Below are positions 1 through 64,000 of a stretch of DNA of 64,000 nt, in pieces. The stretch is from a virus. The stretch lies in the IMG/VR virus record IMGVR_UViG_3300038620_000086, positions 1-64,000 of that record; one strand, written 5' to 3'. How positions within the stretch are numbered: position 1 is the stretch's first letter; the number at the start of each line of letters is the position of its first letter. Position numbers and translations under genes: made by a program. The notes below the pieces were generated by a model. That model made no database searches, was not told the origin of the DNA, and was given only the letters and a program-made list of their open reading frames with translations.

Positions 1-3000
1 TCGATCACTATCATAATGAAGCTCTACATATTCTGCTCCTGAAGATTCGACGGTTCCAGCCGCTGTATAAGTATAGCCAGGTCTACTTTGAAGGGGACGG
101 CTGGATTTACCAACATCTACTTTCCCTCCAGAGACAACTGCAATTTGATCTTCAATGCCATATTCTTTGGCAAGCTTTCTTAGTTGTACACCGACACTTT
201 TTAGAGCTTGTTCTTCCGGAATACCCCCAGGAGTCGTTGCGCCACTTTCTCCTTTTGACCCACTATGTCCAATACCTATAACTAACTTACCTCCCTTGCT
301 CTCAGGTCTAGGAACTGCCTCCGACATTGTTTGTGTTTCCAGGTCAGATTTAGATAAGAATTGATCCAAAGCTCTAACAGTATCTTTCCTAGATTTATCC
401 AAACGAGCAAGATCAATATTTTGCTGGGCATATTCAGGGTTAGCCTCTGCTGCATCATGGAGGAGAACAATCTCTCCCTCAGCGTTACTAAGTCTGTCAA
501 GAATCTCTTTTGTACTAGTTGCTTTAAGGTAGTCCCTTGTGTCTACTGTCCAAAGGGCGGTGCTAAGTCCTTGCTCATTAGCAGCCTTTAGGGTTTCTTG
601 ATTCTGTCTACCATAGGGCGCCCTAAACCAGTTAATATCAACATCCTCGCCAACAATTCCTCTAATAACCTTCCTAGTTCTACGGATCTCTTTGATCTGC
701 TCTTCTTTACTCAGCTTCGACATGGGGCGGTGAGAATAGGAGTGAATTCCTATTTCATGTCCCTCCTCAACGATCTGTTTAACAAGTTCGGGATGTTTCT
801 TGGCTCTCTTACCAACAATGAAGAAGGTTGCCGTAGCATCATGCTTCTCTAAGACATCCAGAACTTTCTCAGTATATTGGGGACTAGGCCCATCGTCAAA
901 CGTTAGCGCGATCGTGCCGTCCTCCATTTTCTCTTCGGCACGTCGGTCAATGTTTTCTCGGGTTAGGTTTACAGGTTTCTCTCTCTTTCTGGTTGCCTGG
1001 TATTGTCTCTGTCTTTCACCTTTATAGAACCTTTCCCGCTCTCTAGCAAACCGTACCAACTCCTCTCTGGTATAGGCTTCCCCCTGTCCGTAAGGATCAC
1101 CAGGAAGCCCAGCCCAAATACCAGCTATTTTACGTCCTGACCTACCAGTAAGAAGTTCTCTATAATTTCCTTGCTTAGCTAATTCGTAAAGTCCCTCCTC
1201 TTTTAAATATTGAACGAATGCTCTATCTTGAGCTTTAGGGCTAATATTCTCATCCAAGCCGAATCGTTGGGCTGTTTCCCACATCCATTGATACTTACCA
1301 AAGGCTTCACTATTAAATCCTGCTGCTCGAATCTTTACATTCGGGTGACCTTCACTTAGATCTCCTTGGTAAGTTCTACCACCAAACATAGTACGATATC
1401 CACTTTCGTTCCAAGTCCCTTCGGCTAAACTGACCATGTCGGCAACGGCTCTAACATTGGGATGGATTCCCTTAGTCTTAACTATAGGCTTATCTCCTCC
1501 TCCAGAAGGAACCCACTCCGATAGCCAATCTTTAGCTGTTTGGTAAGCTTTGCTAGTAGCGCGACCTACCACTCGACCTACCGTTTTCGCAGCGTTAGTT
1601 AACCCCTCAACTACATTACTAGCGAACTCTTTAATGCGACCCAGTACCCCTAGATTTTCAGAAGGTTTTCTTTCTCTACCTGTCTCTCCTACGCTAAACA
1701 GATCAGAAACAGTAGAAGATAGACTTTCTGCAAACTTTTGTAGACTCTGTCTAGCCTGGCGGGTCTTTTCTTCATAGTTCTCAAGCTGCCTAACTTGACC
1801 GCGAGAGGACATGGATTTAACCTCGTAGTCCTCTATTCCTTCGCCTGACCAAGAGAATGATTGGAAATAACGAGTTAAAAAGTTTGGTTTGTTTCTATTT
1901 CTGTAGGAAACTTTAGCTGCACTTTCACCTATCTTTGCTCCGATATAAGAACCAGCAGATCCAATGGCTACACCAGCAGCTATTCCTAATCCTATAGCTG
2001 CCGCCGCTGGAAGAGCTAGAGCGCCAACTGCTGCGACTGCTAAAGTTCCAGCTATCCCACCGCCGATAGCAGTTCCTGTTAGTCTGCCGCCCTTAATAGC
2101 TCGTTTACGGTTATCACTTTTCATTCCTTGGTGGTATTCATAAAGTCCATAGACTCCCAGACTTGCTTCGATAAAATCTCCCACAAACCCTGCTGATCTA
2201 GCTATTTTTGCGACTTTTCCTATCCTACCTGGTCTTCTAAGTCCTATATTCTCCGTGTCATCTATATTCTCTGGTAGATGTTCAGGTATGTCAGGGATGT
2301 TCGATGTTCTAGATCTATTAGTGTTACTTACTACCCTTCGACTACCCTCATCAAACTCTGGATCTGTTGCCGTACTAGAGCTTCCTATCCTAGATTCTTT
2401 TGATGCGGGGTTTCCATAGTCTCCTCCGGACTGCCGTCTCCGTCGGCGAAGTTCAATAAGAGTTGCACCGAATCCCATCCCTAAACTTCCTAGAGCACTA
2501 CCCCACCCCGCTATACCATCAGACAATCTATCTGTATCGGCTCCGCGATCATATATTTGACTCCCTCGTTGTTCACCATATTGTCTTCCAAAGTGCCCAC
2601 CTATAAAACCACCAGCAATACCGGCTGCTAGTGGAGCTAAAAGTCCTCCTGAGAGAGCTGTTACTGCTAAAACAGAAGCACCTGCAAGTAGAGCAGCTCC
2701 AATGTTTCCATATAAATCCCCATAAGCTTTTCTGTAATGAGCTTCTCTAGAAGCGCGATCATCTAATTGTTTAACTCTTCGACGAGCACGATTGATAAAG
2801 TAAAGATCTATACCGAAAGAGGCGACGTCAGGGGCAACTTTAGAGAAACCCTTAGCCGTCCATCTTGCCGCTTTTCCTAAACCTTGTAGAATCCTATCTG
2901 GAAGTCCAACATCAGATAGCTTTCTTAAACCTCTATTTACTGAGGAAAGAGCCCTAGTAATAGACGATGGTCTTGCATCAGAAATAGATGTAGGTCTTCC

Positions 3001-6000
3001 TATCTCTTGAGTTATCTGAACTATTGTAGGAAGGCTTTTTGATCTACTGCTAGGTCTAAGAATCGGTTCTTCAAGAGGTTTGACTTGGAGGTCAGATGTA
3101 TTTACTTGATTTAACGGTATCCTTGAAGGATGATAGGAGTAGAAAGGGTGGAGTTGGTCAAATTTTGAGACAAAGGGCTTTCTAGCTCTAATCTCGTCAA
3201 AGCTTGCTCCTTCATCTAGCAGCATTTGAACTTTTCCTTTTCTCCGCTTTTGCCAGAATTTAGCCCTAAGGAATTTAGGAGAAAGAAGGTTTCCGAGACT
3301 CTTGTAACTTTCTCCCATATTCTTTGCAAAAGCTGTCCCCATAATGCCAGCATAACCAGCTCCTAAGATAGCAGGAAGAGAAAACCCAGAAGTGGCAATA
3401 GATAGTCCGGACAAAAGACCGGCTATAAGACTTCCAGATAAGGGGTTTACAAGACTTCCTATTCCAATCTTTAGAGACTGCAACGATACTCCAGCAGCTA
3501 TCCGACCAGAACGGTGTAGAATCCCTCTTGCACCAGACCCGAGAGTATTAGACAAGGATTCTAATAGGAGTCGGCTTCCAAAAAGTGCCCTTCCAAGATG
3601 TTTTCTTGCCCCAGTACCATAAAGTTCTCTTGATAGATCTTCTCCATAAAGTCTTGCTCCCAGATCACCTGGCAGGTCTTTTATATATCCAAGAAGGTCT
3701 TGTTTATCTAAACCCCCTAAAAGTAATTCTTTCCCACCATATCTTGTTACGCGGAAGAGACGGTTAAGCTTACGAAGTTGATATAGGTTTGGCTCTTCAG
3801 CCAAGGGAGCCGGATCTCCGAACCCACCTCTTCCAATCCCAGTAAAGAATTTACCAATAGCTCCTTTAATCGAATTACCTAGGTTTCTTATTGGTGTAGT
3901 CTTATCTCCTATAAATCTATCAATTCTTTCTTTTAGCCTAGCTAAGTCACCTCCTACCTTATTACCATATTTATCCCAAAGGGGTTTAACCGTTCTGTTC
4001 AAAAGAGGTCTAGTTATCTTGTTCCAAGCCAGATCCTTAACCTCAGAATAAAGTTGACCGATAAATCCACCCCGACCTCTCTGCAACTCTAGAGCTTGAA
4101 CATCGCTTAGGGCAATGCTAAAGATTTCATTTAGTCCTTTATCATCATCAACATTGTTGAGGCGATAGACATAACCGTGGGCATAAAGGTCACTCATTCT
4201 CTGCCTAACTTCTAGGGCATTCCTTAGAGTCTGAGATATTGGGTAGTTTCTTCGATAAGAGAAGTTATCTGCAACGCGATCGCCGCGGAAGTATTTCTCT
4301 TTAACAGCTCTACCCCGAACAGTTGTCGGAAATCCATAGAGTCCAGAATGGATTATATCCAAAGACCTTCCATACTGAGCAGTTTTCCTACGCCGTCTTT
4401 GCTGTTGCTGTTTCCAGTATTGAGAGGTATCCCCGTAGAAGTGGCGTTGATATCCCCAGGCTGTCTTCTTAGCCGAGGATCTCATTCTATTGTAAAGAGA
4501 GCTAGAAGCAGGCAAGAATATTTGGCTGAAGAACTGTAGAATGTCATTCTCGCTTTCTCTAGCTTTTCTGTATTGCTCGGCTATCCAGGGTCCAGTCACA
4601 TCCTCGAATAGGTTGAAATCGTCATCAACAAAAGGTAGGTAACTGGGTGACTCTGCTACCGTGTTAACAACAGACCCAATCGCTCTGGGAAGGAATCCAA
4701 AGTTAGAGGAGACCCAGTTGTAGATGTCAGACTCTTTATTCTTAAACCATTGGTTATTCTTTCTAATTTGGTTATAACCAAGATAGCTTGCAATTGTGAG
4801 CAAGCCAGCCCCACTATATCCTAGACCCATACCTCTTTTGAAGGCTTGGACTAGTAGAAATTCAGAGGCTAAGAATCCTGTCTCTTTCCAAAATAGCTTT
4901 TGACTCGCTTGCTTTTGGACAAAGTTGTCGTCTCTAAAAGAGTGAGCATAAAGAGATGCGCCTTCCAGCAATCCATAGCCTTGTTGTACATAGAAGGCAC
5001 GGTTCATGAAGTTAACGCCTTCTGAAAGAACTTTGGGAAGATCTTGTGGACGAACTTCTGTTTTAGGTTCTCCCTGCGGGGGTCTAGAACCTGCTCTTCG
5101 ACGAGCCCATTTCCGTTGTTCTTCTATAGACCGTTCGACTGCGAAACGTTCGGTGAACTCCTCGTCCATCGCTTGGGAAGGAATTAACTGAGACGTTTCT
5201 TCCAAGCGTGTAGCGATCTCATATCTAGCCGATTCAACGGCAATGTCTGGAGAAACATTTTGCCTCAACGATTGTTCTAAAGATTGTATAATCTGGTCAA
5301 TTAGAGTCTGTCTATTCCTACCTTCAATGATGTCATCAATGAATCGTTCTGCTCTTTGATCGGTTGTTAGAGCTTGGTATAAGGTTATAGTTTGTTTATC
5401 CCCTACAGGGATTTCTTTGTTTAGGGTTTCTAATAGATTACCTTTTAACGACTTTTTGTAGCGACCAAGGTGGTCTCTGACTTTGTCATAAAACTCTTCT
5501 TCGTCAATTGTTCCAGATCTAACCTGTTTGTAGAGTTCTCTAAACCGAACCGATAAAGATGTTCCGTGCATTCCCTCTAATCGGCGGTTATCAAAGCTAG
5601 AAGCAAAGATCTCATTGGTAGAACGACTCAAGAATTCCTCATATGCCTGGAAAAACTGTTCTTTGGCTTCCATACCGTAGCCAAGTCCCACTTTGTCAAA
5701 CTGACCTGGTTCGTTTGTCAATCCAGGAATCTTGACCATGTAGCGATCGCGAGAGAGTAATGCAATCCGCGGCGTTCCTCTTCCGCCAGACTGATCCCAC
5801 GATATACTGGGTTGATGTTTGACAAGGAATTTCTCTACATGACTAGCAATCCCTTCTATTTGACGTTGAATGTCTTTTCCCCTTCGATTCTCCCAAGCAG
5901 TGATACCGGAAGCCGTAAGTCGACCCGCCGACATAACTAAAGAGAAAGCTAGACTAGCGGCTGTGATCGTTCCAATAGCTGACCTCGTAAACATTAAGAG

Positions 6001-9000
6001 AGGGGCAGCAGGAGCCGATCCAACCCCAGTTAAGCCTTCAAACTTACCTCTGCGTATTCCAGCTCTTGGAGCACCAGAGGAACCGGTCGCTGCTACGAAC
6101 TGGTTGGTCAACTCTTGAAGACCTTCAATTTTGGTATAATAGGCAGTTCCCCGATTTCCTATATATTTCTCATAAGCTTTTTCTATTGTCTGTCCAAGAC
6201 CATAGAATCGATTGCCAATAGAGATATTAATTGGTACAAAGTTACCAGGAGAGATACCAAGCTCTTTCATTTTGTTTTCCTGTAGATACCTTTCTACAGC
6301 AATGGTAGTAGGACGCTTATTACTGAGATGCTCGGCATAAAAGCTACGAATAGCAAGGGCTCTAGACAAACTACTACTTGTAGCCTGAGCCGCCTCACTA
6401 CCACGGGTTTGAGTATAGTCAATCGAAGAGCCTCTAGGGGATAGAGTTCTTACTCGACTGACAACCTCTGATGGAGATAATTCCTTGTCCCCTTTAAGAA
6501 GTTGCTTGATGATCTCCTTATCTGTTTGTTTCAATCCTGAGAAACTAAGGGAGCGGATAGTGTACGAGAGATCTGCCGAAGATCCTTGAAACTGTGTATA
6601 ACCGGTAGAGGTTATGTCTCCAGAGGTATTTCTCAAGGTTTGACCATAAGAGAAAAAGTTAAGAAAGATGTTTGGATCATCCGCATATGCCCCAGAGTCG
6701 CTCAGGATATTAAATATGTCTAACTGCCCTATGAATTTATCAGTAAATTGTAGTAAGCGGTCACCAATTCCTCCTCGGTAGCCCCTACTTAGAATAGACT
6801 TAACTTTTTCTCTATCTTGAAGTTCCCCTACTGTATCTGGTCTTTCATATCCACCCATCCAAATTTGAAAGCCAGCAGATAAACCTGTTTCGTCACCAGC
6901 AAATAGTTCCTCTGCATCAAAGATTGCCCCGAGAAGCTGTCCAGTCCAGTATGTAGCTGCTATCCTGGAAGCGGCTACACCATGCCGACCAACAAACCTA
7001 GCATTATAGGTTGCCCCAGTTGGGGCTTTGCTAAAGCTAGTTCTAGTTCCTTCATATCTCGAAGTAACTCCTTTCTGTATCCGGTGGTAGAAACGGTTTG
7101 ATTCAGGAACTTTGATGCCTTTCCTAAAGAAAGCATCATCAATAATTTCAGGTCGGCTAAAGACGTTATAGCCACCAAACACTCCAGATAGAGCTGAACC
7201 GTAGATAGCTGTAAGAGTAGCTGTAGCTGAAACCCGAGCTGTTTTGTTTTCCTCTTCTAATCCCTCTCCAGTAAACCTAGAGGTTGTTATTCCCGCTTTA
7301 CGGTCTAAGAAGGCAGAAGAAGCTATCCAAGACAGTAAGAAGGGAGCGGCTCCTCTTATCGAAGGTCCTCGTCTAGTGAAAAACCTACCAACGCTCCTCC
7401 ACCCTGAACTATCAGGAGTTACACCAGCTACTGCTTTTTTGGTAGTATCTAGCATCAAGGCTGGTGCAGAAAGAACAGAAGCTCCAAAATCGGACACCAG
7501 TCGGTTAGCACTCCGAACACCACGACCCACAAGACTCTCTTTAGCTGCGGAAGGAATTATTTGATTAGCTATTCCTCCTAAAGCAGTGTAAGTTCCAACC
7601 TGCATTAGCAGGTTTTCGTAATCTGAATCCCTTACACCGGCAAATACTTCAGAGGGAAGTGTTCCTGCACGGTAACCTACACTGCCTAGCCACTCAGAAA
7701 AGGAGTCAATATCTCTTTCAGCCTCTGGTCGAACCGTTAACCTTTGAGCCACCGGAAACGTTGGCATAATCCCGCCGCCTAACAGAGGGAATAGCTGGAA
7801 GCCAAAGGTAAAGGTTTTTAGTTCCTCCTCTGGAATAGAGCGATTAGTCCACCCAATTTGAAAGACTGGGGTTGTAAACTGAGGCGTAATAGAGAAAGAC
7901 GTTTTGTATTGGGATTCAGTCGTCTTGAGTAATTTTTCTTTATATTTTCTAGCAAAGTCGTTAGCTGCCTTTTCCTCAAGGGTTTCCGGTAAAGGTGATA
8001 TATTAATCCGTTGTGCTGCTAAGTAAGAAAGCTCGTTAGACTCAAACCCAGAATCTTTAGACCAGTTCCAGATCGCAGCGATAGTAGAAGAAGCTAGTCT
8101 GGTTGCTGTCGTAGAAACAGCAAACCCAATCGAAGCCGCTAAAATGTTAAATCTGGCTCTACCAGCACTTTTAACGTTAGAACGAACTAAGCTTAGATCT
8201 GAATAGTAGTTTCTCGCCCATTGATTACTGCTAAGCTCTCCGGCTGACTTGTATCTAGGCGTTCCAGGTCTACCACCTCTTTGTATTTCCGATAAAGCCT
8301 CACCTATGGATATGTCTTGTTCCTGGGCGACTCGCCAAGCTTCTTCATAAACATCAAGTTTTTGCTTCTCGGCTCTACCTAAAGAATAATCGAAAGGATT
8401 TGTTTCAGCGGTGCTAAACTCTGGAAATAACCAACCCGCACTAAGTCCGCCTGTCAAACCTAGAAAACTTGTTATCAAAGGATGTAAGTCCCCTTCAATC
8501 TTCCTTATATGACTAGTGTCTCTAACCGGAGATTGAAAGGTGCCTTCTTCGAAATCCCACGGGGACTGAAAGTAACTTAACAAAGAAAGACCCCCATCTC
8601 CCAGAATTCCGTAAGAAAACAGGTAGTCCGCCCCGAAGATAGCTCCTACGCCTAGCATTGTTCTCCTGGCTTGGCGAATAGGGACACCGAGTAACTTTTT
8701 CTGGGGGTCAGTTTTTACATCAACACCGCCTGATGCGGGTGACTCAGACTTAGCTCGGAAGTAATTACTACGGAAGGAGAATTCTTTCTTAAGACCGGAG
8801 TACCGAGCAACCGGCGATATATCGTATTGGTACAGCTTTTTAAGGTCAGTAACTGGTCTTCCCTGGTTTACTGATTCTTCTATGCTTAACTGAGTTATTT
8901 CTCTGTCCAGTTCACTAACTTCCTTGGAGGTTCGGTAAAGTTTTTCTAGCTGTTTAATCTCCTGATCAGGGTCACTTATAAACCGACCGATTTGCATATA

Positions 9001-11568
9001 GATTTGTTCATAAGTCATTAGGAGGTCTTCTAGACCCCGACCAATTAGATCAGCTAGAGAAGCCTCTCTACTCATATCAACATTTGCGGCTTCTCGAACC
9101 GCTGGGATCCAATAAAGTAGGTTGGCAGGTACGTTTTGAGATACATCTTCCCAACGCTTAGCCATCTCTTGAATCCGGCGGCTGCCAACGCCAGAAACCC
9201 TGATCGTTCCATCTTGAGTAATAGCAACGTGAGGTTCTCTACCAACTTCACGTTGAAGAGTTGCTAGGGCACTTTCGACCTTATCTTTGTTTCCGGCGGA
9301 TACAGTTGTTATAACCCCTCCCAGTACATTTTCTATAACGTGCGACTGGAACCGACGAGCAATTCCTTGGAGTTTAACTAAGCTGAGGGAACTAGATTCG
9401 CTAGCAGTTCCTCCCTTAACGTCAAGACCAACATAGAGATTCTGAATTATCCCCATCAAGGGGTTTTTGCTTTCTCGGACGATTTGCCGGTTAAGTTCGT
9501 CCTCCATATGAGCTGAGGCTAGAGACAAACCTCTGAACAAACCGTAGCTTAAGAAAGAGGCAGATATAGCAGACACCGTCTCGGCTATTCCACCAAGACC
9601 TTTTTCAAATGGACCTGCGGGAAGCTCTTCAGGGTCATAATATTGACGGTCAGCAAATCCAGGAGAAGACTCGTAAAAACCCTCCCTCCTTCGCTGTTGT
9701 TCTTGGTAGTAGTAGTGAGCTGTGGCACGATCAAGTAGGTGTCCTAACGTTGCCACTCCTCCTTCTAAAAAAGTTTCATCTTTCTCGAAGGCGGGGGAAC
9801 GAAGTACATTAGGAAAAGATTGGTGAAGAAAACGATTCAATCTTTCTTTAAATGGAACTCGGTTAAGATCCTCATTTAATTGCTCATCTTCAAAAGGAGT
9901 GACCTTAGGTAGCGTTGGTGCCCCTCGAAACTGACTATAAAATGACGCTGGTAGCTCAGAAGGAATTTTTACTTCTTCTTTCAGATAGTGCCTAGAACCT
10001 TCAACCGGTTTAGGAAGAGCGCGGATCGTTTTAACGCTGTAGACTGAAGGGTGATCATACTCCCCGCTTCCATAGTCAACCGAATCAACATCACCAATTT
10101 CGTTGGATCCTGACTTAATAGTGGTTGGTACAGACCTATCTAATCTTTCTACTGAAACGTTATCTAAAGAGTCTAGCTTTCCTATTAAGTTCTGATGCTC
10201 CCCGTAAGTTTGCTGTACAATGGACATTAGTTTCCGAATGCTCTTAGGATCCATCTCTGTGGTAATCCTCAATGCCATTTCTTCGTGAGATTCTCCAACA
10301 AACCGACGGGTTGTTAGATAAGCAACATCAGTTCCTTTCTCGTTAATGTCTTCAACGAAATAAAGGTTGTAGTGAGGTGTATCAGTCTTGGTACGATCTG
10401 GTTTTAGGAATTCTGCTCCGGCTCTTTCTAGGCGACTAACGATCCTTTGTGTAGCCTCTTCGGGATCAACGTCTTTAGTTGCAATAGTAACGTCAGAACC
10501 AGTTCTTTCCTTAGCCTCTAGTAGCCCGACTATTTCCCGAAAATGCTCTTTTGCTTGTAGGTCTTTCTTAGATGGATCTTTACGATCCTCCATCTCATTA
10601 TACTGGAAGGACGCAGTCGCAATTGTTACGTCTCCACTGGAACGCCTAATGTCCTCTTTTAGAGACTCAAATATGACGTTTCCGCCGCCTTTTACAATAT
10701 CACCTTCATAAGACCTGTCCCTTTTCCCTTCAGCTTCCCTTTCGATCTGATTGTAATATTCTTCTACTTCTTTATGAACCTTAGGATGGGTTGTGTGGTA
10801 ATATATATCAGTTGTTTGCTTCGCCATCGACTCACCTTTTTGGTTAGTTCCAAATGGTTGAGTTACAAAGAAGGTATGTTCTTCTCCTCCTTTTTCACCG
10901 ATGATAAACTTGGAGTGAAGCAAACGAGGCTGAGATCCCCCTCCTTCGGTCAGTTCTCTCCCTTCGTAAGGTTTAAAGTTGCCGCCTTTACTATTCTGAA
11001 ACTCTATGGCATTGCGTTTAACATTAACCTCAGTTGGTTCAAAGTTAGTAACGTCAACAATGACCTCGGCGTCGGATGACCGTAGAAAGTCCGCCTCTGT
11101 TTGTGTTCCAAAGATCGACGTCGTCCACCAATTTCTAATAGAACCAAATGGTCCAATTTTCTGCTCCTTCTTACTTTGAGATTCAAAACTATATTCCACC
11201 TTTGTTTTAGCTCTAGGATCAGCAATAAACTGAACAGCTTTTATATTCTCAAGATCACCTGTTAACTCTTTTACCTTCTCCGGAGTAGTGATCCCAGCTT
11301 CGACATGAGAGGCACTTCCCTCAAACTTTAGATTAGACCTCCATTGTTGGTCTTCAACATGGGAAAACCTCTTTCCCAATGCAACCCGAATTTCTTGATC
11401 CGAGTTCCGAGCTTGACTTGCCACTCTAGAGATTAATTTTTCTGTGTAGTGGCTTTCCTTAGAAAGAGATATATTAACTGTCTCGCCAGAAGACAAGATG
11501 TCATCCTCTTGTTCTGTATACTGGCGATACCATTGTGGAGCCTTAGTTTCAAATCCAACGGGAGCCAT
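1..11568 (-). CDS. tape-measure-like giant with PLD-like, GH104, NodB and amidase domains (at least 3856 aa, C terminus off window)
   Basis: A single frame is open from ATG 11568 to position 1. Residues 1-420 look PLD-like, with HSK at 218-220 and a degenerate HYN at 399-401. Residues about 450-3300 are helical with hydrophobic Gly/Ala stretches (near 1137, 2717, 2957-3005 and 3150-3220), fitting a tape measure that is ejected into the envelope. A lambda-type GH104 muramidase follows (AEGTWNESGYRTMFGG at 3382-3397, WAGLPGDPYGQG at 3485-3496), then a NodB deacetylase (TFDDGPSP at 3556, HSYSH, FRAPYG, IVLLHDA at 3700) and an Amidase_3-like domain (IGIGHSGSKG at 3764, E...ELHYDSD at 3850). These would open peptidoglycan. 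The tape-measure call rests on size, helices and Gly-zippers. Confidence 0.85.
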   Translation of the reverse strand, partial: MAPVGFETKAPQWYRQYTEQEDDILSSGETVNISLSKESHYTEKLISRVASQARNSDQEIRVALGKRFSHVEDQQWRSNLKFEGSASHVEAGITTPEKVKELTGDLENIKAVQFIADPRAKTKVEYSFESQSKKEQKIGPFGSIRNWWTTSIFGTQTEADFLRSSDAEVIVDVTNFEPTEVNVKRNAIEFQNSKGGNFKPYEGRELTEGGGSQPRLLHSKFIIGEKGGEEHTFFVTQPFGTNQKGESMAKQTTDIYYHTTHPKVHKEVEEYYNQIEREAEGKRDRSYEGDIVKGGGNVIFESLKEDIRRSSGDVTIATASFQYNEMEDRKDPSKKDLQAKEHFREIVGLLEAKERTGSDVTIATKDVDPEEATQRIVSRLERAGAEFLKPDRTKTDTPHYNLYFVEDINEKGTDVAYLTTRRFVGESHEEMALRITTEMDPKSIRKLMSIVQQTYGEHQNLIGKLDSLDNVSVERLDRSVPTTIKSGSNEIGDVDSVDYGSGEYDHPSVYSVKTIRALPKPVEGSRHYLKEEVKIPSELPASFYSQFRGAPTLPKVTPFEDEQLNEDLNRVPFKERLNRFLHQSFPNVLRSPAFEKDETFLEGGVATLGHLLDRATAHYYYQEQQRRREGFYESSPGFADRQYYDPEELPAGPFEKGLGGIAETVSAISASFLSYGLFRGLSLASAHMEDELNRQIVRESKNPLMGIIQNLYVGLDVKGGTASESSSLSLVKLQGIARRFQSHVIENVLGGVITTVSAGNKDKVESALATLQREVGREPHVAITQDGTIRVSGVGSRRIQEMAKRWEDVSQNVPANLLYWIPAVREAANVDMSREASLADLIGRGLEDLLMTYEQIYMQIGRFISDPDQEIKQLEKLYRTSKEVSELDREITQLSIEESVNQGRPVTDLKKLYQYDISPVARYSGLKKEFSFRSNYFRAKSESPASGGVDVKTDPQKKLLGVPIRQARRTMLGVGAIFGADYLFSYGILGDGGLSLLSYFQSPWDFEEGTFQSPVRDTSHIRKIEGDLHPLITSFLGLTGGLSAGWLFPEFSTAETNPFDYSLGRAEKQKLDVYEEAWRVAQEQDISIGEALSEIQRGGRPGTPRYKSAGELSSNQWARNYYSDLSLVRSNVKSAGRARFNILAASIGFAVSTTATRLASSTIAAIWNWSKDSGFESNELSYLAAQRINISPLPETLEEKAANDFARKYKEKLLKTTESQYKTSFSITPQFTTPVFQIGWTNRSIPEEELKTFTFGFQLFPLLGGGIMPTFPVAQRLTVRPEAERDIDSFSEWLGSVGYRAGTLPSEVFAGVRDSDYENLLMQVGTYTALGGIANQIIPSAAKESLVGRGVRSANRLVSDFGASVLSAPALMLDTTKKAVAGVTPDSSGWRSVGRFFTRRGPSIRGAAPFLLSWIASSAFLDRKAGITTSRFTGEGLEEENKTARVSATATLTAIYGSALSGVFGGYNVFSRPEIIDDAFFRKGIKVPESNRFYHRIQKGVTSRYEGTRTSFSKAPTGATYNARFVGRHGVAASRIAATYWTGQLLGAIFDAEELFAGDETGLSAGFQIWMGGYERPDTVGELQDREKVKSILSRGYRGGIGDRLLQFTDKFIGQLDIFNILSDSGAYADDPNIFLNFFSYGQTLRNTSGDITSTGYTQFQGSSADLSYTIRSLSFSGLKQTDKEIIKQLLKGDKELSPSEVVSRVRTLSPRGSSIDYTQTRGSEAAQATSSSLSRALAIRSFYAEHLSNKRPTTIAVERYLQENKMKELGISPGNFVPINISIGNRFYGLGQTIEKAYEKYIGNRGTAYYTKIEGLQELTNQFVAATGSSGAPRAGIRRGKFEGLTGVGSAPAAPLLMFTRSAIGTITAASLAFSLVMSAGRLTASGITAWENRRGKDIQRQIEGIASHVEKFLVKHQPSISWDQSGGRGTPRIALLSRDRYMVKIPGLTNEPGQFDKVGLGYGMEAKEQFFQAYEEFLSRSTNEIFASSFDNRRLEGMHGTSLSVRFRELYKQVRSGTIDEEEFYDKVRDHLGRYKKSLKGNLLETLNKEIPVGDKQTITLYQALTTDQRAERFIDDIIEGRNRQTLIDQIIQSLEQSLRQNVSPDIAVESARYEIATRLEETSQLIPSQAMDEEFTERFAVERSIEEQRKWARRRAGSRPPQGEPKTEVRPQDLPKVLSEGVNFMNRAFYVQQGYGLLEGASLYAHSFRDDNFVQKQASQKLFWKETGFLASEFLLVQAFKRGMGLGYSGAGLLTIASYLGYNQIRKNNQWFKNKESDIYNWVSSNFGFLPRAIGSVVNTVAESPSYLPFVDDDFNLFEDVTGPWIAEQYRKARESENDILQFFSQIFLPASSSLYNRMRSSAKKTAWGYQRHFYGDTSQYWKQQQQRRRRKTAQYGRSLDIIHSGLYGFPTTVRGRAVKEKYFRGDRVADNFSYRRNYPISQTLRNALEVRQRMSDLYAHGYVYRLNNVDDDKGLNEIFSIALSDVQALELQRGRGGFIGQLYSEVKDLAWNKITRPLLNRTVKPLWDKYGNKVGGDLARLKERIDRFIGDKTTPIRNLGNSIKGAIGKFFTGIGRGGFGDPAPLAEEPNLYQLRKLNRLFRVTRYGGKELLLGGLDKQDLLGYIKDLPGDLGARLYGEDLSRELYGTGARKHLGRALFGSRLLLESLSNTLGSGARGILHRSGRIAAGVSLQSLKIGIGSLVNPLSGSLIAGLLSGLSIATSGFSLPAILGAGYAGIMGTAFAKNMGESYKSLGNLLSPKFLRAKFWQKRRKGKVQMLLDEGASFDEIRARKPFVSKFDQLHPFYSYHPSRIPLNQVNTSDLQVKPLEEPILRPSSRSKSLPTIVQITQEIGRPTSISDARPSSITRALSSVNRGLRKLSDVGLPDRILQGLGKAARWTAKGFSKVAPDVASFGIDLYFINRARRRVKQLDDRASREAHYRKAYGDLYGNIGAALLAGASVLAVTALSGGLLAPLAAGIAGGFIGGHFGRQYGEQRGSQIYDRGADTDRLSDGIAGWGSALGSLGMGFGATLIELRRRRRQSGGDYGNPASKESRIGSSSTATDPEFDEGSRRVVSNTNRSRTSNIPDIPEHLPENIDDTENIGLRRPGRIGKVAKIARSAGFVGDFIEASLGVYGLYEYHQGMKSDNRKRAIKGGRLTGTAIGGGIAGTLAVAAVGALALPAAAAIGLGIAAGVAIGSAGSYIGAKIGESAAKVSYRNRNKPNFLTRYFQSFSWSGEGIEDYEVKSMSSRGQVRQLENYEEKTRQARQSLQKFAESLSSTVSDLFSVGETGRERKPSENLGVLGRIKEFASNVVEGLTNAAKTVGRVVGRATSKAYQTAKDWLSEWVPSGGGDKPIVKTKGIHPNVRAVADMVSLAEGTWNESGYRTMFGGRTYQGDLSEGHPNVKIRAAGFNSEAFGKYQWMWETAQRFGLDENISPKAQDRAFVQYLKEEGLYELAKQGNYRELLTGRSGRKIAGIWAGLPGDPYGQGEAYTREELVRFARERERFYKGERQRQYQATRKREKPVNLTRENIDRRAEEKMEDGTIALTFDDGPSPQYTEKVLDVLEKHDATATFFIVGKRAKKHPELVKQIVEEGHEIGIHSYSHRPMSKLSKEEQIKEIRRTRKVIRGIVGEDVDINWFRAPYGRQNQETLKAANEQGLSTALWTVDTRDYLKATSTKEILDRLSNAEGEIVLLHDAAEANPEYAQQNIDLARLDKSRKDTVRALDQFLSKSDLETQTMSEAVPRPESKGGKLVIGIGHSGSKGESGATTPGGIPEEQALKSVGVQLRKLAKEYGIEDQIAVVSGGKVDVGKSSRPLQSRPGYTYTAAGTVESSGAEYVELHYDSDR

Positions 11569-12367
11569 ATAGACTATCGGTTTGGTCGCAAAGCAAAAGC
11601 TGGTCTAAAGAAACGGCTGGTTGATATTCTAAGTCAAAAGGATAGTCCGGCGGCGGAGACCAATCGGGCAAAAAGTTGAAGTAGTTCCAGCCTACTGACC
11701 ATCGTAACGTATTTAGGGGGTAGCTTCTTGCCGCGATCGATGCTAACCCGTAGAAGTCTCCAGGGAGGGGGATGGGAGCATAGGGCGGGTAGGGAACTAA
11801 AAGCCTGGTGATTCGGTGAATAGGAGTTTCTGGAACGACCCAATACTGAGTATCAATTGGCTCTCTTGGGTTGTCTTTGTGATAATATTCAACTTTATAG
11901 CGGTCAATCGGACTTGGGTGAGTCAGTACGCTTGGTGCTAGCTCCAACTTAAGATCACCATCTGCTGGAATAACTATGTTTCTCTTTTCTGGCAGGGGTT
12001 GTTCATAACCAAAGTAAGTGCTGTTTGGAGAGTAAATAGTGAGAAAATAGTCTGAGTGGTTAAACTTAGAGTCGGCTTCAGAGTTCTCAACTTTTATTGT
12101 CACCTCTTCGTAGCCTTCATCTAATAAGATGCTAGGAAGAGCAAATGTAATAGGGTCTAATCTTTTATACTCGAAAAGAGATCCAGAGAAGTCTTCAACG
12201 CCCTTCAAAACCTCGTTTTGTTCTTTCCATACTAAAGTAAACTCATCCTCATTTTCTAACTGTGGGATGCGAAAAATTAGACTTACATCTGGTTCTACTG
12301 TTAGTTCTATGGGAGATTCAACCTCAATAGAAGACTGGAACTTGATCCTAATAGGGGTCTTGTCCAA
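11549..12367 (-). CDS. beta-rich virion protein sharing a C-terminal fibre module (272 aa)
   Basis: Begins at TTG behind a perfect Shine-Dalgarno. Residues about 15-95 match the end of the 1256-aa spike protein: both have a Glu/Pro-rich strand, a FSG.F.Y.R/KRLD/IDNETF motif (DFSGSLFEYKRLDPITFALP against EFSGAFQYRRIDNETFELSP) and a following strand with EEVTI or ETTFL. The rest, residues 100-272, is beta with many Pro and Tyr (PYPPYAPIPLPGDFYG). It overlaps the tape-measure start by 20 nt. It may dock the tape-measure tip or hub by the same interface as the spike protein; this is inferred. Confidence 0.7.
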   Translation of the reverse strand: MDKTPIRIKFQSSIEVESPIELTVEPDVSLIFRIPQLENEDEFTLVWKEQNEVLKGVEDFSGSLFEYKRLDPITFALPSILLDEGYEEVTIKVENSEADSKFNHSDYFLTIYSPNSTYFGYEQPLPEKRNIVIPADGDLKLELAPSVLTHPSPIDRYKVEYYHKDNPREPIDTQYWVVPETPIHRITRLLVPYPPYAPIPLPGDFYGLASIAARSYPLNTLRWSVGWNYFNFLPDWSPPPDYPFDLEYQPAVSLDQLLLCDQTDSLYGSRWI

Positions 12368-14135
12368 AATATCCTCCTTTTCTTCGTCTTTGTAAGTAGT
12401 CTAATCGGGACTTTCCTCTTTCTAAGAAAGAGGGATCAGATCCTAAGAGTGAGGGGTCAAAGTTTTTATTGTCGGGCTGGTCTTCAGATTTCACCGACGA
12501 TGCAGATACAACCCTTGGAATGTCATCTGAGTTCTCATCTCCAGTTAAATGCCAGACCACTGAAGCGATCCCATCTGCTAAGTCTTTACTCCCATTCTTC
12601 GGGTGGTCGATTCGTGTATTGTTAATCAACTCTAGCTGGTTAAGCTCATCTTTAGCCAGTTCTTTAACCGGCGAATCCTTAGGTAAAATGACCCTACCCT
12701 CATTCAGCATCGTTTGAAGCTGTTCGTAGATCATTAGCTGAAACTTGCCGCCGAAAAACTTTGCCTCAGCGTTAATGCCCCACTGTCTAATGCGTTGGAT
12801 AGTCTCGGCATTCTGGTGATGGTCAGACGTCACCTTAAAGATTGGTCGATGTTGGTGAATGTCAAATAAACATTCCTGAACGTTACTAATAGATACTTGA
12901 TAGCCTGGGTCGGGTTGCCATGCCATAAGGACATCAATGGTAACGACTCTCAAGCCCTCTTCATTTCTCTCGGCATGACCAACTACTAAAGAGTAGGCAT
13001 CTCGAACAACAGCAGGGTCAATATGGGCAATAGAAGGGGTATCAGATTCAGTAACCTGTTTAATCCTTTTCTTAATTAGACCGCCCTTAGGCTCTTCGTC
13101 AGAATAGGTTACTTTAGAACGACCCCGGAAGCTCAACCTAATGCTGTCAGGGTTTAAAAAGCGGGTTTGTGGGGTAATCCGCTTTCCTTCAAACTCCAGA
13201 GCTGCTTTTAAAGGGTTCAGAGAATACTCACTTCGAACAACCGGGTTATCTCTAGCAGCGTGTTTAGGGTTGATATCCCAACTTTTTAGGCGAAAGCCAA
13301 TAAAAGAGCTTTCATCTTCGGCAACCTTTTCATAAAGTTGTTCGATAGCATCTCCTGGTTCCCAAGCCGAACTTATAGCAACCCTCTTCGCTTCTGACCC
13401 AAACGTCATACCACTCAAACCTACGTTGCTCCAAAGGTTCTGAGCGTTGCTATTCCCCTCAGAGTCAACGGCGAACCTAGCCACCTCGTCCATCACCATG
13501 CAGATAACGTTCTGTCCGACTTGGCTAGAGCTTTCGCTGTTTCCAGGATAAATATGGACATTTTTCTCTTCATGGTCAATTGACTCTTTTCTTACAAAAA
13601 CTTCACCTCTATCTATCATCCGTCTTAGTGGGCGGACTAGAGGGATCAAACCTCTAACATAAGAAAAGATCGTTTGCTTCGTCTGAGTAGCTGTCGTCGC
13701 GATCGCTAACAGTGAAATAGGAGAGTTCCCAGCTATACCATAGTGCCCCTGTGGGTTATCCATCATAACTAGCTTTAGGAATTCATAAGCCAATATAATG
13801 GAAGCAAGATTACTTTTACCTCCACGCCTCCCTGCTTCTAAAATGAGTCCCTGATATTCTTTGTCAGGATCCATTGGATCCCAAGTCGTTTTCTGATCGT
13901 AGCGCCACCTCTCAAGTATTTCTCTATCACCTTTATCTAGCTTGGCTCCATAAAGCACTTTTAGAACTAACAACTGTTCCTTACAAAGCTCAATCCCCCA
14001 TTTCTCCTGATCAATCTCATTTTCGACGAAATTAACAATATCGGTATTTAAACCCCAAGAAGAGGATGACTTGATACTAAAGGCTAAATCTTGGAAGAAG
14101 TTCGACTCGTCTATTGATTCCTGCTGTTTTGCCAT
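12348..14135 (-). CDS. terL: terminase large subunit (ATPase-nuclease)
   Basis: The DNA-packaging motor and genome-cutting nuclease. The N-terminal ATPase has Walker A AGRRGGKS at residues 101-108, Walker B ICMVMDE at 211-217 with the catalytic Glu, and the coupling motif SSA at 255-257. The C-terminal RNase H-like nuclease has Asp373 (HIDPAVVRDAYSLVVGH), Asp438 (KVTSDHHQ) and Asp518/521 (KDLADGIASV). The 595 aa length is normal. No small terminase, portal or capsid gene is in the window. The gene is placed between fibre genes and the tape measure, far from the usual head cluster. Stop and next gene overlap by 20 nt. Confidence 0.97.
   Translation of the reverse strand: MAKQQESIDESNFFQDLAFSIKSSSSWGLNTDIVNFVENEIDQEKWGIELCKEQLLVLKVLYGAKLDKGDREILERWRYDQKTTWDPMDPDKEYQGLILEAGRRGGKSNLASIILAYEFLKLVMMDNPQGHYGIAGNSPISLLAIATTATQTKQTIFSYVRGLIPLVRPLRRMIDRGEVFVRKESIDHEEKNVHIYPGNSESSSQVGQNVICMVMDEVARFAVDSEGNSNAQNLWSNVGLSGMTFGSEAKRVAISSAWEPGDAIEQLYEKVAEDESSFIGFRLKSWDINPKHAARDNPVVRSEYSLNPLKAALEFEGKRITPQTRFLNPDSIRLSFRGRSKVTYSDEEPKGGLIKKRIKQVTESDTPSIAHIDPAVVRDAYSLVVGHAERNEEGLRVVTIDVLMAWQPDPGYQVSISNVQECLFDIHQHRPIFKVTSDHHQNAETIQRIRQWGINAEAKFFGGKFQLMIYEQLQTMLNEGRVILPKDSPVKELAKDELNQLELINNTRIDHPKNGSKDLADGIASVVWHLTGDENSDDIPRVVSASSVKSEDQPDNKNFDPSLLGSDPSFLERGKSRLDYLQRRRKGGYFGQDPY
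12373..12379 (-). promoter_or_regulatory. Shine-Dalgarno deciding a TTG start
   Basis: AAGGAGG on the minus strand, five nucleotides before the TTG at 12367. It sits in the last codons of terL. Its quality makes TTG the likely initiation codon for the 272-aa protein despite the 20-nt overlap. Confidence 0.75.
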
Positions 14136-15035
14136 TTATGCCTGTCCAATTAACTTCACAGCTTCCAGCCAATAGTTCAATTCAACCGAACGGTCTAAAG
14201 ATTCCACGACCAACTCTGCAAGGGAGTTAAAGTTATCTAGATCCAGCCGGTTGGAAGGAGTGCTAGATAAAGTAAAGTCTGAGATAGACATCCTTAGCCC
14301 CTCGTTAGGGAGTAGGGTATCCCCAACGACTGTGCTGTCAGTGTTCCTAACAAAATAGTTGTTTCCAGAATCTAATGTGATCGGGAAGGATTCTGTCCAA
14401 AATGGTTGAGTCGTTCCTACTAAGTTTTCCTTAAGAAGATCCACTTCAAGTTGGTTCGGCAATGACCGGTTATTTCCAGTAACCACTTCAATTTGGTAGC
14501 TAATAATCCGAGCATTTCCCAAAAATCCTGGAGGATAGACTGAAAAGGAATCACCGTTAAACAGCTTTCGATAGCCAGAGATGACATACCGACTAAGATT
14601 GTCTAAGAGGTCACCAGAGATACTCCCCCTACGGGAGTCAGCGATTTGTATCTGTGCCGAACCCTGGATGGTATTTACATTACTAATTCTCCGAGCGTCA
14701 TCAAGAACTGAAGGATCATTATCTGGATCCTCTCCGGATAATAAGAAGTAAAGAAGCTCATTTTCTACAGATTTAACTGCTGGTTGACTCGCTTGAAACG
14801 CACTAGCGGTTATCTGAGAAAGAGTTGTTCCTTCAGGGAATACCCTTTCGAGGTTGTTATCTACAATATATAAGACATCCCCAGGTCTAGCATCAATTAG
14901 CCTTGGGTCATCGGGGCTCACCGGTTGATGAGAATGACTGTTGTACTTAATAAAAGCGTCTTCTACATCATCTACGGAGTCATCCCCAAATAGCGAACTT
15001 GAAAAAGTAACTTGATGACTTGACTGGACACTCAA
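14136..15035 (-). CDS. virion protein of unknown function (299 aa)
   Basis: Starts at a TTG with GGGAG eight nucleotides upstream. The N-terminal third is Asp/Ser-rich (DDSVDDVEDAFIKYNSHSH) and may be extended. The centre and C terminus are mixed, with QIQIADSRRGSISGDLLDN and a helical end (FNSLAELVVESLDRSVEL). It ends directly at the terminase start (TAA then ATG with no gap), a place often used by a terminase small subunit, but I see no HTH or coiled-coil typical of one. Unassigned; fibre-related or packaging-related both possible. Confidence 0.75.
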   Translation of the reverse strand: MSVQSSHQVTFSSSLFGDDSVDDVEDAFIKYNSHSHQPVSPDDPRLIDARPGDVLYIVDNNLERVFPEGTTLSQITASAFQASQPAVKSVENELLYFLLSGEDPDNDPSVLDDARRISNVNTIQGSAQIQIADSRRGSISGDLLDNLSRYVISGYRKLFNGDSFSVYPPGFLGNARIISYQIEVVTGNNRSLPNQLEVDLLKENLVGTTQPFWTESFPITLDSGNNYFVRNTDSTVVGDTLLPNEGLRMSISDFTLSSTPSNRLDLDNFNSLAELVVESLDRSVELNYWLEAVKLIGQA

Positions 15036-15040
15036 AATGC

Positions 15041-15082
15041 AATCTCCCAGCTCTACTAGTTCAATTCTCTCTTGAGAGCTGG
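15041..15082 (-). promoter_or_regulatory. possible RBS-embedding hairpin before a TTG start
   Basis: In the only gap longer than 35 nt between genes wholly inside the window (15036-15107), an 8-bp inverted repeat (CCAGCTCT at 15047-15054 and AGAGCTGG at 15075-15082) encloses a 20-nt loop. The distal arm abuts GGGAGATT, the Shine-Dalgarno for the TTG at 15035. The hairpin could partly mask that site; no U-run follows, so it does not look like a terminator. Such an inverted repeat could also arise by chance. Confidence 0.35.
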
Positions 15083-15107
15083 AAGATTACGTTTCAATCT
15101 TTTTTCT

Positions 15108-15998
15108 TCAATCGCTTATCGAGTATCCAAACAGCATAATATCTCCGACAACGCTGCTACCACCACTAGAAGGTTGTAGGACTTCTATGTAAAGGTGATT
15201 GTTATTAGTTTCAAAGGCAGAACCCGCAAAGAAATAATGAGAGAGAACAGAATTAGACGTATAAGTTCCTGGGACTAAAGTAAAGTCTTCAGTCCTATTG
15301 TAGGTTGATCCATCATACCAACCAAACCGATAAACTGTATCTGTTGGCTGGTTTCCATCAGCTTCGTCTCTAACGAAGAAATCTAGATGATGTGGAACAA
15401 ACCAATCTAAAATAGTCGGACGGAATAAAACTAGTGGTCCTTCTGAAACAGTAGAGATATCGACAGATCGGATTCGAGCCTTCAGACTGATCTGAGAAGG
15501 ACCACCCGCTGTCGGTATGTATTTCCAATGACCATTGTCTGGGTTGTCCTGTATAGGAATCTTATAGTAACTATCATCTGCTAAAGGAATAGTATCTAAG
15601 CGGTCAGCTTGATAAAGACCGCCATATCCATCCCCTACTTCGTTACGACCTAATACTAGGGCATACTGGTCATGTCCCCTATCGGTAGGTGGCAGGTATG
15701 TTCTTAATACTTGGTTAGCGTTTTCGTTACCTTCTTCATCGGTTGACAAAGGGAGAACTAAGGGGTAACGTCCTCTATCGTCTAGTAAAACGCGATCATT
15801 ACGGTCAAGAATACGATGGGATCCATCGCTGTGAGAGAGTCTTACGTCGGTTCTAAGACGCTCGTTAAGAACGGGATTAGCTGATGACCCGTCATGAACG
15901 ACGATTGTATCGAGGCTAGTGCTATATGTAACTTCTCCCTCAAGCCCCGAAAAGTTGTCATAATTAGAGATCCGCCTAAACTGAAACTCTAGTGGCAT
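15108..15998 (-). CDS. tail fibre/receptor-binding protein with Mtd-like N terminus (296 aa)
   Basis: The first 40 residues (LEFQFRRISNYDNF; LEGEVTYSTSLDTIVVHDG) follow the N-terminal pattern of major tropism determinant-like fibres ('i..Rr....f...l.eGEi.y..dt..l.vhDG'). The remainder is beta and ends in a compact C-terminal domain (NHLYIEVLQPSS; VVGDIMLFGYSISD) that could contact the host. It has a strong ribosome site (AAAGGAGACATAA then ATG). No variable-repeat or reverse transcriptase gene is seen nearby, so there is no sign of a diversity-generating retroelement here. Confidence 0.6.
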   Translation of the reverse strand: MPLEFQFRRISNYDNFSGLEGEVTYSTSLDTIVVHDGSSANPVLNERLRTDVRLSHSDGSHRILDRNDRVLLDDRGRYPLVLPLSTDEEGNENANQVLRTYLPPTDRGHDQYALVLGRNEVGDGYGGLYQADRLDTIPLADDSYYKIPIQDNPDNGHWKYIPTAGGPSQISLKARIRSVDISTVSEGPLVLFRPTILDWFVPHHLDFFVRDEADGNQPTDTVYRFGWYDGSTYNRTEDFTLVPGTYTSNSVLSHYFFAGSAFETNNNHLYIEVLQPSSGGSSVVGDIMLFGYSISD

Positions 15999-16379
15999 TT
16001 ATGTCTCCTTTATTTCCAAGTCATATGCTTTAACAACAAGGGACTTCCCAGGTGATACCCTTTTTCCGGAGTCATTTACCACAGCACCCCAATAGGTAGC
16101 TTTGTCTCCTTTGGGGTCTTGCCACAATACGAAATAACGGACGTTGACGTCTTTGTTGCCATTATTAACTAAGGTTAACTCAGTCTTATTATAGGAAGAT
16201 TCACCATCGGTATCCCAATCTGAGAACTCTATAAAGCTTCCTTTATCCCACTCGACTGGTGTTGGCTGAGTTGACTCTGGGTCAGATCCTGGATCCTTTT
16301 CATAAAAGGCAATGTAAACAGGATTGTCAACGAAAACGTTGGTTTGAAGTCGGTTTTGGAATCCGTCTGTTTTTGGCAT
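15999..16379 (-). CDS. small tail-fibre adaptor-like protein, paralogue 2 (126 aa)
   Basis: A diverged copy of the 133-aa protein at 42614-43015. Shared landmarks are MPKT at the N terminus, an aromatic strand before DPGSDPE, a central hydrophobic-Trp segment (SFIEFSDWDTDGE), the VRYFVLW strand and the terminal DLEIKE. It is shorter by 7 residues, mainly in the first loop. It stands immediately before the Mtd-like fibre gene, just as paralogue 1 stands before the repeat fibre, so each adaptor probably serves the fibre encoded after it. The next gene starts directly at its stop. Confidence 0.6.
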   Translation of the reverse strand: MPKTDGFQNRLQTNVFVDNPVYIAFYEKDPGSDPESTQPTPVEWDKGSFIEFSDWDTDGESSYNKTELTLVNNGNKDVNVRYFVLWQDPKGDKATYWGAVVNDSGKRVSPGKSLVVKAYDLEIKET

Positions 16380-16385
16380 AGTTAG

Positions 16386-16661
16386 TTATAAAGGCGATAG
16401 GTAGCAATAAATCTGACCAGCATTCATGGAAGATCCATTTAGAATCTTCTTCACTGCGATTGGATAGATACGACCTGTTTCAACAGGAAGAGTACGAGTT
16501 TTACCACTGAAGGTTTCAAATTCGAGGCTTCCTCCAGATGTTACCTCGATGCCCATTACCATCGGCGGGAGGTTTTGGTTGAATCCTACCTCATTCAATG
16601 GGAAAACATCGTAAAAAGGAGAAGTATTTCGAGAGATTTGGGATGAGTAGTTATTTACCAT
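16386..16661 (-). CDS. small spike-base/head-like beta protein (91 aa)
   Basis: A 91-aa beta protein whose centre and C terminus (MGIEVTSGGSLEFETFSGK; LPVETGRIYPIAVKKIL; AGQIYCYL) follow the pattern of a widespread family of small phage virion proteins ('i.v...G.v.v...dG....lp.v.aG..yPi.v..v..tgt'), some known as spike-base proteins. The ATG at 16661 has little Shine-Dalgarno and sits 8 nt from the 17-bp palindrome, so its expression could depend on upstream translation or a factor binding there. It is followed 6 nt later by the second adaptor gene. Confidence 0.6.
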   Translation of the reverse strand: MVNNYSSQISRNTSPFYDVFPLNEVGFNQNLPPMVMGIEVTSGGSLEFETFSGKTRTLPVETGRIYPIAVKKILNGSSMNAGQIYCYLSPL

Positions 16662-16668
16662 GCTAAGA

Positions 16669-16685
16669 TGACGAACGGTTCGTCA
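16669..16685. repeat. 17-bp palindrome TGACGAACGGTTCGTCA in an intergenic gap
   Basis: Perfect inverted repeat with 8-base arms and one central base, filling most of the 30-nt gap between the alpha-like gene and the next start. It is identical to 41177-41193 and nearly so to 59858-59874. In RNA it could only form a hairpin with a few central bases unpaired, and no U-run follows, so a simple terminator is unlikely; a dyad-binding protein site is an alternative. Confidence 0.7.
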
Positions 16686-16691
16686 GAGTAT

Positions 16692-18506
16692 CTACAAACT
16701 AGATCGGATATATTCAATAAATTCAACCGCCTTATCTTTCTGATCGGCTTGTGTAACAGTAAAAGAAACAGAGGTGTCAGAAGGCATTGTCTCCGTCTCA
16801 TCGGGAAGAAAATAATCCTGAGGGTTATTCTCTAACTCCTCACGAAGCCATCTTAAAGCTTCTTTATACCATTTGGGGTCAAGCCCAAACGTTTCATTAA
16901 CCTCCTTTAGCTCATCTAAGAACAGCTTATCAAGAAGACCGGTGTCATTGGCAACAAGTCCATAAGTTAAGTACCGAACATAATATTCGATATCACGGAT
17001 ACATTTACTTATCTGCGTTCCATTGTAGGAAAAAGGTTCTCTTTGGAACGGACTGTCTTCAGGCGGACGGTTGTCAGGAATCATGACAGTCTCATATCCC
17101 TCCGTCTTCTTAACTGCTTGTCCTCCTTTATCTGACTCTAGTATTTGGAGGATCATATCTAAATAGACGTGGACGGCACTAACTACATCCATACAACTAT
17201 CAGCCGCAGGAGTGATGTCATATTTAGACAGGTCGATGGGAGAATTGTCTATTATGGCATCTCCCTGAATAACCTTAACTAAACGACTACGAAAGCCTTC
17301 TTTACCATCTCCTCCGTTAAAGGCTTTTTTATAGTTCTCGACTATCTCCTCGTAACTTGGAGTACCACTCTTATTAGCTTGGTCAAGCAAAGCCTGTCTA
17401 GATTGAACCGCATAGTCATGAACTCTATCATTGCCGGTATGTTTTAGATTGTAGGCGATCGCGTCTAGGAAAAACTTAAGATCCCGCGGGTACCTAGAAG
17501 GGTCATAAGTGGAGGTATCAGAGGTGACGACTGGAGGAGTCGCTATCCAACCTTTTAGCCCTACGTTACCGTTTCCATCATCGTAAGTGTTACTATCACT
17601 TTCGGTTATTAACTTGGCTGCATCAGCTAAACGACCTTCACCAATGCCCTGGTCTCCATAAGGATTAGAACGTCTGGCTAAACTTCCTGCCCCTTTGTCT
17701 ATAACGTCTAATATGAGATCAAGAAAAGTATCAGCAGTAGCTATAACACTTACGAAGCGGTCACCATAGGTTATATCTGGATCCTGCTTAGCCGATCCGT
17801 CTAAGACCATACGAAGGCGGTCACGGACTCCCTCATCTGTATTCGATCCATTGCTCGTTCCGTTAATGGCAAGCTCATAGTTAATAACAATCGTTGAAAA
17901 GCTAGGACCGCTCTCATTACTTTGTTTCTGCAACGCATTTCTAGAGATCATGGCATAGTCATAAACTTGACTATTCCCACCCTCTACGATGTTGTACGCG
18001 ATCGCTTCCAAGAAGAATTCAATGTCGCGGATACACTTCTCTTGGATGCTTGAGAGGTCATCTCTATTAACAACTGAGGGAGCACTGGCAATCCAGTTCT
18101 TATTGGTCAGAATGAGATTCCGAGCATCTTCTTTTCGATTGCGATGCTTATCTCCTACAAGCTCATAGAATCCGACTTTTCTGGGTTCATCAGGACGATC
18201 AAACTGAACACCAAAGATTTCTTGTCCACCGTAGTAAGGGTTTCCAGAAAGGGTTCTTGGAAAAGTAGAGTAAACACTGTTAGTTGCCTGCTCTACTAAA
18301 TGGCTACTATGATTTGATATTGATTCAGCAGCCATAAGAGCAGCTAACCCATCTTTATAAGACCATTGGTCGTTAGCGGTGGGATCACTTGAGGAAGAGG
18401 ACGAGTTGAACCGTTTGTTGGCAGTTATTAGATCATCATCCCTTATCTCTCTTAAATTTTGGCTATCGATTAATAGCGCTACTTCAGTAAGCTTTGATAA
18501 AGTCAT
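16692..18506 (-). CDS. phycocyanin alpha-like protein with two inserted phage repeats (604 aa)
   Basis: The ends match alpha-phycocyanin. Residues 1-95 (LTEVALLIDSQNLREI; LVEQATNSVYSTFPRT) fit its helices X to E ('LTEAVSIADSQGRFL', 'ISGAAQAVYNKFPYT'). Residues 500-604 (SKCIRDIEYYVRYLTYGLVA; LKEVNETFGLDPKWYKEALR; AVEFIEYIRSSL) fit helices E-H, keeping Cys502 with Arg504-Asp505 and the Trp-Tyr pair of the bilin pocket. Host alpha chains are about 162 aa; here two repeats of about 165 aa are inserted just before the Cys helix (about 131-300 and 303-470), each with a CIRDIEFFLEAIAYN- or PRDLKFFLDAIAYN-type helix. I recall similar repeats in cyanophage structural proteins. The start is coupled to the beta-like gene through ATGA. 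Confidence 0.85.
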   Translation of the reverse strand: MTLSKLTEVALLIDSQNLREIRDDDLITANKRFNSSSSSSDPTANDQWSYKDGLAALMAAESISNHSSHLVEQATNSVYSTFPRTLSGNPYYGGQEIFGVQFDRPDEPRKVGFYELVGDKHRNRKEDARNLILTNKNWIASAPSVVNRDDLSSIQEKCIRDIEFFLEAIAYNIVEGGNSQVYDYAMISRNALQKQSNESGPSFSTIVINYELAINGTSNGSNTDEGVRDRLRMVLDGSAKQDPDITYGDRFVSVIATADTFLDLILDVIDKGAGSLARRSNPYGDQGIGEGRLADAAKLITESDSNTYDDGNGNVGLKGWIATPPVVTSDTSTYDPSRYPRDLKFFLDAIAYNLKHTGNDRVHDYAVQSRQALLDQANKSGTPSYEEIVENYKKAFNGGDGKEGFRSRLVKVIQGDAIIDNSPIDLSKYDITPAADSCMDVVSAVHVYLDMILQILESDKGGQAVKKTEGYETVMIPDNRPPEDSPFQREPFSYNGTQISKCIRDIEYYVRYLTYGLVANDTGLLDKLFLDELKEVNETFGLDPKWYKEALRWLREELENNPQDYFLPDETETMPSDTSVSFTVTQADQKDKAVEFIEYIRSSL

Positions 18507-19102
18507 ACTCCGTCTCGGGCAATGTCAAAGTAGGTTTTCAACTCTGAATAGAGATCAGAACAGTTGGGAAGAGAGCCACCATATTCACTAGCAGGACTAA
18601 CTGACCATTTATAAGGATCCTCCCAACCGCTAGGATTGTCTCCTTTTTCGTGGTCAAGGTATTTTATTGCTTCCTCCCACATATTCTCTACACTCTCTGC
18701 TACATACTCTCTTGGGGTTCCCAAAGATTTATAGGTTTCTTTTAAGCCGTCAAGACATCTAATGGTCAAGATACTGGGATCTCCGCACAGAAAGCTAAGG
18801 GTAACATACTTCAAGAGAAAGTCCATATCCCGAATACAAGCTTGATTACGCCGGTTCGGGTAGGCATTTCCTCCTGGTAGCACTAAATGAGGACGGTCTC
18901 TAAATAGCTTTCTAGCTGCATTTAAGACAATGTCATCAGTCTTATCCCTTAACCGACGAACAATATCAAATCGGCGGTTTTTCTCCCTCATAATCTCTTT
19001 AAGCTTAGAAAAGACTTCAGGCTTTATGTACTGCCCCCTCTGGTCAGCTTGCATAACAGCCCTCGTATAAGCATCATGAATAAAATCTCTAGGTTCAGAC
19101 AT
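18503..19102 (-). CDS. phycocyanin beta subunit-like phycobiliprotein (199 aa)
   Basis: A full-length homologue of CpcB-type phycobiliproteins, the beta subunits of cyanobacterial light-harvesting antennae. Colinear matches: AYTRAVMQADQRGQYI (host 'FTKVVSQADSRGEFL'), NAARKLF, LPGGNAYPNRRNQACIRDM (host 'APGGNAYTNRRMAACLRDM'), RCLDGLKETYKSLGTP (host 'RCLNGLRETYQALGTP') and NCSDLYSELKTYFD. Bilin-attachment Cys89 with Arg91 and Asp92 is kept, as are Asn79 (methylated in the host), Cys116 and Cys181 (second bilin site). An insertion of about 20 residues (153-177) precedes Cys181. The stop overlaps the alpha-like ATG (ATGA). Its setting among tail-fibre genes suggests a virion part; pigment attachment is possible but unproven. 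Confidence 0.92.
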   Translation of the reverse strand: MSEPRDFIHDAYTRAVMQADQRGQYIKPEVFSKLKEIMREKNRRFDIVRRLRDKTDDIVLNAARKLFRDRPHLVLPGGNAYPNRRNQACIRDMDFLLKYVTLSFLCGDPSILTIRCLDGLKETYKSLGTPREYVAESVENMWEEAIKYLDHEKGDNPSGWEDPYKWSVSPASEYGGSLPNCSDLYSELKTYFDIARDGV

Positions 19103-19829
19103 TTATTCTAAAACTCCCTTCCTGTAGCTGTTGTTCAAACATTTTCTTGACTTCCTCAGGTAAGTCACAACGTTGGGAAAGATCATCCAGGCTTTCATAA
19201 TCTCCTTTTTCCCTCTCCTCTATAATTCGGGCAGCCAACGTTGAGTCTACGTTTGGGAAACGATCATAGCTTAGTTGAGCAGAATCCACGAGGTTCAGAG
19301 TCGCAACACTATATTTTCGGTTCCAGAACTCTTCATAGGATATTTCAGGGGCTAACAGTGACATCAACTGCCTAAGAGGAACTTTCCTTGAACTAAGTAT
19401 CAAAGAACTAGCCTTTTCTCTATCAGCGGGGTCAGGAATTATCTCGGTAAATCGCTGCCAATATCCCACAATAGCTTTCAACAGGTCATATGAATTTTTA
19501 TAGGGATATGTTCCATCCCAGCGTTGGTAGTTTTGAAGATTCTTAGAAGAAAACTGACTCTTCACTAAGTTCCTATCGTCAGAATCCAGATTGTATAAAG
19601 CCCCTTTTGCTTTGAAAATGAGCTTAGTTACCCAACAAACTGATCGGTGAGCAGACTCTGGAAAGTAGATGCACCAACCATAAGAAGACTCGTCTAGAAG
19701 GTGGGGAAAATAGCCAAATACCTTTTTAGAACGAACTCCTTGGTCAAAAGGCTCTGGGAAGGTTATTCTAAGGCATTCTTGGTTCAGTAAAGATGCCGTC
19801 TTTCCATCAGGTACAACATAATATAACAT
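19095..19829 (-). CDS. protein with C-terminal helix-hairpin-helix domain (244 aa)
   Basis: Residues 1-170 are an unrecognised alpha/beta region with many aromatic residues (FGYFPHLLDESSYGWCIYF). Residues about 177-235 carry a helix-hairpin-helix pair of the ComEA/PsbU kind: LNLVDSAQLSYDRFPNV, then TLAARIIEEREKGDYESL, then DDLSQRCDLPEEVKKMFEQ. In ComEA such domains bind DNA; in PsbU the same fold is a photosystem II subunit, and I cannot tell which is closer. It directly precedes the phycocyanin-like pair and overlaps it by 8 nt, so the three are probably co-translated. No clear Shine-Dalgarno is visible; coupling to upstream translation is likely. Confidence 0.6.
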   Translation of the reverse strand: MLYYVVPDGKTASLLNQECLRITFPEPFDQGVRSKKVFGYFPHLLDESSYGWCIYFPESAHRSVCWVTKLIFKAKGALYNLDSDDRNLVKSQFSSKNLQNYQRWDGTYPYKNSYDLLKAIVGYWQRFTEIIPDPADREKASSLILSSRKVPLRQLMSLLAPEISYEEFWNRKYSVATLNLVDSAQLSYDRFPNVDSTLAARIIEEREKGDYESLDDLSQRCDLPEEVKKMFEQQLQEGSFRINV

Positions 19830-19832
19830 AAG

Positions 19833-20018
19833 CTACTGGACTACTTTAACAACGCCGTTGGAGTCCTGATACCAATCACCGGGGACTAATCCACCCGTTT
19901 TAGCCGCAGAGTCATCAGCGTATTGAGGAAGGCTAAGACTAATTGGACTGCCATCCTCAATTTCTTGTAATCCCTCTACACTACCATCATCGCTGAGCTT
20001 TATTGTGATTAGCCGCAT
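19833..20018 (-). CDS. small fibre-associated protein (61 aa)
   Basis: I take the ATG at 20018, four nucleotides after the stop of the giant gene, as the start. A TTG at 20045 would extend it by nine residues inside the giant gene but lacks a better ribosome site. The C terminus (AAKTGGLVPGDWYQDSNG, then VVKVV) is the pattern found in many short phage fibre-end or chaperone-like proteins ('aA..gG...G..Y....g..kvv'). Probably a tip or assembly factor for the giant adhesin; the function is unproven. Confidence 0.65.
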   Translation of the reverse strand: MRLITIKLSDDGSVEGLQEIEDGSPISLSLPQYADDSAAKTGGLVPGDWYQDSNGVVKVVQ

Positions 20019-20022
20019 TGTA

Positions 20023-23000
20023 CTACTGGGATTGAATGGGTCCAATGTCTATTCTACCGTTTGTAAGTCGGCTGTTACCAATCATATCCTTCTGTAGAAC
20101 TTCAGGATCTATGTCGAACTGGTTAGAATTGGACACTCCACCGTGGATCCCATCGATGTAAGAATATACATCACCTGGTATAAGATTAGGATCACCAGAC
20201 TCGATCAAGGGACTTTCTTCTTTCGGCTTGAGAATATTACCATACTGAGACCCACCGGAAAATAGGTAATAGCTTTTATCTTCTTTCTCTATAGAAATTG
20301 TTTCTTCCTCTAAAAGACTAGAAAGGTTACCGACTTCAATAGGAGAGACTGGAGTTTCAATAGTGGGATCTCCACGTTCGTACACAAACTCTGTAGACAT
20401 ATTATCATCCTCCTCGTAAAAGTTAGGAGCAATTAATCTCACAGTCTCATCCGAACTTAATTGAAGATTCTGGCTAGTTGCTGTATTTCCGATATAGAAA
20501 GTATGTCGGTCGGTTCTAAACGTTCCTTTCATCGACTCCGTACCTGCAAATAAGCAATTGAAGATGAAGTTACTCGAATCACTATCATAATGATGACCTA
20601 AAGATACTTTGTTTGGAAATAAACAGTTATAGAGGAAGAGAGCACAATCGTTAAGTCCCCCGGCAATATCCCCACTCTCAATGTAAGAGTTGATTAGAAT
20701 TAAATAGGATCTAGATCCTACAAAAAACCCTGCATTACGCCTGCCACCAATACTATCAGGTATTCGACAATTTATTAAGACTACAATGCTATCTTCTCCA
20801 AAGTTAGTGATTCCTGTTCCTTTACTATAACTACCATCATTACTTCTACCCTCTTTAAGAGTAAGGTTTTCGAGGAATAGACTAGACTCTCCTGGAGACG
20901 TTCCCCGAAAGATGTGGAAATCTCTAACTTCGGAAGAGCGCTCAATAGTCGCACCAAACTTTTTAGGTGCAACTATCTTAATTCCTTGTTTTACTTCTAT
21001 TTCTCTCTCAACTATTATGTGCTCTGCAACAACCAGAATAGTTGACATATTCTCTGCATTCTCTACAACCTGTTTTAGTTGTCTCCCATTAAAAGCAACG
21101 TGATCAAAGTCAATTCCGAGAGCAGAAGCTAGAAGATCCCTTACTCGAAAATTTCGCCCCATCAACAGAAACTCTGGGACTTGATCAGTAGGAGTTCTAG
21201 TGTTTAATCCGTAAAGTTGAGAGAAGTAATCTTGGAGAAATAGTGGTTGATTAGGAATTCTATAGTCTGTAGAGAGAATTCCATATATACTTCCTCGGAA
21301 GGAAGTACCTACATTAGGGGTAAACTGGTTCTTAACAGATTCAGCCCCTCTAGCATCAATTTCATAGCGATCCTTATTAACTATTAGAGCAGGTCGCCTA
21401 ATATCAGCAGTATCAATGCTAAATAGGTTGTCATTCGGCTTTGGAAATTCTACTGTTCTTCTCCAAACTCGTTCGTCGTTGAGATGGAGTTTTCTAACTT
21501 CACTCGGCCAATAGTCGAATCCAAAACTTGTCGAATCTAGTATATAAAGCTCATTTGATATAGAAGCTAACTTATAATAGTTACTATCTGGTTTCCTACC
21601 ATCTTGTGTGCGGACTTTACGCCGAGAACCAAATAATCCATAGTCCTCCCAATAACCTTCTTTTTGAGGATTGTCTTTATCAGGTTTGTATTTCTGAAGG
21701 ATTCCTAGATCCTCTACCTCCGGCGTTCTGTTCACAGAAAGCCGATAAAGAGATCCGTTATGGAATTCTAAGATCCTACCTCCTAAAGGTTCTTCCCCAA
21801 TATTAGTTTCTACTTCAGTGAATCCAGATGAAGGGTCTGTCGAATAGTATAGAAAAGGACTCTGAGGACCCCATTCGACTCCATATCTACCTCTATCTTC
21901 TCCGCTTGGCTGTATCCAAAGTTGAGGTTCTCCTTTTTCTAGTTCGGGAACATCACCAATAGCAAATGATAGGTATTCTACGCCGGTATCATTATTTCTT
22001 TCTATAGAGAAGACTTCGTTCTTGTTCTCATCATACAACCTGTACATCCTCGTATCTGAGTTGTATTGAAGGAAGTAGATATACCCCTTATAGACAACTG
22101 CACCAATAATGCCTTTATTGAGATTATCTAGGCTATATAACTCCATTAGGTCATGATTGATCCCATTCCACCCTCTTTCATCTCTATCAGCAGTTAGAAG
22201 CGCAAATTCTAAGTCATTAGAACGCTTCCATACATAATATATTCTAGTCCCCTCCGTATTTTTAAAGAAGTGATCTCTTACGAGCCAAAATACAACGGGA
22301 TACTGACCATCTATATCTGGAGTTTGGTCAGCATAATAAAGTTTAGGATTATAGAGATTGAAATAGTTGTCTACAAACTGCCCATAGTGACTATCTTCTT
22401 CTTCCTCATTATCCTCTCCTGGGTAATAGAATATATCAAGCTTTAGAAGATTTCCTCCCTGGAAGAAAAGCAATCCAGCTTTATCTATATCCCAACGGTA
22501 ATATCGAACTGCCGCTCCAAAGCTAAATTTAGGTCCTTCATTCTGAATAATGGCATCTTGTACGCCTTCATCATGGTTGTAATATTTGATTCTACAGTTA
22601 GTTCTATGCTGGTGACTCTCTGTAAAGTACAAGTGACCCTTCCAGGGAATTAAGTTATTATGTTTGACATGACTAAAGCTACCAGCAGCATTGAATGGAA
22701 TTTGGACTAGTTGTTCACTATTGTTTTGGCGACTACTTGAGTTCCATCTCCAAAGCTCTGTATCATAGTTATTATCAACAAGAATATAAATCTCCTCACC
22801 ATTCCCAGAACCATCCTCAAATACAGTAATATAGTGAGGTTCTCTATTTCCAGAAAAACTAGCTCTCTGTTGGAAATTAGTACCAGATGGATCATCCATA
22901 GAGTATAACCTCTGCTCACTTGCAGAAACAGTCCAAATTTCATTATCAGAGGTGCGGACAGAAGAAACAGGTCTATCTATATAAGGATGCTCTGGTTGTT

Positions 23001-26000
23001 CATAATACCAACCTCCAGCATAACCCCCATGCAAAATTCTTAACTTATCTTCACTCTCCCCGTAATAAGCTATATATTCCCACTGATTGTTCCTACCCTC
23101 TGAGTTAAAGTTATTAGGGTTCACTTCACTGAACCGATAGATACCTTTTCCATAGTTTCCGTCACCTTTTTCATCGCTCTTTCCCTGTTCGAGATGTTCA
23201 TTAAAACTGTCTCCTCCATAATACCGCCACATTTTAATATCGGTTTCTTCATCCCAGATGCCTATCCAGCAGTCCTGATTAGCTAAGATGTCAGATATAT
23301 GTCCCATGCCAGCAGGTTTATTTGCTCTTACAAAGAATCCTTGACCAATACCCCACTGAGGTGTCGGCATATGATAAAGCTCCTGGGTTGCCCTATCAAG
23401 AGCGACCAGTCCTATATCAGCGTGTACGATAACAGGGTCAAATAGGTCTGTCCCTCGCTCCAAAGCCCAACTTTCTCCATCAGAAGTCGAGAAGATAAAC
23501 CCATCGTTAGAAGCTGCATAAAGTTTATTGTTAAAACCACTTATCTCAAAAGAAGCTACTCGTCTATAGTTACCTCTTGGTAATTCAGATCCTTCTACGG
23601 GATATCTTTTGGTTGCCAGGTTTAAGGCTATACTCCAGTGAATACCGTCAAAATAGAGAACATAGGAAGCAGATTTTATAAGATTATCTTCTTGGTTAGA
23701 CCCAACAAAAAGAGTGCCCTTAAACTCTTTCAGAGGCTCACCGATTTGGTAGGTAGGAACAAATCTGTCTCCAGCAGGTGTATATCCCCGACCCCACCAA
23801 GCTTCTTCAGACCAAGCAAAGTAAAGGTCTCCATCATGATTATGACATAGTGTATAGAAGATGTAATTGGGGTTTATACCTTTTTCTGTCCTTTCAACGT
23901 CTTCTGGGGGATCGATAACTTGTATACGATAAGGATGATCGACTTCATATCTATCCTTAGTAAACCATTCTGTATCTGTTTTATTATCTATTGCATATAC
24001 ATAGTTACGACCAACAACATATAGTCTTTCATCTTCTTTTTCACCGGCAGTAGCAAAGTTTATCGGGTATTCTCCAGGAAAAGAATCCTCTGAAAAGTTG
24101 TTTTCGTTAAGTTCATAGTCATACCGGAATACCTTGTTGCTCCAACTGCAAGCTATATGAAGAATCTGAGTTAGTGGTGAAAAGTAAAGACCTCTAGGAG
24201 ACGAGTTTTCTCCCAGTTGGCTAGAATCAAACTCTACTCTCCAATCTTCTGGATCCATATCACCGTTACTAGTGATAGCTCCATCATAACGCCATATTTC
24301 GTCGCTACCAGAGCAAGAAACAAGCAAATAAGTATTACCGCCCTCACTTACTTCTACAATTTCAGAGGGCTTATTGCCAACCTGTACAAAACTCCAACCA
24401 TCAGTTGGATTATACCGACCTACTTCATCAGAGCCTTGAAAAGTAACATATAAAGATTCAGCACCATTATCTGTAAAAACTATCATTCTATGAGGATGTA
24501 GATGATCAGTCCACGTAAAGTCCTTATTTGGTCCCTCAATGACAGAAACTTTGTTGCTTCGACTGTAGCAGCAGTAAAGATCCCCATCATACTTCATAAG
24601 GTCTAAAGGTCTGTCACCATTATTCTCAGTATGCACTTTCCATTTCTTTGGAGAGCCTTCATATCGCCAGACCTGACTTTTATCTGCTAAAGTCAGATAG
24701 AGTTGCCCATTGTATTTATAGAGGCAAGTTGGTTTGTCCTTTGTTCCTGTCATAGAGAAGAATCCATTAACTTCTCCTCTCCAAGTAAGCTCTAAAGTTT
24801 CATCTTCGTAGTCTAAAGAGTAGGGCTCAGTATCGATTATTCTTTGAATAGATCGGTCGGAGTTATCAATATCTAATCCTAGTGTCAACAGGTCTGACCG
24901 GAACACACTATTGTCTTGAGCGGGCGGTAAGTTAAATTCCTTAGAGGTTCCTTGCAGAGGGTCTTGAGGTTGAAGGTAGGTAGTTAGGTCACCAGTCTGG
25001 TTTTGTGTAGCGTTGCTCCAACCAGATATACTATCTTCAAAGGTTTCTTTTAAAAGGAGCCTTTGAGCCCCATCACTAATTTCTAAGTTGTCTATCCCAA
25101 ACGTTCTTCCGGGGTCAGACTTAATGCTGACTTGAAAGACCTGCTGATAGGGGAATTCAATAGATATCCGGTAGTAGTCCTCCTCAACTTTTTCTATGAG
25201 CCATTCTTTTTCTCCGAGACTTCCGGAAGATGTAGAAGTGATATTTAATAGTTCAGAGTAAATTATGGGGTCACTTCCATCAAGCTCTAGGACAAATCTT
25301 GTATCAGCCCAATTTCCCAGAAGATAAACATCAAACTTAAGTTCAACTGATAACTGAAGATCTAAGGTTTGGGTTTCCTCAAAGTTGATCCGGTTTGTGT
25401 CTAAATAGCTAGGTTTTATGTCTTGGTCTTTTTGAGTCAGGATCGCCGATGATTTTATGTCCTGCCAGCGTTCGATTCCGGAAGTCGATAGAATTACACT
25501 GCTAGCTGATGTGGCATTAAACCAGTTTTTAAGTGAATCTTCAAGGCTGAATAGGTTCCATGATGTATCTATGAAAGCCGAAGATAGATTATCTACACAT
25601 GACCCGAGGTCTAGTTGGTCAGCACTGGCTGAAAATATAACCCTTACCAGTATCCGCTCCTGGTAACAGAGAACAAAGTTCTCCACCTTGGCTACAACTG
25701 CTGAAAGCTCTGAGGAGTAATATAAATCCTCTGCTATTCCATATTTAGGAGAGATGGTAATGCTGTCGAGTAGCTTTCCATTGTCGAAAATAAGAACCTC
25801 ATTTCTAAGAAGTTGAGAGCTAATAGAGGGTTTGGTTAAACAGTATAAATAGCCGTCCCTCATCGAAACATCTATTCCGATAGGAACACGATCAGCAGCT
25901 TTGTTTGTGCCTCCCAAAGACTCAATTGGATAACGGCTAATAGGAAACTCTCTAACCAGATTGCCTTTCAGGGAAAATTCCGCGATTGTTTGCCTGGTTA

Positions 26001-29000
26001 GGTTGGTAGCAACAACAAGTTCTCTGATACTATCATACGCTAACCGGTCATTCTTTGAAAACTCTCCCTCTAGGTCTTCAATACGACCTAATCGCCTAGT
26101 ACCATCCTGCTTCGTAGATGAGATAATAACAATAGCACCACCAGATTGTTCGCTCCACTCTATGAACCATACCTCGTTATTGGGAGGGACTGTTACTGGA
26201 GAGTAAAAAGGTTGGAAGTTAAACTCAGATTCGTTTAGCGGGTTTAGCTTGGTTGTAAACTCGTAAACTTGCAGTTTCGGCACAAGCTCTTCCTCATCTT
26301 CATCATATTCGCGTCCGAAGACAAATATTTGGTGGTTTTCTAGCTGGTTATCATCGGTAGCTTCGTAGAAATGAGCAACCTCAATTTTGTCAAATTCTAA
26401 GGTCTGTGCCTTACCACTAGGGTTAATTAAATTCCAATCTCTGTCATAGATATAAACTTTAAAACCTTCAAACCGAAAGTGTAGCTCGGCACCAGCAGCA
26501 AATCTGGAGTTAAACTTCCATACCACTCTACGGTCTATCTTAGGATCAGGTCTAGTGATAGTCGCCCCATAGCTTGTTATCGTTTCTAACCCTACGGTTT
26601 CTTTGCCACTAGTAGCAATGCTTCCAAAACTTGGGGTAAATGAATACGATAAGGACTCCCCTAAGAAATAGGTCTCATTAATACTATTTAGGACTACAAA
26701 GTCGTTGTCAATCTCTATGAACTTTATTCCTTCTATCTCTGCCGACTTCAGAATTACCCCATTTGTACCAACAAGGTGGAATTGATTATCTGACAGAATT
26801 ATAAGAAATCCGTGACGATCATCATAATAAGCCTTGTCAACATCTCTAATAGGGGAAGGTAGTATGGATCCTTCATAAGGAGGACCATTGTTGGGGACTT
26901 TAATTATACTATCCTCTGTTTTCTCGAACAAGTAGTAGCTACTGGAAGCAACATGGTGGGAATACAATGCACCATGACTGAGGTTAAGGTCATACTCACT
27001 TCCGTTAGGGATAGAAAGATGAATATCAGCGATATTGCCGAATAAATAGTCATCTTGAATACCAATGCTTCCATCAGAAGAAAAGGTAATGCCAACACCG
27101 ATATAAAGAGGGAAGTCATTAGGCTCGATTTCTTCTGGAGGTCGTTTCTTGGAGGCAAAAAAGTCGTTTGTGTAAAGGTAAGTGTCTTGAGAGAGTTCTA
27201 CAGTGAGAGCTTGATAGTCATTGGAGTTAAGGCTTTCTCCCTCCTTAACTAATCTCTCCGAGAGGGATACACCAGGAGGATAACTTGGGAAGACAAATAT
27301 CTCCCCGTTTCTAGTTGCAGAAAATAGTTTCCTGTTAAATGACTTTAGTACAACAGGATCGGAAGCAGAAGATATTCCAACCTCAGGAACCCATGAAGGA
27401 GATGTCTGATATCTATCGTATGACTGGACAGTCCCATCAATGAGCATTCTGTGAAGTCTATCTTCGTAGACCTCCATTCCTATAATTTCTGAACTTGGTT
27501 CTGATATTGGCTCTGGCGTCTCCTCAGTATAAATATCATACTTATAGACTACATTATTCAGCCGAGAGAGAATATACAAGCTTGGATTGTAATCTGTTCC
27601 ATCGATAGTATTGTCAGAACTTGGATAAGATGCTATATCAGAGAGCTTCGATTGACCTGGCGTAGTTAGCACTTTCCATATTCCGAAAAGGGAGTTATAA
27701 TAGCAAACTCTGTCTACCGTCGTTACGTATAGACTGGGAAGGGTATTAGAGTTGGGGTCACTAGGATTGCTTCTGATAGTAGCGGTCGTCTTGTCTGCTT
27801 CTAATAGATCATCAACAGTCATTCCAATGAGGCTTAGATCCTGCTCATTAGGAATGAAATCTCCTATACTAGTGTCTACTTCAGCAATCACCCAGTTTGA
27901 CCCATCATATTTGTAGATCCCTCTGCCTAAAGGTTGCGGATCTGAGTGATCCAATCCATAGCAAAACACAAATAATTGATTCTCGTAGAAAGCAGCTAAA
28001 TAAGGATGATATCCACATTCATCAAGTCGTGAAACCTCAGACCCGTCCCACATAAGAACATCGTTTGTATTAGAACAGGCAACAACGAGGTTTCCTTCAA
28101 AGGAACTCATAGAAGATGGGTCTATACCAAAGTTGGAAACCCTTTCCCAGTCTTCTATCGAGGTATTATATGCAATTAGTCTTTCATCCTCAGTAGCAGC
28201 GTAAAGGGTTCCATCATTTTCTCCAACAACCTTTATATTTGACCCGACTGATGTACCAACAGGAGTGTATGAGACAGGAGGAGAAGAGGCATCATCCCAA
28301 TCGAGTTTAAATACGTCTTCCCCTTGAGGGAAGTAGAGAGAATCGTTATAGACAACTCCTTTACCGAGGGGACTTTCTAAGAAGGATTCAGTCCAATCTG
28401 TCCAAAAGTCACTGTTTGCATCATAGCTAAAGATTTTGCCGTTGCTGCAAAGAGCGAAAAGCTTCCCACTCTTGGGGTGATCTAGTATCTGAAACGGGTA
28501 ATCGTCTAGCTCTCCCACAATAGACAACCGACCTACTGTTTCCCATAGGTAAATTCGATCTGAGGTGGCAATCCAAATGTTTCCATCCTTTTTAGCAAGG
28601 GAGTGAGCCCCACCTTCTACTGAAGGGCTGTTTTCGCTATTCCCAATTACTTCTACCCATCCAGGAGAGTAAGTTATTAACTTTGTCCATACTTTGTCAT
28701 CCGATGGATAGGTAAATAAAACATAGAGCACATCATTTAGCTCGATGACATCAACGGGATCTCCGCCAAAAACAGAGTCCTCTTCATTCTTGTCAGAAAT
28801 ACTATACCAATCTCCAGTATTACTGTCTTTTAAGAATATATCTTGTGTTGTTAGAGCAACCAGAGACCCCTTATATTGGCTTACTGCTACTACCGTTTTA
28901 TCCTCGGGGAAATCAGTGTCCCTTTGCCAGATCAACCTACCATTACCATCTTTTGACCCATCAGTAAAAAACAGTCCGTCATCGCAAACCAAATAGAGCT

Positions 29001-32000
29001 TTGAATCGAGAACATGAAAGCCACGAGGGTTAGGACCAAAGTCAGCTTCTAATGCTGAACCTTGTTTGTTCCATTGGCTTGACCCTTTTTCTTTGACATA
29101 CACCGAATTATTACCCGCCGCAGCAACGAACAGATCCCCACTATAGTTAATTATGCTTTCTGGCTCAGCAGTGGAAGAAAGGTTGGTATCAAATTTCCAT
29201 TCTCCATTAACTAAATTGTAGACATTTCCATCAGAACGTGAGATTACATGAATATCCCCCGAGTCATCCATTTCCAAATCAAACGGGTCAGATCCAACCT
29301 CTGGATCCTGAGCAAACGTTCCATCCCAAGATGTTCGGCTAACAGTGGCAATAGAAGAAGATGTGCTAAATAATGCGTAAACTGTATCATCCTTCACAGT
29401 TAGGCGGTTCATGCCCTCTCCGGGAACAACTCCTTTCCTTTGCCAGTTAATTCCCTCTAACTTCCAAAGATTTTGCGAGTCACGGCAAACAGTATATAGG
29501 TCGCTATCATGTGACTCCAAAGATATTGGGTATTTGCCGACTTTTCCTTCCCCAGAAGGAAGCCACCCACCGATGCTAGAAACCTTTATCCTGTCTTCTC
29601 CCGAGCAAGCTACATAAAACTTAGAGCCTGTTCCTTTGTCAAACTCAATTATATCAGTTGGATTTTCTCCTACCTCTTCTTCTAAGAGCGGGTTTCTGCT
29701 CCACTTACCTTGAGAGAAGGAATATACACTATTGAAATCAAAACATACTGCATATATCACATCTTGGTCTTGATCATTATTGTAAACTCGAATCGATACC
29801 GGGCTCCGACCAATGAGACCGTTTAGTTTTGACCAGGAGGAGCCTTTATCCTCGCTATAGTAAACACTATGTCCGTCTTTGCAAGCAACAGCAATAACAG
29901 AATCTTCGCCGTTAAAAGATCCGCTATCACCATCGATTGGATAAGATTCTAAAAGGTAACCTTTATCCCAGTTTTGACCCCTATAGCTATAGACCTTGTT
30001 TTCCTCTTTGCTTAAAGCAAACAAGGTACTACCGGATCCTATCAAAGACGTAACCTCTCTCCCCACTCTATCTTGTCTAGAGAAGTCTGTCGCTCTTCCG
30101 GGCTTGACTTCCCAAGTTAATTCGCCTTCAAATTCTCTAAGAGAATAGTTTCCTTTAGTGAGTAAAGTTTGTGAGCCGACTTCCTTCTCACCAATACCAG
30201 CAAAAAGGCTAAGCCGAAGAGTATTATTAAGATTCAACTGCTCGGTACTATCAACTTTTAAGTAACTAGGAGGACTAGTAAACCCAAAAAGCATTGATAA
30301 GTCTCCGAGAGGGGTTGTAATAGCCTGCCCATTAAATACAACCAAAGGCATTCTGTCAGAGTCATTTTGATAGGCAACTAGACCAAGAAACTGACCATAC
30401 AGACGCTTGACGCCAACATTTCCTCCCCCAGCAAAATTCTGCAAACTAGTTATATCAATAAATCCGCTAGAGTCAAAGAAGAAGTCGGTTTCAGTATCGT
30501 CATCAAAACGATAGGCTGTAAAACAAGAATCCTGGTATTCTGGATTCTGCCGATGAAAAGAAAAGGTCTCCTTCACATCGACTTTAGGTGGGAATTGCCT
30601 CATCTTAGGAACGAAGTATCCAGTTCTTACTGTCGGGGAGTTTGCACTCTCTCCTAGGAGGTCTGGAACAAAGTTGACCGACACTACCGAGTCAAAAGAA
30701 GGTGAAAACTCTCCATCTGGACCTAACTCCTCAAAAGGTGCAAACTCAATTGTAGATTGTCCCGGGACAACAGCCTCTTTATTAAGATCTCTGTCCTCTC
30801 CAATCATCAAGTCTTTCCAGGACTGGCTTTGGGAAAAACTAGTATTAGCAGCACTTGGATCGGAGGTTCCCTCTGTGAGAGTTATAGAGTCAGATCCAAC
30901 CACGAAAAAGTAGTCCTTATAATTTTGAACAATTCGAGTCAGACTACTGTGTTTGTCAGAGAAGGAAGAGAGTTCAGCCCCAAAGCTAGAAGAGAAAAGT
31001 CTTATATCACCATTACTATAACCAACAGCGATAGCTGATCCATTAGTAGCGAGCTTTTCTGTTGAACTACCAGGAAGTGTTTTAACCTCTATTTGAGGTC
31101 TCTCCTGATCAGGTAAGAAGCCAATAGATATACTAGGAATCTGACAGCTAGTAATCCCTGAATCTCCTCCAACCAGGATTTCTAGCCCCCTATCATCGAA
31201 AAATCTAATTTCGTTGACCTTTCCAACCCCAGGCGTCATACTTTGAACTATAGAGGAAGAACGATAAACCTCGACCTCGCCGTTTCTATATCCAACTAGA
31301 ATATATCCACGCCGAGGGTCACTTTCTATTGCCGTAGCGTTAGAACCAATAGAAAAGCTGGTTTCTACACTAACTCCATCGATGACATAAACTTCTCCAT
31401 CACATAAACAATAGATCTTACCATCTAGCGAACTGTAGGTAAGCTGGGTTGGGTTAGAACCAACTGCAATGAGAGATAAAGGTCTATAATTATCACCTCG
31501 GTTTAAACAGACCACAGTAGAATTACTGCCTGAGTTAGCAATATATAGATAATTTCGGGCTGTATCAACGGCTAAATCATTCAGATGTCTGAAGAAAGCA
31601 TAGCCAATATTATCTGTTACTTCACCAAACTGGTTATTTTCAGTTGGAAAAGAAGAAAGGATAACACCAGTGTCCTCTTGACTGTTATTAAATGAAGCCA
31701 GTATCTCACCACCGTTAGCAATAACCTCAGAAGAATCAAATGATGAGCCTGCTGGAACAAAGGTGAAAGACGCCAAATTTTCTCTATACTCTAACAACTT
31801 ATTACCGTAAACCAGATAAATCCTACGGCTCCCGGCAACATACAAGAATTCTACCCTTTTGAAAGATTCGCTCAGTCTATCTTCTAACGGCAGCGTTTTG
31901 TCGCCGGTTGCAATATCAATGATCTTCAGCTTGTTAAATTCAATGAACAGAACCTCATCCCCATCTACTGTGAGATCTAGGCAAAAATCACCGGTAATTT

Positions 32001-32412
32001 TCTCAGTAGGAACGTATGGTAATTGATACTCAGTGATCGAGTCCAGGATAGTATTCCCTAAATAAAGTGTTTGGTTAATGTCATTATACTCTAGGTAGTC
32101 TATAGACCCATCAACTTCGATTTCAAGTATCTTAGATCGAAAGAAAACAGAACTAGAATCAACGTTATAGGCTTCTACCTTTCCAGACTGGGAGTTAAAT
32201 AAGAAAACTAAAGAGTAAACGCTGCTATAGGTAATTAAGGAATACTCGCCGGAAGTTAGAACATCGTAGTCGTCATCAACTAAGTTATACTGGGAGCTTA
32301 TAAAGTAGACTTTGTCATCCAGCACAAAGCTATAGTTCCCATCCGGTGGGGTAAAATAGATAGCTTCCGTAGAAAACTCTTTTGTAAAAGGATAAGCATT
32401 AAATAATCTCAT
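20023..32412 (-). CDS. giant multi-propeller virion adhesin (4129 aa)
   Basis: A single uninterrupted 12.4-kb gene. Residues 1-500 and about 770-1900 are tandem propeller blades of about 45 aa (GSKFYVACSGEDRIKVSS; SDLYTVCRDSQNLWKLEG; GDLFVAAAGNNSVYVKEKG). Residues 2290-2480 resemble a LamG/ConA-like start (GIERWQDIKSSAILTQKD) and a carbohydrate-binding jelly roll (ETFEDSISGWS). Residues about 2550-3550 hold a second kelch-like set with YNGQLYLTLADKSQVWRY-type blades. Residues 3770-4000 form a right-handed beta-helix (HIIVEREIEVKQGIKIV; SIVVLINCRIPD; SYLILINSYIESG). No signal peptide or membrane segment. Position after the fibres suggests a very large tail adhesin binding surface glycans; glycan binding is inferred. 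Confidence 0.7.
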   Translation of the reverse strand: MRLFNAYPFTKEFSTEAIYFTPPDGNYSFVLDDKVYFISSQYNLVDDDYDVLTSGEYSLITYSSVYSLVFLFNSQSGKVEAYNVDSSSVFFRSKILEIEVDGSIDYLEYNDINQTLYLGNTILDSITEYQLPYVPTEKITGDFCLDLTVDGDEVLFIEFNKLKIIDIATGDKTLPLEDRLSESFKRVEFLYVAGSRRIYLVYGNKLLEYRENLASFTFVPAGSSFDSSEVIANGGEILASFNNSQEDTGVILSSFPTENNQFGEVTDNIGYAFFRHLNDLAVDTARNYLYIANSGSNSTVVCLNRGDNYRPLSLIAVGSNPTQLTYSSLDGKIYCLCDGEVYVIDGVSVETSFSIGSNATAIESDPRRGYILVGYRNGEVEVYRSSSIVQSMTPGVGKVNEIRFFDDRGLEILVGGDSGITSCQIPSISIGFLPDQERPQIEVKTLPGSSTEKLATNGSAIAVGYSNGDIRLFSSSFGAELSSFSDKHSSLTRIVQNYKDYFFVVGSDSITLTEGTSDPSAANTSFSQSQSWKDLMIGEDRDLNKEAVVPGQSTIEFAPFEELGPDGEFSPSFDSVVSVNFVPDLLGESANSPTVRTGYFVPKMRQFPPKVDVKETFSFHRQNPEYQDSCFTAYRFDDDTETDFFFDSSGFIDITSLQNFAGGGNVGVKRLYGQFLGLVAYQNDSDRMPLVVFNGQAITTPLGDLSMLFGFTSPPSYLKVDSTEQLNLNNTLRLSLFAGIGEKEVGSQTLLTKGNYSLREFEGELTWEVKPGRATDFSRQDRVGREVTSLIGSGSTLFALSKEENKVYSYRGQNWDKGYLLESYPIDGDSGSFNGEDSVIAVACKDGHSVYYSEDKGSSWSKLNGLIGRSPVSIRVYNNDQDQDVIYAVCFDFNSVYSFSQGKWSRNPLLEEEVGENPTDIIEFDKGTGSKFYVACSGEDRIKVSSIGGWLPSGEGKVGKYPISLESHDSDLYTVCRDSQNLWKLEGINWQRKGVVPGEGMNRLTVKDDTVYALFSTSSSIATVSRTSWDGTFAQDPEVGSDPFDLEMDDSGDIHVISRSDGNVYNLVNGEWKFDTNLSSTAEPESIINYSGDLFVAAAGNNSVYVKEKGSSQWNKQGSALEADFGPNPRGFHVLDSKLYLVCDDGLFFTDGSKDGNGRLIWQRDTDFPEDKTVVAVSQYKGSLVALTTQDIFLKDSNTGDWYSISDKNEEDSVFGGDPVDVIELNDVLYVLFTYPSDDKVWTKLITYSPGWVEVIGNSENSPSVEGGAHSLAKKDGNIWIATSDRIYLWETVGRLSIVGELDDYPFQILDHPKSGKLFALCSNGKIFSYDANSDFWTDWTESFLESPLGKGVVYNDSLYFPQGEDVFKLDWDDASSPPVSYTPVGTSVGSNIKVVGENDGTLYAATEDERLIAYNTSIEDWERVSNFGIDPSSMSSFEGNLVVACSNTNDVLMWDGSEVSRLDECGYHPYLAAFYENQLFVFCYGLDHSDPQPLGRGIYKYDGSNWVIAEVDTSIGDFIPNEQDLSLIGMTVDDLLEADKTTATIRSNPSDPNSNTLPSLYVTTVDRVCYYNSLFGIWKVLTTPGQSKLSDIASYPSSDNTIDGTDYNPSLYILSRLNNVVYKYDIYTEETPEPISEPSSEIIGMEVYEDRLHRMLIDGTVQSYDRYQTSPSWVPEVGISSASDPVVLKSFNRKLFSATRNGEIFVFPSYPPGVSLSERLVKEGESLNSNDYQALTVELSQDTYLYTNDFFASKKRPPEEIEPNDFPLYIGVGITFSSDGSIGIQDDYLFGNIADIHLSIPNGSEYDLNLSHGALYSHHVASSSYYLFEKTEDSIIKVPNNGPPYEGSILPSPIRDVDKAYYDDRHGFLIILSDNQFHLVGTNGVILKSAEIEGIKFIEIDNDFVVLNSINETYFLGESLSYSFTPSFGSIATSGKETVGLETITSYGATITRPDPKIDRRVVWKFNSRFAAGAELHFRFEGFKVYIYDRDWNLINPSGKAQTLEFDKIEVAHFYEATDDNQLENHQIFVFGREYDEDEEELVPKLQVYEFTTKLNPLNESEFNFQPFYSPVTVPPNNEVWFIEWSEQSGGAIVIISSTKQDGTRRLGRIEDLEGEFSKNDRLAYDSIRELVVATNLTRQTIAEFSLKGNLVREFPISRYPIESLGGTNKAADRVPIGIDVSMRDGYLYCLTKPSISSQLLRNEVLIFDNGKLLDSITISPKYGIAEDLYYSSELSAVVAKVENFVLCYQERILVRVIFSASADQLDLGSCVDNLSSAFIDTSWNLFSLEDSLKNWFNATSASSVILSTSGIERWQDIKSSAILTQKDQDIKPSYLDTNRINFEETQTLDLQLSVELKFDVYLLGNWADTRFVLELDGSDPIIYSELLNITSTSSGSLGEKEWLIEKVEEDYYRISIEFPYQQVFQVSIKSDPGRTFGIDNLEISDGAQRLLLKETFEDSISGWSNATQNQTGDLTTYLQPQDPLQGTSKEFNLPPAQDNSVFRSDLLTLGLDIDNSDRSIQRIIDTEPYSLDYEDETLELTWRGEVNGFFSMTGTKDKPTCLYKYNGQLYLTLADKSQVWRYEGSPKKWKVHTENNGDRPLDLMKYDGDLYCCYSRSNKVSVIEGPNKDFTWTDHLHPHRMIVFTDNGAESLYVTFQGSDEVGRYNPTDGWSFVQVGNKPSEIVEVSEGGNTYLLVSCSGSDEIWRYDGAITSNGDMDPEDWRVEFDSSQLGENSSPRGLYFSPLTQILHIACSWSNKVFRYDYELNENNFSEDSFPGEYPINFATAGEKEDERLYVVGRNYVYAIDNKTDTEWFTKDRYEVDHPYRIQVIDPPEDVERTEKGINPNYIFYTLCHNHDGDLYFAWSEEAWWGRGYTPAGDRFVPTYQIGEPLKEFKGTLFVGSNQEDNLIKSASYVLYFDGIHWSIALNLATKRYPVEGSELPRGNYRRVASFEISGFNNKLYAASNDGFIFSTSDGESWALERGTDLFDPVIVHADIGLVALDRATQELYHMPTPQWGIGQGFFVRANKPAGMGHISDILANQDCWIGIWDEETDIKMWRYYGGDSFNEHLEQGKSDEKGDGNYGKGIYRFSEVNPNNFNSEGRNNQWEYIAYYGESEDKLRILHGGYAGGWYYEQPEHPYIDRPVSSVRTSDNEIWTVSASEQRLYSMDDPSGTNFQQRASFSGNREPHYITVFEDGSGNGEEIYILVDNNYDTELWRWNSSSRQNNSEQLVQIPFNAAGSFSHVKHNNLIPWKGHLYFTESHQHRTNCRIKYYNHDEGVQDAIIQNEGPKFSFGAAVRYYRWDIDKAGLLFFQGGNLLKLDIFYYPGEDNEEEEDSHYGQFVDNYFNLYNPKLYYADQTPDIDGQYPVVFWLVRDHFFKNTEGTRIYYVWKRSNDLEFALLTADRDERGWNGINHDLMELYSLDNLNKGIIGAVVYKGYIYFLQYNSDTRMYRLYDENKNEVFSIERNNDTGVEYLSFAIGDVPELEKGEPQLWIQPSGEDRGRYGVEWGPQSPFLYYSTDPSSGFTEVETNIGEEPLGGRILEFHNGSLYRLSVNRTPEVEDLGILQKYKPDKDNPQKEGYWEDYGLFGSRRKVRTQDGRKPDSNYYKLASISNELYILDSTSFGFDYWPSEVRKLHLNDERVWRRTVEFPKPNDNLFSIDTADIRRPALIVNKDRYEIDARGAESVKNQFTPNVGTSFRGSIYGILSTDYRIPNQPLFLQDYFSQLYGLNTRTPTDQVPEFLLMGRNFRVRDLLASALGIDFDHVAFNGRQLKQVVENAENMSTILVVAEHIIVEREIEVKQGIKIVAPKKFGATIERSSEVRDFHIFRGTSPGESSLFLENLTLKEGRSNDGSYSKGTGITNFGEDSIVVLINCRIPDSIGGRRNAGFFVGSRSYLILINSYIESGDIAGGLNDCALFLYNCLFPNKVSLGHHYDSDSSNFIFNCLFAGTESMKGTFRTDRHTFYIGNTATSQNLQLSSDETVRLIAPNFYEEDDNMSTEFVYERGDPTIETPVSPIEVGNLSSLLEEETISIEKEDKSYYLFSGGSQYGNILKPKEESPLIESGDPNLIPGDVYSYIDGIHGGVSNSNQFDIDPEVLQKDMIGNSRLTNGRIDIGPIQSQ

Positions 32413-32418
32413 TGTTAG

Positions 32419-35364
32419 TTAAGGTAGAACTCTTGTAATTGAACCGTCAGTAAAATAGACTCTGATCAACCCCTCAGTTTGGGAGTAAACCATATACTCC
32501 ATTGAATCTCCCACTTCTAGGGTCTCATCGAGGATGTAGACAAGCTGATCTTCTCTTGCCAGTCGGTCAAACTGGTAAGAGTAAATGTTGGGATCGAGAA
32601 CGAATATTACATATATCCTTTCCTCTAATTCCAAAATATCTCTGATAGGAGAAGAGGCTAGATCAGGACCGTCGTTAAGCTCAATTAGCTGAACCCAACG
32701 ATTCTCTATGTTCGCTCGGTAAAACTGGTTATTCTGATCGAAGAAGTAAAGATAACCGTCCTTGTAGAAATATGGACTATCCACCTCCTTAGATATTTTA
32801 TCGCCCAGAAGCGGAAAGCCGCTATCAACTGTCTGAAATCCCGGAGTATTCTTCACATTAACTAGTAAATAGGGATCGTGATCAAGTGAGTAGAAGGTAT
32901 CTCCAGGTTTACCTAACGTCAACTCTCGACTAGGATCAGATATGCTGATATCAGTCTTTGGCGGGATGGGCTCCTGATTTAACCTGATAATACCCTCTCC
33001 AAAAAGGCTGATGATCGTATTTGTATCTGCTGTCAGATCGTCACCTGCTGTAAAGGTTTCAGTGAAAATTTCTTTGCTAGTAGGTGACGACTCCGAAAGG
33101 GAAACAACATAAAGAGTCGAGCTTTGGGAATCAATCTTTATAACATCCCCAACAGAAACCTTCACTCCTATTTGTTGCCCAAAAGTTAAAACGTTGGCAC
33201 TTTCACCCTTGCCGATTGATTCCGACAATGACGGAAGGATGTCATTGTCCCGCTTGTAAACAATATAGAGGTAGTTGTTGAAGTAAGATAGTGCTAAAGG
33301 CTTTCCCGGCAGATAAGTTCTAGAATACAACTCAAAAGCCCCATTTAGTGTGTAAACACTATTTTCCTGTTCATCTAAGATATGAAGCAATTGATGATCC
33401 GGGTTGGAGTGAAGGTCACTCAAAGACCCTTTAACGTCGATTGTATTAAGTGTGGAGGTCAGAGATGACCCAATGTATCGAACAAGATTCTGACCACGAT
33501 CAACAAAAAAGGTGTTTCCGTTAAACAATTCTAAAGAACTTGTTTCCCCACTTGTATCCTGAAAGGGATTAGAGACCTCAGGCGATAGAGTTATTCCTTC
33601 TGGATTTAAGTTGTAGCCTCTAAGAATTATATTCCCAGAATTTGACTTTCCTGTTACAAGAAGGTTGTTTATAGCATTGTAGATAGAGATTGAGATTAAG
33701 CTTTGGAATGTGTTATCCGGTACGCCTATATAAGCAATAGGAGACATACCACTTATACCACTACCTCTATCATAGCCATAAACAACGACCGTTCCGGAAG
33801 TGGACTCTGTAATACCATCAGTTAGGTTTTCAACAATACCATCGGGAAAACAAACATACAGATAACCGAAACTACTATTGAATCTCACGTCAGACGGAAC
33901 ATAAGGACCATTAGAATCAGGGTTAATTAGCTTTCTTTTTGCATTTGCTCCTGACTCTTCCAAAATTATTTCAGATGTTTGAATAGTGGTAATAACAGTG
34001 AAGTTATCATTGACTAGTAGGAATGTCCCGTTGTCAAATGCCATAGCAAAGAAGGAATCTCCCTGACCCTCATACCATTTCCCTAAGACACAACTAGTAT
34101 CAGATGAAAGACTCCCATAGCCAGCCTGACCTTCTAGATCATAAGCAACGGTTTGAGACTGAAACCTACTGTCATACGTCGTTATTCTCAACCCAGATAT
34201 TCCTCGCAACCGGTCGTTGGATCTATCGCCAAAATAAGTTGGGCTAAGAACGTTAATGCCATCGAGTCCAAGGGTACGATCCTCTTGAAGAAGATTAATT
34301 GCTTTATACTCTCGGATAGTATTTCCGAGAGTGACATACATGGAAGAGCGGGAAGGAGAGTGGACGTGGTCTGTACTACTCCCGTAAGGAACGAACAGAT
34401 CATAATAACGCTTGATCTCGCCACTATCAAACGTAAAATAAACAGCAGCGTCCAAGGAACTACTCGTCACACTGTCAAAGTAGAAAGAAAGAACTTTTGC
34501 ATAGGTTCTTTCGATGATCGGATCGTACTCTAAAGATTGAATCTGCCCGCTAAAACCATACTTGGCTTCGTCTAGTCTCGTTAGTTCCTGTAGGTCTCCA
34601 CCGCTCCACTGGTAAACTCTGAGAAGACTAGACTCTGACCCACTAACGTAGAGGAGGTTTTCTTTAGGAGACCAAGAAACTGCTACCGGTTCAAAGTCTA
34701 ACTCTACGTATCCTGAACTTGGATTCTCCGGATTAACTACCCATTGAATTCGTCCTTCATTTGACCCACCACGATCAACCAAATAAATCGTATTTGTTGA
34801 CTCATCAATAGTTGCCTGTAGAACCGCGTCAGCAGGTTCAAACGAGAACAAATTTCTGTTAACAAAGAAGTTAGTATCGAGTTTATGGACGGAAAAAATG
34901 TCCTCGTCGATTATGTATATGGCGCTTTGCAATGGACTATAGAGAAGGGAAGCTATTTCTCCTACAGCGTCCTCTCCAGTTTCTCCCCTGTCTATAATAG
35001 TAGATATGTTGTTGCTCTTGGTAAATACAAAAAGACCATTATTTTTACCAAGTTCTGCTCTTCCACGATAAACAATACCGTCTACATTTGGGAAATATCT
35101 GGCAGGTGCGGTCGGATTATTTGCCGGGCTAATCCTAGATACAACCTTAACTTGATCGGGGCTAACCTCAATAACCTCGTTGGCAGGATCAGAGAACACA
35201 ACGACACTGCCATCAAACTCTCTATAACTTACAGCGCTGAGTCCAATAGCAATTTCAGGGTATGGAATATAGCCAAACCCAACATCTCCTTCTCCAGAAC
35301 GAGCTATATAAGATAGTCTTAAAATATGGGAGGCTTTCTGCGATCGCAGTAAAGATAAGGACAT
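32419..35364 (-). CDS. beta-propeller tail adhesin-like protein (981 aa)
   Basis: The sequence is a succession of 40-50 aa blades with the signature of YVTN/NHL/WD-like propellers: a hydrophobic strand, a short aromatic strand and then a polar turn (SAIYIIDEDIFSVHKLD; NTIYLVDRGGSNEGRIQW; NLLYVSGSESSLLRVY; NYLYIVYKRDNDI). Blades can be followed over residues 50-700, enough for about two propellers; the C-terminal 250 residues are beta but less regular. There is no signal peptide or membrane helix. The gene lies between the beta-helix fibre and the giant propeller gene, which it resembles in style and could be a smaller relative of. Likely a receptor-binding or structural adhesin of the baseplate. 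Confidence 0.7.
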   Translation of the reverse strand: MSLSLLRSQKASHILRLSYIARSGEGDVGFGYIPYPEIAIGLSAVSYREFDGSVVVFSDPANEVIEVSPDQVKVVSRISPANNPTAPARYFPNVDGIVYRGRAELGKNNGLFVFTKSNNISTIIDRGETGEDAVGEIASLLYSPLQSAIYIIDEDIFSVHKLDTNFFVNRNLFSFEPADAVLQATIDESTNTIYLVDRGGSNEGRIQWVVNPENPSSGYVELDFEPVAVSWSPKENLLYVSGSESSLLRVYQWSGGDLQELTRLDEAKYGFSGQIQSLEYDPIIERTYAKVLSFYFDSVTSSSLDAAVYFTFDSGEIKRYYDLFVPYGSSTDHVHSPSRSSMYVTLGNTIREYKAINLLQEDRTLGLDGINVLSPTYFGDRSNDRLRGISGLRITTYDSRFQSQTVAYDLEGQAGYGSLSSDTSCVLGKWYEGQGDSFFAMAFDNGTFLLVNDNFTVITTIQTSEIILEESGANAKRKLINPDSNGPYVPSDVRFNSSFGYLYVCFPDGIVENLTDGITESTSGTVVVYGYDRGSGISGMSPIAYIGVPDNTFQSLISISIYNAINNLLVTGKSNSGNIILRGYNLNPEGITLSPEVSNPFQDTSGETSSLELFNGNTFFVDRGQNLVRYIGSSLTSTLNTIDVKGSLSDLHSNPDHQLLHILDEQENSVYTLNGAFELYSRTYLPGKPLALSYFNNYLYIVYKRDNDILPSLSESIGKGESANVLTFGQQIGVKVSVGDVIKIDSQSSTLYVVSLSESSPTSKEIFTETFTAGDDLTADTNTIISLFGEGIIRLNQEPIPPKTDISISDPSRELTLGKPGDTFYSLDHDPYLLVNVKNTPGFQTVDSGFPLLGDKISKEVDSPYFYKDGYLYFFDQNNQFYRANIENRWVQLIELNDGPDLASSPIRDILELEERIYVIFVLDPNIYSYQFDRLAREDQLVYILDETLEVGDSMEYMVYSQTEGLIRVYFTDGSITRVLP

Positions 35365-35368
35365 AAAC

Positions 35369-35911
35369 TTATCCTTCGTAAAAGGCGATAAATGTTACAA
35401 CATTGTTTGCTTGAGGGGAGACGACAGAAATCTTGCTTAAGTCATCGATGGTGACAACTGTGGGTTCTTTTGGATCCAGTTCTCTTCCGTTATCACGGGT
35501 TACAGCATTGGCTCCCTCTGATGCACCAATGTAGACTGGTCCTTCATTGCTGGAGCTGGCTTTTACTTCACAATGAGACAAAGATCCAGAAGAAGGGATC
35601 TGTTGAGTTACTAGAGCTTTGCGTTCATCAGCCCTTTCCAAAGTAACCTGACCTGTAAAAACATTGTTAGGTGGATAAACTCGATCAACTGTTGAGTGTA
35701 AAGAGTCGCTTCCATCGATCTCCTCAATTAACCCTTTTACTGAGTCTAAAGCTTCCTCAACATTTTTAGGAAGTGCATAAATCTCGGTGAGTGTTGCCGC
35801 CCCTTGTTGCCACTTTCCTTGAAGGGTTTCGTCTGACCGAGAGTCAGGAATTTGCGTTCTCAGTGATAAGGTCTCTGTGTTTCCCTCTGACCCTTTTACT
35901 TTTATAGCCAT
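35369..35911 (-). CDS. small beta-rich virion protein (180 aa)
   Basis: Begins immediately after the fibre gene's TAG. The N-terminal 90 residues are mixed with a short helix (LPKNVEEALDSVKGLIEEI); the C-terminal 80 look like a compact beta module (EGPVYIGASEGANAV; PTVVTIDDLSKISVVS; NNVVTFIAFY) of the kind seen in phage decoration and fibre-tip proteins. It could cap or trimerise the preceding fibre or bind at the base of the propeller proteins that follow. No closer assignment is possible. Confidence 0.8.
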   Translation of the reverse strand: MAIKVKGSEGNTETLSLRTQIPDSRSDETLQGKWQQGAATLTEIYALPKNVEEALDSVKGLIEEIDGSDSLHSTVDRVYPPNNVFTGQVTLERADERKALVTQQIPSSGSLSHCEVKASSSNEGPVYIGASEGANAVTRDNGRELDPKEPTVVTIDDLSKISVVSPQANNVVTFIAFYEG

Positions 35912-38900
35912 CTAAATCATTCCTATTAAGTAGCTAGCTTCTTTAAATGTAAAATCTAATAACCCCCATTCGTAGTCCCCTTCTGGAGTTCCTTCTTTAT
36001 ACGTATAGTTCACTGGTATTAATTTTAACGGATCGTTAGGATTCGTTGCAAAAAGATAAGCCTTAATACTTGCCCTAGCTCTCCTCCATTCAGCTTCTTC
36101 GTCTTCTGAACCAGGAAAATAAGATAGTATATCCCCTCCTTCTAAAGGAGTGATACCAAGGTCAACATTCTCTAGATCATTAAGCCCAGCTTCAAGCGGA
36201 ACATTTCTTAGAAAACTTCCATCGCCAAAAAACGATCCCTGGAAAATTCCGTTGAGAGTGTTGCCAAAGACGTATATATTGCTGTTCCCGGCAAACACTG
36301 GTTTTCCTGCTTCGTTTAAGTCGAAATATTGAACCGCTCCGATATTGTCCTCTGGATCTTCCCTGTTACCTTGAGGAAATCGGATGTCGGGATTTCTGAC
36401 GTACAAAGTAGATTTACCTTCATCAGGATCCTTAATCGACGATGCACCAATACGATAAAACAACTTAGGAGGAGCATTAAACGGGACAGTAAACAGTACA
36501 GACTTTCCCGACACAGATGTAAGTTCGGCTAACCCGTTGTTAAATACACCATCTTCTTCTCCAAGATCATCACCATTCTCGTCAACTATCCGAAAACTGG
36601 CAATATCAACTCCTGCATTAGCCGACAGATTAAACCGATAGGTCATCCCCCTAAGAACTTGGATAGACCCAAAGCTTCTCCCATTAAGAGTAACTAGACT
36701 AGAAGCGCTATAATTAATGTCAACTTGAATGATTGGTCCAGCCCTTCGATCCACATACCGCTTCACTGCTGTCTGCGTCGGAACTGTATTAGGACCGGGT
36801 TCCCCCTCCTGGACATCGGGTCGATCAGAAGATAGATCTGTATTGTCCGATACCTCATTAACCTTAACGCCAACAGAACCAAGCGGCGTTGTAAACGGTC
36901 CTAACTCTTCAACGTTTGTTAAGCTAAAACGTTCGGTTGAGAAACTTACTGCCCCGGTTGCTTGGTCAACTGAGAAAAAAGGACCAACCAAAAAGTTACC
37001 TTTCTCATCACTAGCCGAATAGAAGACCTGACCAAAGTCAACACGCTTAGCAACATTCTCGGGAACTAAGGTTCCAGACCCACCAACATTTCTTGGTAGC
37101 CTAGTACCAGTTCCAATATAACCAAAATCGTGTGACGTCATACGGACTACAGACCGAAATTCATAGACCCCAGAAGTATCACTTTCATCCTCTAGGTTTC
37201 CAAAGGGAGAGATGACATTTGGGGATGATACCTGGATACTTTCCCAACTAGGATTAACTAGTACCTTTATATAAACCGTCCCATCATTGGTTACAAACCT
37301 TGAAACTGTAAGAATCTCTACCGGCTTAGACCCATCGTCGATCCGAATTAAAGCACCAACCTTAGGATCAGCTCTTACAACCTCGTTAGTAGGATTGTAG
37401 ACTGGATCTTCTATAACGGCATAGTTGTTAATAATCCTATCATCGCTAATGGACTCGCCAGCTTCCTCATAACCACTTCCTCCGGGTTCTTTTGGTAATT
37501 TTCCTTGACCTTCTAAGGTCTTTGTATAGGTGTGCCCAATCCAAATACGTTTAGCAGTGATCTCTGGCGTATTGTCAGGAGTACGGAATTTATCCTGCCC
37601 AAGATATCCTTCTGCTTTAACACCATACACCCCGAACCCGTTTGAACAGTTTAGAGCCCGTATTTCTCCGCCATTCCTGGAGTATAGCCCGTTGTTGGTG
37701 AAATACGTAAAAACCGATACACATTCAGCGTTAGCGATACCCTCGCACAATATGCCGTAGCCGTTCAGATTGACTTGAGTATAGTCATTAAACTGCATGA
37801 GCCTTGACTTGGGCGGATCAAAGCTCAGGCGAGTTCTAGGATCCAGCCTAAATCCATCAACGTGAGCACCCCCTCCTCCATTTCGACGTTGCCAAGGATC
37901 TTTCCTAACACTGGCCCAAGGACGAATATAGGATTGGCATTCGTGGCGATCCTCCTCATTATGATCCTCACCCGGCAAAGGTCTTAATGTCTTGACATGG
38001 AGAAGGTCATTAATCTGACTTTTCTTACAGTAGGCATTAGTAACCTTCATTGTAGTATCTCCAGGTTCAACATTCCTCTTAAGTCGAACCATGAACTGGT
38101 TGTCCGTGGGACGATCATTTCTAATCTCCTCGAACCAGAGTTCTTCGCCCTCTTCCTCGCTTCCTTCTTCGCGCCCAACGTAAGTGCGGTCAATATCCTC
38201 GGGATTTAATAGCTCGATTACATCATTATCTGGGTCTTTTGTTCGTTCTTCTAACTGGTATGCAACATAGTTGCTCTCTGCTATCTTATGGAATTTGCCG
38301 ACTTTTAGCTTTGTTGACCCCTTGGAAGCATTCTCGGTGAGAACAAATAACTCTGTAAACAAAGGATGCTGGTAATGGATAGTTGACCCTTGGGTAAAGG
38401 AATAAGATACAAATAGCGGGTCTCCCTGGACTCTTGGGTTTTCAACATCAATGCTTGTATCTCCAACTTTGACCTCAGAAGAAACCACCATTTCTACTAC
38501 CCTCTTTTCCTGGTTAGAGATATATAAACGGCTACCGGAGGGAATGTTTTCCTTAGAAGGCTCGATGTTTATACTTGATACCTTAGTTTTCTTTTCTAAG
38601 GACTGGCGAAGTAAACTGAATGGTACTGCTCTTGGGTCTCCCAAATAGATTTGGTCACCTCGTTCCAAATTCAAGGGGATAGGATCAACATCTATTTCCT
38701 CAATCTTGTCTCCTGGGCGGAATAGATAGTTGTCGTAGACTGTGTTGGGGTTATATAACTTTACCTCTCCATCAACAAAGTTATTGTTTTCAATCTGGTA
38801 GTAGAGGTTTAGATCATTAGGATTGACTCCTCGAAGGTCAAGTTCTGTATAGCTTGGGCTCCTACTAGTCACCAGGTCACTCTCTTCAAAGTTAGATAAA

Positions 38901-40120
38901 TCTGAGGTGAATCTTATTGTCTTTCCTTGAGTATTCGGATCAATGGAGAAACGATAGCGACGCCCTACAGCTAGTCTCATTTGATGGTTGACTCGTCCAT
39001 CAACCTCTAGCATTAACGGTTGGTTAGTCTCGTTAGGATCGTAAGTAGGATGCCTGTCATCTTTAGGGATAGCCTTTATTACATTGTTCGACTCTACGAG
39101 GTCACTACTTTCTCTTGGAATTAGCTTACCCTTAGCCTTAGTAAGTTCTAATTTGAATAGCTGATGGACATCCCTACCGTCGTTGTAACTCGTTACGTTC
39201 TGAATGTAAGGACTTATCGTCTTTAAGTCGGCGTTCTTTCTAAACCCTAAAGTAAATCCAGGTTCAACGACCCCGCGAACTGTCATGTTTCTGATAATGC
39301 AGTCGTGAGTTACTTCGAAAAGGTTTGTACCACCGCCATTCCTATCATGAGTTGCCCCGCAAGTATCTGTTGTCGGGTAAACTCGCACCCTCCTTAATTC
39401 CTCGCCAATTAAAGAAGTTCTTGGTGGCAGCTCTAGAGGAGCCTCTTCGATGTATAGTCCGGAGTAGACGAATACTGTACAGTCTCCGCGTTGAACCTGC
39501 TCAGATTCTAGAGCCTCTTTAATCGTTAGATAAGGGCGGTCAAATGACCCGTCTCTTACAGAGGCATAGGGTTCACCAGTAGAGTTAACATAGACTGTAT
39601 TGGCTCTATGTCTTTCTGTAGACTGAATGTACTCTCGATATTTAAGGTTATTTAGGATCTGCCTAGATTCGTCATCTAAGGAGACTTCTAAAGATTCGGA
39701 ATCACCGACTCCTTTAGCTTTCTGACGATACTTAACTAGACCCTCGCCGATCCTCAGCTTTTCGTCTAAAGTATCAAGCTCGTCATCTCCCTCTGTTACT
39801 TTTAGCTTACCTTCCGAGCTGATCTGAAGCTTCTCCCCTTCAGAACCTTTTGAGGGATAAATCCTTATACCCGATCCTTCCAGGAAATTATCGCTCGTTA
39901 TCCCACTTTCAGATCCAGACCCAACTTCTTCCCAGTTTCCCTCGGGACTGGTGTTAAGATAGAATTTCCCATCGGAGGTATCAAATAAAAGTGCAGGAAC
40001 AATGCCAAAGTCAGATACACCAGAGTCCTCGCTATTAGGGTCTCCTTGGTAATCACCAGATCGAACCTCGATCTTGCGTCCCCAGTTTTGTCTTACCCAT
40101 TCAGCAAATGTTAGTGCCAT
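35912..40120 (-). CDS. large tail fibre/tailspike with beta-helix, cyanophage type (1402 aa)
   Basis: Residues 1-75 repeat the attachment module of the preceding fibre (RSGDYQGDPNSED; LLFDTSDGKFYLN). Residues about 177-290 match the start of a right-handed parallel beta-helix of the pectate-lyase type (TVYVNSTGEPYASVRDG; RPYLTIKEAL; DCTVFVYSGLYIEE; IIRNMTVRG). Around residues 777-840 (YTQVNLNGYGILCEGIANAE; CVSVFTYFTNNGLYSRNGG) and 1027-1060 (FGQVFYSASDEKGNFLVG; FFSVDQATGAVSF) the sequence resembles structural proteins of T4-like cyanophages. No catalytic triad is evident. Probably a receptor-binding fibre or spike, possibly polysaccharide-acting. Confidence 0.75.
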   Translation of the reverse strand: MALTFAEWVRQNWGRKIEVRSGDYQGDPNSEDSGVSDFGIVPALLFDTSDGKFYLNTSPEGNWEEVGSGSESGITSDNFLEGSGIRIYPSKGSEGEKLQISSEGKLKVTEGDDELDTLDEKLRIGEGLVKYRQKAKGVGDSESLEVSLDDESRQILNNLKYREYIQSTERHRANTVYVNSTGEPYASVRDGSFDRPYLTIKEALESEQVQRGDCTVFVYSGLYIEEAPLELPPRTSLIGEELRRVRVYPTTDTCGATHDRNGGGTNLFEVTHDCIIRNMTVRGVVEPGFTLGFRKNADLKTISPYIQNVTSYNDGRDVHQLFKLELTKAKGKLIPRESSDLVESNNVIKAIPKDDRHPTYDPNETNQPLMLEVDGRVNHQMRLAVGRRYRFSIDPNTQGKTIRFTSDLSNFEESDLVTSRSPSYTELDLRGVNPNDLNLYYQIENNNFVDGEVKLYNPNTVYDNYLFRPGDKIEEIDVDPIPLNLERGDQIYLGDPRAVPFSLLRQSLEKKTKVSSINIEPSKENIPSGSRLYISNQEKRVVEMVVSSEVKVGDTSIDVENPRVQGDPLFVSYSFTQGSTIHYQHPLFTELFVLTENASKGSTKLKVGKFHKIAESNYVAYQLEERTKDPDNDVIELLNPEDIDRTYVGREEGSEEEGEELWFEEIRNDRPTDNQFMVRLKRNVEPGDTTMKVTNAYCKKSQINDLLHVKTLRPLPGEDHNEEDRHECQSYIRPWASVRKDPWQRRNGGGGAHVDGFRLDPRTRLSFDPPKSRLMQFNDYTQVNLNGYGILCEGIANAECVSVFTYFTNNGLYSRNGGEIRALNCSNGFGVYGVKAEGYLGQDKFRTPDNTPEITAKRIWIGHTYTKTLEGQGKLPKEPGGSGYEEAGESISDDRIINNYAVIEDPVYNPTNEVVRADPKVGALIRIDDGSKPVEILTVSRFVTNDGTVYIKVLVNPSWESIQVSSPNVISPFGNLEDESDTSGVYEFRSVVRMTSHDFGYIGTGTRLPRNVGGSGTLVPENVAKRVDFGQVFYSASDEKGNFLVGPFFSVDQATGAVSFSTERFSLTNVEELGPFTTPLGSVGVKVNEVSDNTDLSSDRPDVQEGEPGPNTVPTQTAVKRYVDRRAGPIIQVDINYSASSLVTLNGRSFGSIQVLRGMTYRFNLSANAGVDIASFRIVDENGDDLGEEDGVFNNGLAELTSVSGKSVLFTVPFNAPPKLFYRIGASSIKDPDEGKSTLYVRNPDIRFPQGNREDPEDNIGAVQYFDLNEAGKPVFAGNSNIYVFGNTLNGIFQGSFFGDGSFLRNVPLEAGLNDLENVDLGITPLEGGDILSYFPGSEDEEAEWRRARASIKAYLFATNPNDPLKLIPVNYTYKEGTPEGDYEWGLLDFTFKEASYLIGMI

Positions 40121-40121
40121 A

Positions 40122-42614
40122 TTAGATTCTTTCTTCTACATCTACAGTTATCTCCCCAGAAGCTAAATTCTTTAGCTCTGGGTTATTGAATTGAATTGTG
40201 CTTGGTGCATTAAACTTGATCTGAGCTGGATCTCCCCCAAACTCTGATACCAAGAAAAAGTCAAGTGGCGGGTTAGAAGATTCGACGACAAGGTTGTCGG
40301 GATTAACAACAGTTATGCCGACGTCGAGAGTAGAAGTGCTAAAGGTGTCGAAGGTGTAACTTTGAGGTCTAAATCCTCGAATCTGATATTGCCCCGTTCG
40401 GGTTACTGTTCTGTTGGCAAGGTTAGTAATTTCTACTTGAAAGCTATACGAAGCACTTTGATGGACGTCTTGGTTGTTAACCCGAATAATTAACTCCCAG
40501 TTGGATCGACTAGCTTTCTCGTTAATCTGTTGGAAAGTACCTTGATCATCACCAATTGATCCACTAACGTAAGAGACATTGAGTAATTGCTGGTCAAAAG
40601 AAAGCGCGATCGCGTGGTCAATGCCGCCCTCATCAGAACGGAGTGGAGGATTGGGCTGACCTGATTTCCAGTCGGGTTCGTTGTGAGCGATCTGAACTAG
40701 GGTACTTGCCTGATTCTGAGAGCCATTTGCGTTCCGAGTCACCTGAAAAGTAAGGTTATTCCCACTAACTCGATATCCTTGTGATCTGCCATTACTATTG
40801 AGGGAGGCTAGAATTGTCAAATTAGAGTCATCATCAGTCGTTGACAGCTCGGATGATGTAATCTGCTGGGTATCAGCATTATTTACAAAATATTCGATAC
40901 TTGCCTCCTCAGAGTCTTTTAGGGCTTCCTGACCGTCGGGATAAACCGGAGAGTTAAGGTTAACTGTTGGTTTAAGGTTATTAAGAGTTACAGTGTTATC
41001 TGTTTCCACTTTGGGAGAAAGGGCGCCGTTACTAGCCGTTTCTACTCTCAGTTTTCCTTTTAGATCTTGAGGAGTCGTCCCTCGGTTAGCAACTACAACT
41101 TCCCTTGTCACCTGGCTTGTAGCTCCAAAGGTGAAGGTCTGAGATTTAAGAGCCCCAAAGTCAAAGATGATCAATTTGACGAACGGTTCGTCAGCCTCAA
41201 CGGTTAACTCAATCTTGTCATTCTCTTTTAACTCCGACTGAATTCCCCCATTAGGTCCGCGAGGATAAATGCCAGAAAACTCTGCTAAGGTTATATTAGC
41301 GGGTTGAGTTCCACTAAATGGAAGGACAGTTTTCCCTCCGTTTCCCTCAATTTGGATTTCTTTTGGGTCAGAGAAATCTAAATCGAGATCAACCGTTGCT
41401 GTAAACCTACGGTCACCTTCTATCTGCTGGTAGTTAGAGAAAGGAACACCATTAGCAGTATAGTTACCACGATATTTTTTCCCTCCGTCAAACTCAATCT
41501 TAACTGTTACTTTACTAGTCGTCGTTGAGAACGATTCTACAACCCGACTGACTGTTTCACTACGACTAAGATTTACTGTTTCCTCAGAATCTTGAGGGAA
41601 AACATCAACGACAAAAACACTAGAGGAACCAATATTTTCAAAGTCAGGTTTATTCGTTAGATCTTGGTAATCCCCCGATGTCGCTACTGGTTCTAGATCA
41701 GGCTTGTCGGACAGATCCGAATAAGAACCGGACGTAGCAACTGGTTTCAGATCCGGCTTGTCACTAAGATTCTCATAGGAGATATCAGGTTTATCGGTAA
41801 GATCAGAATAGGATCCACTAAAGGCAATGGGATGGAAGGTCGGAGTTCCTGAAAGGTCATTATAGTTTCCAGTGAAAGCGACCTGAGAGAAGTCCGGGGT
41901 TCCAACTAAGCTTTGATAAGATCCAGTAAAAGCAACAGGTTGTAGGTTTGGACGATTGATTAGATCCTGATAGTTGCCGGTACGAGCGACCCTCTCTAGG
42001 CTTGGCTTGTCAATGAGATCCTCGTAGGAACCTGTTTTGGCAACTTGTTTGAAGTCTGGTTTATCGCTAAGGCTTTCAAAAGACCCAGTGAAAGCAACCT
42101 CACTAAGGGAATCCTGGTCAACATCAATCTGAATCGTGTTACTAGAGGGATCGGTAGTGATATCGACACCAGTTCCAGGAACTAGGTTAAGTAGATCCTC
42201 ACCGCTAGCGACAATATTGCTTTGTCTGGGAACAGCTATTGTCTTAAAGTGTGACCCCAGGGAGACTTCTACTTCACCATCGTCTGTTTCTTCAACCAAT
42301 AAACCAGAATCCGAGTCGAAACGAAGTGTACTAGTTGCAAACCGAGTTGGTGTCTCGCCTGGAGTTTGCGAACCAACAACGTCTATCCCTGCTTCAATAT
42401 TAACCCCGTCAAGATCTCCTGAAGTTAGAATTCTCCTCCAACTTCCATTGACCTTTTTATAGAGGTTTCCGGTATCACGATCAAATAGAAGGTCATAGGG
42501 AGCCCCAAAAGCTTCTACTGAGTCAGGATTTCCGTTGTAATTACCTGATCGCAGTGTCTGTTTGCTTGGCCAGTTCTCTATTATGAATTTTTCTAAAGAC
42601 TGGATATCAACCAT
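40122..42614 (-). CDS. tail fibre with 18-residue repeats and Ig-like C terminus (830 aa)
   Basis: Residues 1-75 are an N-terminal attachment module shared with the 1402-aa fibre (LRSGNYNGNPDS; LLFDRDTGNLY). Residues about 172-330 carry eight 18-residue repeats with consensus GSY.DL.DKPDL..VA.T, a motif known from many phage long tail fibres and probably an elongated trimeric shaft. Residues 455-830 are Ig-like beta modules homologous to the C terminus of the 1256-aa spike protein (ELKENDKIELTVEADEP against ELKTGDEVTFRVLANEP). A single nucleotide is shared by the upstream stop and this ATG. The role is host contact, as a fibre anchored by the shared N-terminal module. Confidence 0.8.
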   Translation of the reverse strand: MVDIQSLEKFIIENWPSKQTLRSGNYNGNPDSVEAFGAPYDLLFDRDTGNLYKKVNGSWRRILTSGDLDGVNIEAGIDVVGSQTPGETPTRFATSTLRFDSDSGLLVEETDDGEVEVSLGSHFKTIAVPRQSNIVASGEDLLNLVPGTGVDITTDPSSNTIQIDVDQDSLSEVAFTGSFESLSDKPDFKQVAKTGSYEDLIDKPSLERVARTGNYQDLINRPNLQPVAFTGSYQSLVGTPDFSQVAFTGNYNDLSGTPTFHPIAFSGSYSDLTDKPDISYENLSDKPDLKPVATSGSYSDLSDKPDLEPVATSGDYQDLTNKPDFENIGSSSVFVVDVFPQDSEETVNLSRSETVSRVVESFSTTTSKVTVKIEFDGGKKYRGNYTANGVPFSNYQQIEGDRRFTATVDLDLDFSDPKEIQIEGNGGKTVLPFSGTQPANITLAEFSGIYPRGPNGGIQSELKENDKIELTVEADEPFVKLIIFDFGALKSQTFTFGATSQVTREVVVANRGTTPQDLKGKLRVETASNGALSPKVETDNTVTLNNLKPTVNLNSPVYPDGQEALKDSEEASIEYFVNNADTQQITSSELSTTDDDSNLTILASLNSNGRSQGYRVSGNNLTFQVTRNANGSQNQASTLVQIAHNEPDWKSGQPNPPLRSDEGGIDHAIALSFDQQLLNVSYVSGSIGDDQGTFQQINEKASRSNWELIIRVNNQDVHQSASYSFQVEITNLANRTVTRTGQYQIRGFRPQSYTFDTFSTSTLDVGITVVNPDNLVVESSNPPLDFFLVSEFGGDPAQIKFNAPSTIQFNNPELKNLASGEITVDVEERI
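41177..41193. repeat. 17-bp palindrome TGACGAACGGTTCGTCA
   Basis: Exact copy of the element at 16669-16685. The two 8-base arms pair around one central base. Here it is inside the 830-aa fibre gene, encoding Ala-Asp-Glu-Pro-Phe-Val-Lys in the first Ig-like strand. Confidence 0.7.
41641..42105 (-). repeat. tail-fibre shaft repeats (8 full units of 18 aa)
   Basis: Eight consecutive 54-bp units encode variants of GSYSDLSDKPDLEPVATS, with one partial extra unit (ISYENLSDKPDLKPV) wedged between the sixth and the next. The units diverge at third codon positions, so the array is old and probably stable. The DKP turns and alternating polar/hydrophobic pattern suit an extended fibre shaft. Confidence 0.85.
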
Positions 42615-43015
42615 TAATACTCTTCTATTGAAAGATCTCCGCTATTAATCGTAAAAACCTCACCATCTTCGATCTCTACCTCTGTATCTAATTGGTCAAC
42701 AAAATAGGAGTTTCCAGATGATGGGCTATCCCAGAGAACGAGGTAACGAACGGTAACGGTTGCTCCACTGCTGTTCGTCAAACTATAGCTAGACAGATTG
42801 TCAACTTTACCCCCTCCCTGATCAGACCAGTTATTAACCTCCAATCTTTGACCTTCCTGCCAAGTAATTGGGAATAAAGTGTTTTTTTCGGGATCATTCC
42901 CAGGGTTACTAGAATAAAATTCCACCCAGAATCCCCCATTAGGTGTTAAGGGCTGAGATCCACTAAAAAATATGTACTCCTGAAGTTGCTGCTTATAGCG
43001 ATTTGTTTTAGGCAT
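42614..43015 (-). CDS. small tail-fibre adaptor-like protein, paralogue 1 (133 aa)
   Basis: A 133-aa beta protein starting MPKTNRYKQQLQ. It is clearly paralogous to the 126-aa protein encoded at 15999-16379: both start MPKT, both have an aromatic-acidic strand then NPGNDPE or DPGSDPE, a central W motif, a 'VRYLVLW / VRYFVLW' strand and a C-terminal 'DLSIEE / DLEIKE' strand. The pattern recalls the small tail-fibre or tip-attachment family whose members end in a similar 'G..f.i..gdL.i' strand. It overlaps the baseplate gene upstream by 8 nt and the first long fibre gene by 1 nt. Each copy may attach a different fibre. Confidence 0.6.
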   Translation of the reverse strand: MPKTNRYKQQLQEYIFFSGSQPLTPNGGFWVEFYSSNPGNDPEKNTLFPITWQEGQRLEVNNWSDQGGGKVDNLSSYSLTNSSGATVTVRYLVLWDSPSSGNSYFVDQLDTEVEIEDGEVFTINSGDLSIEEY

Positions 43016-45440
43016 TATTCAAATTTAATCTCGATCCAGATTTAATCCTTATAGGAGATTCAGAGATACCAGGATTAGTTAAAGTTATCCCAGTATTTGT
43101 ATCACGATTCCTATCGTTGTCCCTATAAAGAGAGGTCTTCGCTATTCGGTAATATAACTCGGCTGGCTTTATATCCTGAATCAAACTTGCTGCTTGTGGA
43201 TCTTCTCCCTCAGTTTCTATATACCCAAGCAATTGGTTACTATCGACTTTGGTGGTTGGACTATCAAGCGAACCTGGGTTAGCTGTAACTGTTTCATTGA
43301 GATGCTGTGATATTAAATCATTGGAGCTTCCCAATAGTTCAGATGAATCGCCTACATAATAGTTACTCTGAAGGTCAATTACCTCTGACAAATGGGAAGT
43401 CTTGCTTATAGAAAACAGATCTTCCCAAGAATTAGGATCAAACCAACGGGTTGTGATAGACCACCCTGTACTTGATTCGTTCACTTGGTATGGGTAAGGT
43501 TCTGGTGTTTTTACCTCAACTGAACCTCCAAGCAGACTACTTATTGTCTCTGATATCTCTTCGATGGTCTTGTTTTCTGGGCGAAGATATTGGCTAAGCA
43601 TCTGATTCCAAAAAGTATCAGAGGTTAATTTGGGTTTAGGAAGGTAGACTGAGGCATATTTAGCTAGAACAAACCCTACTGCTGATGAAATGTCTTGTCC
43701 TATCTCGACTAAAAGATATCGAAGAATAGAGGATAGAGTGCTGCTAACATTCGATAGCAATAAGTTAACTAAAGTGCTATCAGATCGCCTTAACACCTCG
43801 GGCTGGAACCAATAGCGCCCTACAGGAAGCATTCTAGTTGCTTCTTCATACAGTTGCCAGACAGCTAGTATAGCTTCCTCTGCTAGCAAAGGAAAAGGAG
43901 GTATATTATTGAAAACTTGCTGAGTCGTGTCCCGAAGGGATATAGCACTTTGGGTTACTAAATTAGGGATCTCATCAGGATAGTGATAAAGACCGTCTGT
44001 CTGATTGGTTGGGAGGTCATAAATAGGGCTTTCTTCCAGAGTGTTGCCAGACGAATCTTGGAAGTCTGGATAGATATTCTGTAGAAACCCTTGTCCAAAG
44101 ATGATCATTCGATATTCTGAGTCATCTTTTTCGTCCTCTCTTTTCTCTTGTAACCGGGAGATAAAGCCCCTGATGATCTCTACTGTGTCTGAGTTAGATA
44201 ACGAAAAATAAATCTGCCATATAGCTCTAGCTACTGGAACCCTTAAACTATCAGTATCTGACGCATCAACCATCTGTAACTGTTCAGCGGGTTGAGCCGG
44301 GAGTTCTGCTAACTTTAAATAAAGTCTAGCAGCAGTAGCATGATTTTCGACAGAGTAATCTAACTGAAGGGCTTTAGTTAGGTAGATAGAAGAGAGGAAG
44401 CTTGCTTCTAAACTTTCACTCGAAAGAAAGAAGCCTTCGGCTGATAAAACCTCCGAGCTAAACTGGTTCCCACCGTCGGTTGCCGCCGAAAGTAGTAAAT
44501 TTAGCTGCTCAACAACGAACTTTAACTTCTTATCGAGTTTTATACCTCCGTCTAGGGTTTTTATCTCTGAAAGCGGTTTATCATAGAAATAGCTTAATCC
44601 GTCCAGAATAGCCAATCCTAAAAAAGCGTTTTGAGCAGTCCACACTTCTTCGGAAACAGCCCGGTCTAAACGAGGCAATCGATAAGGAAATCCTGGAATA
44701 GCTTCATCTCCTGGTTCATAGCCAACATCAGACTCGATGGCGCCAACCTTCTCAATGTAATAATCGCTGATAGTGTTAAGTAGTCCGACTAAACTCTCTT
44801 CGTCATTCCCCGCGATCGCGAGATAGATTCCATGAGCTACAGTCTCTGGATCGGAGAAACGAAATGATCCATAAAGATGAGGAGTAGGCAATGCCGTGTA
44901 GTACAAACCCCTTATCTCTTTCTCTGTAACCTTGGAATTAGAGCCTTGAACTCTAATCGTGCTATGAGCCGCTCGAACTGTCCTAATCTCCTGAACCGTT
45001 GGAGAGGTAGATGAATAATATTGATATTTATAAAGACCAGGAATCAGCCCTGAGGTTGGTTGACTTGTTTTCTGATGAATCGTGACTCGGGAAAGAACCC
45101 CATCACTCAAGAATACGTAGGGATTATCTAGCGTCACTAAAGAGGGATCTGAAACAGGATAACGGTTAAGTAAAAAGGAACGGTTGTCGTCCGAGTGAAA
45201 GTAAACCTCGTCTATTTCTATCCGGTCACTGATCTTAGGATTCTCTGAAATAAGAATCGGGTCACTAACCTTAATTGGTCTCTTTAGACTATTAGCTTCG
45301 CCAGAAATAGACTTTTGATGGAAAGTGTCAAGGTATAAGTCATACCCCGAACTACTAACTCTGTATTCAGGCTCGGGTCGTCGAGCGGGGCTAAAATCAA
45401 ATCGGTTAAAGAAGTTTTTCTGGCTAGAGTTGAGTGACAT
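43008..45440 (-). CDS. baseplate-associated protein, alpha-helical core (810 aa)
   Basis: Starts 17 nt inside the Baseplate_J gene. In many contractile systems this slot holds gpI/gp7, which carries the fibres, but the sequence is not recognisably gpI. Residues 1-200 are beta-rich. Residues about 200-620 are regularly helical with paired amphipathic helices (WTAQNAFLGLAILDGLSYF; ATAARLYLKLAELPAQ; VARAIWQIYFSLSNSD), resembling an alpha/alpha toroid or solenoid. The C-terminal 190 residues are Ser/Asn/Thr-rich beta. The fibre adaptor gene follows with an 8-nt overlap, so a role linking wedges to fibres is plausible. No catalytic motif is identified. Confidence 0.55.
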   Translation of the reverse strand: MSLNSSQKNFFNRFDFSPARRPEPEYRVSSSGYDLYLDTFHQKSISGEANSLKRPIKVSDPILISENPKISDRIEIDEVYFHSDDNRSFLLNRYPVSDPSLVTLDNPYVFLSDGVLSRVTIHQKTSQPTSGLIPGLYKYQYYSSTSPTVQEIRTVRAAHSTIRVQGSNSKVTEKEIRGLYYTALPTPHLYGSFRFSDPETVAHGIYLAIAGNDEESLVGLLNTISDYYIEKVGAIESDVGYEPGDEAIPGFPYRLPRLDRAVSEEVWTAQNAFLGLAILDGLSYFYDKPLSEIKTLDGGIKLDKKLKFVVEQLNLLLSAATDGGNQFSSEVLSAEGFFLSSESLEASFLSSIYLTKALQLDYSVENHATAARLYLKLAELPAQPAEQLQMVDASDTDSLRVPVARAIWQIYFSLSNSDTVEIIRGFISRLQEKREDEKDDSEYRMIIFGQGFLQNIYPDFQDSSGNTLEESPIYDLPTNQTDGLYHYPDEIPNLVTQSAISLRDTTQQVFNNIPPFPLLAEEAILAVWQLYEEATRMLPVGRYWFQPEVLRRSDSTLVNLLLSNVSSTLSSILRYLLVEIGQDISSAVGFVLAKYASVYLPKPKLTSDTFWNQMLSQYLRPENKTIEEISETISSLLGGSVEVKTPEPYPYQVNESSTGWSITTRWFDPNSWEDLFSISKTSHLSEVIDLQSNYYVGDSSELLGSSNDLISQHLNETVTANPGSLDSPTTKVDSNQLLGYIETEGEDPQAASLIQDIKPAELYYRIAKTSLYRDNDRNRDTNTGITLTNPGISESPIRIKSGSRLNLNNA

Positions 45441-46500
45441 AAGTTATATTAACTCGGCTGGGATAAATAAGGTCAGAAGAGGCTATTTCAATAGAGGTTT
45501 TAGGGATAGATACCCTAAGGTCTTCATAGATAGATTTCAGCGATTCTTCTAAGTCACTAGGGTTAAATATATTATTTGGTTCTAGATTCCGGGAGTAATC
45601 GAATACTAAGGCTCTAATGTAGTCACTTAACTGGGACTGATCGATCTCTGGAGTTGCTGAAACAATAATCTCGACATCAATGCTAACTCTTCTAGCTTGT
45701 TTAACGGTAACTGTAACACCGGGGCTCACCCAGGATCGAATCTCGTTAGCAATAGCCTCTTGGTCTGCTTCTGTAAACGAAGAAAATGGATCAACAAGAA
45801 CAACTAAGACTCCACCGCCAGAAGGTTCAACTCTTACATTGGCGATGGATTCTCGACTTAGCAGCTTTTGTTCAATCTCTTTTGATGTAGTTCTTTCTCG
45901 GTTTTGGGCAGATCGAATCAACCGAAGCCGAAAGGATTCATCCGTCTCTGGTTCTTTACCCCCTTGTATAGAACCACAAACTTTTCCATCAATTGTTTCC
46001 CCGGATCCTACTCTAATCTCTAACTCTGGAAACTGGGTAGCAACGAGTCTAGTACCGCTTCCGAGATTATACTCTCTCCCCGGCTGATCAGCCTCAATAG
46101 GAACGGCTGTTTTGACTTTTGGGGCTAATGATTTAGAAGAATTAGAGGGAAGGTTAGTTCGGTAAAGAAGGTTTGTCTCTGGATCAGCAATTACCGAATT
46201 GTTTGGCAGATTTACTATCTGGTTGGAAGTGTTTTCTACCACAACGTGACCTTTAGCTCTAGTTGCCTTACGGCGGTCTAGCCAGTATCCCTTACGGTCT
46301 AGACTCTCACCTGTAGCAGATATTAGAAAACTGTCTTTCTCAACCTGATCAACTTTTTGTTCAAGACTTAATTGAGAAGCAGCGAAAGAGCGGACTAGCG
46401 CTCGAACAACTGACCCCTCAGAGAGGTCAATTTCCAAATTTGACCCAGACTGCATTGCTGCTGCTATTTCCTCTTCGATTTCATTGATTGGTCTACTCAA
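45424..46500 (-). CDS. baseplate protein J family (gp6-like)
   Basis: Baseplate_J proteins form the ring of the baseplate wedge. The typical N terminus with an acidic helix (INEIEEEIAAAMQSG, then DLSEGSVVRALVRSFA) is followed by 'ATGESLDRKGYWLDRRKATR', a close match to the family signature. Also seen are the 'G..I.gG..pEtDesfR.Rl' segment (SIQGGKEPETDESFRLRLI) and the 'V..V.V.p..GGv.V' block around residue 215. The length of 358 aa is normal. Initiation is at TTG behind AGGAGAG. The adjacent gp25-like gene is the expected partner. Confidence 0.93.
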   Translation of the reverse strand: MSRPINEIEEEIAAAMQSGSNLEIDLSEGSVVRALVRSFAASQLSLEQKVDQVEKDSFLISATGESLDRKGYWLDRRKATRAKGHVVVENTSNQIVNLPNNSVIADPETNLLYRTNLPSNSSKSLAPKVKTAVPIEADQPGREYNLGSGTRLVATQFPELEIRVGSGETIDGKVCGSIQGGKEPETDESFRLRLIRSAQNRERTTSKEIEQKLLSRESIANVRVEPSGGGVLVVLVDPFSSFTEADQEAIANEIRSWVSPGVTVTVKQARRVSIDVEIIVSATPEIDQSQLSDYIRALVFDYSRNLEPNNIFNPSDLEESLKSIYEDLRVSIPKTSIEIASSDLIYPSRVNITYVTQL

Positions 46501-46948
46501 GGGTTAAACTCTCCTGTCTTACTGTTGCTTCACCTTTAATTTGATACTGTAATGTCACCTCAACTGTATCGGGTTGAGTGGAATAAGCGCTGACTTCTAT
46601 AATGTCTACACGTCCGTCTTTTTCCAAAGCAGAACGGATAGAGTCTTCTAAACTAGAGAGATTTGGATCTGATTGGGAAACAAAGAAAGCGCTGTTGTTT
46701 CCAAAACCTACCCCTACAGCTTTCCAGCCGCTAGGGTTTAAAACCCAACGAGCGTAGCCCCCAGTCGGTGTTAAAGCTCTACGAATTAAAGAGGTAACGA
46801 TAGAATGTGTCCCCTCTACCGTGTTTATATCCCCAGAAGGATTAATCTGAATGTCATAGTTGTTTGAGGGGTCGAGTGCTAGATCTTTTCCCGTGTCCTT
46901 GTAATCAAGTGTCGGCTCGGACTCTCGGTTAAATCGTCTTTCGATCAT
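46493..46948 (-). CDS. baseplate wedge protein, gp25/GpW-like (151 aa)
   Basis: Belongs to the gp25-like lysozyme-fold baseplate family, which joins the wedge to the hub and starts sheath assembly. The size (151 aa) is typical. Seen features are the DINTVEGTHSIVTSLIRRAL block, which matches the family's 'G...v.qsi..iL.t..G' segment, a following TPTGGYARW, and the C-terminal strand-helix-strand pattern with DTVEVTLQYQIKGEA. It lies directly before the Baseplate_J gene, the conserved order in contractile systems (W then J). It starts within ATGA and its last 8 nt overlap the next gene's TTG start. Confidence 0.85.
   Translation of the reverse strand: MIERRFNRESEPTLDYKDTGKDLALDPSNNYDIQINPSGDINTVEGTHSIVTSLIRRALTPTGGYARWVLNPSGWKAVGVGFGNNSAFFVSQSDPNLSSLEDSIRSALEKDGRVDIIEVSAYSTQPDTVEVTLQYQIKGEATVRQESLTLE
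46509..46515 (-). promoter_or_regulatory. Shine-Dalgarno deciding the TTG start of the Baseplate_J gene
   Basis: AGGAGAG on the minus strand, eight nucleotides before the TTG at 46500. It lies inside the last codons of the gp25-like gene, so the pair is likely translationally coupled, and it supports TTG as the initiation codon. Confidence 0.6.
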
Positions 46949-47559
46949 AGAAAACTAATGGTTGGCTGCTGACATCCTTCCCCACATCCTAGTATTTTTT
47001 GTGGGGAGTTAAGAGACCAATCTCTCGACTTCAGCTTAACTGGTATCATACTATCAAGGTCATAAAAGCTGACATATATAGTATATATCCCCTCCTTCCA
47101 TTCCGCAGATCCGTTATATTGGCAAATACCTCTTGAAGAGGCATCATTTCCCTGAAGGATAGGAGACTCATCCTCTTCATCTTCATCAAACGACTGATAA
47201 GTGAGAGTCCACCCTAACGAACCGGCTGGGACGTCATTAAAGAGGGCGCATTCGGCATAAAGTTCCCCTAAATTCTTAGCCGACCAAGCCGATAGAGGTC
47301 GAGGAACATTGCTATAAGGAGTGACATTCTGCCGATAAACAGACTGGAGAGTTTGGTCAACCGAACTCTTTAACCTAACAGGAACTCTTTTCCCATCGTC
47401 TAAAGCAACGCCAATCCCTTGCGGCAAAAACCTGAAGATCTGACCTTTAATGATGGTATCGTTTGTCTCAATTGTCACCAACCTACCATCCTGTTCAACT
47501 ATTTCTAACTTCTCTGGGTCTGGAGAGTAAGCATTAGGGTCGAATGCTGGTTTAAACAT
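46945..47559 (-). CDS. baseplate protein of unknown function (204 aa)
   Basis: Overlaps the previous gene by 8 nt and shares ATGA with the next. Residues 20-75 look like a small barrel (DGRLVTIETNDTIIKGQIF; GIGVALDDGKRVPVRL). The remainder is beta with a Cys pair close to the C terminus (CGEGC), which could bind metal as do the tips of some phage spikes; that is speculation. Its place between the spike-like gene and the gp25-like wedge gene supports a baseplate or spike-tip role. Confidence 0.8.
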   Translation of the reverse strand: MFKPAFDPNAYSPDPEKLEIVEQDGRLVTIETNDTIIKGQIFRFLPQGIGVALDDGKRVPVRLKSSVDQTLQSVYRQNVTPYSNVPRPLSAWSAKNLGELYAECALFNDVPAGSLGWTLTYQSFDEDEEDESPILQGNDASSRGICQYNGSAEWKEGIYTIYVSFYDLDSMIPVKLKSRDWSLNSPQKILGCGEGCQQPTISFL

Positions 47560-48601
47560 AGCTTTGCCTCCGTTGATAGTTCACAGAACCAGCTTTTTGG
47601 ACTGAAGGTTGCTGTAGGGTAGGATTTCCATTAGCATCTGTATAAGTAGGCTGCCCTACTTTCTTGGCAGTTGGTTTGTGCTTGTAAGTGGGTAAGTCTT
47701 GAAAAGATTCATAACTTGACGAATAGGTCTGAGGGCTACTAGGAGCACCTTGAGTTGACGTGTTGATATAGACTATAGAACCATTAACGAATGTATTACC
47801 ACTGGCTTCTGCTGTCAATGTTGCATTAGAGTAGTAGGTAGAGTCGCTCTTAGACTGAATTCCTACTTTTCCTTGTTTGGTTTGGACAAGCAGATCTCCT
47901 TTAGAACTAGCCAGGTTGAAAGACTGCTCCGTCAAAATAGAGGCAGCTCCGTATTGACCGTCTAGAGAAGTTTTGTCTGAGTGAAGTTTTTCTTTTCCCT
48001 GACCTACTTGAACTGAGAGGTAGTCTGAGTAAAGTCTTCGATTTCCGACAGCACTTCGTTGGTTGGAGGCAGAATGGACGTCCCAGTCAGTGATATAAGT
48101 ATTCTTGCGGTCTGATAGAAAGGTTAATGTTTTAGATGAATTGATCCAAAGGTGGTTGTGTAAGACATGACCAACATCGGTCATCCGGTGATAGTAAGAA
48201 CCGTAATCAATAATCTGAGAAGCCATCGACAGTCTAAGGGGCGTCTTAATTACCATCTCTTGATAGCTTTCTAGTCGGACTCGGTTTCCCCCTATCTGGT
48301 TGGTTCCAGAAACCGTATTATTGGAGTTTCCACCCGCAGGATCGTTTTCATCAAGCTTGGACTGCTGAGATAGGTGGTCACCACTAGCACTTAGGAAAGG
48401 TTTGACATAAGATTCAATCCCTTCTACAGCTTCTTTAATGTCACTATGAATCTCCTTCAGGAGTTTTGTTTCAGATCGATGGGTTGTTAGCTGCTCAGAG
48501 ATCCCTCTCTTAGCCTGAGATACGGCTACCCGAGAGGCATTGAAAGCTTTCTGCGATTTCTCTTGTAGATCATAGGCGGTAGGGCGGTTCTGAATCGACA
48601 T
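47552..48601 (-). CDS. beta-rich spike-like baseplate protein (349 aa)
   Basis: The start lies 32 nt inside the upstream gene and is fixed by a good ribosome site (TATGGAGGCTCAAA then ATG). Residues 1-80 are helical and probably trimerise (QKAFNASRVAVSQAKRGI; LLKEIHSDIKEAVEGIESY). Residues about 115-290 contain many short strands rich in Ser/Thr/Asn/Gln (ILTEQSFNLASSKGDLLVQT; KQGKVGIQSKSD; NGSIVYINTST), a pattern typical of the repetitive beta-prism of gp5/gpV-type spikes. The C terminus is Pro/Gln/Tyr-rich and extended. Likely a tail-spike or needle protein; the exact counterpart is uncertain. Confidence 0.55.
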   Translation of the reverse strand: MSIQNRPTAYDLQEKSQKAFNASRVAVSQAKRGISEQLTTHRSETKLLKEIHSDIKEAVEGIESYVKPFLSASGDHLSQQSKLDENDPAGGNSNNTVSGTNQIGGNRVRLESYQEMVIKTPLRLSMASQIIDYGSYYHRMTDVGHVLHNHLWINSSKTLTFLSDRKNTYITDWDVHSASNQRSAVGNRRLYSDYLSVQVGQGKEKLHSDKTSLDGQYGAASILTEQSFNLASSKGDLLVQTKQGKVGIQSKSDSTYYSNATLTAEASGNTFVNGSIVYINTSTQGAPSSPQTYSSSYESFQDLPTYKHKPTAKKVGQPTYTDANGNPTLQQPSVQKAGSVNYQRRQSYV

Positions 48602-50039
48602 TTTGAGCCTCCATAATAGCAGAGTGGAACGATAAATCTTTTAAATCTTCAAGTGATCTAATTGGATCAGGTGTAACAACAAACGTATAACTGCTATCTA
48701 CTTCCAGCGCAACCGATAAAATCTCATTTTTATCAGTAATAGAGATAGGAATAGGATCTATCTTCCGAGATCCTTCACATAGATATCCTTCCACCGAGTC
48801 ACCAATAGATCGAAATTCAATCTTAGCCTTATCTCTTACAACACTAGGAACAGAAAGGATAACTAAAGGCTTTCCTTTTGGGGGACGAAGTGTTTTCCCA
48901 AATTTGGGAAGTTTGAGTTCTCTATCAGTTAGCCTTAACCAGCTTTCTTTATTTGGGTCTTTCCGGTAAGCTTTGTAATAAGATACAAGCCTATCAACAT
49001 ATTGACGGCTCGGATCTAACGTTAAAATGGAAGAACTGTTATAAAGGGCGTCATGAATGAATGTTAGGTAGCCATAAAGCAGCTCTACATCCTTGTCACT
49101 CAAGTTGTCTTCCCACTCAGATAACGGTTGATACTTGTTTGAAGAAGAATCAACAAAAGTGGCAAGAAGAATGTAAGCATCAACAATTAGAGCTTGAAGT
49201 ACAGTATCTATTCCAGCAGGAGGAGATAGTCTGAGAAACTTGGTTAGCTGTTTAACTATCCATTCTGCGTCCACTGATAAGAGTCCTCTACCAGCAGCAG
49301 TTTTGAAAACCGATATTAGCGGTGATCTGACCTGAATCCTAGGAATTCTCCACGCCAAGTTTGTCACTTCTCCTCGGAGAATCCCCGAACTAAGTAAGCG
49401 TTGTTTGAGGTCAAAGTTAGGGTCACCAACATCAAGGTCATACAGTGCTGCTAACTCCCCTTGTACCTTTTCGGCAATATCTAAAGAATATCCCATCCTC
49501 CTCAAAAGAGTATCATACTTCCTTTCTAATGGTGTTTTGTGTAAGTCCAGTGATCGCCAAAATGTCTCTTGTTGACGTTTTATAATTGATATGACATCAG
49601 TGTCGGAGGGGATAGGATCTCGATTCAATAGAGAAAAGGCAACAGATCCTAGAAACCCGGCGTAGTAATAGTCCCGATAATCCTTATTTTCGTGCCAGAA
49701 GGCGGAGAAGTCATGACCTTTCCAGTAGGTTAGGGCTGCTGGTGTTAGCTCTTGGGCTTTTCCCCTACGATATTGGCAGTTAACTAGCGAATGAACTACT
49801 GCTTGGTTTATTGCCAAATCACGAAGGTTAACTGCTAGCTTCTCTTTAGATTCCCAGTAGGAGTTAAAGAATGCTTCCCCTAGCTTCCTATAATGCCGTT
49901 CAGCACGTTGCAAGTTATTACTTTGCCTCTTCCAGAAACGAGTTTTCTCTTCATCCCAGCTACCTGAGGCATGAAGTTCAGGAGGGATAGGAAGATGCGC
50001 TTTGTACTCACCCTTAATCTGGTCTGGTAGTCGTTTCAT
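48570..50039 (-). CDS. baseplate-region protein of unknown function (489 aa)
   Basis: Starts in an ATGA overlap with the preceding spike gene, so it is translationally coupled. The first 380 residues are strongly helical and rich in aromatic and basic residues (FWKRQSNNLQRAERHYRKL; YKAYRKDPNKESWLRLTD); the last 110 are beta (KPLVILSVPSV; SYTFVVTPDP). No membrane segment or enzyme motif is seen. The next gene starts 32 nt inside this one. The position within the baseplate block argues for a baseplate assembly or structural role, but no family is recognised. Confidence 0.85.
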   Translation of the reverse strand: MKRLPDQIKGEYKAHLPIPPELHASGSWDEEKTRFWKRQSNNLQRAERHYRKLGEAFFNSYWESKEKLAVNLRDLAINQAVVHSLVNCQYRRGKAQELTPAALTYWKGHDFSAFWHENKDYRDYYYAGFLGSVAFSLLNRDPIPSDTDVISIIKRQQETFWRSLDLHKTPLERKYDTLLRRMGYSLDIAEKVQGELAALYDLDVGDPNFDLKQRLLSSGILRGEVTNLAWRIPRIQVRSPLISVFKTAAGRGLLSVDAEWIVKQLTKFLRLSPPAGIDTVLQALIVDAYILLATFVDSSSNKYQPLSEWEDNLSDKDVELLYGYLTFIHDALYNSSSILTLDPSRQYVDRLVSYYKAYRKDPNKESWLRLTDRELKLPKFGKTLRPPKGKPLVILSVPSVVRDKAKIEFRSIGDSVEGYLCEGSRKIDPIPISITDKNEILSVALEVDSSYTFVVTPDPIRSLEDLKDLSFHSAIMEAQNVDSEPPYRL

Positions 50040-53000
50040 TGGCTAGTCTCCACTAAAAATGTAGTTTCACCGTAGACATATTGATATTGGAAATCAGGGG
50101 ATAGTTCAAATGTTTCATTATCTATCCGTCGGTATTGGAAAGCCCCTGAGAACTCACTGACCTCTGAGAGTGGCTTTTTATTATAGATCCAAAACAGTTG
50201 AAAGCCGCCAAAAGCTGTTTGGATTGGTTCTGGAACAGTAAACTCTAGAGTCTGTCTTGTGTCAATAGTTACAGAATAGGGAAGATAATCCGTTATCTTG
50301 AAGTTGACCGTGTGGGTACTTACCTCATTTGCCATGTTAGTTGCTTTGACCTGATAAGTTCTTTCTTCATCGCTCGGCGGGTCATCGATGTCAAACTCTA
50401 TAGTGTGTCTCCAATTACGATCTTCCCCTTCTATAGAAATAGATTCCCCAACAGGAAGTGAGCTGTCTAACTCAAGGTTACTAATAGGCTCACTAAATTT
50501 AATATTAATTGGTTGCCTAACCCCCTCTGGGTCAGACTTAAACTCATTGTTCGTGATAGCTTCTATCTCAAGCGTCTCCTGATCAACCGAAACCTCGATC
50601 AACTTTTCGCTTTGGCTATCGTTTGCAGCTCTACGTAGCTTAACAGATACATTGAAATCGCCTTTAGAGAGGTTTGAACAGTTACTCTTCGGTGATAAGT
50701 CGAAAGAAAGGTTATTGTTTCTATCGATGGTTAACCCATTGGAGGAGACTTCAATGTCTGAATAGTCTCTTGCCTGAAGCTCTAAACCAGCAGTTTGGTC
50801 ACATTTAATTGCCTCCTGGTTGTTGGGATAGGTAACATTAACAGAGGAGAATGTCGGTGTTAGGTCATTAAGCCTTAACCTGTCAATTCCGAAGTCTTCT
50901 AAAGTGAAAGTCTGTGACCGATTGGCTGAATAGAATCTAAACCTGGCTGACTTGTATGTAAGCGACTGAGTTCCCTCAGCGTTAACTCTTGAGGTAAAGA
51001 AAAAGCTCGTTCCGTTTACAGATTTCTCTTCTGCAAAGAGGGCACCGGAATCCTGAATTTCAACCGTTTGAATTGGTTCATTAGCCAGCACTCGGAAGGT
51101 GACCTCATCCCCAGTCTTTAGCTCGGTTTGCTCTCCTGGATAGGGATCTATTATCTGGAGATTCTTGACAAGTGGTTCAGCTTTTTCCTCGGTTGGCTGC
51201 TGCGGTTGACTGCTTCTCTTAGCCATCTCTTTTTGAGGAAGGTCATCGATTGAGATCATCTCTTGTAAATCATGACCTCTCGGAGAGGCAAATGTTGCCC
51301 TAGCAACAGCAGATCGCAGCCTTTCATACTCAGTTCCTAAGGCATCTATGTTGCGACCTGTATTTTGGTAGATTAACTCCGTCATAGCGTCAGTGACAGC
51401 ACCTTGTTTGAGAGATTGGTAAATTCCCCTGTTCTCTGGGTCTACCTCAGTTGCCCAATCTAACAAAGAGAAAGGATAGTCGAGAACTTCTTCAGAAGAA
51501 GGAGGAGAAGAGTTGGTACTGCTTTGGTTGAGAGGACTAGAAACCCCCTCTTCGGGAGGAGTAACTAAATCTAGCCATTCTTGAAGACCTTCGCAACAAA
51601 TTCTTGTATTTACTATCTCTGCCGGTTCAAACCCACTGATATCGGCTTTTATATTGTAAGAAACAGTCTCTACAGTTCCACTACCAACCGCAGCTAAAAA
51701 GTCCATTAGGGCAAGAATGCTATCATGGCGGATTAGATCATGTAGAGCCTGAGAGAGTTGACCAGCATAAAATATGCCGTAGCTGGCTAGTAAAGCGGCT
51801 AAATCTGAAGGAGGGAGGTCTTCTAATGCGGAGGAAGGAATGTCTACAGTAGGATAACTTGTGACTTCATAACCTGGTGGTAGATCCCTTGCAACTTGAG
51901 ATAGGTAATCTGTCTCTCCATCTGTTATGATACCTGCCTCCAATCCGACATTAGGACTCCCGTATTGTTTATACCCGTTGTTTTGGGCAAAAAGATTATC
52001 TAGAAAACTCTCCAAAAACGTATCGAACCGAAAAGCATCTCGATCGCGCCTTCCTATGTCAGGGTCAAACAAGTTCTCTAGTATTTCCTGACCATTGCAG
52101 GATTGAGAGGCGCCGCGACCTTCTCCAGACCCCGGTCGTGAGCGAGGGAACTTTGATAGCCTTGGTCGGCTAGGGAGACTAGACTTAGCAGCGTCGTTGG
52201 CTTTCTTGTTCTCTTGGGGAGATTCTGTAAGGGCAGGTTGGCTTTGAGCCTTGTCTTTTTTGCACTTTCCCTCCTGAATAAATATGGTTTCTCCTAAGAC
52301 TGAGATCGATTTATCTTCACTGTTGTAGGTCACCGGTCCCAGAGAAACAGATTCAAAGTCAGAGGATACTCTCAGATTAAGAGGTGATGGGAAAAACCGC
52401 TTGCTGTTTTGGTTGACAACGGATGCTAACTTTCCCTTGTTGAGATTAACATTGCCACTTCCTAGATCCACATTAACCGGACCAACTGACAGCTTGTTTT
52501 TCTCATTGTTAAATCCAACATGGAGCGGTTCTGGTAATCCTTGGTTAAGTTCGTCAAGTGCATTGTTGGCGAGACTGGCTACCGATCCGTTTATAGAGAC
52601 TGTTGAAGAACAAACTTCTTCGGAAGCACCAGGTCCGGCAGGACGAAGTTGGCAGTTTTTCTCCATGGAAAAGGGACCTATATCAAACTTTGGCTCACCT
52701 TCTAGAATAGAGTCAATATCAAACCGACCATAGTCTCCTACTTCCAACACGCCTGTCTTAGTCAGACATAGCTGGAGATAAGGTGGAAGGGACTGGTTTA
52801 AAAGAGATAAACCCGCATTAGCAGCAACATATCCTAGGTTATCTTCGCCAGCAACTGTTACTTTGCCAGTATTAGGGTTATACTTGAAAGGTCCAACACT
52901 AATACCGCCATTTTTCCCCGCTGATATTTGCATAAATCCGGGGAGAAACTCGTTTAAAGCTTCTAAAGCAGCTTGTTCTATTTTTTCCTGTAATTGTTCA

Positions 53001-53806
53001 AGACCTTCCTCTATTTCCTTGTTTCTTTTCTCTAGACACCGGTTCATCTCCTCTTGACGGCGGCGATCCTCTTCAGCCTCTTCTAGTTCTAGCTCTGCCT
53101 TACGCAAAGTCTGTTTTGCCGCCATCTCGTCCAGAGTATTGTGGGTGATTAGTCGAGTTCTCTTATCCAAGAACTTCCCACTTCTGGGATCAAATAAGGA
53201 GTTAGTCCTAGCAACCTGTTCCTTACTCTCTTCAACAAAAGACTCCGCTTCCTCTTTTATTGCCGTTTCTTTTTGCTTTGGAGAGTCAGATACACCGCTA
53301 TCAGAGTTGGAATTGTCAACAACCTTAGGAAGGTCGGTTAAGTCCTTATAGATCTCTTTACCCACCAAAACCAGAGCATCTTCGGCTAAATTGAGCATAT
53401 TAGCACTGGGGTTGGCTGCAAAGTCTGGATGCTGGGTAAGAGCATTCTCCCCTTCAATTGCCTCTGCAACTTCTGGTAGCCTGGCTCCAATGATCTCGTG
53501 AACCGGACCATTGATCAGCACCTGGTTTGTTGCACCAGTGTTCGGAAACTGAAGAGCAACGCGATCGCCGGGCTGGTATCGGGGGACTACCCCTGATCCC
53601 TCTACCCCCATAGATTTAGCAATTTGAAGCGTTGTAGAACCATTAATATTTACTCTTGCGATATAGGTTCTTGTTCGGTCAGAGTAGGGTCCTTCCGAAA
53701 CAATAATACCGACTGCCTGACCGTCTTTTCTAACTCGGTTTATTAATTTATTTTCTCTGCCAGGGAATCCACCCTGCCCTTTATGGATATTGAACGGATC
53801 AGCCAT
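50036..53806 (-). CDS. large baseplate spike/hub protein with OB-like N terminus and Ig-like C terminus (1256 aa)
   Basis: Residues about 20-110 look like the OB-fold domain of spike or hub proteins (DGQAVGIIVSEGPYSDRTR, YQPGDRVALQFPN, NQVLINGPVHEI). Residues 200-280 form a coiled coil (KAELELEEAEEDRRRQEEM). Residues about 280-520 hold four degenerate repeats of roughly 75 aa, each with an LN..LP segment followed by a VGP strand and a Gly turn. Residues 520-600 are a Lys/Pro/Ser linker. From about 885 to 1256 lie Ig-like beta modules ending in a domain shared with the 830-aa fibre and the 272-aa protein. Stop and next start share ATGA. The composition suggests a trimeric spike or hub scaffold. 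Confidence 0.6.
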   Translation of the reverse strand: MADPFNIHKGQGGFPGRENKLINRVRKDGQAVGIIVSEGPYSDRTRTYIARVNINGSTTLQIAKSMGVEGSGVVPRYQPGDRVALQFPNTGATNQVLINGPVHEIIGARLPEVAEAIEGENALTQHPDFAANPSANMLNLAEDALVLVGKEIYKDLTDLPKVVDNSNSDSGVSDSPKQKETAIKEEAESFVEESKEQVARTNSLFDPRSGKFLDKRTRLITHNTLDEMAAKQTLRKAELELEEAEEDRRRQEEMNRCLEKRNKEIEEGLEQLQEKIEQAALEALNEFLPGFMQISAGKNGGISVGPFKYNPNTGKVTVAGEDNLGYVAANAGLSLLNQSLPPYLQLCLTKTGVLEVGDYGRFDIDSILEGEPKFDIGPFSMEKNCQLRPAGPGASEEVCSSTVSINGSVASLANNALDELNQGLPEPLHVGFNNEKNKLSVGPVNVDLGSGNVNLNKGKLASVVNQNSKRFFPSPLNLRVSSDFESVSLGPVTYNSEDKSISVLGETIFIQEGKCKKDKAQSQPALTESPQENKKANDAAKSSLPSRPRLSKFPRSRPGSGEGRGASQSCNGQEILENLFDPDIGRRDRDAFRFDTFLESFLDNLFAQNNGYKQYGSPNVGLEAGIITDGETDYLSQVARDLPPGYEVTSYPTVDIPSSALEDLPPSDLAALLASYGIFYAGQLSQALHDLIRHDSILALMDFLAAVGSGTVETVSYNIKADISGFEPAEIVNTRICCEGLQEWLDLVTPPEEGVSSPLNQSSTNSSPPSSEEVLDYPFSLLDWATEVDPENRGIYQSLKQGAVTDAMTELIYQNTGRNIDALGTEYERLRSAVARATFASPRGHDLQEMISIDDLPQKEMAKRSSQPQQPTEEKAEPLVKNLQIIDPYPGEQTELKTGDEVTFRVLANEPIQTVEIQDSGALFAEEKSVNGTSFFFTSRVNAEGTQSLTYKSARFRFYSANRSQTFTLEDFGIDRLRLNDLTPTFSSVNVTYPNNQEAIKCDQTAGLELQARDYSDIEVSSNGLTIDRNNNLSFDLSPKSNCSNLSKGDFNVSVKLRRAANDSQSEKLIEVSVDQETLEIEAITNNEFKSDPEGVRQPINIKFSEPISNLELDSSLPVGESISIEGEDRNWRHTIEFDIDDPPSDEERTYQVKATNMANEVSTHTVNFKITDYLPYSVTIDTRQTLEFTVPEPIQTAFGGFQLFWIYNKKPLSEVSEFSGAFQYRRIDNETFELSPDFQYQYVYGETTFLVETSQ

Positions 53807-53809
53807 GAT

Positions 53810-55732
53810 TTAAAACGGGGAGACTAATTGAATTTCTGTATAGTAACCTTCTCTACCATCATTCAGCTTATGAACAATCGCTTCCGCGCGATAGATGCTC
53901 TCTGGATCAGCTTTGGTAAGGAAGTCAGAGTCACTATCTCCAGATCTCTCTCCTGTTATTATATCGTTGTTACTATCTGCCTCAGCCAGGTTATTTGCCT
54001 GCTGAGTTCCCTTTTCAAGAAGGTCTGGTATATCTCCGTCTCCACTCGATTGCCCTTGATTCCCCCTTGGAGTTTCCTGCTTTACTTCTTGCTGATCTGA
54101 CATTCTATTCTCTTCGCGCTGGTCATAAAGCTCATTTTGCAGCTTTTTAATGTTTTTGTTGAGGATCTTTTGAGTTTCTAGAAAGCCCTTAATATCGTCC
54201 TCATAGTCTTTCCCACTTTTATCTTGGGTAATGGGAGATCCTCTAATCTGAAGGCATTCTCCTGGACTCCAAGTTGGATCCCCTTGTACAACCATCATAC
54301 CGGAACGGGTGTCCCTAGAGAAGATCTGGGCAAAAGATGCTGCGATCGCAGCAGCCTCCTCTGGCGTGTCGATTAACTCGTCGTCTATTTGCTTATAGTA
54401 TCGAGGGAGATGTCTGCCCTCGTAATAGCTAGGCAAAGCCTCAAAGTTAATTACGACAGAGTTCTTCGGATCCCCTGCTGAAGCGTTAGAAACAATATAG
54501 TTAGTCCGCACTGATAGGGAACTTCGCTCTTCTTTTAAGGTGATAATCTCCTGGCGAAGATCCATCTTTTCATCGCCCTTATCTGTGGCAATGCAATATT
54601 CTGGTCGGTAAAAATAGGTTCGATATAACCGTTCTTTGGCTTCCTCAGCATTTCCATTTACTAAGCCTTCTATTCCTGTTGTATCATTAAGCCGTGGCGT
54701 ATAGTAAAAGCATCCGTTGAAGTGATCCTGAAATAGCTCAGTTGGGTAAACTTCATGCTGAGCCATGTATTTGATGTAGTCGATAGGTGTCTGGTTGGCT
54801 ACGTTGATCCCCACTCCACCAATTGATTCATTAGCCATACTAAATCCAGGACGGGTGACATATATGTGAAACTCTGGGTCTAAGGACGTATTTTTTTGGT
54901 TAGATGAAGATTCACTTTTGAGAAGGGGAGGTTGGTTCGCCTTAGAATTAGATCCTCCGTAGAAAAAGCGAGATATATTGGAAAGGTTGACATTATTTGG
55001 AACGCTAGTGGAGTAGTGATAGTTTGGATCCTCCAGCTTTCTGTCTTCACCTTTTGAAATATCGCTTATCACACCCCTGTATATACCACGGTCAACGTTA
55101 TTTTGATCAGGTATATGACCAATGCCCCTTTGAGCGATCTCTAGAATCACTTCTGAACGAGGGATAATATCCTTTTCCTCCCCGGACATCAGTTCACTTA
55201 CCATTAATCTACCAGGGCTAGCATCCTGAATGGCATTATAACTAACCGTCGTATCCATAAGCCATTTCATGCGATCTCTTCCCTGAAGCGTTAAAGTATG
55301 ACCACCTTGAGGCGAACCGACCCACTCTATAACATCTATAGATCCATAAAAGATCGTATTAGCTCCCTTATCTTCAGGATGATAATTAAATTCGTCAGAA
55401 TACCCAGCTTGTATGAGTATGTCTTGATCTTGCTTTATGGGAGTTCCATCGTCAAGTAAGGGCTTTTCTGGAATGGGGCTCGTGATGTCTGGCTGGTGGC
55501 AAGAAAGGACAATATAAAAGGTGCTAGCATCCCAGAATCGGGTTATCATAATCCTGGCTTTTTGTATCTGCCAAGAAAGGTCTTTCCTATTAGAATTAGA
55601 TGCTAATACAGCAAACTCGCCATTAACACTATCTATTCCATAGAGTATAAAGACAGGAGTATCCCCCTGCCTTTGCTTCATGCTACTATGACCTAAGTCT
55701 TCTGAATAAATATCATACTTACCTTGTAACAT
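53810..55732 (-). CDS. baseplate hub-like protein (640 aa)
   Basis: Likely forms the baseplate hub that connects the tube to the spike (gp27/gpD type). It follows the tube gene and precedes the spike-like gene. N-terminal half: repeated strands (DTPVFILYGIDSVNG; DASTFYIVLSCHQPD; TIFYGSIDVIEWVG; HTLTLQGRDRMKWLMD), consistent with the beta-barrel domains of hub proteins. The middle has a helical segment (TPIDYIKYMAQHEVYP) as in gpD-like domains. Residues about 520-600 are a helical and then Gln/Asn/Ser/Asp-rich linker (KKLQNELYDQREENRMSDQ), before a short beta C terminus. The linker and length exceed classical hubs. Moderately confident. Confidence 0.6.
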   Translation of the reverse strand: MLQGKYDIYSEDLGHSSMKQRQGDTPVFILYGIDSVNGEFAVLASNSNRKDLSWQIQKARIMITRFWDASTFYIVLSCHQPDITSPIPEKPLLDDGTPIKQDQDILIQAGYSDEFNYHPEDKGANTIFYGSIDVIEWVGSPQGGHTLTLQGRDRMKWLMDTTVSYNAIQDASPGRLMVSELMSGEEKDIIPRSEVILEIAQRGIGHIPDQNNVDRGIYRGVISDISKGEDRKLEDPNYHYSTSVPNNVNLSNISRFFYGGSNSKANQPPLLKSESSSNQKNTSLDPEFHIYVTRPGFSMANESIGGVGINVANQTPIDYIKYMAQHEVYPTELFQDHFNGCFYYTPRLNDTTGIEGLVNGNAEEAKERLYRTYFYRPEYCIATDKGDEKMDLRQEIITLKEERSSLSVRTNYIVSNASAGDPKNSVVINFEALPSYYEGRHLPRYYKQIDDELIDTPEEAAAIAASFAQIFSRDTRSGMMVVQGDPTWSPGECLQIRGSPITQDKSGKDYEDDIKGFLETQKILNKNIKKLQNELYDQREENRMSDQQEVKQETPRGNQGQSSGDGDIPDLLEKGTQQANNLAEADSNNDIITGERSGDSDSDFLTKADPESIYRAEAIVHKLNDGREGYYTEIQLVSPF

Positions 55733-55738
55733 ACCCGA

Positions 55739-56359
55739 TTAACCTAACTCGTCTGGGATCTGTGCCGAACCTTCTTCGCCGACGACTGCGTTTTCTTGAA
55801 CAGCTTCTCCTCCAGAAGTAGAAGAGCTAAATTCGGAGGTTTTATCTTCAAAGTAGATTCCTTCAGCCATGCCTTCCCATTGCACTGGTACTATTCCGTT
55901 GTTACTGCCATCGGCTCCAAAACTTAGTACCTCAGTCTTGCAATAGGTAAGCATATAACGTCCTTTGGCTAGCCTGCCCTCTAAATCTCCTTCAAGCTCT
56001 TCTGGATTCATTTCGATGACAAGGGAGAAGCGAGGGTGACGAGAAATCCGATCAGATCTTGTCATTCTTGCTCGGCTGCCATCCTCATTGAGTGAGTAGC
56101 CAAATGTTCGCTCGACTACCCTGGTATCAACCATTCCCCTTTGAAGTGTCCACTCAAAGGTAAGGGTTCCATCGAGCAAGCGAGGGATTCGAGAGTTAAG
56201 CGGGTTATAAGGTCTAGTTGCGTTCCTAACCGATGCCATAAAGGAGACAAAGCGACCAATTAAAGCTAACTCGCCAGTTCCTTGGTCAAGGAGGAACGCA
56301 TCAACATCTTGCGACTGTAAAGGGTCGGCAAGAGCGTTGTTAATTGGAACAAAAGCCAT
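55739..56359 (-). CDS. tail tube protein (206 aa)
   Basis: This is the major protein of the inner tube through which DNA passes. The evidence is position directly after the sheath gene, a size typical of gp19-like tube proteins, a predominantly beta sequence, and probably high expression: the ATG is preceded by a full Shine-Dalgarno (AAAAGGAGGACAAT) in a 12-nt gap. Motifs consistent with a tube fold include the N-terminal QDVDAFLLDQGTGELALIG and a central strand with LDGTLTFEWTLQRG. The Ser/Gly/Glu-rich last 30 residues look disordered. The assignment rests mostly on synteny and size. Confidence 0.8.
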   Translation of the reverse strand: MAFVPINNALADPLQSQDVDAFLLDQGTGELALIGRFVSFMASVRNATRPYNPLNSRIPRLLDGTLTFEWTLQRGMVDTRVVERTFGYSLNEDGSRARMTRSDRISRHPRFSLVIEMNPEELEGDLEGRLAKGRYMLTYCKTEVLSFGADGSNNGIVPVQWEGMAEGIYFEDKTSEFSSSTSGGEAVQENAVVGEEGSAQIPDELG

Positions 56360-56371
56360 ATTGTCCTCCTT

Positions 56372-59300
56372 TTATACTTGGGTTTGCAGGGACAGAGTTC
56401 TTGTCCGTTGTCGTAAGAAGTTAAGGATGATGTGATCTGCCGGAATTGCTGGATCAAGGTCGATTTGTACGTTAAGAATTCCCCGATCAAGGTCTTCTGG
56501 CGGGTTGTTTCTTCGATCAGCAACCGTAGGTCGGAATCCAGTAATCCATCCTTGAGATTTAAGGTATTCCAGCCTAGTATCAACAATTCCCGCTACTCTC
56601 CTCATCAGATCATCTGTTAAAGGCTGTGACCTAACAAAAGCAAGCCTCTGAGAGAGATCCATCATGATCTGGTCGTAGACTCTCACAACGGAGACGTATT
56701 GACCCTCAATGTCAGTTGAAGTAGTCTGACCATTTAGGAATCTAAGGCGCTGCGATGAACGGTCAAAATAGATTCCCTCAATGCCATTGCGAGTTAGAGC
56801 ATCTAGATACTCTTTTTCGGAAGGAATATTAGTTGTTGTTGGACCGTTAATGGCGTCGGATCGACTAAGAGCAGCAGGACTGATATGTGGGGATCTCGAA
56901 TTTACCCATCCTAGGTAAAACCCAATACCTTCTACATTGTTAAACCCGAGCGAAGGGCGACGACCGTATGTAACATAGCCAGCAAGGAGTCGAACCCGCT
57001 CATTATTGAGAGAGCTAGGAACAATTGACTTCACCCTAGAAAGAGGTAACCGTTTGGGAAGCTGAAGAACTGCTTGTCGGTAGCCATTGAAACTATCAGA
57101 ACGATTAGCTTGCTCGATTAACTCTGCAATTACAGGGTTGTCTGTCGTTCCTCGGAATGGATAGTCTGGGGTACTTATAGTAACTAGGTCATAGGACTCT
57201 AGCCTTTTAACCGCTTCGACATAGTCGCTATCGCTGGGTTCGTTACCTTCTGATCCTTCTGATCCACCGGTCAGCTTAACGTCAGTTACAAAGTCAGATC
57301 CGACGGCGAGAGTGCTTACAGAAGGAGTCTCTGATGCCTGGTTGATAGTGTTGACCTGACTTAGAAAGGTTCCTAAGTTAGGACCAGAACGAATTGGGTA
57401 AGAAGACGCCATATCATTCTGTAACTTTTTACCAGCTTGGTAAAACTTAGGAAGATAGTAGGCTCTAACTAGCTTCGAGGGACGAGAACCAGGGTAGATC
57501 CCGTTGCTAGTCGTAAGAGCGTTCTCATTAGAAAGGTTTAGACGCTCAACTAATGGTTCATCTAAATACTCCTCAGCATCACGGTCAACCACGATTAAAT
57601 CGAACAGACCAGCCCGACCATTAATAATGCTAACCTCTATATCAGTCTTTCCAGGGCTAATAGCACGGACTAGAACTAATGGGTCGCCGGACTCTGAATA
57701 AAGAACCGTTTCTGCTCTATCCGGACCTTTTTTAGCCTTATCAAAGGTGAGGTTTTCAGAGTTTACCGTTTGTACTAGAACGTAATCGTTATCTACAGTA
57801 TCCCAATCTTCAGGAATAGTGTCGTCACCAATGTCGGATCCAGGAACAGCATCGTCCGGATAGCCCCAAACTTCATCTCCACTACCATCAGTAGGGGGAT
57901 TTTCTGTATCTTTAGGATTCTCTGATGTGTCAACTAACGACTTGTCACCTGTTAGGGCGACTTTAATAACCATATTGTTAGCGCCGTCTCCAGTAGCCCG
58001 AGTCTCAAACGTAGCGTCTACGAGAGTACGATCTTGGCTAACATCATAGGTTTCCTCTACAGAGAAGTCGGTAAAGATGTCTTGGCTAGACTCTTTAGAG
58101 TTTAGCTGGTCGAACAGTTGATTAATAACCTCTTTATAAGGAGTTCCTGGGGAAAGTGCTTCGACATTGCTGCCCGAGAGGAAAGATTTGCCAACATACA
58201 CCATCGCTTGATCAATCCGAACTGCGAACTTAGAAGGAATATAGGAGTTGCGAATTGACCGATCATAAGTCTCTCCGGACTCGTCCATCATTTTTAACTG
58301 GGCTGGAGTGAATCCGGCATCTCCACCAGAGATCTCACTATCTGGTCTAAACAAAAAGCTAACCAATCTAATTGGCTTTTGTAGACTTAATTGGATTGGT
58401 CTTGACAAGTCATAGTAGATAAAGAAGTTATAGATGTCAACGCCATTCCAAGTATTTGTAGAGGTGTCAAAAATCACAAATCCATCAACTCGGTCAGAGT
58501 TGTAAGAGGGGAACATCCCTGTAATATAAGATCCCTCAGAATCGTCCTTTTTAGGGAAACTAGCTGTTGTCAAATTATCCCAGCTATAAGAGAATACATA
58601 TTTATCTTCTGTGGGGGACTTAATAGATACTTCACTGGAAGCAGCATCAATCCAATCAGCCGATATGTCAATAGTCCCTGTTCCTACAGTAATCTGAATA
58701 GCAAATCGGTATCTTACTTCCTCGATTCCACTAAGCTCGTTAAAGTATTCTTCCGCTGGGGACATAACAGTAGCTTCGCTCTCAAAAGCGCTAGAGCTAC
58801 CGAACTCATCACCATCTAGGGTAAGACTAACCCCAGGATGGATATTCTCAATAGCATCATCATTATTCGTCTCTGCAATCAGAGTAACTCTGTCTCCTTG
58901 TTGAAGATTACCAGCATTGCTAGAACCTAATAGCTTGTTCCCGTTAGGCAATGCAGGGTTATAGATCTGAAGATGGTCTAGAGATCCCACATCAACTGCC
59001 GAACTACTTCCTTGAAGGAACAGTTCAGACCGAAGATTGAGGGTTCCTTGTCCCTCTAAATGAGTCTCAAAATTCTCCGAACCAAACGGTGCAGAACCAC
59101 TACGGTCGCTATTTAAGTCCTCCTTTCTAACGGAGATATTAGAGGTACTCGGAGTAAGTTTAGCAACATTGGAGACATATTCAGTAAGAAGAGTGATACC
59201 TTGAGTAGCTACATCTCCAGTTGCATCAACATACGACTGCTGAGGAGTTCCTGCCGTTACAAGGCGAAATCCAACATTTGCTGGAGTGTCACTAGCAATA

Positions 59301-59548
59301 GCTCTAGAAACTACAAAGTCTCCTAAACCATTGTCTAAAGCAGCTCGAATGGCTACTGCACTAGCTTTGTCGTCATCGCCAAAGAAGTTGGCTAAATCGC
59401 TGGCACTTCTAACCCTGGCAACAGGGGGACCTTTTCTAAATTTTCCAGCTATTCCGGTTCCAGTCCTCCAGGGTTTCTGGGGACGGGTTGCCGTTGTAGT
59501 TGTTTCAGTTGTCGTAACTGATGGAAAGGCGTTGCGTTGTCTTTGCAT
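56372..59548 (-). CDS. contractile tail sheath protein (1058 aa)
   Basis: The protein forms the contractile outer sheath of the tail. The N terminus after a Thr-rich lead has the typical sheath opening: an aromatic/Gly segment (GTGIAGKFRKGPPVARVRS), then a 'vtS..dl...FG' block (SASDLANFFGDDD) and a strand with VVSRAIA. The C terminus, roughly residues 880-1058, is the conserved sheath domain (YVSVVRVYDQIMMDLSQRL; LEYLKSQGWITGF; ILNVQIDLDPAIPADHI). At 1058 residues it is much longer than the 400-700 aa usual for sheath proteins; residues about 120-620 appear to be inserted beta domains likely exposed on the tail surface. An AG-rich ribosome site (AAAAAGGAGAGAGGG) lies in the 34-nt gap upstream. 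The tube gene follows at once, as expected. Confidence 0.9.
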   Translation of the reverse strand: MQRQRNAFPSVTTTETTTTATRPQKPWRTGTGIAGKFRKGPPVARVRSASDLANFFGDDDKASAVAIRAALDNGLGDFVVSRAIASDTPANVGFRLVTAGTPQQSYVDATGDVATQGITLLTEYVSNVAKLTPSTSNISVRKEDLNSDRSGSAPFGSENFETHLEGQGTLNLRSELFLQGSSSAVDVGSLDHLQIYNPALPNGNKLLGSSNAGNLQQGDRVTLIAETNNDDAIENIHPGVSLTLDGDEFGSSSAFESEATVMSPAEEYFNELSGIEEVRYRFAIQITVGTGTIDISADWIDAASSEVSIKSPTEDKYVFSYSWDNLTTASFPKKDDSEGSYITGMFPSYNSDRVDGFVIFDTSTNTWNGVDIYNFFIYYDLSRPIQLSLQKPIRLVSFLFRPDSEISGGDAGFTPAQLKMMDESGETYDRSIRNSYIPSKFAVRIDQAMVYVGKSFLSGSNVEALSPGTPYKEVINQLFDQLNSKESSQDIFTDFSVEETYDVSQDRTLVDATFETRATGDGANNMVIKVALTGDKSLVDTSENPKDTENPPTDGSGDEVWGYPDDAVPGSDIGDDTIPEDWDTVDNDYVLVQTVNSENLTFDKAKKGPDRAETVLYSESGDPLVLVRAISPGKTDIEVSIINGRAGLFDLIVVDRDAEEYLDEPLVERLNLSNENALTTSNGIYPGSRPSKLVRAYYLPKFYQAGKKLQNDMASSYPIRSGPNLGTFLSQVNTINQASETPSVSTLAVGSDFVTDVKLTGGSEGSEGNEPSDSDYVEAVKRLESYDLVTISTPDYPFRGTTDNPVIAELIEQANRSDSFNGYRQAVLQLPKRLPLSRVKSIVPSSLNNERVRLLAGYVTYGRRPSLGFNNVEGIGFYLGWVNSRSPHISPAALSRSDAINGPTTTNIPSEKEYLDALTRNGIEGIYFDRSSQRLRFLNGQTTSTDIEGQYVSVVRVYDQIMMDLSQRLAFVRSQPLTDDLMRRVAGIVDTRLEYLKSQGWITGFRPTVADRRNNPPEDLDRGILNVQIDLDPAIPADHIILNFLRQRTRTLSLQTQV

Positions 59549-59582
59549 AAAGCTTATTCCCTCTCTCCTTTTTCTTTTTTAT

Positions 59583-60779
59583 CTATTTGTCGTTGTTGTC
59601 GTGAGTCAAATTTAATTCCGCAATAGACTTTCCCTTAACAACAATGGGATCGACTATCCGTTCTTGGTTAGGAAAGTAGTCAATGTTATAAGGTGAGTAA
59701 TGAGTGTTATCTACTCTTATGTTGGTTATCCCCGAAACTTTTGAAGTAGATGGTGAGTATGGGGTTGTTGGATCCTCATCTAGGGTTGGTTCTGGTTTAG
59801 ATTGTGGTTCCGACCCTAAATAAAGGTTAGGGTCAAATGAAGGAAGTGGATAAGATTTGTCGAACGGTTCGTCAAATCGATTAGGATTAGAAACATCTGA
59901 CCAGTTACCCGGTAGCATGGAGAGAGAATTAAGATGATCCTTAAACTCAGTTGCTACGGTAGAAATCTTGTAGGGATTTGTCTCTTGAGACTGGTTAACC
60001 TCTTCTGCCCAACCTGGAGCGAGATAATTTGGATCCTTAGCATGGACTGTCTCGTAGACACTTATAGAAAGGGTTATATAACTCGTATGGAAGACAATGT
60101 TCTGAGAGTTTTTAAGCCAACTTGAGGAAGGGTAGTCTACTGCTTCTACATTGATTTGCTTAATTCCGAAAGGCTTTAAGGTTCCAATTTCTCTTAGAAC
60201 TGATCGAACTAGATAAGTATAATCTCGAATAACTTCCTCTCCAGGAGAAATTGTTAGATCTAGAGTTTCTGTTCCAAATTCCCATTTATCTGATACTTTG
60301 TCCTTGCCATCGATTGGCGTTGAAAAACTCTCGCCGTAGGTGTTAAACAGGTCTGAAAGGCTGTCAATGTCTTTTTTCCCATAGGTAACAGACTGAGAGA
60401 CGTTGAAGTTAGGATCTCGGTAATAGATTTGAACAACGAACCGGAGTTCTCCTCGATCAAAGTAAGAAAAATTATCAGGTCTTCCTAGCGTGTGTTGTTG
60501 GTACCCAGCGAACTGAGATCCACTGCTACTAGAAGGATTGTCGCCGCTAGAATCGTAGCTACTGAACATTGGGTAAACAGCGATCGTTAAACCAGGATCA
60601 ATAAGTTCTAACCCGCCAAATGTCCGAAGCTTGGATACAAATACCTGTTGGGGAGACTGACCTTCTCGTAGAACTGGATAGAAAACGGGCGGGTTTTTTA
60701 TTGCCGGGTGGAGACCAATAGCACCAACTAGCCCGAGGATAATTTGTCTATCTGTTGCGCCTCTTACTGTTTTCGCCAT
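59583..60779 (-). CDS. putative tail terminator/completion protein (398 aa)
   Basis: The gene lies immediately upstream of the tail sheath gene, a place often occupied by the tail terminator or tail-completion gene in myophages. N-terminal residues 1-60 are helical then beta (RQIILGLVGAIGLHPAIKN). Residues 100-260 look alpha/beta, with a regular run of hydrophobic strands (GELRFVVQIYYRD; ITLSISVYETV). The last 110 residues are Pro/Ser/Asp-rich and probably extended. The functional call rests on gene order alone. A near-palindromic 17-mer (59858-59874) lies in its coding sequence. Confidence 0.5.
   Translation of the reverse strand: MAKTVRGATDRQIILGLVGAIGLHPAIKNPPVFYPVLREGQSPQQVFVSKLRTFGGLELIDPGLTIAVYPMFSSYDSSGDNPSSSSGSQFAGYQQHTLGRPDNFSYFDRGELRFVVQIYYRDPNFNVSQSVTYGKKDIDSLSDLFNTYGESFSTPIDGKDKVSDKWEFGTETLDLTISPGEEVIRDYTYLVRSVLREIGTLKPFGIKQINVEAVDYPSSSWLKNSQNIVFHTSYITLSISVYETVHAKDPNYLAPGWAEEVNQSQETNPYKISTVATEFKDHLNSLSMLPGNWSDVSNPNRFDEPFDKSYPLPSFDPNLYLGSEPQSKPEPTLDEDPTTPYSPSTSKVSGITNIRVDNTHYSPYNIDYFPNQERIVDPIVVKGKSIAELNLTHDNNDK
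59858..59874. repeat. palindromic 17-mer, variant copy
   Basis: TGTCGAACGGTTCGTCA, a 16/17 match to the 17-base palindrome found exactly at 16669-16685 and 41177-41193. Here it lies within coding sequence and reads through as Asp-Glu-Pro-Phe-Asp. Confidence 0.6.
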
Positions 60780-60781
60780 AG

Positions 60782-62338
60782 CTACTTGAAATCGAATGGA
60801 TGAACTGGTTGTTCCATCAATCTAGTTTCATCTTTAATGTCGTCCAAAACTTTAGACCTAGGAAATTTAACAACCCCTACCGACCGATTGGCAGATTTAA
60901 GCTCCTCCGAATTTAGAGGGAAGTTATTGTCATACGTTGTTTTTATCCTCAAAGACTTCGGCTTAGAAGAGAAGCGAGTTAAAGGTCTTTTTGTATCACC
61001 TAATGCAACTTCTAAATCCTCTGGAACTGATAAAATATCTAGGACAATATACTGCTCTGGGTTGGTTGTGCTAAAGGCTATTAATTTGAAGGCTGCAACT
61101 GGATTATCAAGATCAGACCCGTCATTTCTAATAATCGCTCCGAGGGAACGAGTCTCCCCCTGAATGGAGCTTAATTCATTGATCATTGCTAAAGCAGCGG
61201 CACCAGGTCTGTCTTCTGGATCTAGATCATCGGGGATATAAACAGTTCTAACCTGTTCATCTGTAGGATTGATTCGGAACTTGATCTTATTACTGGAGCA
61301 GACAACGTCCTTACTCCGGAAATAAATAGAGTTCTGAGCTGAATCCTCTTGGGAATCTAACTGGGAAACCTTTGAGCCAGTTGTATCGCCGGTGAGGATT
61401 ATAACAGTGCTATTTAAGTAATAGTAGGTTAACTGGCTCGACTTAATTCCCCAACGGAAAGGAACCTGCTCAATAGTCCTCCCCTCAAACTCGTCAAAGA
61501 AATCAAACCGAATAGATATAACCTCCGACTGAATGCCTTGGAAGTTATACCGAACATAAAAGTCAATGGTATGAGTTCCTGCCGGTCCTGATAAAACAGG
61601 AGAAGCAACTAGATTTGCAGTGTTGTCCTCTAAAGTAAGCTCGTTAATTGTATCTGCGATATCGGATACGATCGCTGCCGTCGATACTGATTCCTCATAG
61701 GTAGCTACGGTTTGCCAACCAAGCCCACTATTGGTCAGAGAAGGGATATAAATAGAGCAAGTTAGCTGATCACCTTCTCTAATATCTACCTCTTGTCTAG
61801 AAAAGAAGAAGGTAGAGTTAAATTCCTGTGAAGGCTCTTCTACCTCTTTTTTCTTGACAGACTCTGGAATTGATATAATCCTTTCTAAATCCTCCAGAGC
61901 CTGCTTTTTAATAGAGTTAGAATGTTGAAACTGTTCAGGAATTTGAGAAAGTTGACCGGTTAGTATAGAGGCAGTTAGAGCGATTGAAACTCGCCTAACA
62001 CCATCACTGAGGAAATCCTCGTTCTCTGACCCCTCTACCGAGTCCAAGCCATACAGAATGTTTTTAATTGCCTCTTCGGAAGGAAACATGGGGTTTCCTT
62101 CCTCATCATCAGCAGCCGCTAGAACAAGAGCAATGTGTGGATCGGAGTGGATCGTAGCAGTTTGATAAATCTCCCACGTCGATTTCTGCTCTAGTAGAGC
62201 AGAATAGCGCCTCACTTCCCTAGCATAGGTAGCAAGGCGATTGCTGAGATTTTCGAGTTCAGAGTCAACAGGGTTGGGTGTGTTATCAATGTAATCAGCT
62301 AGTTCCTGATTGTCAAAGATAAACCGATCATTAAACAT
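60782..62338 (-). CDS. virion protein of unknown function (518 aa)
   Basis: The start overlaps the upstream stop by 8 nt. The 518-aa product has a helical N-terminal third (residues about 1-160, with ENLSNRLATYAREVRRYSAL) followed by a beta-rich remainder rich in Thr/Ser/Asn. No transmembrane segment or catalytic motif is visible. It ends 2 nt before the gene that precedes the tail sheath. The position fits a neck or tail-completion component of a contractile tail, but the sequence matches no family I can name, so this is a hypothetical structural protein. Confidence 0.85.
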   Translation of the reverse strand: MFNDRFIFDNQELADYIDNTPNPVDSELENLSNRLATYAREVRRYSALLEQKSTWEIYQTATIHSDPHIALVLAAADDEEGNPMFPSEEAIKNILYGLDSVEGSENEDFLSDGVRRVSIALTASILTGQLSQIPEQFQHSNSIKKQALEDLERIISIPESVKKKEVEEPSQEFNSTFFFSRQEVDIREGDQLTCSIYIPSLTNSGLGWQTVATYEESVSTAAIVSDIADTINELTLEDNTANLVASPVLSGPAGTHTIDFYVRYNFQGIQSEVISIRFDFFDEFEGRTIEQVPFRWGIKSSQLTYYYLNSTVIILTGDTTGSKVSQLDSQEDSAQNSIYFRSKDVVCSSNKIKFRINPTDEQVRTVYIPDDLDPEDRPGAAALAMINELSSIQGETRSLGAIIRNDGSDLDNPVAAFKLIAFSTTNPEQYIVLDILSVPEDLEVALGDTKRPLTRFSSKPKSLRIKTTYDNNFPLNSEELKSANRSVGVVKFPRSKVLDDIKDETRLMEQPVHPFDFK

Positions 62339-62903
62339 CGTGTTCGCTTAAAATACGGTCACATTCTTCTACAACTGCCTTATAGTTATAGAACTTAAGT
62401 TTGGTGGCTTTAATCAACTCTTTAGGAATAGGGACTTGGTTCTCAAGGTCTAAAACATAGCTTTTTACTGTTGCCCAATGGGTACCTTCTGAGTAGGGAA
62501 CGTTTGGTAGAGATAGTTTTCCTAGTTTCTCTTCTAAAGAGAGTTGGTCGTCCTGAGCAACCTCATCCACAGATACTTGAGGTTGATCTTCAGATTCCTC
62601 ACTCGCGGTCTGATCTTCTTCAAGATGAGCGCTAAAAGAAGGTTGGTCTCCTTCTTCCTCAGAGCTGGAGACCTCTTTTTCTCCCTCTTCCTCAGAGCTG
62701 GAGACCTCTTTTTCTTTTTCTTTTTTAGAAGGTTGGCTTTCTTCAACGTAGCCAATAACCTTAAACTTATCTTGATAAATCCCTCTGGTTAAGCGTCTTC
62801 TCTCTCCATCGCCAACGACAATCTGATCATTGGGGCGAAGACGCCTAACTTGACCATTGTAAGAAACACGGCAGGGCTTTCTAACTTTCAACCGATATGG
62901 CAT
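62331..62903 (-). CDS. small virion protein with acidic repeat linker (190 aa)
   Basis: ATG start behind AGGAGG. Residues 1-55 are basic and beta-like and resemble the short barrel-like N terminus found in some neck proteins. Residues 57-115 form a highly charged, low-complexity linker in which an 11-residue Ser/Glu-rich unit (KEVSSSEEEGE) occurs twice, matching a 33-bp tandem duplication in the DNA. The C-terminal 75 residues look helical (EKLGKLSLPNV; KFYNYKAVVEECDRIL). The next gene starts inside the last codons of this one (8-nt overlap), indicating translational coupling. The function is unknown; neck or tail-completion roles are possible from position. Confidence 0.85.
   Translation of the reverse strand: MPYRLKVRKPCRVSYNGQVRRLRPNDQIVVGDGERRRLTRGIYQDKFKVIGYVEESQPSKKEKEKEVSSSEEEGEKEVSSSEEEGDQPSFSAHLEEDQTASEESEDQPQVSVDEVAQDDQLSLEEKLGKLSLPNVPYSEGTHWATVKSYVLDLENQVPIPKELIKATKLKFYNYKAVVEECDRILSEHDV
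62654..62719 (-). repeat. 33-bp tandem duplication in the acidic linker
   Basis: A 33-bp unit containing CTTCCTCAGAGCTGGAGACC (plus-strand reading) occurs twice head to tail, with starts at 62654 and 62687. It encodes two 11-residue acidic units in the linker of the 190-aa protein. The near-identity at nucleotide level points to recent slippage duplication, so copy number may vary between relatives. Confidence 0.85.
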
Positions 62904-62911
62904 ATTACCTC

Positions 62912-63820
62912 CTAAATGGATAGTCGAGTTCGGCTATAGCGCTGATCGACTTTTACAGCTTCGGTACTACTACTATCAAAGCTTCCTCCGGTTATTGCAA
63001 CGTCGAAGTGGATCTCAGCTAGGAACAAAGTAGCACTTTCTCGGAGGTAAGCTTGAGATTTTCCAGAGACGTATGGAGGGCTAACGGACTTATGGAAGAC
63101 CTTTTTCTCTGGAACCCGACCAATGACCATATCTTCAGGGTTAACATTAGATAGAGAATTACTGTCACTGGTCGTCAAAGTATCGGAGTCTCCACTCCTA
63201 ATATCTGACTCTTTGACAGCATTGAACGGAAGGTTATTGTGACCCCAATCTTTTCCTTCTACTGGAGACTCAAATACAATGTCATTGCTGAACTTAACCC
63301 AGTCGCCGTTCCTCTTCTTATAGAAATCCCGGACAACAAGATATTCATCAAATTGGCTGTGAGGCATAACACGCACTACCTTGTCTCCCTCACTATAACC
63401 ACTTGCTGAAGGCAGCTCTTGAACGACAGGAACTTCTCGGCGGGGGTTAATGAAGACAGGAACAATTAGCCGGTAGTTATCATCCCCGCTTTCTCCAAGA
63501 GATAAGTCGTTGAACTCACTAGGAAGAGGGATTAGTACCTTATTGTCTGCTCCACTAAATTCAAAGACGTGGTTGATCCAACCATCTAACTTGATATCCC
63601 CTTCACTAAGTTCAAAGGCTACATAGGAATAGGCAGGATTACCGGAGCTGACGGAATCCTTCTCTACAAGTTCGGGGTTAGAGATACGGCAGCCGTTAAC
63701 AACGCCGCTAACCGGATAGAAAGATAGACCCCCTCTTTGAGCTGTTGGAAAGAGATGGTAAGAGAGGCGAAGCCCCTCAGCGGGTTTAGTTTGAAAGTGT
63801 ACTCGTTGATCTTCTGGCAT
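62912..63820 (-). CDS. virion protein of unknown function (302 aa)
   Basis: An ATG start sits behind a near-perfect Shine-Dalgarno sequence (AAGGAGGTTTC then ATG). The product is 302 aa, soluble and mostly beta by composition, with no signal peptide or membrane segment. A Ser/Asp/Thr-rich linker lies around residues 205-225 and the protein ends in a basic tail (SRTRLSI). It lies two genes ahead of a pair of unassigned genes that precede the tail sheath, where myophages usually keep neck, tail-completion or tail-terminator genes, so a head-tail joining role is plausible. I do not recognise the family and assign no function. Confidence 0.85.
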   Translation of the reverse strand: MPEDQRVHFQTKPAEGLRLSYHLFPTAQRGGLSFYPVSGVVNGCRISNPELVEKDSVSSGNPAYSYVAFELSEGDIKLDGWINHVFEFSGADNKVLIPLPSEFNDLSLGESGDDNYRLIVPVFINPRREVPVVQELPSASGYSEGDKVVRVMPHSQFDEYLVVRDFYKKRNGDWVKFSNDIVFESPVEGKDWGHNNLPFNAVKESDIRSGDSDTLTTSDSNSLSNVNPEDMVIGRVPEKKVFHKSVSPPYVSGKSQAYLRESATLFLAEIHFDVAITGGSFDSSSTEAVKVDQRYSRTRLSI

Positions 63821-63845
63821 GAAACCTCCTTAGTATTTACCAGTT

Positions 63846-64000
63846 TTAGAATGTACCGTAGCTTAGGTCTTGGGATAGGATTAAGTTATTATCGATCTCG
63901 CCTTCATAAGCAACATCAATGAGAGAAATCCAGTGCGGATACTTAGCAAAAGGTAAGAAAGCATCACCCATTTGAATAGTCCTTCCCGGAGGGCTTGGAG
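63846..64000 (-). CDS. 3' end of an upstream virion gene (partial)
   Basis: Only the last 50 or so codons are in the window; the start lies beyond 64000. The reading frame is open from the window edge to a TAA at 63848-63846 and the protein ends ...SQDLSYGTF. The other two minus frames are closed by stops within this stretch. The next gene begins 25 nt downstream behind a strong ribosome binding site, so the same operon continues from the right. No family is recognisable from this fragment; a head-completion, neck or tail gene is expected from context only. Confidence 0.6.
   Translation of the reverse strand, partial: PSPPGRTIQMGDAFLPFAKYPHWISLIDVAYEGEIDNNLILSQDLSYGTF

Follow-up and report, generated by a model that had tools for sequence, protein, structure and literature searches.

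Wall-cutting virion and tape measure proteins are already known, and so are virion-borne polysaccharide deacetylases. Lytic tape measures from mycobacteriophage TM4, Staphylococcus phage phiIPLA35 and phage T5 are cited in PMC6116005, under titles that speak of a peptidoglycan-hydrolase motif, a muramidase domain or muralytic activity. Deacetylases on the virus particle are represented by the turret protein of HFTV1 and by Acinetobacter phage Aristophanes, as cited in PMC12494034. The N4-type vRNAP is injected and has no cysteine, a lack that the authors link to its entry via the tail and the periplasm; the LUZ7-type vRNAP, with 3,398 aa, is also injected and cysteine-free (PMC2784036, PMC3715699).

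The DNA analysed here, called the window throughout, comprises bases 1-64000 of a viral contig of 72,840 bp. One minus-strand frame (1-11568) starts with an ATG at 11568, encodes at least 3856 aa and has met no stop by window position 1, itself base 1 of the contig. The preliminary description had proposed to extend this frame to the left, which is impossible since the contig itself ends there. It had also named a stop or frameshift between the enzyme domains and the upstream part of the protein as an objection; there is none, and 3856 continuous codons join the two.

Gene map, orthology and cysteine content

The features on which the argument rests are the following.

1..11568, minus strand: giant open reading frame, at least 3856 aa, 0 Cys, open at its 3' end, predicted orthologue of Ma-LMM01 gp120
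10159..10971, minus strand: predicted N-terminal domain of the PLD superfamily, residues 200-470 (AlphaFold and Foldseek)
2470..11223, minus strand: conserved core, residues 116-3033, about 2900 in all (hhalign alignment to the profile of the IMG/VR family)
2638-2694, minus strand: second hydrophobic glycine-rich segment, residues 2959-2977 (Kyte-Doolittle scan)
1987..2043, minus strand: glycine-rich hydrophobic segment, residues 3176-3194 (Kyte-Doolittle scan)
1051..1452, minus strand: GH104 muramidase domain, residues 3373-3506, predicted catalytic Glu E3383 (matches to lambda lysozyme and phrog_90)
451..930, minus strand: NodB/CE4 polysaccharide deacetylase domain, residues 3547-3706, five motifs (Pfam and PDB matches)
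4..294, minus strand: N-terminal part of a probable Amidase_3-like domain, residues 3759-3855, cut by the contig end, putative ligands H3768, E3785 and H3851
11549..12367, minus strand: small ORF separating terminase from giant; in position it corresponds to Ma-LMM01 gp119 (synteny)
12348..14135, minus strand: terminase large subunit, 31.6% identical to terminases of the Ma-LMM01 group
45424..46500, minus strand: baseplate wedge (phrog_6, 8.5e-34)
56372..59548, minus strand: tail sheath (phrog_30392 and phrog_23, about 1e-20)

The sheath gene at 56372..59548 implies a contractile tail. Two further minus-strand ORFs (40122-42614 and 50036-53806) match a 'tail sheath' family, phrog_15433. Elsewhere in the window, a minus-strand ORF at 20023-32412 encodes 4129 aa with 31 cysteines; it has no PHROG match, lacks predicted membrane segments and resembles in sequence a surface protein rich in repeats.

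In its N-terminal part the giant is similar to a hypothetical protein encoded by Microcystis phages, and the order terminase, small ORF, giant is that of gp118-gp119-gp120 in Ma-LMM01; in the Microcoleus phage My-WqHQDG two small ORFs separate terminase and giant. Sequence and synteny together identify the window giant as the predicted orthologue of Ma-LMM01 gp120, within a family of contractile-tailed cyanophages. A giant frame was found downstream of the terminase in nearly all of the 34 terminase relatives examined that had enough DNA there, and those followed to their stop encode 2898-5815 aa. The known hosts of the relatives are Microcystis (Ma-LMM01) and Microcoleus (My-WqHQDG), which bears out the cyanobacterial link made in the preliminary description. 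Its further idea, that three different activities would suit the thick cyanobacterial peptidoglycan, is a conjecture.

The window giant has no cysteine in 3856 residues, against 18.9 expected from the rest of the window (P about 6e-9), and thus combines very great length with a complete lack of this residue, as a cysteine-free ejected virion protein would. The enzyme array is itself cysteine-free. The giants of the family, up to 5815 aa, are essentially all without cysteine; in one of them (L054) a lone cysteine precedes the first Met. The tape measure gpH of lambda has none in 853 residues, and the count is 0-1 in GH104-bearing giants akin to annotated tape measures. The absence of cysteine speaks for ejection of the predicted protein. 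It does not discriminate between a tape measure and a head-packaged protein, since N4 vRNAP, lambda gpH and the GH104-bearing giants are all cysteine-poor. These last giants belong to a separate viral group (L058-L077, for example L060 3308-13207); the complete ones have about 3300-3400 aa and are similar to annotated tape measure proteins.

Wall-acting domains and their exchange among relatives

The preliminary description had placed a muramidase, a deacetylase and an amidase in series at 153-1450. The location holds, and the array is slightly wider than described, reaching from 4 to 1452. The GH104 segment (residues 3373-3506) matches phage lambda lysozyme (1am7/3d3d, E=1.4e-9) and the endolysin family phrog_90 (3e-19), and E3383 of the giant, in SLAEGT, is aligned with E19, the catalytic Glu of lambda R. 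Pfam-A gave no match for this segment, so that of the three families expected from a domain search GH104 was recovered through lambda lysozyme instead. PF01522 was recovered directly at residues 3547-3669 (562-930) with E=1.7e-40 and 138 bits against a cut-off of 23.1, and all five NodB motifs, with the D-H-H metal ligands among them, are present (TFDDGP, HSYSH, RAPYG, VDTRDY and LLHD). The earlier reading of intact NodB motifs and an intact GH104 Glu was thus correct, and for these two predicted domains a chance match is excluded. The strong PDB matches of the NodB domain include peptidoglycan GlcNAc/MurNAc deacetylases, but xylan and chitin deacetylases too; its inferred substrate would be peptidoglycan or sheath sugars. 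The closest cellular relative of the domain, in a cyanobacterial MAG (L086), is 39% identical and has 2 Cys, which fits host origin. This is no proof of cysteine loss, as several other NodB proteins lack cysteine as well.

The third domain is less clear, with only about 97 residues (3759-3855) before the contig end. Its Amidase_3 (PF01520) score of 14.8 bits (E=0.03) stays below the cut-off of 27, as does that of a full-length relative in L048 (13.6 bits). The stretch matches the endolysin family phrog_435 at 1.5e-4. A profile of three sequences (the window stretch, the full-length relative in L048 and Ma-LMM01 gp094) found the endolysin structure 3qay, an Amidase_3 enzyme, at E=0.0015, with H3768, E3785 and H3851 aligned as Zn ligands. 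The catalytic Glu would fall past the contig end; its candidate in the L048 relative lies in ILEMRA. An AlphaFold model of the full-length relative amidase, made with two sequences, was set aside at pLDDT 37. The assignment as Amidase_3-like is therefore weak, probable and not certain, and of the three wall-acting domains proposed in series on one protein, GH104 and NodB are confirmed and the amidase is probable. An M23 domain was looked for in the window giant and not found.

Close relatives of the giant's C-terminus were found in viral contigs neither with a single-sequence query nor with the amidase pair. A query with the GH104-NodB pair returned one true homologue (G004) besides the separate group of GH104-bearing giants. 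In a collection of 50,697 phage records, none covered 80% of the array in one place.

The IMG/VR family profile aligned with residues 116-3033 of the giant at an hhalign probability of 100 (E 5.7e-42 for one target). The deeper-core alignment was too diverged to serve as a seed for the collection search, and the core of the G004 giant (L047) found no match in the phage database. At the N-terminus, the AlphaFold model has a mean pLDDT of 54.6, rising above 80 in parts of the second lobe, and matches PPK/PLD/PLD3 folds (best Foldseek value 8e-8). Pfam gave no N-terminal match in the window giant, but PLDc_2 is clear at this place in other members (1e-9 to 7e-19), the relatives L053 and L048 exceeding its cut-off. 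The superfamily has two HxK(x)4D motifs, and both catalytic His are invariant in a 10-sequence alignment. The first motif is intact in the window giant (H218-S-K220); the second reads H399-Y-N, without the Lys, and this member may therefore no longer be capable of PLD-type catalysis. Two relatives, L047 and L031, carry instead a staphylococcal-nuclease (SNase) domain in this place (3e-15 and 1e-14). That unrelated nuclease-type folds replace one another here suggests nucleic-acid cleavage as the conserved role of the N-terminus, at least where the motifs are intact.

The C-terminal end varies too. The G004 giant (G004:C1:36000-55999, 2496-18287, minus strand; 5264 aa, cysteine-free) has, in series, a weak M23, GH104, NodB, Amidase_2, a GH24 lysozyme and Endonuclease_NS, so that GH104 followed by NodB recurs in the homologous place on an independent contig. 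The G010 giant (4460 aa) carries GH104, M23 and an Amidase_3-like domain, and those of G003, G006 and G017 show weak M23 and GH104-like matches at the C-terminus. No wall-acting array was seen in a Pfam scan of Ma-LMM01 gp120 or the My-WqHQDG giant WOL31340. As judged from these domain matches, the array is exchangeable among gp120-type giants.

Where the giant lacks an array, similar enzymes are encoded elsewhere. In Ma-LMM01, gp094 is annotated as a baseplate protein and has an Amidase_3-like part and 3 Cys, and gp095, a separate protein among the baseplate genes, combines GH104-like and M23 parts with 0 Cys. Separate proteins also bear such enzymes in G015 and My-WqHQDG. Copies on the giant have 0 Cys, and hub-borne copies mostly 2-5 (5 in the gp095-like protein of G015; 5, 3, 4 and 2 in WOL31302/03/05/07), gp095 being the exception. 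In phages with the array on the giant, GH104 or M23 matches are confined to it. The Pfam scan of the hub-region ORFs of the window found no recognisable lytic domain, and in G000 the gp095 query matched the giant only, with no M23. The array on the giant thus appears to replace lysins that other phages keep on baseplate-hub proteins, a pattern rather than a proof since the contigs are incomplete. The preliminary description had mentioned neither this exchange between hub proteins and giant nor the longer arrays of relatives, the PLD-like N-terminal domain or the lack of cysteine.

Candidate tape measure or other putative ejected protein

The giant is probably an ejected virion protein of a contractile-tailed phage of the Ma-LMM01 group, housed like a tape measure in the tail (or else in the head) and fitted with an exchangeable wall-penetration array. 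The C-terminal array would leave the tail tip first and be the first part to meet the wall. There the muramidase would cleave the glycan strand, the amidase would strip the stem peptides and the deacetylase would take N-acetyl groups off peptidoglycan or sheath sugars, which might either clear an acetylated barrier or limit further cutting. Jointly these enzymes would open a local hole in the wall; the core with its hydrophobic segments would then help the DNA across the membranes, and the N-terminal domain may have an intracellular role.

The array occupies the very end of the contig, where an assembly chimaera could have joined it wrongly to a phage gene. This is scarcely credible: on independent contigs the 5264-aa homologue of G004 carries GH104 and then NodB, the 4460-aa homologue of G010 carries GH104, M23 and an Amidase_3-like domain, the GC content is flat along the giant gene (about 0.42-0.46), and the array is cysteine-free like the rest of the protein. 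We consider it very unlikely, if somewhat less so, that the domains form an endolysin for the release of progeny, fused to a structural gene or misread together with it. The GH104 and amidase parts do match PHROG families labelled endolysin, but the frame runs stop-free into a core of 3000 residues, independent relatives have the array at the same position, and the endolysin annotations of Ma-LMM01 fall on separate genes.

The identity as tape measure, proposed in the preliminary description, requires more caution. The giant is a good candidate, being long and cysteine-free, and its case as the tape measure is unproven because Ma-LMM01-type phages have a second, essentially cysteine-free giant, gp080 (L082:7701-18389, minus strand; also L166 2119-13284, L167 7634-19000 and L168 7393-18999), with a weak PLD-like match at its N-terminus. 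The view of gp120 as the sole candidate by length was dropped when gp080 was found to share this lack. Tape measures have a ratio of about 0.15 nm per residue. The tail of MaMV-DH01 measures 230-260 nm (PMC9927357), and among the Ma-LMM01 proteins examined only gp080 and gp120 are long and cysteine-poor enough for such a tail; gp120 is longer than that tail would need, which counts against the preferred reading, as does its content of the helix-favouring residues KERALQ (38%, vs 50% in lambda gpH). Comparison with known tape measures gave only a match to the tail-associated lysin family phrog_1047 (2e-4, residues 2946-3271). Rather than between tail tube and baseplate genes, where a tape measure gene is expected, the giant gene follows the terminase, with about 44 kb between it and the sheath gene. 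This place next to the terminase would also suit a head-packaged protein that is ejected before the DNA, like T7 gp16 or N4 vRNAP, the gp080-type giant being then the tape measure. Such an arrangement would agree with the two essentially cysteine-free giants of Ma-LMM01, both with PLD-type N-terminal regions, with lengths that vary widely (2898-5815 aa) and with a nuclease-type module, as expected of a protein that acts in the cell. We nevertheless hold it to be rather unlikely: the array matches tail lysins in position and content, sister phages carry such enzymes on hub-region proteins, which points to action at the tail tip, and gp080 is likewise encoded outside the interval from tube to baseplate.

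Going beyond ejection as such, we tentatively propose, as a possibility short of an even chance, that gp120-type giants are a delivery platform of cyanophages: cysteine-free proteins of ~3000-5800 residues that would cross the tail unfolded. One terminus would bear an exchangeable nuclease, and the other, the first to reach the wall, an exchangeable set of as many as six enzymes in series. Lysins would move between hub and platform and lose their cysteines on joining it.

Comparison with known systems

We found no published description of a giant virion protein that unites muramidase, deacetylase and amidase. The tape measures of TM4, phiIPLA35 and T5, as cited in PMC6116005, resemble the window giant as long virion proteins with wall-cutting activity; a deacetylase goes unmentioned for them in what that source cites, whereas the window giant carries NodB. 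HFTV1 and Aristophanes have a deacetylase-type domain on the virus particle, as cited in PMC12494034, a trait that the window giant, as a predicted virion protein, would share. The deacetylase of HFTV1 is a turret protein with a proposed surface-glycan target and, unlike the window giant, has no muramidase-amidase array (PMC12494034). Lambda lysozyme R is a GH104 enzyme like the window domain, but a free-standing endolysin and not part of a giant protein. The N4-type vRNAP has the giant size and the lack of cysteine in common with the window giant, which differs in carrying a wall-acting array in place of an RNA polymerase, no RNA polymerase family being found in a Pfam scan of its whole length.

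The nearest counterparts are Ma-LMM01 gp120 (YP_851134.1; phrog_29513) and My-WqHQDG WOL31340, which agree with the window giant in the place after the terminase, zero cysteine, a PLD-type N-terminus and an alignable core. On the reading given here, one of the largest genes that lack annotation in Microcystis phages would gain a function. Ma-LMM01 and My-WqHQDG differ from the window phage in having their lysins on proteins of their own, encoded among the tail genes. The family is in this respect a natural experiment, with similar enzymes borne by hub-region proteins in some phages and by the giant, in cysteine-free copies, in others, so that the exclusion of cysteine from proteins that travel through the tail becomes directly testable.
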